Positions 1-34,711 of a DNA stretch of 34,711 nucleotides are shown here, one piece after another; positions within the stretch are counted from its first letter, which is position 1, and each line of letters starts with the position of its first letter. The position numbers and the translations under genes were made by a program. Origin of the DNA: Verrucomicrobiota bacterium (lineage in GTDB: Bacteria > Verrucomicrobiota > Verrucomicrobiia > Limisphaerales > UBA9464); the NCBI GenBank assembly GCA_947454705.1, contig CANGKZ010000052.1, forward strand, positions 1-34,711. Direction: 5' to 3'. The notes below the pieces were generated by a model. It had not been told where the DNA came from. It did not search any database and worked only from the letters and a program-made list of their open reading frames with translations.

Positions 1-122
1 TACTTCCGTTGCGCTTCAGCCTCGCTCGCGTACGCCCCACTTTCAAACTCCCGCACCACCTGAAGTTTGAACGCCTCACTGTAGCGGATCACCGCTTTCC
101 CAGCCCGTTTTTCAATCGTCAT
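1..122 (-). CDS. IS3-family OrfA-like transposase, N-terminal fragment (cut by window edge)
   Basis: The minus strand opens at an ATG at 122 and reads without a stop to the window edge (40 codons). The peptide begins MTIEKRAGKAVIRYSEAFKL and continues QVVREFESGAYASEAEAQRK. The pattern RYSEAFKLQVV-x-E-x-ESG is typical of the N-terminal helix-turn-helix of IS3/IS911-type OrfA transposases, which bind the element ends. The remainder and any OrfB lie outside the window, so completeness cannot be judged. I see no clear terminal inverted repeat in the bases just upstream of the start. The family call rests on the motif only. Confidence 0.7.
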   Translation of the reverse strand, partial: MTIEKRAGKAVIRYSEAFKLQVVREFESGAYASEAEAQRK

Positions 123-157
123 CCTGACAACCTATTTCAGGACGGGACACGGGACAT

Positions 158-184
158 GGACTTTGGACTTTGGACTTTGGACTC
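158..184. repeat. Short tandem repeat, GGACTTT x3
   Basis: Three head-to-tail copies of GGACTTT followed by a partial copy. The same heptamer occurs three times in the opposite orientation at 8947-8967, also close to the start of a gene. It lies between the transposase fragment and lysS. Confidence 0.85.
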
Positions 185-291
185 TTCCGTCCTGGGCTCT
201 TGGATGAACGGCTTGCCGTTCTGCGCGGGTGTGTGGTTGACTCGGCCTTCCGCCGGAACACGGCGGGATCCGCACCTTTTCCGTTTTCCGT

Positions 292-2082
292 ATGGACGAT
301 ACCAATTCGCTGATCCAGCAGCGCCGCGACAAGTTGAAGGCCTTGAACGAGGCTGGCGTGGACCCATTCAAGAATTTTGCAAAGCCGACTCATGGATGTG
401 GTGCCGCCCGAGAGATGTTCGAGCGCGGAGATCTGAAAGAGGGGGATCGGGTGCTTATTGCAGGTCGAATCACCGCCCATCGCGACATGGGCAAGAGCCA
501 ATTCATCGACCTCAAGGACGTCTCCGGACGCATCCAAGTTTACGCCCAGAAGCAGGAGCTGGAGAAGCGTGGTCCGACTCAGTTTGAGATCTTCAAACAG
601 TTGGATTTGGCGGATTTCATCGCAGCTGAAGGCACTTTGTTCCGCACGCGGACCGGCGAGCCGAGCGTGAAGCTCGAGTCGTTCGTCATCCTTTCCAAGG
701 CCCTGCGCCCGCCTCCCGCCAAGTGGGAGGGACTCGCCGATCCGGAGATCCGGTATCGTCAGCGCTATCTCGACCTGATCTCCAGCGATGAGGTCAAGGC
801 GACCTTCCTCAAGCGGTCGATGATCGTTCGCGAGATTCGCGCCTTCTTCCACGAGCGCGGATACGTGGAGGTCGAGACTCCGATGATGCAGGCCATCCCC
901 GGCGGTGCTGCGGCGCAGCCGTTCAAGACGCATCACAACGCCCTCGGGTGCGAGTTCTACCTCCGCATCGCGCTGGAGTTGTATCTCAAGCGACTGCTGG
1001 TCGGTGGCATCGACAAGGTGTTCGAAATCGGCCGCAATTTCCGCAACGAAGGTCTGTCGCGCCGCCACAACCCCGAGTTCACCATGCTCGAGGCCTACGA
1101 GGCCTACGGCGATTACGCCACCATGATGGAAACGGTGGAATCGCTGGTGAAGCGCATCGCAGAGCGGGTCGTGGGCAAGCTGGTTCTCGGACGCACCCTC
1201 GCGGTGGAGCCGGTTCGACGGCTCCTCGAAGACGCCCTGAATTCGCCCCAGGCGGCGTTTGGTCCCGGATCGTTGTGGGGACGCCTTGAGGCCGAGCAGG
1301 CGGAGCGCTTCGCGTTCCTTCAATCGCTTCTCACCCTGGCCCCCGAAACGGTGACCTTTGCCGAAGTGGCCAAGGCGCGGGCGATCTGCGTGGAGTTCAA
1401 GCAGTGGTACAAGGAGCTGCATCCGGACTGGAATCAGCAGGCCTCGCTCCCGGTGCAGATTCAGGCGTTCAACCGACTCGAACGCGCGCTGCGTCCGTAT
1501 TCGGAATCCGAGATTGATCTCAACGTCTGGAATAAGCCGCGCTATCGCGACCTGGTGCGCCAGGCGGTTTCCGAAATGACCGAGGGATTGTTCCCCGATT
1601 GGTTCGCGCTTTCTCCCGAAGATCGGAAGAACGTGGCGGTGAATCAACTCGGTCTCGGCGGCGACATCGCGGCCGCGTACGAGGATTTCGAAGTCACCGG
1701 TGCGGTGTTCGAGAAGTTGGTCGAACCGACTTTGATCCAGCCCACCTTTGTCACGCATTTGCCCAAGCAGCTGGTGCCGCTGGCGAAGCTGGATCCGAAC
1801 GATCCGACGTCGGTCGAAGTGTTCGAATGCTGCATCAATGGCCAGGAGATTTCGCCCGGTTATTCCGAGCAGAACGATCCCGTCGCCCAGCGTGAGGCGC
1901 TGGAACACCAGGCCGGTGGCGAGCAGCAGAAGCTCGACGAGGATTTCCTCGCGGCCCTGGAACACGGCATGCCCCCGGCGGGTGGTATCGGAATTGGTAT
2001 CGACCGCCTGTGCATGATGCTCCTTGGTCAGGAGAGCATTCGCGACGTGATCCTGTTCCCGCAGCTTCGCCCGAAGGTTTGA
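292..2082 (+). CDS. lysS: Lysyl-tRNA synthetase, class II, with enlarged middle region
   Basis: Cytoplasmic enzyme that charges tRNA-Lys with lysine using ATP. An N-terminal OB-fold anticodon-binding domain (about residues 50-140) is followed by the class II catalytic core. Motif 1 lies around 185-205 (RGYVEVETPMM), motif 2 at 244-268 (FEIGRNFRNEGLSRRHNPEF) and motif 3 at 564-592 (GGIGIGIDRL...FPQLRP). LIQPTF at 481-486 and INGQEISPGYSEQND at 515-529 are lysine-site signatures. At 596 residues it is about 90-100 longer than the usual near-500. The excess sits between motif 2 and LIQPTF (about 300-465), where the usual family pattern is not recognisable. The ATG at 292 has no evident Shine-Dalgarno. 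The gene is convergent with the dehydrogenase gene downstream. Confidence 0.95.
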   Translation: MDDTNSLIQQRRDKLKALNEAGVDPFKNFAKPTHGCGAAREMFERGDLKEGDRVLIAGRITAHRDMGKSQFIDLKDVSGRIQVYAQKQELEKRGPTQFEIFKQLDLADFIAAEGTLFRTRTGEPSVKLESFVILSKALRPPPAKWEGLADPEIRYRQRYLDLISSDEVKATFLKRSMIVREIRAFFHERGYVEVETPMMQAIPGGAAAQPFKTHHNALGCEFYLRIALELYLKRLLVGGIDKVFEIGRNFRNEGLSRRHNPEFTMLEAYEAYGDYATMMETVESLVKRIAERVVGKLVLGRTLAVEPVRRLLEDALNSPQAAFGPGSLWGRLEAEQAERFAFLQSLLTLAPETVTFAEVAKARAICVEFKQWYKELHPDWNQQASLPVQIQAFNRLERALRPYSESEIDLNVWNKPRYRDLVRQAVSEMTEGLFPDWFALSPEDRKNVAVNQLGLGGDIAAAYEDFEVTGAVFEKLVEPTLIQPTFVTHLPKQLVPLAKLDPNDPTSVEVFECCINGQEISPGYSEQNDPVAQREALEHQAGGEQQKLDEDFLAALEHGMPPAGGIGIGIDRLCMMLLGQESIRDVILFPQLRPKV

Positions 2083-2111
2083 GGCGCCGTCGAGCTCGGG
2101 AGCTCAGGACC

Positions 2112-3515
2112 TCACGGTTTGGTGGTTGATTCGAGTCGGACGACCGCGGCATCGCGGTTGCCCGACCAGTTGCTGCCCCATTCGATCAGGTACAGAGCAC
2201 CGTCAGGGCCCGACTTCATGCAGATCGGGCGTTTGAATCGGGTTTGATCCGCGGTTCGAATGGCTTCGAGTCGCTTCAATCCGCCGCGCTCGTCGAGCCA
2301 GGCGGCCTTGATCCACCCCCGTTCCCATTCGAACAGGATCACCGCGCCGTCGTACTCCGTCGGCAGCTTGCGAACGGAGGCGAGATCGGATCGAAAATGA
2401 TACACCGGCCCCGCCATCGCCGACCGCGCACCGGAACCCACCTCGGGCCAGCGTGAGGACGGGCCCGGCGGATACCAGAGGAACGCCGGCTGCGCAGGCG
2501 GGAGTTCGCGGATTCCGGTGTTGTTGGGCGAATCATTGACCGGATGTCGCGGATCAAACGGTTCGCCGCTGGTTTTGGATTCGAAGTCGTAGGCGCGAAA
2601 CGGACGGTTGTCGGCGGTGAAATACGGCCAGCCATAGTTGCCGGCGGTTCGTGCGACGTTGAACTCATCAAACCCGGCCGGGCCGCGGGCGTCGTTCGGC
2701 CCCAGCGCGTCGGGCCCGACATCGCCCCAGTAGAGCCATCCGGTGACGGAATCGAGGGTGAAGCGGAACGGATTCCGACAGCCCATGATGTAGATCTCGG
2801 GCAGCGTTTTCGCGGTTCCGGGCGGGAAGAGGTTGCCCGGCGGAACGGTGTACGTGCCATCGGGCTCGGGATGGATGCGGAGGATCTTCCCACGGTAATC
2901 CGCCGTATTGCCCGCGGTGCGCTCGGAGTCGTTGAGCTCGTGTCCCGGGCGTCGATCGAGGGGCGCGAATCCGTCGGACTGCCCCGCCAGGGTGTAATCG
3001 CCGGTGGAGGCGTACAGATTTCCCACGCCGTCGAAGCCCAGGCATCCGCCGGAATGGTTTGGCTTCGGAATCAGGGTTGGAACGCGGAGCAGGATCTTTT
3101 GCGAAGCGGGATCGAAGGCCCCATCGCGCAGGGTGAATCGCGACACGCGGTTCTCCATCACGCCGGGCGTGGAGTGGTAGAGATACAGCCAGGAGTTGGT
3201 CTGGAATCCCGGATCGAGGGCGAGCCCGAGGATGCCATCCTCCGGTCCGGTGAACACGCGGAGTGTTCCGGCGGTGCGCGTGGTGCCATCGGCCGGGGTC
3301 CACACCTTGATGGCTCCGTGGTGCTCGGCGAACACCACCCGACCGTCGGCAGCGACGTCGAGGGCGATGGGTTCGTCGAGGTTGGTGGACAGCACGGTTC
3401 GCTGGAGCTGCGGAAGTTCGGCCTGCGTGGCCCCAACCACCGCAGAGACTCCGAGAACGGCAACGAGGCCATGGATCGAACGGTTCCAAAAAATATTTAC
3501 CAGCGATTCCTTCAT
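2112..3515 (-). CDS. Secreted glucose/sorbosone dehydrogenase-like beta-propeller protein
   Basis: Member of the GSDH (PQQ-dependent aldose sugar dehydrogenase) family, soluble periplasmic beta-propeller proteins that oxidise sugars with PQQ; the substrate here is unknown. From the chosen ATG at 3515 it is 467 residues and begins with a signal peptide (MKESLVNIFWNRSIHGLVAV..., cleavage probably after TQA near residue 31). Family patterns include GPEDGILGLALDPGF, NHSGGCLGFDGVGNLYASTGD (split across blades), GKILRIHPEPDGTY and IYIMGCRNPFRFTLD. An in-frame start at 3629 would add a charged, unhelpful leader. ATG 3515 has GGAAA about 8 bases upstream. No cytochrome domain is fused. It sits next to other secreted proteins but has no evident operon partner. 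Confidence 0.85.
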   Translation of the reverse strand: MKESLVNIFWNRSIHGLVAVLGVSAVVGATQAELPQLQRTVLSTNLDEPIALDVAADGRVVFAEHHGAIKVWTPADGTTRTAGTLRVFTGPEDGILGLALDPGFQTNSWLYLYHSTPGVMENRVSRFTLRDGAFDPASQKILLRVPTLIPKPNHSGGCLGFDGVGNLYASTGDYTLAGQSDGFAPLDRRPGHELNDSERTAGNTADYRGKILRIHPEPDGTYTVPPGNLFPPGTAKTLPEIYIMGCRNPFRFTLDSVTGWLYWGDVGPDALGPNDARGPAGFDEFNVARTAGNYGWPYFTADNRPFRAYDFESKTSGEPFDPRHPVNDSPNNTGIRELPPAQPAFLWYPPGPSSRWPEVGSGARSAMAGPVYHFRSDLASVRKLPTEYDGAVILFEWERGWIKAAWLDERGGLKRLEAIRTADQTRFKRPICMKSGPDGALYLIEWGSNWSGNRDAAVVRLESTTKP

Positions 3516-3695
3516 TCGGCTGTTTCCAATCCGTTGTTTCGGCTGCTCCCGATTTGGCACATCGCCCCCAATTCGCTGCCGCCGTGAAACGCGCCTCGAT
3601 GGTGGCGACCGCCCACTGACCAAGATCAAAGGGCTGGCTGCGGTCGGCTCGATCCGGTGGGTTGGGGGAAAAAATTTCTCACCAGGTTATTTCTT

Positions 3696-3917
3696 CTACT
3701 TCTTTTCCGAATCTCGCGAACAGGCGAATGCAACTCCACCAATAAATCCAGCGCCGGCCCCGATGGCTGATCCGCAAAGGCCGAAAAAAATAACCCCCAT
3801 GCCATCGAAAGACTCGTTTCGAATTCTCGCTGCTCCCGCCAGAAAAACAGCTCCAGCAAAGAAGCCGAAGGCAGCTCCCGACAGGAGACCCGCTACAATG
3901 TACGATAGCGCTTTCAT
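3696..3917 (-). CDS. Small glycine-rich membrane protein, unknown function
   Basis: 73 residues from ATG 3917 (MKALSYIVAGLLSGAAFGFF), with two hydrophobic, glycine/alanine-rich segments (about 4-30 and 43-65) and a short charged C-terminus (SRDSEKK). AGGTGATT, a good Shine-Dalgarno match, lies about 12 bases before this ATG. A GTG at 3932 would add five residues and overlap that ribosome-binding site, so ATG is preferred. I recognise no family; small glycine-zipper proteins look like this. Base composition is less GC-rich than the neighbours. It is followed 53 bases later by the end of the DUF1501 gene, whose transcript arrives from upstream on the same strand. Confidence 0.55.
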   Translation of the reverse strand: MKALSYIVAGLLSGAAFGFFAGAVFLAGAARIRNESFDGMGVIFFGLCGSAIGAGAGFIGGVAFACSRDSEKK

Positions 3918-3970
3918 AAGTACGTGAATCACCTAACCGTTGCTCTGCGGTTTCAAAAACGGTTCATCGC

Positions 3971-5389
<1,419 letters not shown>

Positions 5390-5426
5390 GGGGCTTTGAC
5401 AGAGTTAGGAAACGCTCCCGAAGAAC

Positions 5427-5523
5427 AACCACAGATGGACACGGATGAACACAGATTCTGGACCGCCCGAATCTGACGCAGGCGCGATGCCGAATCCGTG
5501 TTTATCTGTGTGCATCTGTGGTT
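5427..5523. repeat. Imperfect inverted repeat (ACCACAGATG family) between paired genes
   Basis: Left arm 5427-5457 (AACCACAGATGGACACGGAT...) and right arm 5493-5523 are near-perfect reverse complements (about 27 of 31 positions by eye), separated by 35 bases. Related octamer-like units (GATAAACGC / GCGTTTATC) recur at 12728-12783 and 21284-21311. It lies inside the PSD1-DUF1501 transcription unit and may act as a processing or attenuating hairpin. Confidence 0.8.
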
Positions 5524-5558
5524 TTGAGTTCAGCCGGGTCAGGTCGGGATGGTGTGTA

Positions 5559-8500
5559 TCATTCCCGATACACGAATTCGTTGGCGGCGAACAGCATCTG
5601 GCACCAGGCGGTCCAGGCGGCGGATTCGCTGCGGGAGGACATCGATCGGATGAATTCGAGGGCGCGGGCGGTTTCAGCGGCGGTCGGAGGACGGCCGAAG
5701 GCTTGTGCGTAGGCGCGGGCGATGCGGTCGGCGGGATTCGACGGGGCGGAGGCGGCAAGCTGCCTGGACCAGGATTGGGCCGATTCCTTCACCAACGGGC
5801 TGTTGAGAAAGAAGAGGGCCTGATGCGACACCACCGTGGGAATGCGCCGCGCGGTGCCCACGCTGGGATTGGCAAAATCGAAGAGCGTGAACACATCGAA
5901 CACCCGGTCGCGAACGATGGGGAGGTACACGGAGCGCCGCGTCGAGGTGGCCGACACCTTGTCCTCGGGGGCGTAGTCGTCGTTCTTCCAATTCACCAGA
6001 GTTCCCCCCATGGCGGCGTCGAGTCGACCCGAGACGGCGAGCAGCGCGTCGCGCACCATTTCGGCTTCGAGTCGTTGACGCGGGAAGTGCCACAGCAGGC
6101 GGTTCTCAGGATCGTGTTGCAGGGCGGTCTCGCGGACCGACGACGACACCGCACCCGCGCCGCCCTGTTTCCAAGCGTCGCTGGTGAGGAGCAGCCGGTG
6201 CATGCGCTTCACATCCCAGCCGGAGGCGCGGAATTGGGTGGCCAGCCAGTCGAGCAACTCCGGGTGCGTGGGGGCGTCGCCGCGAAGGCCGAAGTTGTCG
6301 GAGCTGCGGACGAGTCCGTCGCCGAAATGCGCCTGCCAGAGGCGGTTCACGATGACTCGCGAGGTCAGCGGATGCGTGTCGTCGGTGAGCCAGCGGGCGA
6401 GCTCCAAGCGTCCACTCCGATCAGGCGGCGGAGAGAGAGTGTTGCGTGCCGAGGCGACCCGGATGAATCCACGCGGGACCGGATCGCGGGCCAGATTCAG
6501 GTGGCTGCCCCGCACGTGGACGGGGAGATCGACCGGCTTGTCGTCCTCGACCGCGAGGGCGAGCGGGGCGACATCGCTGACCTCGGCCTTGGCGGCATCG
6601 CGCGTGCGCTCCAACGCGGTTAATTCGTCGCGCAGCGCTGCGGAAAACTCCGACCGCGGTTCCTTGGGAATTCCGAAGAGTTGCGGATTCTCCCAGAGGG
6701 TTTCGCGCGCTGTGGCGAACTCCAGCGGTTCGCGTTGTTCCGGGGCAATTTCATTGAATTCCCAACGGGCGACCACCGGCTCCTTCGCGGCCGTGGAGGG
6801 ATCGGTCCCCACGGCTTCGGGATGTTCGAAGTGATGCTTGAGTGCGTCGGCCGAAAGCGCACGGGAATACACCCGGGCTTCATCGAGTCGTCCCTTGAAA
6901 TGGATGAATCGGTCGGCGCGACGTCCCAGCACCAGCGGTCCCTGGCCCGGAACGCGGGGCCGATTCACAGCGGTTTCCCCTGCAGGAGTGCCGTCCACAA
7001 ACAGGCGCAGCATGCTGGAATCGTAGGTGAAGGCGAGGTGGTGCCACTTGCCCGGCTTGAGCAATCCGTCGGCGCTCCACACGGCGTACTCGTGCTCGCG
7101 TCCGCCGCCGATGTTGAGCATCGCCCCGGCGCGTCCGGCATCGAGCATCAGCGCGTAGTGACCTTCGACTTCCTCGTTGGCGTTCTTCGACACCAGCCAG
7201 CGCCTCGCATCGCCCGTCTTGGGAAACTCCGGCGCACGCACCCACACTTCCACCGTCAACTGGGCCGGCTCCAGCGGATCGCTGTGCGGCAATTCCAGGG
7301 AGTTTTTGCCCGTGGCTTCAAAGGCCCCGCCCACGCGACCCGGAACGGGCATGGGCATGGACTCGATGCGGCCGGGAATCGGCGCCGGCGGCCAAGCGGC
7401 GAACGCTTGGAGACGTATCGGATTTGATACCAACCGGTGAAGCTCACGGCTGACGGGGTCCGCTGCGGGGTCGCGATTCCAAAGGGTCTGGAGGCGGGTG
7501 AAGGCGTTGGTCCAGCGCGGGGTAAGACCCGCAGGACGGTTCGAGGAAGCCACGCCGGCGAGCAGGCGGGGAAACAGTTCCGAGGCTTCGCGATGGAGGA
7601 GATCGTGTCCGCGTTCTAGGGCGTCATCGACCGCCTTCTGCGCGGCGGCGGCGTGTGCCTTGGCGGCTTCGATTCGAGCGAGGTCGTCGGACGTGGCCAC
7701 GGGGCGCTCGTTGAATTTCGACACGAACCCGAGGTTGGCCATGGTGCGCGTGCTCTTGAAGATGCCAGCCAGGGCGTAGTAGTCGCGCGTGGGGATGGGG
7801 TCGAACTTGTGGTCGTGGCAACGGGCGCAGCCCACCGTGAGACCGAGGAACGCGCGGGTGGTGACATCGATCTGCTCATCCACCAGGTCCATGACCAATT
7901 TTGGTTTGTCCTGTTCGGCCAGCATTTTCGGGCCGAGCACGAGGAAGCCGGTGGCGGTCCAGCGGCGGAACACCTCGGCCTGCGGGACGCCGTTGGTGGG
8001 AAGCAGATCGCCGGCGAGTTGGTGGGTGATGAATTGGTCGAAGGGGAGATTCTCGTTGAAGGCGCGGATGACCCAATCCCGGTACCGCCAGGCGTTGGCC
8101 ATCACCTTGTTTTCATCCTGCCCGTTGGTGTCGGCATACCGCGCGAGGTCCAGCCACCAGCGTCCCCAGCGTTCGCCGTAGCGGGGCGATGCAAGCAGGC
8201 GGTCGATCATCCGGCCGAAGGGATCGGGTCCGGTGTCGGCAAGAAACGCCGCCACTTCCTCGGGCGTGGGGGGGAGTCCGGTCAGGTCGTAGGTGGCGCG
8301 GCGGATCAGGGTTCGACGATCCGCAGCGGGAGAGATCGCGAGCCCTTCCTGTTTCAGTCGCACCTGGAGGAAACGATCCACCGGATGCCCGCTCCGATCG
8401 GCTCCGGAAGCGGGGACGGGTGAATTGGCGATGGGTTGGAAGGCCCAATGGTTGGTGGCTGACTGGGCTTTTGTCGGGGCAGGAGTGGACGCGGACGCCG

Positions 8501-8885
8501 CTTCGTCGCGCGGATCCACAGCACCGGCGGCGATCCAGGCGGTGAAGTCAGCAATGACGGCATCGGGCAGACGTCCCTTGGGTGGCATTTGGAGATCGGC
8601 GTTGCGATATCCGATGGCATCGAGCAGGAGGCTGCGGGCGGTGTCGCCCGGGACGACGGCGGCGCGGGTATCGCCTCCATGCCGCAGGCCGCTGCGGGTG
8701 TCGAGCCGGAGCCCGCCCTTGAGCTTCTTGGATTCGGCGCTGTGGCATTCCTGGCAGTGCTCCACGAGGACGGGGCGGATCCGTTGCTCGAAGAACGCCG
8801 CATCGCCCGGGCTCGCCGCACGCGCCACCGCGCCCGCGAGGAGCAGGAACGCGAAGGTTGGAAGGATCCAGCGGCGCATGGGCAT
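5559..8885 (-). CDS. PSD1-type multidomain cytochrome (PSCyt1-PSCyt2-LamG-PSD1)
   Basis: 1108 residues, exported (signal peptide about 1-23, ending ARA). Domain order: PSCyt1 with haem-binding CQECH at 44-48; PSCyt2/DUF1549 about 145-380, containing CARCHDHKFD near 352-361; a LamG/concanavalin-like domain about 515-690; PSD1/DUF1553 about 800-1090 (TSRVIVNRLWQAHFGDGLV, ending in FAANEFVYRE). These planctomycete/verrucomicrobial proteins are thought to be periplasmic c-type cytochromes for degrading complex organic matter, often polysaccharides, but the reaction is unproven. LamG suggests a carbohydrate or cell-surface ligand. It forms a same-strand pair with the DUF1501 gene that follows. Start: MPMRR at 8885; ATG at 8879 is equally possible. 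Confidence 0.93.
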   Translation of the reverse strand: MPMRRWILPTFAFLLLAGAVARAASPGDAAFFEQRIRPVLVEHCQECHSAESKKLKGGLRLDTRSGLRHGGDTRAAVVPGDTARSLLLDAIGYRNADLQMPPKGRLPDAVIADFTAWIAAGAVDPRDEAASASTPAPTKAQSATNHWAFQPIANSPVPASGADRSGHPVDRFLQVRLKQEGLAISPAADRRTLIRRATYDLTGLPPTPEEVAAFLADTGPDPFGRMIDRLLASPRYGERWGRWWLDLARYADTNGQDENKVMANAWRYRDWVIRAFNENLPFDQFITHQLAGDLLPTNGVPQAEVFRRWTATGFLVLGPKMLAEQDKPKLVMDLVDEQIDVTTRAFLGLTVGCARCHDHKFDPIPTRDYYALAGIFKSTRTMANLGFVSKFNERPVATSDDLARIEAAKAHAAAAQKAVDDALERGHDLLHREASELFPRLLAGVASSNRPAGLTPRWTNAFTRLQTLWNRDPAADPVSRELHRLVSNPIRLQAFAAWPPAPIPGRIESMPMPVPGRVGGAFEATGKNSLELPHSDPLEPAQLTVEVWVRAPEFPKTGDARRWLVSKNANEEVEGHYALMLDAGRAGAMLNIGGGREHEYAVWSADGLLKPGKWHHLAFTYDSSMLRLFVDGTPAGETAVNRPRVPGQGPLVLGRRADRFIHFKGRLDEARVYSRALSADALKHHFEHPEAVGTDPSTAAKEPVVARWEFNEIAPEQREPLEFATARETLWENPQLFGIPKEPRSEFSAALRDELTALERTRDAAKAEVSDVAPLALAVEDDKPVDLPVHVRGSHLNLARDPVPRGFIRVASARNTLSPPPDRSGRLELARWLTDDTHPLTSRVIVNRLWQAHFGDGLVRSSDNFGLRGDAPTHPELLDWLATQFRASGWDVKRMHRLLLTSDAWKQGGAGAVSSSVRETALQHDPENRLLWHFPRQRLEAEMVRDALLAVSGRLDAAMGGTLVNWKNDDYAPEDKVSATSTRRSVYLPIVRDRVFDVFTLFDFANPSVGTARRIPTVVSHQALFFLNSPLVKESAQSWSRQLAASAPSNPADRIARAYAQAFGRPPTAAETARALEFIRSMSSRSESAAWTAWCQMLFAANEFVYRE

Positions 8886-8946
8886 TTCGGGCTACCTCCC
8901 GACGCTACCGGTGCGAGGCCCATTCAGAAAAGGAAGGACCGAGCAG

Positions 8947-8967
8947 AAAGTCCAAAGTCCAAAGTCC
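8947..8967. repeat. Short tandem repeat, AAAGTCC x3
   Basis: Three exact copies of AAAGTCC, the reverse complement of the GGACTTT repeat at 158-184. It lies 62 bases upstream of the start of the PSD1 gene. Confidence 0.85.
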
Positions 8968-8991
8968 TCGGGTCGCCAAGGGGCCGGTCGC

Positions 8992-9366
8992 TTTGGAGTG
9001 CGGCGGGAAGCGGAGCGCCACGCCGCTTTGGTCAACGCCTAGCAGGGAACGAAGCGAAGGAACCGCAGAGGCGCGGAAACGCGGAGTGGTCCCTTTTGGG
9101 TTACCGTAGAGAGGGTGCCGGTCGGTCTTTTCTCGGCAGCGGTTTCGAAAGCGGTATCGACGCTCCGCTCTGCCACCGCACTCCAAATTCGCGCGGTGCC
9201 AACGTATCTCCGCTGCAACTTCACACGGGATCCGCAGACGAATATGGGGCGTGGGTGGAACCACGCCCTCCACCGAGATACGATCTCCGATCTTCCATCT
9301 CCGAGACCCGGCCCCCTATCTGCCATCTCCCATCTCCTCCGCTCTCCCCCCCAGCATCCAGTATCG
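8992..9366 (+). repeat. Composite intergenic repeat, copy 1
   Basis: Fills most of the gap between the divergently oriented PSD1 and CotH genes; no gene is seen here. Modules in order: a 196-base palindrome with arms 8992-9030 and 9147-9187 (TTTGGAGTGCGG...CCGCACTCCAAA); a 'cgcagaggcgcgg' module between the arms; a hairpin module at 9218-9274; purine/pyrimidine-biased GATCTCC/ATCTCC runs (9280-9345); and CAGCATCCAGTATCG at the end. Nearly the whole unit recurs inverted at 15628-16018. Confidence 0.9.
9218..9274 (+). repeat. Hairpin repeat module, copy 1 (stem GGGCGTGG/CCACGCCC)
   Basis: About 57 bases, ACTTCACACG...CTCCACC. It contains a perfect 8-bp stem with a 6-base GTGGAA loop. Compared with copies at 27314 and 31839, one stem pair has changed on both sides (T-A to G-C), so pairing is kept. 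An alternative pairing of TGGAACC-type bases is also possible. Confidence 0.85.
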
Positions 9367-9563
9367 TCTGATCGATCTTTCATCTGTGTCTGCTGTTTCG
9401 GGATCTTTCGGAACTGCGCTTGCGTTCCGGAGTCGGTTTTCGGACAACCTCCACCAACCGCCGTCACAGCTCTGTAACCCGTTCCCCGATCCCAAGGTCA
9501 CTTCGCCACGCCCGGGCTTTGCCGACGCCGATTCCCTTTGATCCCCCCGTTTTCCTTCTTCCT

Positions 9564-12395
9564 GTGAACCTGCCTTCCCTTCGTTCGTTGCTGTCCGTGG
9601 CCGCCTCGGCACTTCTGCCGCTCGCCCTCTCGGGACAGGTCGTGATCAACGAAATCCTGTATCACGCGCCTGATGAGCTCGACGACCTCCAGTACATCGA
9701 ACTCCACAACGCCGGTTCGCAACCGGTGAACCTGTCCGGATGGGCGCTGAAAAAGGGAGTCCAGTTCGAGTTTCGCGAGGGCGCACGCATCGATGCGAAT
9801 GGATTCCTGGTGCTGTGCCGGAGCACGGCCCGGTTCAACCAGTTCTACAAAGTTCCGGTGGCGGGCGAATTCGCCTCGCACCTCAAACGCAAGGGCGAGC
9901 GGATTGAATTGGTGGACGCGTCGGGTCGGGTGGTTGATTCCGTGAAATTCTCCGACCGCGCCCCGTGGCCGACCGGACCGGATGGTCATTCCGGATCGTT
10001 GGAACGGATCTGTCCCACTTCGCCCGGGGATGACGCTGCGAATTGGATTTCTTCACCACTGACCGAGGATCGCGAAAAACCGGGAGGGACTCCCGGCCGC
10101 GTGAATGCGGGATACTCCGCGGTCAAACCGCCGTTGATCGACCAGGTGAAGTTCTCCCCCGCGCTGCCCACGTCCAAACAATCCATCGCGGTCGAGGCGC
10201 TGGTCCCCACCTCGGAGCCGGTGGAAAAACTGGAAGTGCTGTACCGCGTGGGAACTCCGGGTGCGGAATCCAAGGTCACGGCGCTCCCGATGTCGCGCGT
10301 CGAGGGAGGCCGGTACGCGGCGACGATCCCGGCGCAGAAGGAAGGCACGCTGATCCGCTTTCAGGTTCGGGCCACCGGGCCGAAGGGAAGTCATCGGGAA
10401 TTCCCCGCCTCCACGGATCCGCATCCGGCGCTGTCGGCCTACGTCCCCCAGCCGTTCACTCCGGCCAAGGTTCCCTTTGGCTGGATTCTCCGCACGACGG
10501 AGAAGGAGTTGAAGTCGGCCCAACAGGCGGCGAATCGGCCGCAGTTTGGTGGATTCTTCCCGCCGCCGCCCGACCCGGAGGAAGAGGATCGCGACAACGC
10601 ACGCGCCGCGCTTGAGCAGCGTCTCGATCTTTCGCCGCTGTGGTTCGAGGTGGGTGTTCGACTCGCCGGCAGCGACGCGAAACTGCACGTCGCGCTCCGC
10701 GAAATCATGATGCGCGGCCTGCTCGCGCGCTCCGAATTGTTCAATCGGTTCCTGGACAAGGGCGTCAGCGAACGCCTCCCAACGCTGGGCCGGGTGACGG
10801 ATGAATTCCTCGCCAAGCAGGTATCAGAATTGGGCGCCCCCCTGTCGGCGGATCAGCGCGCGGTGTTGAACGCATGGGTGGCTGCCGGGCCTGCCCGGGC
10901 CCGGACGGGCGAGAAAATGATCGTGAGCCGCGCAGATCTCGAAGGCCTGTGGCAATCGATCACGCTCAATGCGGAACCGAATCCGGATCGGCTGGCGGGC
11001 GTGGTCAACGCACTGCGCGCGCTCGATGCGAAGCGGCAGGTGCTGCTCGGCGAAGTGGCGGCGGGTGTTGGAAAGGAAACCCTGTTCCGCAGCCAGCGCG
11101 ACCGCGCGGATGATCTGGGCAGCAGCCTGGTTCCCACCCTCCGGCCTCTGGTGTCGGATTCGCAACGGGCTCAACTGGACTTCTGGAAGGATGCTCCGCG
11201 CGAAGTGGTGGTTGGGTTTCGCGGTGGGCCCATTGCCATGTTCGGAGGCGGTGGAGGACGCGGACCAGGCGGCCCCGGAGGATTCCCCGGGTTTCGCGGA
11301 CCGATGGGATTCCCGGGCATGTTCGGCGGCGGACCGACCGAACCGGGGACGTATCAATCGGCGTTCGTCTATTTCGATCCAGCCACGGGCAAGACCCAGT
11401 TGTTTGATTTCGTCAAAGTCACCGGACGCAAGGGCGGACAAAAGATCCACTTCCAGAAGGATCAACCGCTGGGCGACATGACCACCATTGCCCTGATTTT
11501 TGAGGGCGAGACCGAGTCGCTGGTGGAGTTCCTCGCCTACGAGGTGTATCGGCGCGCCGGCATGCCAGTGGAGCAGAGCTATCCCGTCCGACTGTGGCAG
11601 GATGGCAAGGCGGCCGGGTATTCGATCCTCATCGAGCAACCCAACAAGGCCTTCCTGCGGCGCAATGGCATCGATGACAACGGCGACATGTTCAAGCTGC
11701 TGTGGTTCGGCGGCGACCTTGTGGGGCAGCACGAACGCCACACCCACAAGCGCGCGGGACACACCAATCTGATTGCCGTCGTGGAGGGATTGGAACGCAA
11801 CAAGGGCGAGGCGCAGTGGGAATTCATTGAGAAGAATTTCGACGTCAACGAAGTCGCCACCTATTTCGCCGTGAACACCGTGCTGTCGCACTGGGATGGA
11901 TTCTTCAACAACTACTTCACCTACCAGGACACCGGAGGGACCGGCAAATGGATGATGTTTCCGTGGGATCAGGACAGCACGTGGGGCACGCGCGCGATGG
12001 GCGGCGAAGGGCCCGGAGGCGTGTTCACCACCATGCCGATCACCTTCGGCATGAACGGCGATGAACCCAGCGGAAATGGCGGTTGGTGGCGTCAGCCGGG
12101 ATTCTTCTCGGGGCCGCTGCTGGCGAATCCGAAGTTCCGGCAAGTGTTCCTCGCGCGCACGAAGTCCATTCTCGAAACGGTGTACAACGAAAAGGAGTTC
12201 GGTCCCTTTCTGACTTCGGTCGAGGAACGGATGATCCCCGAAGTCCGCGCCCGCGCGGAGGCGACGGGGGAGGATCCCAACGCGGCGGTGGAGCAACTGA
12301 AGGACGGCATCCGCAGATGCCGCGAGCACCTGCGTCGCCGGGGCGCATTTTTGCTCAAGCAGGAGGAGATCCGGAAGCTGGGCACGGGGAAGTAG
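9564..12395 (+). CDS. Secreted lamin-tail/CotH kinase-family protein
   Basis: About 943 residues from GTG 9564, giving a clean signal peptide (VNLPSLRSLLSVAASALL..., ending SGQ). In-frame codons extend upstream to 9420 but encode an arginine-rich leader, so the GTG is preferred though no Shine-Dalgarno is evident. An LTD (lamin-tail) domain spans about 26-150 (VVINEILYHAPDELDDLQYI). A CotH kinase-like domain spans about 609-880, including KRAGHTNLIAVVEG and MFPWDQDSTWG near 796, the expected metal/active-site acidic motif. Between them is a glycine-rich run (about 561-594). CotH proteins phosphorylate proteins in Bacillus spore coats; the role of such exported fusions in PVC bacteria is not known. 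The gene stands alone between repeat blocks. Confidence 0.88.
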   Translation: MNLPSLRSLLSVAASALLPLALSGQVVINEILYHAPDELDDLQYIELHNAGSQPVNLSGWALKKGVQFEFREGARIDANGFLVLCRSTARFNQFYKVPVAGEFASHLKRKGERIELVDASGRVVDSVKFSDRAPWPTGPDGHSGSLERICPTSPGDDAANWISSPLTEDREKPGGTPGRVNAGYSAVKPPLIDQVKFSPALPTSKQSIAVEALVPTSEPVEKLEVLYRVGTPGAESKVTALPMSRVEGGRYAATIPAQKEGTLIRFQVRATGPKGSHREFPASTDPHPALSAYVPQPFTPAKVPFGWILRTTEKELKSAQQAANRPQFGGFFPPPPDPEEEDRDNARAALEQRLDLSPLWFEVGVRLAGSDAKLHVALREIMMRGLLARSELFNRFLDKGVSERLPTLGRVTDEFLAKQVSELGAPLSADQRAVLNAWVAAGPARARTGEKMIVSRADLEGLWQSITLNAEPNPDRLAGVVNALRALDAKRQVLLGEVAAGVGKETLFRSQRDRADDLGSSLVPTLRPLVSDSQRAQLDFWKDAPREVVVGFRGGPIAMFGGGGGRGPGGPGGFPGFRGPMGFPGMFGGGPTEPGTYQSAFVYFDPATGKTQLFDFVKVTGRKGGQKIHFQKDQPLGDMTTIALIFEGETESLVEFLAYEVYRRAGMPVEQSYPVRLWQDGKAAGYSILIEQPNKAFLRRNGIDDNGDMFKLLWFGGDLVGQHERHTHKRAGHTNLIAVVEGLERNKGEAQWEFIEKNFDVNEVATYFAVNTVLSHWDGFFNNYFTYQDTGGTGKWMMFPWDQDSTWGTRAMGGEGPGGVFTTMPITFGMNGDEPSGNGGWWRQPGFFSGPLLANPKFRQVFLARTKSILETVYNEKEFGPFLTSVEERMIPEVRARAEATGEDPNAAVEQLKDGIRRCREHLRRRGAFLLKQEEIRKLGTGK

Positions 12396-12435
12396 TGAGG
12401 TGGGAGTAGCGGGGTTGAATCGTTGAACCTAGAAA

Positions 12436-12632
12436 CGGCAGTTGAAGGGTTAAAAAGTTGAAGCGTTGAAGGGGAATCCGACGCTTCGGCGAGGGTTTTC
12501 TCATGGGTTTGGAGTCCCGTCTTCAGACGGTTCGGGGAGGCGCGTCTCGAACGATGCAACCGGTTGATCTCCAGCGGTTCGTTGGCCCCTGCGTTCAACA
12601 GCAGAGCCGCGTAAACGCGGTACTCCATACGC
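12436..12632 (+). repeat. Left arm of large inverted repeat
   Basis: About 197 bases starting CGGCAGTTGAAGGG, matching the reverse complement of 12848-13043 over nearly the whole length by eye. It contains TTTGGAGTCCCG and two small palindromes, CCGTCTTCAGACGG (12517-12530) and CCGCGTAAACGCGG (12606-12619). No coding region is supported in 12396-13058. Confidence 0.9.
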
Positions 12633-12847
12633 GTAAGGAAACCCGTAGCCTAAATCCGGCGCTGCGAGAGAAAATCAACGCGGGGAAGAGACCGTTGAGA
12701 ATCACCCAGCAGGTGAATGAATTGGAGGCGCATCAAGCGACTTCTCTCCCTCTCCATCTGCGTTTATCTGCGTTTATCTGCGGTTCGAACTGCCGCTTTT
12801 AGGTTGAAGGGTTAAAAAGTTGAAGGGGTGAAGTCGGGGTTCTTCAC
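12633..12847. other. Spacer of the large inverted repeat
   Basis: 215 bases without a supported gene. It includes the GCGTTTATCTGCG units (12740-12783, related to 5427-5523 and 21284-21311) and an extra copy of GGTTGAAGGGTTAAAAAG (12802-12819), a phrase that also occurs near the outer end of both arms. Confidence 0.6.
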
Positions 12848-13043
12848 ACGTTTGGAGTCCCGCGTTTACGCGGCTCTGCTGTTGGACGCGGGGCTATCGA
12901 CAGGTTGGAAATCAACCGGCTGCATGCCTCGAGACACGCCTCCCCGAACCGTCTGAAGACGGGACTCCAAACGAATAAGGAAACCCTCGCGGCAGCGTCG
13001 GATTCCCCTTCAACGCTTCAATTTTTTAACCCTTCAACTGCCG
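12848..13043 (-). repeat. Right arm of large inverted repeat
   Basis: Reverse-complement partner of 12436-12632. It carries CCGCGTTTACGCGG (12860-12873) and CCGTCTGAAGACGG (12949-12962), each beside GGAGTCC or GGACTCC. It ends 15 bases from the stop codon of the minus-strand dehydrogenase gene. Confidence 0.9.
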
Positions 13044-13058
13044 GCCCCGCCCCCCGCG

Positions 13059-14981
13059 CTACGGGCTCGCAACCCGGCGCGCGACCCATTCGCGCAGCTT
13101 CGGAATTTTCATGCGCGGCATCCACTCCAGCGCGGCCCCCGGGTTGGCGGCCACCACCGGTTCCATCGCGTACCAGATCATCCACGGCAGATTCGGATCG
13201 GTGGCGTCCTCGCCGTGCTTCACCAGTTCGTCGAGGATGTCGCGTCGATGCCCCACCGGCAGACGCTGCAGGGCAATCGCCACCGAAAGCCGCACCACGG
13301 GCGATCCATCACTCCGCACGAGGGCCGCAAATGCGGCGCGGATCAATTCCGAGGGACGCTCCTTCTCCGCCAGCAGCCGGATGGCCCATCCGCGCACGTG
13401 GGGATCACCATCCCGAAGGAGTGTGAACAACCGCTGTTCTGGCACACCGCCCTCGGTCCCGGCGTGCAGCGTCCAAAGCGCGTGAAGCCGCTGAACCGGC
13501 TCGGGCGCGTTTGCGAGCATCGATTCCAACGCGCGACGCGAGGATTGATCGAGTCCGCGCTGGGCCAACACCACCCGGGCCTGCCGCACCATCCATTCGT
13601 TGCGCGATCGCTGGAGTTCCACCAGACGCGACGACGGCTCGCGCCACAGGTTCACCGGCTCGGGGCGGGTGTCGCCGTACCAAACCCGATACAGCCGGCC
13701 GTGCTCGCGGTCGGTGATGTCCACGTCGTGGCATTCGCCGGTGTCCGACCAGTCGATGCAATACACCGAGCCATCGGGTCCGTACTGGAGGCTCACGCCC
13801 TTGAACCACGGGTCGTTGGCCATCAGGAAATCCGGCGAGTGATGGGCGGTGAACCCGGATCCGCGGGCTTCCAGCCGGTCGTTGTTCACCCGGTGCCCGT
13901 GGGTGTTGCAGGCGAACACGGTGCCCCGGTATTGGGCGGGGAAGGATTCACCGAGATAGATCATGCACCCGGCGTGGGAGTGTCCGCCGCCCGCCACGCT
14001 GTGAATCCCTTCGCCGCCGCGCGAGGTGGTCCAATCGCCATCGCCTCCCCAGTGGAGATGATCCGCAATGGTGGGGATCATTTCGAAGGTGTACGGACCG
14101 GAGTCATTGCCCCAGTTCACCCGCGGGTAGTGGCCGCCGGGAAGGACGTGCCACAAATGGGACACCACGTTGTTCGAAATCACGAATTCGCCGTGTTCGT
14201 CGTAGTCGAGTCCCCACGGATTGGCAGTGCCCTCGGCGACTTTCTCGAACACGCGGGTCACCGGATGATACCGCCACACCCCGCGGTTGATCTTCACCCG
14301 GTTGGCGTCGGGGATGCCGGGGGCGCCGATCGCGATATCAAAAATGGTCCCATTGCAGCCGTACAACCAGCCGTCCGGGCCCCAAATGAGGGAGTTGGAC
14401 AGGTTGTGCACGCCCTTCGCGCTCCATCCGTTGAGGCGGATCTCAGGCGGTCCGGACGGACGGTCGGCACCATCCTCCATCGGATAGAACAGGAGGTTGG
14501 GCGCATCGAGCACCCACACGCCGCCGCGTCCCACCAGCACGCCGCTGGGGTATTGGAGTTGATCGGCGAACACGGTGCGTCGGTAGCCCGAGGCCTTGAT
14601 GGAATCGCGTTCGAACACCACGATTCGGTTCTGCGCGTTGGCCTGCGGGACCGGATAGGAATCGTTCTCGGCGACCCATAGGCGGCCCATCGGATCGATC
14701 GAAAGGGCGATCGGCTGGTGGATCTCCGGTTCACCCGCAACGAGCGATGCGTGGAATCCTGGCGGCAGGGTCATGGCTGAGGCGGACTTTTCCAGCGCGA
14801 CCGGGCGGGTGCTTTCCGATCGCTCGCGCTGGTGCGGGTCCACATCGTCGGCGCGGATCCCGAATCCCGAGAGGCCCGAGGTGAGTCCGATGACCGCGGC
14901 GACGAGCAGGGCGCGTCCGGGGCGGTTGAATCGCGACGGACGTGGAAGGGTGGAATTCGGACGGGGCTCGGACGTTGGCAT
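13059..14981 (-). CDS. Secreted PVC-type membrane-bound dehydrogenase (TIGR02604-like), lacking haem domain
   Basis: 640 residues from ATG 14981, which has GGAG eight bases upstream; a GTG at 14990 overlaps that site and is rejected. A signal/anchor segment (about 22-45) precedes a beta-propeller of the Pirellula/Verrucomicrobium N-terminal type: PPGFHASLVAGEPEIHQPIA, GRLWVAENDSYP, GVWVLDAPNLLFY, DCYIDWSDTGECHD-like (seen as YCIDWSDTGECHD), then HEAT-like repeats (about 470-620). Family members usually run to about 1000 residues and end in a CxxCH haem domain. Here the protein stops after ...EWVARRVASP, 16 bases from a 600-base inverted repeat, with no CxxCH. It may be truncated or a short natural variant. 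Likely periplasmic oxidoreductase; substrate unknown. Confidence 0.88.
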   Translation of the reverse strand: MPTSEPRPNSTLPRPSRFNRPGRALLVAAVIGLTSGLSGFGIRADDVDPHQRERSESTRPVALEKSASAMTLPPGFHASLVAGEPEIHQPIALSIDPMGRLWVAENDSYPVPQANAQNRIVVFERDSIKASGYRRTVFADQLQYPSGVLVGRGGVWVLDAPNLLFYPMEDGADRPSGPPEIRLNGWSAKGVHNLSNSLIWGPDGWLYGCNGTIFDIAIGAPGIPDANRVKINRGVWRYHPVTRVFEKVAEGTANPWGLDYDEHGEFVISNNVVSHLWHVLPGGHYPRVNWGNDSGPYTFEMIPTIADHLHWGGDGDWTTSRGGEGIHSVAGGGHSHAGCMIYLGESFPAQYRGTVFACNTHGHRVNNDRLEARGSGFTAHHSPDFLMANDPWFKGVSLQYGPDGSVYCIDWSDTGECHDVDITDREHGRLYRVWYGDTRPEPVNLWREPSSRLVELQRSRNEWMVRQARVVLAQRGLDQSSRRALESMLANAPEPVQRLHALWTLHAGTEGGVPEQRLFTLLRDGDPHVRGWAIRLLAEKERPSELIRAAFAALVRSDGSPVVRLSVAIALQRLPVGHRRDILDELVKHGEDATDPNLPWMIWYAMEPVVAANPGAALEWMPRMKIPKLREWVARRVASP

Positions 14982-15154
14982 AGTTCGCACTCCGGAATTG
15001 GGCGGGAGCCAGTTGCCGGAATGGGTTGAACACTCATGACCCGCCAGCGGGATGCCAAGATTCTTCCCACTCGGTTTGCGTCCGCGTTCGCGCCTAGCCT
15101 GAAAAGCAGCACTTTCGGTCGCAGAAACTTTGTGTAGCGTCCCTCGAACGAACT

Positions 15155-15604
15155 ATGAAAAAGCCCATCCTCCCCATTCTTGTGTCGCTCGGAATTCTCT
15201 GCGCCGCGCTCGGCTGCAAAAGGGAACCCGAGGTGTCGGGCACGATTGATCGTCTCAAGGCCGAGGCGAACCAGATCGCGGCCGAGCTGGACGACAAGAC
15301 GTTCGCCCAGCGGGCGGAATTCTCGGATCGGATGGAGAAGCACATTGCGTCGCTGAAGGTGGAGATCAACGAGCTGGAGGCGCGTGTTCAACAGACCAGC
15401 GGAACGGTGAAGGAAGAGTCCCTGGTGCGAATCAAGGAACTGCGCGCCAAGACGTCGCAGCTGGATACTCATCTGGAAGCCATCAAGCGCGCCTCGGAAT
15501 CCACCTGGGAATCGGTGAAGGCGGGTTCGAAGAAGGCGCTCTCGGAAGCCCAGGATCAGTTCAAGCAGATGCGCCAGAAGCTGAGTGAAAAGATCGCTCC
15601 TTGA
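15155..15604 (+). CDS. Coiled-coil lipoprotein, paralogue A
   Basis: 149 residues. Signal peptide MKKPILPILVSLGILCAALGC with lipobox AALGC, so Cys21 is probably lipidated and membrane-anchored. The mature part is highly charged and heptad-like (about 28-140), predicted coiled coil. The C-terminal part (SVKAGSKKALSEAQDQFKQM then RQKLSEKIAP) closely matches paralogue B at 25228-25704, including the final SEKIAP. I recognise no named family. It resembles small envelope lipoproteins with Lpp-like helices, which is a shape comparison only. Followed at once by a composite repeat. Confidence 0.85.
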   Translation: MKKPILPILVSLGILCAALGCKREPEVSGTIDRLKAEANQIAAELDDKTFAQRAEFSDRMEKHIASLKVEINELEARVQQTSGTVKEESLVRIKELRAKTSQLDTHLEAIKRASESTWESVKAGSKKALSEAQDQFKQMRQKLSEKIAP

Positions 15605-15627
15605 TCGGAAATCGAAGATCGGGAAGG

Positions 15628-16018
15628 CGATGCTGGATGCTGGGGGGAAGTGCGGAGGAGATGGGAGATGGGAGATGGCAGATAGGGGGGCCGGGTCTCG
15701 GAGATGGAAGATCGGAGATCGTGTCTCGGTGGAGGGCGGGGTTCCACCCACGCCCCATATTCGTCTGCGGACCCCGTGTGAAGTCGCAGCGGGGATACGG
15801 TGGCGCCGCGCGCTTTTGGAGTGCGGTGGCAGAGCGAAGCGTCGACACCGCTTTTGAAACCGATCGCGGTGTCGTACCGACCGATGACATCGCATCGGCG
15901 TGAAAGAACCTCTCGGAAACCACTCTGCGTCTCCGCGCCTCTGCGGTTTATTCCCTGCGTTCCTGGGTGGGCGTTGAGCAAAGCGGCGTGGCGCTGCGCT
16001 TCCCGCCGCACTCCAAAA
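15628..16018 (-). repeat. Composite intergenic repeat, copy 2 (inverted relative to copy 1)
   Basis: Contains the modules of 8992-9366 in reverse: GATGCTGGATGCTGG, GATGGGAGATGGGAGATGG runs, the hairpin module (15728-15784), then a palindrome with outer arms at 15814-15855 and 15977-16018 (TTTTGGAGTGCGG ... CCGCACTCCAAAA). The match with copy 1 is high over most of the length. No gene is supported in 15605-16166. Confidence 0.9.
15728..15784 (-). repeat. Hairpin repeat module, copy 2
   Basis: GGTGGAGGGCGGGG...GTGTGAAGT. Same module as 9218-9274 in reverse orientation; the 8-bp stem has one mismatch here. Confidence 0.85.
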
Positions 16019-16087
16019 TCGGGCGGATGAACTGGGTTGCGGTCGGGCAACCCCAATCAAACGACGGAGGCCTTTCCACATTCGAAT

Positions 16088-16114
16088 GATCCGCCTCGTC
16101 CCCTCGGCGGCTAC
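16088..16114. repeat. 27-base exact repeat, copy 1
   Basis: Starts GATCCGCCTCGTCCCC and ends CGGCGGCTAC. It is identical to 32177-32203, and both copies are preceded by a related GGCAACCCCAAT phrase. It can fold as GCCGCC/GGCGGC-type stem. It lies just past the 3' end of the dps operon. Confidence 0.85.
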
Positions 16115-16166
16115 GAAGAAGCCGACGTTTCCAAGTTGAGCGGAGCAGGATTCAACCGCCCAGCGG

Positions 16167-16373
16167 CTACAGCGCGCGGCTGTGGATTTGCGATTGGGCG
16201 GAGTGCGAGGTCTTGATCTGACGGGCCCCGCGGTCTTCGCGGAGGTCCTTGGATTTCGAAAACGGCTTGGCCGGTTTGACCGCTTTCCCAGCCGGCACGG
16301 GGGCCTCTGCCGGTGCCGGTGCCGCGGGCTGAATCGTGTGGGGAGGACGGGGAACGTTGTGGGGCTTTTTCAT
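16167..16373 (-). CDS. Small basic, proline/alanine/lysine-rich protein
   Basis: 68 residues, MKKPHNVPRPPHTIQPAAPA... then KPAKPFSKSKDLREDRGARQ. It is low in complexity, strongly basic and without hydrophobic segments. It starts 26 bases after the dps stop on the same strand and would be the last gene of that operon. Basic tails of this kind can bind DNA or anionic surfaces, but nothing here proves a function. No convincing ribosome-binding site is visible. An upstream in-frame start overlapping dps is possible. Could be spurious. Confidence 0.45.
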   Translation of the reverse strand: MKKPHNVPRPPHTIQPAAPAPAEAPVPAGKAVKPAKPFSKSKDLREDRGARQIKTSHSAQSQIHSRAL

Positions 16374-16399
16374 CTCGGGTCGGGTTTCTCGAATGGAGC

Positions 16400-16921
16400 T
16401 CAGTGACTGGCTTGCGAGTGGGCCTCGACGAACCACAGCCATTTGTCGGTCCCACGGGAAATCTCGGTAAAGAGGTCTGCCGTGCCGGCATCGTCGAAGG
16501 CGTTGGCTTCGTCCACGGTCTTGCGGACTTCCTCACCAAACAGCGAAAGCCCACGGGCCACGGCTTCCACATGCGCGGATCCGTCGGCGATGTCGGCCGG
16601 GTACTCGGGCAGACGCGTCCGCAGCGTGGCCGAGCGAATCGTTCCTTCGGCAATTCCGCCGAGCTGCACCACGCGCTCCGCGATCGTGTCCACATAGCCT
16701 TCCACTGCTTCGGCCACCTGATCGAAGAGCCCGTGGAGGGCAATGAAACTCGGGCCTTTGACGTTCCAATGCGCCTGCTTCATCTGCAGCTGCAGATCCA
16801 CCGCGGAGGCGAGCCGCAGATTCAACAGGAGGATCAGTTCCGATCGCTGACGCTTCGGAATGTCGTTTTCGGTTTCGTACAATTCCGGTTTTTCAGCGGA
16901 GAGGGTCATCGGGGAATTCAT
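16400..16921 (-). CDS. dps: Dps-family ferritin-like DNA-protection protein
   Basis: 173 residues. Dps proteins form cytoplasmic dodecamers that oxidise Fe(II) with H2O2 and store the iron, protecting DNA in stress and starvation. The signature is intact: KQAHWNVKGPSFIALHGLFD at 48-67, with inter-subunit ferroxidase ligands His51, His63, Asp67, then Asp78 and Glu82 in DTIAERVVQLGG. The C-terminus WLWFVEAHSQ is also typical. Length is normal. The gene follows the DUF2934 gene by 30 bases on the same strand and belongs to the envelope/stress operon that begins near 18960. Two possible starts lie close together (ATG 16921 or MTLS at 16909). Confidence 0.95.
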   Translation of the reverse strand: MNSPMTLSAEKPELYETENDIPKRQRSELILLLNLRLASAVDLQLQMKQAHWNVKGPSFIALHGLFDQVAEAVEGYVDTIAERVVQLGGIAEGTIRSATLRTRLPEYPADIADGSAHVEAVARGLSLFGEEVRKTVDEANAFDDAGTADLFTEISRGTDKWLWFVEAHSQASH

Positions 16922-16951
16922 GGTGTGGGGCTTCAGTAAAATGGCGGCGGT

Positions 16952-17218
16952 TCAGGTGGGATTGTGGAATCCGTGGATCCGGGTTTTCGCCCGTTCCGCG
17001 ATGAGTTCGGCTTCGGCAGAAAGCCAGTGCTGAACATCGTGTCCCAGGGGCGACCCGTGATTCAGAAAGGTGAAATAGGCGCGGCGGGCCACTTCGTCGG
17101 GATCGGGCGTGTACTGGGGATCGACCTGGCGGGACACCTTCGACTTGGGAGGCATCGGCGTGGATCCCTTCGCGCGATCCGACCCCAAAGGGGCGGGGGA
17201 CTGCGGGTCCGAACTCAT
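16952..17218 (-). CDS. DUF2934 protein
   Basis: 88 residues. The C-terminal half carries the DUF2934 pattern: EVARRAYFTFLNHGSPLGHD followed by VQHWLSAEAELI, a short helical domain often found in stress-related gene clusters of soil bacteria. The N-terminal half is polar, proline-rich and probably disordered. The ATG at 17218 overlaps the TGA of the PRC-barrel gene (ATGA), which argues for translational coupling and fixes the start. Longer in-frame upstream reading lies inside the PRC gene and is a shadow. Function unknown. Confidence 0.8.
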   Translation of the reverse strand: MSSDPQSPAPLGSDRAKGSTPMPPKSKVSRQVDPQYTPDPDEVARRAYFTFLNHGSPLGHDVQHWLSAEAELIAERAKTRIHGFHNPT

Positions 17219-17931
17219 ATCGGAAGCAGCGTGGCCGGGCGTTTCTCCATCTGGGCCAGGCGATCCGGATTGGGTGATTCCAACTGCTCGCCGGTGAGAT
17301 TCACAAACACCGTGGAATCCATGTAACTGATGCGTTGAACGAGGTTGGTGGAGATCTCGTTCTCGTGTCCGGAGAAGCGATGTCCGGTCTTGATGACCAG
17401 TTTGCAGATGCGCCAGGCCTGCTGGTTGATTAGGAAGTCCTCCACCTTTCCCGCCACGCGGTCGGTGCCCTGGATGGCATAGCCTTCCACCGCGCGGGTG
17501 GCGCGAAGGTGCGGATCGCCCTTGGGAGTGAGGGCCCCCGGCGTTGTGGGGTCGGATGCGCCGGCTCCCGGAATGGGGGAGGGAACAATTGCGCCCATGC
17601 CTTCTCCGATCCAATACGAGGGCCAGCCGAAGTAGCGGTAGTATTCCTCCTCGTACTGACGCGATACTGGCAGGTGGGTGGCGATGGAGGGGCTGTTCTC
17701 GATCTTCGCCTTGTTCAGTTTGACCGCCAGGATCTTGCTGTTGGGTTCCGCGGGGCCGAGGACGTGGGGTGGGATGAGCACCTGACGGCCCGGAAGCCAG
17801 TCACCGGTGTCCACCACCAGGTAGCGGATTTTCCAATCCTGGTCATCGAAGTAGAGATCCTTCACGTGACCGATGTTGCCGTCCGTGGCACCGAGTTTGT
17901 TTCCGTAGAGGGATTTTGCGCTTTTGAGCAT
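17215..17931 (-). CDS. Double PRC-barrel domain protein
   Basis: 238 residues, no signal peptide. PRC-barrel 1 about 3-75 (KSLYGNKLGATDGNIGHVKD, then LVVDTGDWLPGRQVLIPP); PRC-barrel 2 about 142-215 (AVEGYAIQGTDRVAGKVEDF, then LVIKTGHRF). A tyrosine-rich linker (YEEEYYRYFGWPSYW) and a proline-rich stretch join them. PRC-barrel proteins occur in RNA processing, photosynthetic reaction centres and many stress loci; two-domain forms like this are usually found with DUF2934, CsbD or BON genes, as here. It overlaps the next gene by four bases. No clear Shine-Dalgarno. Confidence 0.88.
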   Translation of the reverse strand: MLKSAKSLYGNKLGATDGNIGHVKDLYFDDQDWKIRYLVVDTGDWLPGRQVLIPPHVLGPAEPNSKILAVKLNKAKIENSPSIATHLPVSRQYEEEYYRYFGWPSYWIGEGMGAIVPSPIPGAGASDPTTPGALTPKGDPHLRATRAVEGYAIQGTDRVAGKVEDFLINQQAWRICKLVIKTGHRFSGHENEISTNLVQRISYMDSTVFVNLTGEQLESPNPDRLAQMEKRPATLLPI

Positions 17932-17959
17932 AAGAGGGGGTTCTTTTTTGGGGCTTGTA

Positions 17960-18262
17960 TCAGGGGCGATCCGCGTTCTTGGCCCGGTAGGCCATCCAGA
18001 GCGTGCAGGCGAGGCCGGTGCCGCGGAGTACGGATTGGAGCAGGCTGGGTTTGCTGGGGGCGGCTGCCGGATCGGAGCGGCGGTAGTTCACGATTCCGGC
18101 CACGAGTCCCGCAGCGGAACTGAAGATCGTGCCCAGCGAGCGGTCGCGCGCCCCGAGCGAGTGAATGCCGGCTCGCACCAGGGTGAGCTCCTGGATCATC
18201 TGATCCCGATTGAGATCACTCTGGGCAATCAACGCCTGCTTCCGGGTTTGGAGCGGATTCAT
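17960..18262 (-). CDS. Small membrane-associated protein of the yqjDE-like operon
   Basis: 100 residues from ATG 18262, which overlaps the TGA of the YqjE-like gene (ATGA). The N-terminus is polar and helical (MNPLQTRKQALIAQSDLNRD). Two moderately hydrophobic stretches follow (about 45-60 and 78-92), and the C-terminus is basic (YRAKNADRP). Its position after YqjD- and YqjE-like genes matches E. coli yqjK, and the short N-terminal helix with RAGIHSLGARDRSLG is at least compatible with a YqjK-like role, but sequence similarity is not clear enough for the name. Confidence 0.7.
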   Translation of the reverse strand: MNPLQTRKQALIAQSDLNRDQMIQELTLVRAGIHSLGARDRSLGTIFSSAAGLVAGIVNYRRSDPAAAPSKPSLLQSVLRGTGLACTLWMAYRAKNADRP

Positions 18263-18648
18263 TGGAGGAGTTGTTCGAGGCTGACCCGGTCCTTCCGGAG
18301 TTGTTCGAGGGACGCGACGAGGAGGTGTCGCTCGACCAGCGCCACCGAGAGTTTGCGATACAGCAGGAATCCGGTGAGGGCGTAGATCACGGTGAGCATC
18401 AAAAGCACCCACACCGGGGAAACGGCGTGCACCGAGAGGACGATCGCGGCGGTGAAGGTCCCGCCAGCGAGCAGTCCGAAGGCGGCGATCCCGAGTGCGA
18501 GAAGGCACGCCTTCATCAAGCGTTCGCGCCCCTCCTCCATCTCCACCGCCAGAAGCTCCAGCCGGTTTTCACCGATGAGCAACAGCCGTCGCGCGAGTGT
18601 TTTTGTGGACGTGCTCACGTGTCGAAGGGTGGCGGTGGATGAATCCAT
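18259..18648 (-). CDS. YqjE-like holin-superfamily membrane protein (Phage_holin_3_6)
   Basis: 129 residues. An N-terminal amphipathic region with LLLIGENRLELLAVEMEEGR, the typical opening of YqjE/DUF1469-type proteins, precedes two transmembrane segments (about 46-70 and 76-98, ALGIAAFGLLAGGTFTAAIV and PVWVLLMLTVIYALTGFLLY). A charged C-terminal helix follows (ASLEQLRKDRVSLEQLLQ). In E. coli yqjD and yqjE are stress-induced inner-membrane proteins. The gene starts six bases after the DUF883 gene and overlaps the following gene, so the three are co-transcribed. Confidence 0.85.
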   Translation of the reverse strand: MDSSTATLRHVSTSTKTLARRLLLIGENRLELLAVEMEEGRERLMKACLLALGIAAFGLLAGGTFTAAIVLSVHAVSPVWVLLMLTVIYALTGFLLYRKLSVALVERHLLVASLEQLRKDRVSLEQLLQ

Positions 18649-18654
18649 ATGCGC

Positions 18655-18960
18655 TCAGCCGCGGTTGCAGCCGCTGCGCCGGGTGATGAGGTAGCCGAGG
18701 ATGGCGCCGATCCCGAACGCCACGCCGATGGCCTGGTAGGGATTCTCGCGGACGACTTCATCGGCGACCTTCGCTCCGGCGATTGCCTTGTCGCGCGCCT
18801 GACCGCAGAGGTCGCGTCCGTTCTCGAGCGCCGCGGCGAGGCGTTTGCGGGCTTCGGTCACTTTGTCCCCGGCGATATCCGCCGTTGCCGAAACCAGCGC
18901 ACGGGCGTGTTCGGCGATTTGTTCCATTTCGGCGCTCATGGCTGCAGTGGGTTTTTCCAT
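18655..18960 (-). CDS. DUF883 (YqjD/ElaB-like) ribosome-tethering-type protein
   Basis: 101 residues. A long charged N-terminal helix (MEQIAEHARALVSATADIAG) leads to a C-terminal transmembrane segment preceded by the family motif VRENPYQAIGVAFGIGAILG and followed by a basic tail (ITRRSGCNRG). E. coli YqjD and ElaB are tail-anchored inner-membrane proteins of stationary phase; YqjD has been linked to ribosome binding. AAGGAA lies about 8 bases before the ATG, the best Shine-Dalgarno of this operon, as expected for its first gene. A GGGATTCACCCCAT box is about 85 bases upstream. Confidence 0.9.
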   Translation of the reverse strand: MEKPTAAMSAEMEQIAEHARALVSATADIAGDKVTEARKRLAAALENGRDLCGQARDKAIAGAKVADEVVRENPYQAIGVAFGIGAILGYLITRRSGCNRG

Positions 18961-19045
18961 AAAATGATTTCCTTCCCCGGGCCTCCCGGGACTCCGGGGC
19001 TTCCGAGGCGTTTACAACAGTGACCGTTCCCATCGTGGATTCGAA

Positions 19046-19059
19046 ATGGGGTGAATCCC
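19046..19059 (-). promoter_or_regulatory. CACCCCAT box in front of the DUF883 operon
   Basis: Reads GGGATTCACCCCAT on the minus strand, identical to the box at 24647-24660. It points toward the DUF883 gene, 85 bases before its start. It touches the final base of the preceding membrane-protein gene. Confidence 0.55.
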
Positions 19060-19604
19060 TACCGGTGATTTTGCGGGATAGAGAGCCGGGGCAGACGAAA
19101 GCGAGTTCGTGGGCGTGCCCGGGTTCGCGCCGTTCGTTGAACCGGGTTCAGGATCAGAAGGACCGTGACAAACCCCAGCGCGGCATAGGTCGCGAGCATC
19201 ATCACTCCGGTGAGCCGTCCTCCGAGTTGGGCAAATACGCCCCACTCAATTTTGATCCCGCGGGCGAGCGCGAGGCTGACGGCTGCAAACATTCCGCCCG
19301 TCATGAGAAGCAACCCGCTGGCTGCGCCCCGGCTTCGAATCCCGGCGAGGATCAGCCCGCCGGAAATCGCTTCGAGGGCTGGGAGAACCCACGCAATCCA
19401 GAGAATCGCCCCGTGCGGAAACACGCGCAGCGTCTCCAGCGTCCGTGCGAGCTCCTCGGAATCCCGAAGACGAATCAATCCCGCCACCAGGAACGCGCCT
19501 CCAACCAGCATTCGAAGGAGCCTTCGTCGCGGCGCGTTCCTTGAGAGATCGTGGTGGGTTCGGTAGGTGGATCGATATTTCCGATCCGGTGGATGGGCGG
19601 TCAT
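19059..19604 (-). CDS. MauE/DoxX-like four-helix membrane protein
   Basis: 181 residues with four hydrophobic segments (about 32-46, 65-88, 92-112, 121-147). The core resembles MauE/DoxX-type proteins: RRLLRMLVGGAFLVAGLIRL at the first helix and IAWVLPALEAISGGLILAGI at the second. MauE takes part in methylamine dehydrogenase maturation; most genome-neighbour relatives have no known role. The first 30 residues are basic and not obviously conserved, so an internal start such as ATG 19511 is possible. It is followed by 98 bases and then the DUF883 operon, with its own candidate box between them. A box pointing toward this gene is at 19731-19744. Confidence 0.75.
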   Translation of the reverse strand: MTAHPPDRKYRSTYRTHHDLSRNAPRRRLLRMLVGGAFLVAGLIRLRDSEELARTLETLRVFPHGAILWIAWVLPALEAISGGLILAGIRSRGAASGLLLMTGGMFAAVSLALARGIKIEWGVFAQLGGRLTGVMMLATYAALGFVTVLLILNPVQRTARTRARPRTRFRLPRLSIPQNHR

Positions 19605-19730
19605 GGGGTTCGGGGAAGGCTGCTGCGCCTCGTGCGAAGGTCCGGTGCTCCCTTCGGAGGAAGACCCCGTTTGCCGGGCTTCCCATTCCGAACGGCTCTC
19701 ACACTTTCCCGGAGCGTTGCACCCGTTTCC

Positions 19731-19744
19731 ATGGGGTGTTCACC
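19731..19744 (-). promoter_or_regulatory. CACCCCAT box facing the MauE-like gene
   Basis: Reads GGTGAACACCCCAT on the minus strand, followed by GGAAAC. The CACCCCATGG part matches the other boxes but the left half is diverged. About 126 bases from the gene start. Confidence 0.4.
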
Positions 19745-19775
19745 GGATCCCCGTGTTTGCGGTCCAATTCGGTTC

Positions 19776-19789
19776 GGGTTTCACCCCAT
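19776..19789 (+). promoter_or_regulatory. CACCCCAT box facing the PilT-like gene
   Basis: Reads GGGTTTCACCCCAT, a perfect GGGT-N3-ACCC dyad, followed by GGAAG. It points to the PilT-like gene but is 335 bases from its start, much further than the other boxes. Confidence 0.45.
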
Positions 19790-20124
19790 GGAAGCGCGGG
19801 GGCTCGCTGTGAAACCGTTCGAGATGGGTTTCCTTCATCGATGCCAGCTGCGATCCAATCCCCCGGGGCTCGATGTCGACTCCGACTGGATGTCGGGCCG
19901 CTTGCAACGAACGGGGCGCTCCCTGGCGATGCTCATGCGGGTCGCATGGTGGTCCGAGGCTCAGCCCGTCCGGTTCATCCGAATCGTTCGCCGGCTGCCG
20001 CGCCTGCTCTTCAGCCGGTGCCTCACGCAGGGCGAGCCCACCGCCTCATTCCGTCCCGGTGGACTCGACTGATCCTGCTTCCTCACGTTCCGGTCAAATC
20101 ACCTCCGAGCTTCATTTCTCTTCC

Positions 20125-21249
20125 ATGGAACGTATTCCAGCAGCCAGCGCCCTCGGAACCCTGTTGGATTGGTGCTCAAGCCAGGGAGCGACCGACATTC
20201 ATGCCCAGGCGGACCGGCGGTACGCGTATCGGGTGGAAGGCGAACTGCGGCGGATTCCCCCGGAAGTTCAGCCGATTCCTTCGCACGACCGCATTGTTGA
20301 AATGCTGCGCGAGGCCTTTTCCACCCCCATTCGGGATCGGATCGAGCGGCTGCACGAGATGGATGTCAGTTTTCTCTGCAATCAAATCCGGTACCGGGCG
20401 AACTTCAGCAAGCAGCAGGGCAGCCAGTCCTTTTCGCTGCGCGTGGTACCGCAGCGGATTCCCCGGCTGGCGGATCTGAATCTGCCCTCGACCGTGGCCG
20501 AGCTTATCCGTGAACCGCGGGGACTCCTGCTCGTCACCGGTGCTTCCGGCCAGGGAAAGAGCACCACCGTTTGCGCGCTGCTTCAGCGCCTGAACGAAAC
20601 CCTGGCGCTGCGGATCATCACCATCGAGGACCCGATCGAGTACCTGTTCATCGAGGATCAGTGCCAGTTCGAGCAGCGCGAGGTGGGGGTGGACACAGCC
20701 AGCTTTGCCGACGCGATCCGCAATGCGGTCCGGCAGGATCCGGGCGTGATCTTCATCGGGGAAATCCGGGATCGGGAAACCGTCCAAACCGCCATGCAGG
20801 CCGCCGAGACCGGGCACCTTGTTCTCGCCACGCTTCATGCCGATTCCGTGGCCCAGACCATTGATCGAATCCGCGAACTCCATCCCGCCTCGGAGCAGGA
20901 CAATGCGAGCACGCTCCTCGCCCGCAGCCTGAACGGGATCTTGTGTCAGCGACTGGTTCCCAACATCGCGGGAGGCCGCACTCCCTGCCTGGAAATCCTG
21001 CGCCGCAACTCCGCCACCCAGGACGCCATTTCCAGAAATGATCTCCACCTGCTGATCCGCGTCATCGAAGCCTGCCAGAACGAGGGCATGCACAGCTTTG
21101 ATCAGCATCTGATCCAGCTGCTGCGGGACGGAACCATCAGCGCCGAGACGGCACGCTACTACGCGATCAACTGGAACCGGCTCGAAATGGAACTCCACGG
21201 CTACGTCTCCGCGCTTCCGGGAATCCTCAAACCGGATTCCGACCGGTGA
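20125..21249 (+). CDS. Orphan PilT-like secretion/twitching ATPase
   Basis: 374 residues from ATG 20125; in-frame codons upstream encode a serine/arginine-rich stretch unlike the family. This is a type II/IV secretion (GspE/PilT) hexameric ATPase of the retraction type. An N-terminal PAS-like part (GATDIHAQADRRYAYRVEGE) is followed by Walker A GASGQGKST at 139-147, the Asp box EDPIEY at 168-173, Walker B GVIFIGEIRD at 207-216 and the His box TGHLVLATLH at 229-238. PilT uses ATP to retract type IV pili from the cytoplasmic face. No other pilus genes are nearby and the C-terminal AIRNLIRE motif of classical PilT is missing, so it may be PilU-like or have another partner. Confidence 0.9.
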   Translation: MERIPAASALGTLLDWCSSQGATDIHAQADRRYAYRVEGELRRIPPEVQPIPSHDRIVEMLREAFSTPIRDRIERLHEMDVSFLCNQIRYRANFSKQQGSQSFSLRVVPQRIPRLADLNLPSTVAELIREPRGLLLVTGASGQGKSTTVCALLQRLNETLALRIITIEDPIEYLFIEDQCQFEQREVGVDTASFADAIRNAVRQDPGVIFIGEIRDRETVQTAMQAAETGHLVLATLHADSVAQTIDRIRELHPASEQDNASTLLARSLNGILCQRLVPNIAGGRTPCLEILRRNSATQDAISRNDLHLLIRVIEACQNEGMHSFDQHLIQLLRDGTISAETARYYAINWNRLEMELHGYVSALPGILKPDSDR

Positions 21250-21283
21250 CGCTCGAAAGCGGAGCAACAATCGCAGAGGAGGA

Positions 21284-21311
21284 ACCGCTGATAAACGCTG
21301 ATAAACGCGGA
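21284..21311 (-). repeat. GATAAACGC tandem repeat
   Basis: CCGCTGATAAACGCTGATAA followed by ACGCGGATG: two GATAAACGC units. Related to 12740-12783 and 5427-5523. It lies 3' of the PilT-like gene. Confidence 0.75.
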
Positions 21312-21426
21312 TGGGGAAGATCGGCAGCACTTTGAGTCGAGGTGAACGGATCCGGACACCACCTCATGGGTGCCGTGCGATGAGAGCTCGCCCTGCAGTC
21401 AGGCCGCTCACTCCCGTGCCACGAGG

Positions 21427-21924
21427 TCAGTCCGCAGCTTCGACGGCTTCCCGGCTCATCCGACCCAGCGCCTGAACGGTGCTGGGTTCGAGTTCGATCC
21501 GGGTCACGCGAAGCGCGAAGGAGATCCTCAGATCCCGGGAGTTCCACGGCTCGGCCACTTCTTGGAAATCAACGCTCAAGCGGCCCGTTTCCATCAGGTA
21601 CGATCTCAGCACGCTCTTTCGCGACGTGCTGAATCGCATCACGGAGTCGGCTCCAGAGTGGGAAATGGAGGAAGGGAAGACACGTGTCCCAATCTTGAAA
21701 CTGCTTTCTGCAGTGTCCATTTCCGACCGGGCCATGGTTAGACTCCAGAAGGAGAACGGAAACACGAACGTGTTCGACCGGAATTCTGGCGGGGAGAAAC
21801 TCCATTCGCGAACAAGGGTTCCGTCGCTTCCGGACTGATTAAACAGGACTGCAGCAGGAGTGCCTGCGGTGGATTGCATGCGGAATGAATTGGGCGGGGC
21901 AGGGGGCTCAACCGGCGTTTTCAT
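21427..21924 (-). CDS. Hypothetical protein overlapping the response-regulator gene
   Basis: 165 residues from ATG 21924, 17 bases inside the 3' end of the response-regulator gene, in another frame. That arrangement fits translational coupling as the last gene of the signalling operon. The sequence has no signal peptide or membrane helix. It looks beta-rich and polar (GSDGTLVREWSFSPPEFRSN; ETGRLSVDFQEVAEPWNSRD). The DRISFALRVTRIELEP-like stretch (seen as LRISFALRVTRIELEP) would suit a small ligand-binding domain, but I recognise no family. A competing frame (21569-21805) is also open, so a false prediction remains possible. Confidence 0.5.
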   Translation of the reverse strand: MKTPVEPPAPPNSFRMQSTAGTPAAVLFNQSGSDGTLVREWSFSPPEFRSNTFVFPFSFWSLTMARSEMDTAESSFKIGTRVFPSSISHSGADSVMRFSTSRKSVLRSYLMETGRLSVDFQEVAEPWNSRDLRISFALRVTRIELEPSTVQALGRMSREAVEAAD

Positions 21925-22627
21925 CGTCGGCCGGCATGGGCTCTGACTGAATGGTGAGCTGCACGCTGCTTTCGATAATGCCCGTCGCAATCGCGTAGCG
22001 GGTCAGACCGGCGGTGTCGTGGATATCGAGCTTCTTCATCAGGTGCTCGCGATGCTTCTCCACGGTCTTCATGCCGATCCCCAGTTCGGCCGCGGTCTCC
22101 TTGTTGGCCTTGCCTTCGGCGATCAGTTGCAGGACTTCCATCTCGCGTGAGGTGAGCAGCACGCGCTTTTGAATTCCCACCGGCCCACGGCGTGCACCGA
22201 ACGGATTCAGCCGGTCGAGGCGGCGCACGATGCTCGAACTGAAGTGAACCTTGCCCTGATGCACCGATCGGATCACGAGGCAGAGGTCGTGGGCGGAAGT
22301 CTGCTTCAATAGAAACCCGGACGCTCCCACCTCCATGGCGCTGCTCACATAGGCGTCATCGTTGTGGGCTGACAGAATGATTACTTTCGATTTAGGGAAG
22401 GCCTTCACGATCTGCCGGGTGGCCTCCAGGCCGTTGAGCAGCGGCATGGCGATATCCATCAGAATGATGTCGGGCCGGAGCGTTTCCGCGAGCCGGACCG
22501 CGCCGCGGCCATCCTGCGCCTCGCCCACGAGGATGAAGTCCGACTCGTATTCCAGGAGCCGGCGAAAGCCCTCGCGCACGACCATATGATCGTCGGCCAG
22601 CATCACGGTGATTTGGGAGTTCCGCAT
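21908..22627 (-). CDS. NarL/FixJ-type response regulator
   Basis: 239 residues. The receiver domain is about 6-122: acidic pocket Asp12-Asp13, phospho-acceptor Asp58 in DIILMDIAMP, Ser/Thr switch in VIILSAHNDD, conserved Lys in GFLLKQTSA. The LuxR/GerE helix-turn-helix is about 158-215 (LLTSREMEVLQLIAEGKANK then KTVEKHREHLMKKLDIHDTA). It is a cytoplasmic DNA-binding regulator phosphorylated by a HisKA_3 kinase, almost certainly the adjacent one: the ATG lies directly at the kinase stop (22627/22628). The C-terminus has about 20 extra polar residues. Plausible candidate for binding the CACCCCAT boxes, because regulators of this type bind short dyads; this is inference. Confidence 0.93.
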   Translation of the reverse strand: MRNSQITVMLADDHMVVREGFRRLLEYESDFILVGEAQDGRGAVRLAETLRPDIILMDIAMPLLNGLEATRQIVKAFPKSKVIILSAHNDDAYVSSAMEVGASGFLLKQTSAHDLCLVIRSVHQGKVHFSSSIVRRLDRLNPFGARRGPVGIQKRVLLTSREMEVLQLIAEGKANKETAAELGIGMKTVEKHREHLMKKLDIHDTAGLTRYAIATGIIESSVQLTIQSEPMPADDENAG

Positions 22628-23800
22628 TCAGGCCTTTTTGGTGGAAGTTCCGCGAGTGCTTTTGGAAGCCCGATTGGCCGGAATCGGAATGGGAATGCAG
22701 ACGCTCACGGTGGTTCCTTTTCCCGGGGAGGATTCGATCAAAAACGTTCCGCCCACCATTTCCACCCGCTCCCGCATTCCAATGAGCCCCAGACGGCGCC
22801 CCCGGTTCGCATGCATCACACTTGGGACATTGAAGGATTGCCCGTTGTCGTGGACATCCATGCAGGCGTGACCGTCTGCCCTGCGAAATGAGATCCCGAC
22901 ATGCGTCGCCTCAGCGTGCCGGGAGACATTGATCAACGCCTCCTGGGCCACCCGGAACAAGACGGTTTTTCGGACGGAATCCATCTGCTCGATCTCGGGA
23001 AACCCGTTGAGTCTCGCCCGGACTCCGGTGCGTTCGCTGAAGCTTTTGAGAAACGCGTGCAGCGCGGGGATCAGGCCGAGATCGTCGAGCACCGCCGGCC
23101 GAAGTTCCCGGGCGAAACGGTGCACGATCTGCACCGACTTCTCCACCAGCCGCTGGGTCTTGGTGATGTTGCCCGCGAGTCCCTTGGTGTTGACTGCGGC
23201 ATCCCGCTTCAGGGTTGCCAGGCGGACGTTGATCCCGGTCAGCGTCTGCGCAATGACGTCATGAAGCTCACGGCTGATCTTCTTCCGTTCGTCCTCGTGC
23301 GCAGAAATGATCTGGCGCGACAGGAGCCGCATCTGCCGCTGGAGCCGGTTCGATTCCTTGAGCAGGTCGGCGTAGTGGATCTTGCTCTGTTCCAGCGCGT
23401 GCTCCACGGCCTTGCGCTGGGCGATCTCCACGTTGAGTTCAAGATTCGATGCGGCGAGCTGGACGCTCCGGCGGCTGAGGATCTCCACGAACCGTTTGAG
23501 CTGCTTCATCGCCGACCGGGAATCGGGCGTCGACTCCTCCATGGGGGAGAGCGCTGCGGCGAAAAAGACGCCGGCCCGGTGAATCACCCCGGGTCGCTTC
23601 CGGATTGGCGTCGCGGGGAGCACTTCACCCACCAGGGCGCGCTCGTGGAAGCGGGCCAGGTCGGCGCTCAGCAGGCTCGACTCCAACGCGATGGCTCCGA
23701 ACTCGTGTGCTGGGGCGAGATGCTTTGGGTCGGGTTGGGCAAGGTACTCGCGCAACGCAGTGATGTAGCCACTGCAGAGGGGGGATTCGGGGTCGATCAT
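22628..23800 (-). CDS. Soluble HisKA_3-type sensor histidine kinase with RsbU_N-like N-terminus
   Basis: 390 residues, no membrane segment. Residues about 11-60 (YITALREYLAQPDPKHLAPA then HEFGAIALESSLLSADLARF) resemble the RsbU N-terminal (RsbU_N) helical domain, which in Bacillus binds the RsbT switch kinase. A coiled coil about 95-165 leads to the HisKA_3 dimerisation domain with phospho-acceptor His180 (SRELHDVIAQTLTGI). The HATPase_c has the N box (EALINVSRHAEATHV, Asn291), DNG at 318-320 and GLIGMRERVEMVGG at 338-351. Kinase for the adjacent NarL-type regulator. Its start overlaps the end of the upstream kinase-like gene by four bases (23797-23800), so three genes form one operon. Confidence 0.93.
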   Translation of the reverse strand: MIDPESPLCSGYITALREYLAQPDPKHLAPAHEFGAIALESSLLSADLARFHERALVGEVLPATPIRKRPGVIHRAGVFFAAALSPMEESTPDSRSAMKQLKRFVEILSRRSVQLAASNLELNVEIAQRKAVEHALEQSKIHYADLLKESNRLQRQMRLLSRQIISAHEDERKKISRELHDVIAQTLTGINVRLATLKRDAAVNTKGLAGNITKTQRLVEKSVQIVHRFARELRPAVLDDLGLIPALHAFLKSFSERTGVRARLNGFPEIEQMDSVRKTVLFRVAQEALINVSRHAEATHVGISFRRADGHACMDVHDNGQSFNVPSVMHANRGRRLGLIGMRERVEMVGGTFLIESSPGKGTTVSVCIPIPIPANRASKSTRGTSTKKA

Positions 23801-24537
23801 GGGCGTTTTAATGAGTTGGCCACAATGGTGAGCGATCGAGCCGACTGGCGAACCAGTTGTTGGGTCTGGTTGATCTCATTTCTAAACCCCGATGTGCTGT
23901 TGCGCGCCTCGTATTTGAGGGCACTGAGGCGGATACTGATCCCAAGCAGGTTTTGCGCGATCTCGTTCTGCAGCTTTCGACTCACGATCATCCGCTCCGC
24001 CTCCTGTTCCGTGAACACCCGCTGCGTGAGGCGTCGCAGGTCCATTTTCAACTCGCGGGAGGATTCCACCAGACAGGCGTATCGCTTCCCGCTTTCCTTC
24101 AACGCCCCCTCGGCATGGATTCGTTGCTTCAACCCCTGCTTCAGGGCCTTCCGGCTTTCCGCGAGCTCGCGATTCCTTGTGGTCAACGTGGCAGTTAGTT
24201 TCCCGAGCTCCGACCTGCATTGAACGGCGGCCTGATGCGTCTTAACCATCGGCAGAATCGCCTCGGAGAAGAACAGCTCACTTCGACGGGTCTGTCTCGA
24301 ACTGGCTCTGGGCTTTGGCTTCGAGTCCGCATTCGCCTTCGATTTCACGTTCCATACCTCCGCTCCCCCCAGGCTCCGCTCGTGGATTTGCGCCATCGCC
24401 AACAGGTGGATACCCAGGACGACCGCTTCGCCCCCGAGCCGCAGCGCCGGGCGTAGATCCGATCCCCGCGGCTGCGCCACGTACCGACGCACGGCAAGAC
24501 CGTATCGTTCCGCAAATTCCCCGACGTTGTGTTTCAT
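23797..24537 (-). CDS. Degenerate kinase-like protein: RsbU_N-like and DHp domains, no His, no ATPase
   Basis: 246 residues from ATG 24537. It is collinear with the first 240 residues of the next kinase. The N-terminal domain (YGLAVRRYVAQPRGSDLRPA, then QIHERSLGG at 50-58) matches that kinase's YITALREYLAQP...RFHERALVG. A coiled coil follows, then a dimerisation helix pair SRKLQNEIAQNLLGISIRLS at 187-206. The position of the phospho-acceptor His holds Gln190, the following Asp is Asn, and the protein ends at ...NSLKRP, before any ATP-binding domain. It therefore cannot autophosphorylate. Likely a modulator that heterodimerises with the kinase. First gene of the operon; a CACCCCAT box lies about 110 bases upstream. 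Longer in-frame upstream codons are not supported. Confidence 0.85.
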   Translation of the reverse strand: MKHNVGEFAERYGLAVRRYVAQPRGSDLRPALRLGGEAVVLGIHLLAMAQIHERSLGGAEVWNVKSKANADSKPKPRASSRQTRRSELFFSEAILPMVKTHQAAVQCRSELGKLTATLTTRNRELAESRKALKQGLKQRIHAEGALKESGKRYACLVESSRELKMDLRRLTQRVFTEQEAERMIVSRKLQNEIAQNLLGISIRLSALKYEARNSTSGFRNEINQTQQLVRQSARSLTIVANSLKRP

Positions 24538-24646
24538 GATGCTGCTGGCTTCCAGGGTTGTTGCGGTACGATCGTGGGATCCACAGTTCCCGCCCGATGG
24601 GGCCGCCCAACCATCCCGAGTAGATCCGATGGAGGATGGAGCGGCT

Positions 24647-24660
24647 ATGGGGTGAATCCC
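24647..24660 (-). promoter_or_regulatory. CACCCCAT box facing the signalling operon
   Basis: Reads GGGATTCACCCCAT on the minus strand. Here it forms part of a perfect dyad ATGGGG-N6-CCCCAT (24647-24664) within the divergent control region of the kinase-like gene and csbD-like gene. Confidence 0.55.
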
Positions 24661-24666
24661 CCATAC

Positions 24667-24680
24667 GGAGAAGACCCCAT
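24667..24680 (+). promoter_or_regulatory. Partial CACCCCAT box facing the CsbD gene
   Basis: Reads GGAGAAGACCCCAT, followed by GGAAGG. It matches the ACCCCATGGAA side of the box only. About 137 bases before the CsbD start. Confidence 0.35.
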
Positions 24681-24781
24681 GGAAGGGCATGTCCCCCCCC
24701 GCCTAGGTTCAAGGCTCGCGGAATTGCGGGACCCGACGGCACTTGCCGAACCCGCTCCGCCCACCGCGGTCAACTCGGCTC

Positions 24782-24813
24782 CATCCATCCATTCATTCAT
24801 TCATTCATCCATC
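24782..24813 (+). repeat. Tetranucleotide repeat (CATC)2(CATT)4(CATC)2 before csbD-like start
   Basis: Eight four-base units end three bases before the ATG of the CsbD gene, occupying the place where a Shine-Dalgarno would sit. Tracts of this kind can change length by slipped-strand pairing. Confidence 0.9.
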
Positions 24814-24816
24814 AAC

Positions 24817-25020
24817 ATGACGAAACTTGAACTCAAGGGAGACTGGAACATCACCATGGGCAAACTGAAACAACGCTGGGCCCAGCTCACGCACGACGAC
24901 CTCCAGCTCGTCGAAGGCCAGCAGGAAGAACTTCTAGGGCGGATCCAAAAACGGACCGGAGAAACCCGGGAAGCCATCGTCAAGGCGATCCAGGAATCCA
25001 GCTCGACCTGCTGCCCCTAG
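24817..25020 (+). CDS. CsbD-family stress protein
   Basis: 67 residues. MTKLELKGDWNITMGKLKQR followed by WAQLTHDDLQLVEGQQEELL and GRIQKRTGETREAI is the complete CsbD pattern, a small cytoplasmic four-helix protein. In Bacillus csbD belongs to the general (sigma-B) stress regulon; its molecular role is unknown. The C-terminus ends SSSTCCP with two adjacent cysteines, which is unusual and could bind metal or be oxidised. The start matches the family's normal N-terminus, though an in-frame ATG at 24679 would read through the tetranucleotide repeat. It is divergent from the signalling operon. Confidence 0.9.
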   Translation: MTKLELKGDWNITMGKLKQRWAQLTHDDLQLVEGQQEELLGRIQKRTGETREAIVKAIQESSSTCCP

Positions 25021-25092
25021 AGAGAGGGAGGTCAACGCTCGGACCGGACGGATCGCTCAAATCCATTTTGATCCGTCCCCCGTTCAATAGGA

Positions 25093-25127
25093 ACACCAGC
25101 CGTTCGCCACCGCCGGACGGCTGGTGT
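25093..25127 (+). terminator. Hairpin, possible terminator after CsbD gene
   Basis: Perfect 11-bp stem ACACCAGCCGT/ACGGCTGGTGT with a 13-base loop, followed by CGATTTC. The T-run is short, so efficiency is uncertain; it may also act in the leader of the next lipoprotein gene. Confidence 0.5.
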
Positions 25128-25227
25128 CGATTTCACCGCCCGCTGATTCCGATCCCGCCCCCGGCAGTCCTCGCCGCCGACGCGATTCGTCATCCGTCCC
25201 AGTTCGGTTCCCATTTTTTACGTCCCC

Positions 25228-25704
25228 ATGAATTCCAAATCGTCCCCCATTTCCGCTTTCGTCCTTCCCTCCGCGCTCGCCCTGGCGTTTGCGCTTTCCC
25301 TCGCGTCCGTCGGTTGCAGTAAGGAGAAGTCCACCAGCGAATCCCTCGATCAACTCAAGGCGGAAACCAAGAAGGTTGCCCAGGAGGTGGACGACTACAC
25401 CTTTGCGCACCGCGTGGAGTTCAGCGGGCGCGTGCAGTCCCAGCTTACCGCCATCAACATGGAGCTCACCGAACTCGAAGCCCGGGTCGCAAAGAACGGC
25501 GGAGAGGCCAAGACCGATGCCGAGGCCCGCATCAAACTCCTGCGCAATAAAACTTCGGACCTCGGCAAGCAGATCGATCAATTGAAGGACGCGACCGAAT
25601 CCAACTGGGACTCGGTGAAGTCCGCCACCAAGAAGGGACTCGTCGAGATTCAGGACCAGTTCAAGCAGGTTCGCCAATGGATGAGCGAAAAGATCGCCCC
25701 GTGA
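25228..25704 (+). CDS. Coiled-coil lipoprotein, paralogue B
   Basis: 158 residues. Signal peptide (about 1-30) ends in lipobox ASVGC, so Cys is probably lipidated. The mature part is charged and heptad-like; it starts SKEKSTSESLDQLKAETKKV and ends DQFKQVRQWMSEKIAP, clearly related to paralogue A at 15155-15604 over the whole mature length, with a few short indels. No named family recognised. It stands between CsbD and BON genes and ends in its own strong terminator, so it is probably a single-gene transcript of the stress island; an envelope role under stress is inferred from context. Confidence 0.87.
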   Translation: MNSKSSPISAFVLPSALALAFALSLASVGCSKEKSTSESLDQLKAETKKVAQEVDDYTFAHRVEFSGRVQSQLTAINMELTELEARVAKNGGEAKTDAEARIKLLRNKTSDLGKQIDQLKDATESNWDSVKSATKKGLVEIQDQFKQVRQWMSEKIAP

Positions 25705-25766
25705 TCCGGCGTCCACGTTGCCCTGGTTCCGAAGCTGCTTAACGAATCGTCGGAGCCGCGAAGTCG

Positions 25767-25795
25767 CCAGCCCCGGAATGCCATTCCGGGGCTGG
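25767..25795 (+). terminator. Strong intrinsic terminator after lipoprotein B
   Basis: Perfect 13-bp stem CCAGCCCCGGAAT/ATTCCGGGGCTGG with a three-base GCC loop, followed by TTTGCGTTT. Confidence 0.8.
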
Positions 25796-25830
25796 TTTGC
25801 GTTTCGGCCCCTGGGGTTGCGCTTGGGTTC

Positions 25831-25844
25831 GGGTTACACCCCAT
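25831..25844 (+). promoter_or_regulatory. CACCCCAT box facing the BON gene
   Basis: Reads GGGTTACACCCCAT, a perfect GGGT-N3-ACCC dyad, followed by GGAG. 80 bases before the BON-gene start and just past the preceding terminator, where a promoter is expected. Confidence 0.55.
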
Positions 25845-25923
25845 GGAGAACGCGATACGCCCCAACTAAGGTTCTCATGGCGTCCAACGGACTTCCTCCA
25901 GCGGCCGCCTCATTCCCTGTCCC

Positions 25924-26703
25924 ATGAAACTTCTCTCGAATTCCCGTCTTTTTCTAAATCCCGTCCTCACCACCGTGCTGCTTCTCTCGGCCACCGGAGG
26001 CGTGGTTCGCGCTTCGGAAACCGATGACCGCATCGAGTCCGCAGCCTCGAAATCCTACGTGTTCAAGACCTACCTCAAGAACGATTCCATCAAGACCCGT
26101 TCCAAGGACGGCAAGGTGGTTCTCACAGGCACCGTCTCCGAGTCCTCCCACAAAACCCTGGCCGAAAACACCGTGGAAAAACTCCCAGGCGTCAAAAGCG
26201 TCGACAATCAACTGACCCTCAAGGGCGATCTTCCCGAGGAACACTCCGATTCCTGGATCGCACTCAAGGTGAAGACCGTCCTGCTCTTCCACCGGAACGT
26301 CAGTACCTCGAAGACCGAGGTCGATGTGAAGGATGGCGTGGTGACCCTTCGCGGCACCGCGCTGAACACTGCTCAGCGCGAGCTCACCGGCGAATACGCC
26401 AAGGACGTGGACCACGTGAAGGAAGTGAAAAACGAAATGACCATCGCCGAGAAGCCGGTCAAGACCGACGAGACCTTCAGCGACAAGGTTGACGACGCCT
26501 CCATCACCGCCCAGGTGAAGCTCACCCTGATGTCCCATCGCTCCACCAGTGCCCTCAAGACCGGGGTCGAGACCGTGGACGGCAGCGTCACCCTCACCGG
26601 CGAAGCCAAGAATTCGGCCGAGAAATCCCTCGTTACGAAACTCGTCTCCGACGTCCCGGGCGTCGTGTACGTGAACAACCGGATGACCGTCGCCGTGGAA
26701 TAA
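25924..26703 (+). CDS. Periplasmic triple-BON-domain protein
   Basis: 259 residues with a signal peptide (about 1-30, ...GGVVRA). Three BON domains follow at about 34-98, 108-175 and 190-257, each with the pattern DGxVxLxGTV...A...V..LPGVxxVxNxL: SKDGKVVLTGTVSESSHKTL, VKDGVVTLRGTALNTAQREL, VDGSVTLTGEAKNSAEKSLV. BON domains bind lipid surfaces; OsmY of E. coli, with two, is a periplasmic osmotic-stress chaperone. This is probably an OsmY-like envelope protein with an extra repeat. A candidate box lies 80 bases upstream and a terminator follows, so it is a single-gene unit. Confidence 0.92.
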   Translation: MKLLSNSRLFLNPVLTTVLLLSATGGVVRASETDDRIESAASKSYVFKTYLKNDSIKTRSKDGKVVLTGTVSESSHKTLAENTVEKLPGVKSVDNQLTLKGDLPEEHSDSWIALKVKTVLLFHRNVSTSKTEVDVKDGVVTLRGTALNTAQRELTGEYAKDVDHVKEVKNEMTIAEKPVKTDETFSDKVDDASITAQVKLTLMSHRSTSALKTGVETVDGSVTLTGEAKNSAEKSLVTKLVSDVPGVVYVNNRMTVAVE

Positions 26704-26731
26704 CCACCCTCTGCGTTTTGGGAATCCGCAC

Positions 26732-26769
26732 CAACCCGGGAGCAGCCGACTCACGTCTCTCCCGGGTTG
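26732..26769 (+). terminator. Intrinsic terminator after the BON gene
   Basis: 11-bp perfect stem CAACCCGGGAG/CTCCCGGGTTG with a 16-base loop, followed by TTT. Confidence 0.75.
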
Positions 26770-26803
26770 TTTCCCGCCGCTTACCCTCTCAGCCCGTCAT
26801 CGT

Positions 26804-26953
26804 ATGCTCTACACCATCGCCGTCGTTCTTCTCATCCTGTGGATTCTGGGGCTCGTCACCAGCGCCACGATGGGCGGATTCATCCACATCCTTCTCGTAA
26901 TCGCCGTGGTCATGCTCCTCGTTCAATTCATCTCAGGGCGCAAAACCGGTTGA
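26804..26953 (+). CDS. Lmo0937/DUF5670-like small membrane protein
   Basis: 49 residues: MLYTIAVVLLILWILGLVTS then ATMGGFIHILLVIAVVMLLV and QFISGRKTG. Two transmembrane helices joined by a short turn with the GG(F)IHxLL pattern are typical of the lmo0937/DUF5670 family of tiny membrane proteins, common next to CsbD, BON and Dps genes. Function unknown. No strong Shine-Dalgarno is visible. The next gene follows 72 bases later on the same strand. Confidence 0.85.
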   Translation: MLYTIAVVLLILWILGLVTSATMGGFIHILLVIAVVMLLVQFISGRKTG

Positions 26954-27025
26954 ACTCGTTCCGGTAAGTCTGACTCCGGCTGCTTCTAGTCCCTGAATTC
27001 CTCTCTGCTAAAAGAATCCAATTTT

Positions 27026-27229
27026 ATGAACCGAATCGTTTCCGTCGCCATTCTCTTTGTGGGAGTGGCTCTCATTGTCATCGGTGTGAATGCCATGAAC
27101 TCCTTCGGCTCCGACGTGTCGCGCTTCTTCACCGGCGCCCCGACCGATCGTGCGGTGTGGATGCTTCTTGGCGGCATCGCGGCCGTGATCATCGGAGGCC
27201 TGCCGCTCCTGCGCGGCACCCGCCCGTAG
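27026..27229 (+). CDS. DUF3185-family small membrane protein
   Basis: 67 residues. Helix 1 about 3-23 (RIVSVAILFVGVALIVIGVN), a polar middle with SFGSDVSRFFTGAPTDRAVW, then helix 2 about 45-62 (MLLGGIAAVIIGGLPLLRG). The conserved middle FFTGxPTDRAxWxLxGG is the DUF3185 signature. The role is not known; the family is widespread in stress and envelope gene clusters. It is the last gene of the plus-strand arm of the stress island and is followed by composite repeats. Confidence 0.85.
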   Translation: MNRIVSVAILFVGVALIVIGVNAMNSFGSDVSRFFTGAPTDRAVWMLLGGIAAVIIGGLPLLRGTRP

Positions 27230-27313
27230 GACCGCACCTTCTCCCGGATTCGTGGCAGGAGTTCTCCTCTGCGTCTCCGCGCCTCCGCGGTGAGCCCCCG
27301 CTTGCGGTCTGCG

Positions 27314-27370
27314 ACTTCACACGAGGTCCGCGAACGAAGATGGGGCTTGGGTGGAACCAAGCCCTCCACC
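27314..27370 (+). repeat. Hairpin repeat module, copy 3 (stem GGGCTTGG/CCAAGCCC)
   Basis: Perfect 8-bp stem with GTGGAA loop; compare copy 1, where one pair is replaced on both sides. Confidence 0.85.
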
Positions 27371-27542
27371 GGGACACTACCTGGGATCTGACGTCGAGAA
27401 ACCGCAGAGACGCAGAGCCGCAGAGGAGGGAATGAATTTGGAAAGCATGAAAGCAGGACTGGGAAATTGCGTGGGAGGTAAGTTCGAAGCCTCTCATCCA
27501 GCATCCTGCATCCAGTATCTTCCCCCGCTGCATCGTTCCAAC

Positions 27543-27590
27543 GGGGTCCACAAACGAAGATGGGGCTTGGGTGGAACCCCGCCCTCCACC
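27543..27590 (+). repeat. Hairpin repeat module, copy 4 (shorter, stem with two mismatches)
   Basis: GGGCTTGG/CCCCGCCC; left side matches copy 3, right side does not, so this copy looks decayed or recombined. Confidence 0.75.
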
Positions 27591-27712
27591 GGAACGCGAT
27601 CTCCGATCTCCGATCTTCGAGATCCGATTTCCCCGCCCCGCTCCCCCTCTTCCAATTTTAAATTTCCCATTCACAATTTTTAATTCCTCTTCCCCCTTTC
27701 CCGAGGTCTCGC

Positions 27713-30343
27713 TTGATGGCCGTTGGCTTTCCAGCCACGGTTTCCGCAATGAGCCCTCGCAGCAGCCAAAGCCCTTGCACTCCATGGCGATCCCATGGCG
27801 CGGGCGCCCGGCATCTGTTCCGCCCCATTTTTGGTGCGATCGCCGCCGGATGGTGGATGGCCACGGCCTCGCTGACCGCCGCTTCTTCCGCGGCGACCGC
27901 CACGAATCACTGGGCCTACCTGCCGATCACCAAGCCCGTCCCGCCCGCGCGTGTGGATCGTTCCCACACCGACATCGACCGCTTCATCGTCGCCCCGCTC
28001 AAGGCGCGCGGGCTCTCCCTCGCCCCGCAGATTTCCCGACGCGATTGGATCCGCCGCGCCACCTTTGATCTCACCGGGCTGCCGCCCTCCTGGGACGAAG
28101 TTCAGGATTTCCTCGCGGACAAAACCCCCACCGCCCGGGAGAAGGTGATCGATCGCCTCCTGAATTCCCCGCGCTACGGCGAACGCTGGGGACGCCACTG
28201 GCTCGACCTCGCCCGCTACGCCGACACCCACGGCGGAGCCGCCATCGGGTTCACCCGGTTTCCGTTTTCCTACACCTACCGCGACTACGTCATCCGCGCC
28301 TTCAACGCCGATCTGCCCTACGACCGCTTCGTCACCGAGCAGATTGCGGCCGACCAACTCGGCCTGAAGGACCAAGATCCCGCCCTCGCCGGGCTCGGGT
28401 TCCTCACCGTCGGCATGCAGTACCGAAATCGGCACGATGTCATCGACGACCAGATCGATGTCGTCACCCGCGGCCTGATGGGCCTCACCGTGGCGTGCGC
28501 CCGTTGCCACGATCACAAGTTCGATGCCATCTCCACGCGCGACTACTACTCCCTCTACGCCGCCTTCGCCGCCAGCCACGCGCCCGAGTCGCTGCCGGTG
28601 ATCGATTCCGAAGCCGGCACCGAGGCGCGTCGCGACTATCAAAAGGAACTCGCGCGCCTCCAAACGCGGCACGACGACATGGCCTCGGAGCACAACGAGG
28701 TCATGCGCGGTCGCCTGCGCAATCAGGTGGGACTGTACCTCCGCGAGATCGCCAAGGGCGCTCCGGAACAGGACATCTCCACCGAGTTTCTGTCGTACCG
28801 CACCGACGACATCCGCCCTCTGATTCTGAATCGTTGGCGCGATTACCTGATCGCGATGCCCGACACCGATCCGGTCTTTGGCCCCTGGGTCCGGCTCGCC
28901 CGGTTGCCGGCGGAAGGATTCGAAGGCGCGTGCACGAACCTGCTGACCACGCTTCGGAAGGAAAACGGCGACCCCGCCGCCCTCAAGAACCTGCACTCGC
29001 TCGCGGCCGAAGCGCCGCGATGGAATCCACGCGTGCTGGACGCCCTCGGGAGCAAGCCGCGCAAGTCCATGGTGGATGTGGCCGATGCCTACGGGGACCT
29101 CTTCGGTTCCGTGCATCAGGCATGGTTGAAGGCCCTCATGACCGCCTCCGCCGAGGCCGCCCCCGGGGCCGAGATCATCCCCGATGAAGATCCCCGGCAG
29201 CTCGAAATCAACAGCCCGGTGGTCCGCCAACTGCGACGCCATCTCTACGGCGCGAACACGCCCACCGCGGTTCCGGATTCCATTGCCACCAGCCTGTTGA
29301 ACCGCACCGTCAACGATTCGCTCGGCGGACGTCGCGGCGCCATTCACGAGCTGCACCTCAGCGCCGCAGGATCGCCCGCACGCGCCATGGTGCTGAAGGA
29401 ATCTGACGCGCCGCCCACGTACCACGTGTTGAAGCGCGGCAATCCGCTGGCCCGGGGCGCCGCCGTGCAGCCGCAGTTTTTGAGCGCGATCAATCGTGCG
29501 GGTTCGGAACCGTTTCCGGATGGCGCACGACGGCTCGGTCTGGCCCGCGCCGTGGTTTCGCTTGAGAATCCCCTCACGCGGCGGGTGCTGGTGAACTGGG
29601 TCTGGCAGCACCATTTCGGACAAGGGCTCGTCCGCACGCCCGACGACTGGGGCACGCGCGGCAATCGCCCCACACATCCTGAATTGCTCGATTATCTCGC
29701 CGCGACCTTTGCGTCCGACGGCGACTCCATCAAACGCCTCCACCGCCGGATCATGTTGTCGGCCGTGTACGCGCAGGGAGCCGTGGAGAATGAAAAGGCC
29801 CGCAACGTGGATCCCGACAACCAGCTCTGGTGGCGCATGCCCACCCGGCGACTCGAACTGGAAGCCATGCTCGACTCCATGCTCTACGCCTCGGGGGAAC
29901 TCGATCTGACCATGGGCGGCCGGCCGTTCGATCGACAGGCCCAGCCCGGCGTGCTGCGTCGGAGCGTGTATGCGTTTGTAAACCGCGACATCGTGTCGAA
30001 CCTCTCCAGCACCTTCGATGCGGCCAATCCCAGCTCCTGCACTGCGCGTCGGCCCGACACCACCGTTCCGCAGCAGGCGCTCTTCGCCCTGAACTCGGAA
30101 TTCGTCCAGGACCGCGCCAAAGCCCTCGCCGCGCTCACCGCCAAATCCGCGGGCGCGGATCCATCCCTTCGCATCCGACAGCTTTATCAACGCGTGTTCG
30201 CCCGCGAACCCCGCGCAGCCGAGCTCGAGCGGATTCTTCGATATATCCAAGGCGCCGACCCGGCGGAATCGGCCCGGGAAATTGCCTGGCAGCAGGTCGC
30301 GCACTCGCTCCTCGCGGCCAACGAATTCTCCTTCCTGGACTGA
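27713..30343 (+). CDS. PSD1 family protein (PSCyt2-PSD1), without N-terminal cytochrome domain
   Basis: Up to 876 residues; a start at ATG 27716 or 27749 is equally possible. The leader is long with a hydrophobic segment (about 39-60, FRPIFGAIAAGWWMATASLT), probably an export signal. PSCyt2/DUF1549 begins at ATNHWAYLPI (about 62) and includes SPRYGERWGRHWLDLARYAD and CARCHDHKFD at about 262-271. PSD1/DUF1553 spans about 605-860 (NPLTRRVLVNWVWQHHFGQG; ends SLLAANEFSFLD). Unlike the first PSD1 protein it lacks the CxxCH PSCyt1 and LamG domains. Exported protein of unknown reaction. It is followed after 13 bases by its DUF1501 partner, so they form an operon. Confidence 0.92.
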   Translation: MMAVGFPATVSAMSPRSSQSPCTPWRSHGAGARHLFRPIFGAIAAGWWMATASLTAASSAATATNHWAYLPITKPVPPARVDRSHTDIDRFIVAPLKARGLSLAPQISRRDWIRRATFDLTGLPPSWDEVQDFLADKTPTAREKVIDRLLNSPRYGERWGRHWLDLARYADTHGGAAIGFTRFPFSYTYRDYVIRAFNADLPYDRFVTEQIAADQLGLKDQDPALAGLGFLTVGMQYRNRHDVIDDQIDVVTRGLMGLTVACARCHDHKFDAISTRDYYSLYAAFAASHAPESLPVIDSEAGTEARRDYQKELARLQTRHDDMASEHNEVMRGRLRNQVGLYLREIAKGAPEQDISTEFLSYRTDDIRPLILNRWRDYLIAMPDTDPVFGPWVRLARLPAEGFEGACTNLLTTLRKENGDPAALKNLHSLAAEAPRWNPRVLDALGSKPRKSMVDVADAYGDLFGSVHQAWLKALMTASAEAAPGAEIIPDEDPRQLEINSPVVRQLRRHLYGANTPTAVPDSIATSLLNRTVNDSLGGRRGAIHELHLSAAGSPARAMVLKESDAPPTYHVLKRGNPLARGAAVQPQFLSAINRAGSEPFPDGARRLGLARAVVSLENPLTRRVLVNWVWQHHFGQGLVRTPDDWGTRGNRPTHPELLDYLAATFASDGDSIKRLHRRIMLSAVYAQGAVENEKARNVDPDNQLWWRMPTRRLELEAMLDSMLYASGELDLTMGGRPFDRQAQPGVLRRSVYAFVNRDIVSNLSSTFDAANPSSCTARRPDTTVPQQALFALNSEFVQDRAKALAALTAKSAGADPSLRIRQLYQRVFAREPRAAELERILRYIQGADPAESAREIAWQQVAHSLLAANEFSFLD

Positions 30344-30356
30344 ACTGGACTCCCCC

Positions 30357-31754
30357 ATGAACACCCCGCTTCCCAACTCGCGGCGTCAATTCCTCAAGCG
30401 ATGCGGCATGGGCTTCGGCTCGCTCGCGCTTGCGGATCTGGTCAGTCAGCGCGCCTTCGCCGGCGAAGTGCCCCTCTCGCCGCACTTCCCACCCACGGCC
30501 AAGCGCGTCATCCACGTGTTCCTCAACGGCGGCATGTCGCAGGTGGACACCTTCGACCCCAAGCCCGAGCTGACACGCCGCGCGGGGCAGATGCTGCCCT
30601 ACGAGAATTTGCAGACCGAACGAAAGACCGGCGTGGCCCTTCCGTCGCCGTTCACCTTCCGTCGGCACGGCCAGAGCGGCATCCCGATCAGCGACCTGTT
30701 TCCGCACTTGTCGCGCTGCGCCGATGATCTGGCTGTGATCCGGTCGATGCACGTCGAGCTGCCCAGCCATGAGCTGTCGTTGATGCTCATGAACACCGGC
30801 GATCAACGCCTGGTACGTCCCAGTTTTGGTTCCTGGCTCACCTGGGGCATGGGCTCTGAAAATCAGAACCTGCCCGCCTTTGTTGCCCTCTGTCCGGGCG
30901 GCATGCCCGTGGGCGGCGCGGCCAACTGGCGTTCCGCATTCCTGCCGGGTTCGTTTCAAGGAACCCACATCGACACCTCGCAGGCGGATCCCCGGAAGCT
31001 CATCGACCACATTCGCAACGCACGACTCGGCCCGCAGGATCAGCGGCGTCAATTCGACCTGCTGCGCGAGTTGAACGCCGAGCACCTGGCATCGCGCCCG
31101 GGCGAAGCGGCATTGGAATCCCGGATCAAATCCTTCGAGCTCGCCTATCGCATGCAAATGGAAGCGACCGACGCCTTTGACGTCGATCAGGAGCCGGAAC
31201 ACATCCGGAAGGCCTACGGGGAAGGCCCGCAAAATCGGCAATTGTTGATCGCGCGTCGGCTCGTGGAACGCGGCGTCCGGTTCGTCCAAACGTGGCATGG
31301 CAACATGCAGCCCTGGGACAGCCACTCCAACATCCGCGAGGAACACCGCAAGGTCGCCAACGAATGTGATCAAGGATTGGGTGCGTTGATCACTGATCTG
31401 AAGCAACGCGGGATGCTCGACAGCACGCTCATCCTTTGCAGCGGCGAATTCGGTCGCACGCCCTCTGTGGAAATGAGCCAGAACGGAGCGGGTGCGGCAC
31501 AGGGGCGCGACCACAACCACTGGGGATTCTCACTGTGGATGGCCGGCGGCGGGATCAAGGGCGGGACGATTTACGGTGCGACCGACGACTTCGGATTCCG
31601 CGCCGTGGAGAATCCGGTGTCGGTCCATGATCTCCACGCCACCATGCTGCAACTGCTCGGGTTCGATCACGAGCGCCTGACCTTCCGTCATGCCGGCCGC
31701 GATTTCCGTCTCACCGACGTCTACGGCAAAGTCGTCCGCGAAGTCATCGCTTAG
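30357..31754 (+). CDS. DUF1501 protein, Tat-exported
   Basis: 465 residues from ATG 30357. Twin-arginine signal NSRRQFLKRCGMGFGSLALA (7-26), then DUF1501: KRVIHVFLNGGMSQVDTFDP, FRRHGQSGIPISDLFPHLSR, GMGSENQNLPAFVAL, CSGEFGRTPS, GRDHNHWGFSLWMAGGGIKG and VHDLHATMLQLLGFDHERLT. It resembles the other DUF1501 protein (3971-5389) along its whole length and is the second gene of a PSD1-DUF1501 operon. A start further upstream would overlap the PSD1 gene and lacks the Tat context, so it is rejected. Enzymatic role unproven. Confidence 0.94.
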   Translation: MNTPLPNSRRQFLKRCGMGFGSLALADLVSQRAFAGEVPLSPHFPPTAKRVIHVFLNGGMSQVDTFDPKPELTRRAGQMLPYENLQTERKTGVALPSPFTFRRHGQSGIPISDLFPHLSRCADDLAVIRSMHVELPSHELSLMLMNTGDQRLVRPSFGSWLTWGMGSENQNLPAFVALCPGGMPVGGAANWRSAFLPGSFQGTHIDTSQADPRKLIDHIRNARLGPQDQRRQFDLLRELNAEHLASRPGEAALESRIKSFELAYRMQMEATDAFDVDQEPEHIRKAYGEGPQNRQLLIARRLVERGVRFVQTWHGNMQPWDSHSNIREEHRKVANECDQGLGALITDLKQRGMLDSTLILCSGEFGRTPSVEMSQNGAGAAQGRDHNHWGFSLWMAGGGIKGGTIYGATDDFGFRAVENPVSVHDLHATMLQLLGFDHERLTFRHAGRDFRLTDVYGKVVREVIA

Positions 31755-31838
31755 CCTGGGGCTGCCTGCTCGCAATCACTCGGAAAGATTAAATTTGGAA
31801 AGCAGGAAAGCAGGAGGAGAACTCGCAGAGCGCGCCAC

Positions 31839-31895
31839 GGTGGAGGGCTTGGTTCCACCCAAGCCCCATCTTCGTCTGCGGACCCCGCGTGAAGT
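31839..31895 (-). repeat. Hairpin repeat module, copy 5
   Basis: Minus orientation. Perfect stem GGGCTTGG/CCAAGCCC, loop TTCCAC. Confidence 0.85.
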
Positions 31896-32176
31896 TGCAG
31901 ACCGCCAGCCAAACCTCCCCGCGGAGGCGCAGAGACGCAGAGGGGAAATCGCAGATCGCAGATCGGAGATGGAAGATCGGGCGGGAATGCGGACGATGCT
32001 GGATGGGCGCTTCGTTTTGCCGTTTTCCTTCTACCTTTAAACTTGGCCGTGGCCTCGGCCTCGGCCTTTGGAGCGCGGTGGCAGAGCGCAGCGTCGACAC
32101 CGCTTTCGAGCCCGTGTGTCGTGCAACACCGACCGGCAACCCCAATAAATCGGCGGATAACCATTAACGCGCGGTT

Positions 32177-32203
32177 GATCCGCCTCGTCCCCTCGGCGGC
32201 TAC
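32177..32203. repeat. 27-base exact repeat, copy 2
   Basis: Identical to 16088-16114. Found in the 3' region of the second DUF1501 gene. Confidence 0.85.
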
Positions 32204-32239
32204 AGGAATCCAAATTCGCAGATCGAAGATCGCATCACC

Positions 32240-32295
32240 GTGGAGGGCTTGGTTCCACCCAAGTCCCATCTTCGTCTGCGGACCCCGCGTGAAGT
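32240..32295 (-). repeat. Hairpin repeat module, copy 6
   Basis: Minus orientation; one stem pair is G-T wobble (GGGCTTGG/CCAAGTCC), otherwise as copy 5. Confidence 0.85.
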
Positions 32296-32429
32296 TGCTG
32301 TCCGCAAACCAAACCTCACCGCGGAGGCTCAGAGGAGAAATCGAAGATCGCAGATCGGAGATGGAAGATCGGTGGGAATGCGGAAAATGCTGGATGCTGG
32401 ATGCGGTGTCCCAATTTCCCTTTTTTCCT

Positions 32430-33008
32430 TTAGCTTTGTTTCCAGTCGGTGGATCGAAATCTCGCCAACTCGGGCTCCGAGACATGAGCAGCCGCAAGGT
32501 CACTCATTATTTCGGTCTTCAGCTTAGTCGCAGAAGTGCGAAATGCATCAAAGTGGGTCTCCACCTCGGAAACACTCCGAGCATCAATGATTTTATTCCG
32601 CGCCACAAACGCTAACTCCGCAAGTTGACCAACCTTTTCAGCTGTATCACTTTTTCCAATCATCCATAGCGTTGTCGTTAAATCAGTGAACAATGATACC
32701 CCATCAGTGCTTCTCGGATCCAACTTCTTATCCAGATCCCGCTCCTCAGATTCAGTCAACGACCCTTTCAAGTGTACCGTTGAGGTGTGTATTGCAAGTG
32801 TCCGCATCAGATTAACCTCCTCCGTCTGATACGCTACGAACATTTTACAAGCTTCTTCAATCATCCGAAGCCTCCGCCCTCGACGGTCAATCAAGACTTC
32901 TTTGCCAAACGATAGATACTGCGTGAAAATCGACACACCTCCACCAATTGTGGCTCCCAAACCAATCTTGATGAGCGAATCCGCTACGTCGACCCAGGTA
33001 CTCGCCAT
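32430..33008 (-). CDS. Membrane-anchored hypothetical protein, acquired pair member B
   Basis: 192 residues from ATG 33008, which has AAGGAG six bases upstream, much better than the GTG at 33029. One N-terminal transmembrane helix (about 8-32, VADSLIKIGLGATIGGGVSI), a basic stop-transfer DRRGRRLR, then a helical, soluble domain of about 155 residues (LTTTLWMIGKSDTAEKVGQL; ELAFVARNKI). I recognise no family. Base composition is clearly AT-richer than the rest of the window and the ribosome-binding site is canonical, unlike most neighbours, both suggesting transfer. It is the second gene after the coiled-coil protein (43 bases between stop and this ATG). Confidence 0.8.
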   Translation of the reverse strand: MASTWVDVADSLIKIGLGATIGGGVSIFTQYLSFGKEVLIDRRGRRLRMIEEACKMFVAYQTEEVNLMRTLAIHTSTVHLKGSLTESEERDLDKKLDPRSTDGVSLFTDLTTTLWMIGKSDTAEKVGQLAELAFVARNKIIDARSVSEVETHFDAFRTSATKLKTEIMSDLAAAHVSEPELARFRSTDWKQS

Positions 33009-33051
33009 AATGAACTCCTTTTTCGCCACCTCCGCATTCAGAACGCAGCCG

Positions 33052-34311
33052 TCAGCGTTTTGACTTAGTTACATTTTCAACCGCTGTCCTAAGCAGCCCA
33101 AATATATCTCTTTCAGTCAAACGCCCATTCCCAACATTTGAATCACCTCTCCCGAAAAAACGCCTAGAAAGATATTCCTTGATTTGCTCTCTCTTGGCGG
33201 GCGTGAGATGAACCAAATAGGCATCAATCGAAGCAAGTTCGAGATGCATTCTGGAATATCCCCTCTGTTTATCTCTATGTTTTGCGGATTCATTTGCTGC
33301 ATAGGCCGCTGGAATCAACAGTACCAGCGCAGTAGATATTCGGAACATGAAATCCTGGGTCTTTACGTCCTTTCCAAAGCATTCAACGAAGGCTGCTATT
33401 GAAACGCCAACGACGAGAACCATAAAGAACACAGCACCGCGCCGCCACAGATCTGCCTCGTCGCGTTCATGAAGCGCCTCATTTCTAAAATTTCCCGCGT
33501 AAGCCGAGGTGCCAATTGCTCCGAAGATCTCGTCTACTTGCTTCTTTTTTTCGACAAAATACTCAAGATTGATGTTGTACTGCTTGATCCATGACTCTTG
33601 AGCCTCTTGCACACTTTCGTTCCAAGAAATAAGTTCTTTCTCACCGACGCGCCGAAATTCGTCCTCAGCTCTGGAGAGTTGAGCACGGATTTCCAAGATA
33701 GCCTTCCCGAATTCCATAACTCTTCCCTCCTGCGCCGAAGAAAACTGATCTTGAAACGTAGAGATTGCACTATCGATCCTCACCAAGCTTCTTGATATTT
33801 CAAGGTCAACCGAACTCAGTTTTCTCTGGACTTCAGAAAGTTGACCATCGATTTCCGAGAATCTTACTTCGATTTTATCAAATTTTGATAAGTTCGACTC
33901 GATCGCAGCGCTAATCCTGCTTTGCGCGTATGAATTAATCTCGGCGACCGATTTAAATTCTTCTACGACCGAACCAAGATCGAACGGACGAAACTCACGA
34001 ATCAACTCATCTACGTTTTGATTTACAATCTTTAGATACTCAAGGTCATTGGAGTTCCTAAAGTTTGAGACGTGAACTAGAATGCTATCGAGGTGGCTTG
34101 CGCAGCGACTCCACGTATCAATGGTGTATAACTCCGGATCAAACTTCCCCAGCCGTTCTTGAATCAATCGGAGCATCTTAGTCGCGCGAGAAAGCTCCAA
34201 TAGGCCGTGTGAATTGTTTAGATCAAGCTCTAGTCCCTCAAGTGATGAGATGGCAGCCTCGACTTTAGTTTGGCATCTCGTTGCATCAAATTCCTGTTTC
34301 CATCGCGACAT
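33052..34311 (-). CDS. Coiled-coil, two-helix membrane protein, acquired pair member A
   Basis: 419 residues from ATG 34311 with GGAGG five bases upstream. Order: an alpha-helical N-terminal domain (1-110), a long coiled coil (about 110-260; SEIDGQLSEVQRKLSSVDLE), two transmembrane helices (about 292-312 and 321-339, AVFFMVLVVGVSIAAFVECF and FRISTALVLLIPAAYAA), and a charged cytoplasmic tail (HLTPAKREQIKEYLSRRFFG). No catalytic motif is visible and I recognise no family. Composition is AT-rich. Together with the following membrane protein it may form a membrane-bound complex; phage-defence or plasmid-type cargo are possible but unproven. Confidence 0.82.
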   Translation of the reverse strand: MSRWKQEFDATRCQTKVEAAISSLEGLELDLNNSHGLLELSRATKMLRLIQERLGKFDPELYTIDTWSRCASHLDSILVHVSNFRNSNDLEYLKIVNQNVDELIREFRPFDLGSVVEEFKSVAEINSYAQSRISAAIESNLSKFDKIEVRFSEIDGQLSEVQRKLSSVDLEISRSLVRIDSAISTFQDQFSSAQEGRVMEFGKAILEIRAQLSRAEDEFRRVGEKELISWNESVQEAQESWIKQYNINLEYFVEKKKQVDEIFGAIGTSAYAGNFRNEALHERDEADLWRRGAVFFMVLVVGVSIAAFVECFGKDVKTQDFMFRISTALVLLIPAAYAANESAKHRDKQRGYSRMHLELASIDAYLVHLTPAKREQIKEYLSRRFFGRGDSNVGNGRLTERDIFGLLRTAVENVTKSKR

Positions 34312-34711
34312 CGTTTCCTCCTTTTTGGGGCCTGGGTTGTTCCACCGATCATCTTGTTGGGATCAGCGTTTTTGAAGAAAAGGTCAAGATACAAGGCGCG
34401 CCGAACCAACGCCAAGAAGGTGCCGGAGTGTATCTGGGCCGTGGAAACGCCGACCCGCCGCGAAATCGGTCCTACCCCTGCCAGCGTGGCCTGTCGCCTG
34501 TGCGTTTCGTGCGCGGGCCGCGCCCCATCGGCCAGTAGGTCCAACCCTTCAGAATCGGCTAACAGCCCGTCAAAAAAGCGGGTGTTTTCGGAAGTGGAGT
34601 AAAAATGAACGCTCTGTGGAAGTTGAACGCAGAGCGGAATGTTTTGCGGGCTGAAGTCGTGCTTGAAGTCGAATCGGGGCGACCAAGAGGGGCCATAGGC
34701 GGATAAAGAGA
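34312..34711. other. 400 bases at the right edge without a supported gene
   Basis: GC content rises again around 34410-34540. Frames stay open on both strands (minus strand with no stop to the window end; plus strand 34605-34706, 33 codons with GGAG before its ATG), but none gives a peptide I recognise. CCCG-TCAAAAAAG-CGGG (near 34567-34582) is a weak hairpin followed by TGTTTTC. It may be the upstream boundary of the acquired pair. Confidence 0.4.

Follow-up and report, generated by a model that had tools for sequence, protein, structure and literature searches.

The window analyzed here, a contig of 34,711 nucleotides from a Verrucomicrobiota bacterium, contains a two-component operon of three genes, which we call T, K and RR. 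The operon lies back to back with genes for a CsbD-like protein, a putative lipoprotein, a BON-domain protein and a DUF5670-family protein (Table 1). T encodes 246 amino acids, from an ATG at 24537 to a stop at 23797; this start is the one common to relatives, and an alternative longer frame, from 24690, is also present. The preliminary description had claimed that the three genes are coupled, and this was confirmed: T and K have 4 bases in common (23797-23800), and the stop of K (22628) directly abuts the start of RR (22627). In K, the Pfam matches to RsbU_N (27.2 bits, cut-off 25.5), HisKA_3 (51.5 bits) and HATPase_c (47.6 bits) all exceeded their cut-offs, and its best matches among solved structures were DesK and VraS. 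RR matched Response_reg (98.9 bits) and GerE (65.6 bits), the composition of a NarL/FixJ regulator.

Table 1. Genes of the T-K-RR operon, neighboring stress genes and putative operator sites, with positions in the window.
Feature	Position	Strand	Description
T	23797..24537	minus	Kinase paralogue without ATPase; RsbU_N-like domain, long coil, DHp helices
K	22628..23800	minus	Full HisKA_3 histidine kinase, RsbU_N-like N-terminus, 390 aa
RR	21908..22627	minus	NarL/GerE-type response regulator, 239 aa
Putative operator, CTATGGGGTGAATCCCCCAT	24645..24664		Between the divergent T and CsbD genes
Putative operator, minus strand CCATGGGGTGTAACCCGAAC	25827..25846		Upstream of the BON gene
Candidate operator	19045..19061	plus	About 100 bp before a small minus-strand ORF, 18658-18960
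Candidate operator	19774..19790	minus	Upstream of a T2SSE-type ATPase ORF
CsbD-like protein	24817..25020	plus	Sole CsbD match in own genome
Putative lipoprotein, 158 aa	25228..25704	plus	Family recurring beside T loci
Three-BON-domain, OsmY-like protein	25924..26703	plus	
DUF5670/lmo0937-family small membrane protein	26804..26953	plus	Sole match in own genome

T resembles the adjacent kinase through its N-terminal domain, coil and dimerization (DHp) helices, as had been proposed: residues 12-232 aligned with K at 34% identity (E=3e-28). In this alignment, His180-Asp181 of K correspond to Gln190-Asn191 of T, which bears out both substitutions claimed earlier. The acceptor His of the HisKA_3 kinase H-box is therefore absent in T, and Gln195 of the phosphatase motif is retained. 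T was also correctly described as stopping before the ATPase domain, since Pfam gave no HATPase_c match in T and the protein ends before any ATPase match. None of the listed Pfam families exceeded its cut-off in T. The HisKA_3 match was below threshold (19.4 bits, cut-off 24), yet this segment is homologous to the DHp of K, and the RsbU_N match likewise fell below (13.1 bits, cut-off 25.5). A PDB search with a profile of T relatives returned weak matches to the RsbU N-terminal domain (E 0.11-0.22) and to DesK (E 0.82), which stand among unrelated coiled coils of similar E. The predicted model of T has a single unbroken helix at residues 78-243, and a Foldseek search of this model against the PDB returned nothing at E<=0.001.

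A scan of genome contigs with the single T protein as the query found no relative. T matched 59 of 194 relatives' genomes at 1e-5, full kinases included. With a profile, 88 of the 249 genomes of the order were matched at 1e-12, and 43 were counted as T-bearing, a number that includes a truncated (G082), a contig-end (G256) and a divergent (G044) case and excludes one of 135 aa (G249). Within the class, 43 of 384 genomes were matched at 1e-40, K included. The named loci with T belong to Limisphaerales/Pedosphaera (Verrucomicrobia subdivision 3), Chthoniobacterales, Prosthecobacter, Phragmitibacter, Verrucomicrobiaceae, Akkermansiaceae and Kiritimatiellae MAGs.

At the loci inspected, short T frames lie directly ahead of full K frames and RR. 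The preliminary description had envisaged a fixed pseudokinase, kinase and regulator arrangement and had proposed a search for homologous three-gene neighborhoods in Verrucomicrobiota. Such a search found the pair across a wide range of the phylum. Of 69 distinct T-like ORFs, a set that takes in partial rows, 50 are immediately followed by a kinase frame, for which the start of K had to fall between -45 and +60 bases of T. The two frames overlap by 4 bases at 24 of these junctions and by 11 bases at 13, and the other 13 differ. In 35 of the 50 pairs, K is directly followed by an RR frame within the DNA stretch examined; among the remaining pairs, several end with the stretch or contig, and some showed no RR within these limits. 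T also occurs without an adjacent kinase at some loci (e.g., L124). At three loci (L093, L096 and L101, the same as L114, L128 and L125), T lies just before a kinase with a different, longer N-terminus, with a start option 22 bases on; here, the sensor part of the partner seems to have been swapped and T kept. At L119 (2188-3879), the T frame continues into what we take to be CheB-like methylesterase sequence, beside presumed CheR-like and PAS kinase frames.

The tree, the selection on the gene and the gene order together identify T as a maintained family, for which chance is not the explanation. T and K split at one branch of a tree of 27 T and 33 K rows (support 100/99). The split recurred with SH-aLRT 98 in a larger quick tree of 59 T and 61 K rows, from which the His column and the next one had been removed and before which 10 of the 69 T-like ORFs had been dropped as partial or edge rows, including a 92-aa edge piece of an Omnitrophota MAG and parts of kinases truncated where a contig ended. 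Because the T rows were labeled by a missing ATPase match, the T clade is a result and not a definition. The T and K subtrees have common groupings, such as the window with L034, or L038 with L039 and L041. Pairwise dN/dS was about 0.06-0.38 for T and about 0.10-0.38 for K (pairs with saturated dS left out), and T is under purifying selection like K. The single clade, this selection, the coupled starts and the maintained gene order uphold the view that T is not a dead remnant, and a one-off truncation or decay is ruled out by the clade, the selection and the recurring gene order. Some copies do look decayed: in L048, T (3476-4285) runs into response-regulator HTH sequence and K is missing, as in a decayed operon copy, L055 has no N-terminal domain, and L142 is broken in frame. 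However, 23 of the 26 curated T proteins measure 229-237 aa, and together with the observations above this refutes, for the family, the reading of T as a decaying duplicate without protein function, which is scarcely credible for window T as well.

The preliminary description called T histidine-less and ATPase-less. The second part defines the family, whereas the first does not hold throughout. Among 59 T proteins, the acceptor site is Gln in 37, His in 17, Arg in 2, and Lys, Val and Asn in 1 each, so the His is replaced in 42 proteins and kept in 17; it is kept in 50 of 50 kinases beside T. The following residue is Asp in 46 T proteins, Asn in 12 (window T included) and Glu in 1. At +5, counted from the His site, the Gln of the HisKA_3 phosphatase motif is present in 59 of 59 T proteins; since some named loci had been found with a pattern that contains this Gln, it was counted separately in a pattern-free subset, where it is present in 43 of 43 and the His in 10. 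The constant trait of T is thus the missing ATPase, with a variable His and an invariant phosphatase Gln. Over the T tree, the His is gained or lost at least 10 times, a count that half-open forks make rough. Ten changes suffice when gains are allowed, and also with gains only, whereas losses only would take 20; the root state of the tree is ambiguous, which leaves the direction of change ambiguous as well, and the His need not have been lost repeatedly.

Within the DHp helices, T and K diverge sharply at positions +2, +8, +15, +29, +31, +44, +45 and +47. Five positions have been named as regulator contacts in DesK and were mapped onto K by a gap-free alignment; +1, +5 and +12 are nearly as in K, and +8 and +47 are among the most divergent, so the docking of RR by T may differ from that by K. 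The mean Jensen-Shannon divergence between T and K was 0.06 in the DHp core, for which the position list was chosen after the residue data had been seen, compared with 0.24 over all positions. A matching core and a differing surface favor a dimer fold common to T and K in which the face toward the regulator has changed.

The genes around the operon point toward stress functions. The only CsbD match and the only DUF5670 match in the 5.4-Mb genome both lie at the T locus. At least one of the four neighboring gene families lies within 5.5 kb at 31 of 52 T loci versus 9 of 29 K-only loci, and two or more kinds at 16 of 52 versus 1 of 29, where the 52 T loci are those with 3 kb of upstream DNA. DUF5670 was over its cut-off in 37 of 43 T genomes versus 46 of 206 others (Fisher 4e-15, for genomes that are not independent), and in 18 of the 43 T genomes a DUF5670 match, below the cut-off in one case, lies no more than 6 kb from T, with about 0.15 expected by chance. 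CsbD was found in 11 of 39 sampled relatives (5 of 10 with T, 6 of 29 without) and is less tied to T than DUF5670. The window also holds a second copy of the 158-aa lipoprotein family at 15098-15601 (plus strand), and the gene pair at 27713-31754 (plus strand) has a diverged second copy of both genes at 3974-8891 (minus strand), toward the opposite end.

A 20-base inverted repeat is common to the upstream regions, with the consensus CTATGGGGTGTAACCCTACC at targets and often a more symmetric form, ATATGGGGTGAACACCCCAT, at T operons. Its EM score was 589 (41 starts), compared with 74 and 75 in two shuffled sets (12 starts each), and a site over 8 bits was present in 59 of 98 upstream regions. 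A motif trained on T upstream regions only recovered 32 of 34 T regions. At a threshold of 10 bits, it was also present in 18 of the 63 other target regions, versus 21 of 630 control stretches. It was found at BON (10 of 13), lipoprotein (6 of 20) and DUF5670 (2 of 24) genes and at none of 6 CsbD genes outside merged T regions. DUF5670 usually has no detected site of its own and may therefore be read from a neighboring promoter. The operator pattern matched 4 times within the window versus 0.15 expected, and 7 sites with at most 1 mismatch were found in the genome versus 1 for the control. The small ORF after the candidate operator at 19045 looks to us like an ElaB/DUF883-type stress protein. 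Next come a holin-superfamily protein and, at a greater distance, PRC-barrel and DUF2934 proteins; each of the three exceeded its Pfam cut-off. In L217, L233, L236 and L239, the genes after operator copies presumably encode OsmC-like, small membrane, CsbD and ferritin-like proteins.

The exact operator core occurs 275 times in 81 of 249 genomes, and the control pattern did not occur. It is present in 34 of 43 T genomes versus 47 of 206 others. With T absent from 47 of the 81 core-bearing genomes, T is dispensable for the regulon, which extends beyond the T-bearing genomes; in those without T, other regulators or kinases seem to take on its control. As the site is located before the T-K-RR operon, we infer that RR binds this putative operator. 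The sites at T operons and at BON and lipoprotein genes, together with the co-occurrence of T and DUF5670, make it probable that the T operon autoregulates and drives an envelope/general-stress regulon.

The best reading of T, judged from the shared dimerization region with its conserved core, is that of an inactive dimer partner of K. In its full form, in which T is a non-catalytic partner that acts as a brake or threshold-setter on an autoregulated stress operon, we give this proposal about an even chance. T would be produced with K and RR from one, probably autoregulated, operon and would pair with K through the N-terminal domain, the coil and the DHp four-helix bundle, a pairing suggested by the shared domains and the matching core. 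The T:K heterodimer would have one ATPase and, here, one phospho-acceptor His, and it would make less phosphorylated RR than the K:K dimer. It might still bind RR, with the retained phosphatase-motif Gln helping to remove phosphate. For HisKA_3 kinases, it is reported that the catalytic water is positioned by this Gln and that dephosphorylation does not require the His (PMC5231405; phosphatase motif likewise in PMC3510030). T would thus temper K, perhaps favoring phosphatase over kinase output, and a ligand of its own N-terminal domain might release the brake. With one ATPase per heterodimer and the kept Gln, T would most likely lower net phosphorylation. RR would drive the BON/OsmY-like and lipoprotein genes and the neighboring CsbD and DUF5670 stress genes, and autoregulation would turn the brake into feedback. 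The single T clade, the purifying selection, the coupled genes, the invariant +5 Gln, the match in the DHp core and the shared operator motif speak for this proposal. The divergence at +8 and +47, the Asn at the acidic motif residue (12 of 59), the His kept in 17 of 59, the absence of T from 47 of 81 operator-core genomes and the model with its unbroken helix and no PDB match speak against it.

T might instead act on its own, as a homodimeric, ATP-independent phosphatase or docking protein for phosphorylated RR that does not need K. The motif Gln in every T protein would suit this role, as would the loci where T has no adjacent kinase (L124) or a differently built one (L093, L096, L101). However, most T-like ORFs (50 of 69) directly precede a kinase frame, the regulator-contact positions +8 and +47 differ from K, and the acidic residue has become Asn in a fifth of the family (12 of 59), window T included, so we regard independent action as unlikely. 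A trans arrangement, in which T receives phosphate from the ATPase of K and hands it on to RR, has a precedent in the available account of FasB/FasC/FasA (PMC12675982) and could draw on the His of 17 T proteins. Against it, 42 of 59 T proteins, window T included, have no acceptor His, and all 50 kinases beside T keep their own. The chance of this route is slight, and a direct acceptor role of the FasC kind is ruled out for window T by Gln190.

The RsbU_N-like domain common to T and K raises the further idea of a decoy, in which T titrates a shared ligand or partner of this domain, such as an RsbT-like protein, and so sets the input of K. In 6 of 30 K-only loci (L061, L065, L068, L069, L072 and L201), what we take to be an RsbT-like GHKL gene lies near an RsbU_N-bearing kinase, on the kinase's strand, and in L061 a presumably PP2C-like ORF lies between the two. 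No RsbT-like gene was found beside T in the T loci of the same neighborhood set. RsbU_N-bearing kinases beside rsbT are known, to judge from the available parts of two reports (PMC12143880, PMC9237108). Nevertheless, the single RsbT-like query (E<=1e-10) had no match in the genome of the window and matched 7 of 96 relatives, G062 being the sole T-bearing one, and RsbT as a partner of T was not borne out. A decoy would also leave the conservation of T's DHp helices unexplained, and we consider it quite improbable.

The preliminary description held that this arrangement was not known as described. Its general kind is in print, as FasB/FasC, DivL and split kinases exemplify; searches of an open-access paper library turned up no account of the T-K-RR arrangement itself, an ATPase-less RsbU_N/DHp protein fixed at the head of a two-component operon that has an operator and a stress regulon of its own, and no listed title or abstract opening described a T-like family or this operator. 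In group A Streptococcus, the available text on FasB/FasC/FasA reports a heterodimer by two-hybrid, proposes one partner as a pseudokinase with a dispensable kinase domain and names GacS/RetS beside FasB/FasC as a kinase pair (PMC12675982). T-K-RR likewise comprises two adjacent kinase-like genes and one regulator. However, FasC has a kinase domain and a His246 reported there as likely phosphorylated (PMC12675982), whereas T has no ATPase at all and, here, no His, carries an RsbU_N-like domain and belongs to another phylum. In DivL of Caulobacter, as far as the accessible text goes, Tyr replaces the acceptor His and the kinase fold is reused to control a pathway via another kinase (PMC4211667). 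The acceptor His is replaced in window T as well, as in 42 of 59 T proteins, with 17 keeping it, but DivL keeps its CA domain, whereas T has no CA fold by Pfam and shares an operon with its kinase.

T also resembles the split kinases CheA3/CheA4 and the HATPase-less HisKA proteins in being a phosphotransfer part without an ATPase; available figures put the latter at 3.66% of HisKA proteins, with 1.7% of the total also keeping the phosphatase motif (PMC3591291). In CheA3/CheA4, the two halves complete one kinase, whereas K is complete alone, having by sequence both the acceptor His and the ATPase; T of the window has neither, and T usually has no His. The architecture of K is like that of RsbU_N-bearing kinases beside rsbT/stressosome genes, and a second, ATPase-less RsbU_N/DHp protein is not mentioned in the accessible parts of those reports (PMC12143880, PMC9237108). 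K and the DHp layout are also like those of the DesK/NarX-type HisKA_3 kinases, with which the DxxxQ phosphatase motif is common, but T differs from these in having no ATPase and, here, no His. New here are the inverted-repeat operator upstream of T operons, BON and lipoprotein genes and the co-occurrence of T and DUF5670 across 249 genomes.

Overall, we suggest, tentatively and with considerable doubt, that the ATPase was lost once, early in Verrucomicrobiota, and that T became a phosphatase-biased subunit that serves as a negative feedback arm of the general stress response. Such a subunit would be free to lose, and perhaps regain, the His many times, but never the phosphatase Gln, and the operator in front of its own operon would make the feedback built in. 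In T, a conserved example from nature, evolution has pulled apart the kinase, acceptor and phosphatase features of a histidine kinase inside a single operon. The operon comes with a likely regulon and with a candidate operator that could be built into a reporter, and it points to how Verrucomicrobiota may run their general stress response.
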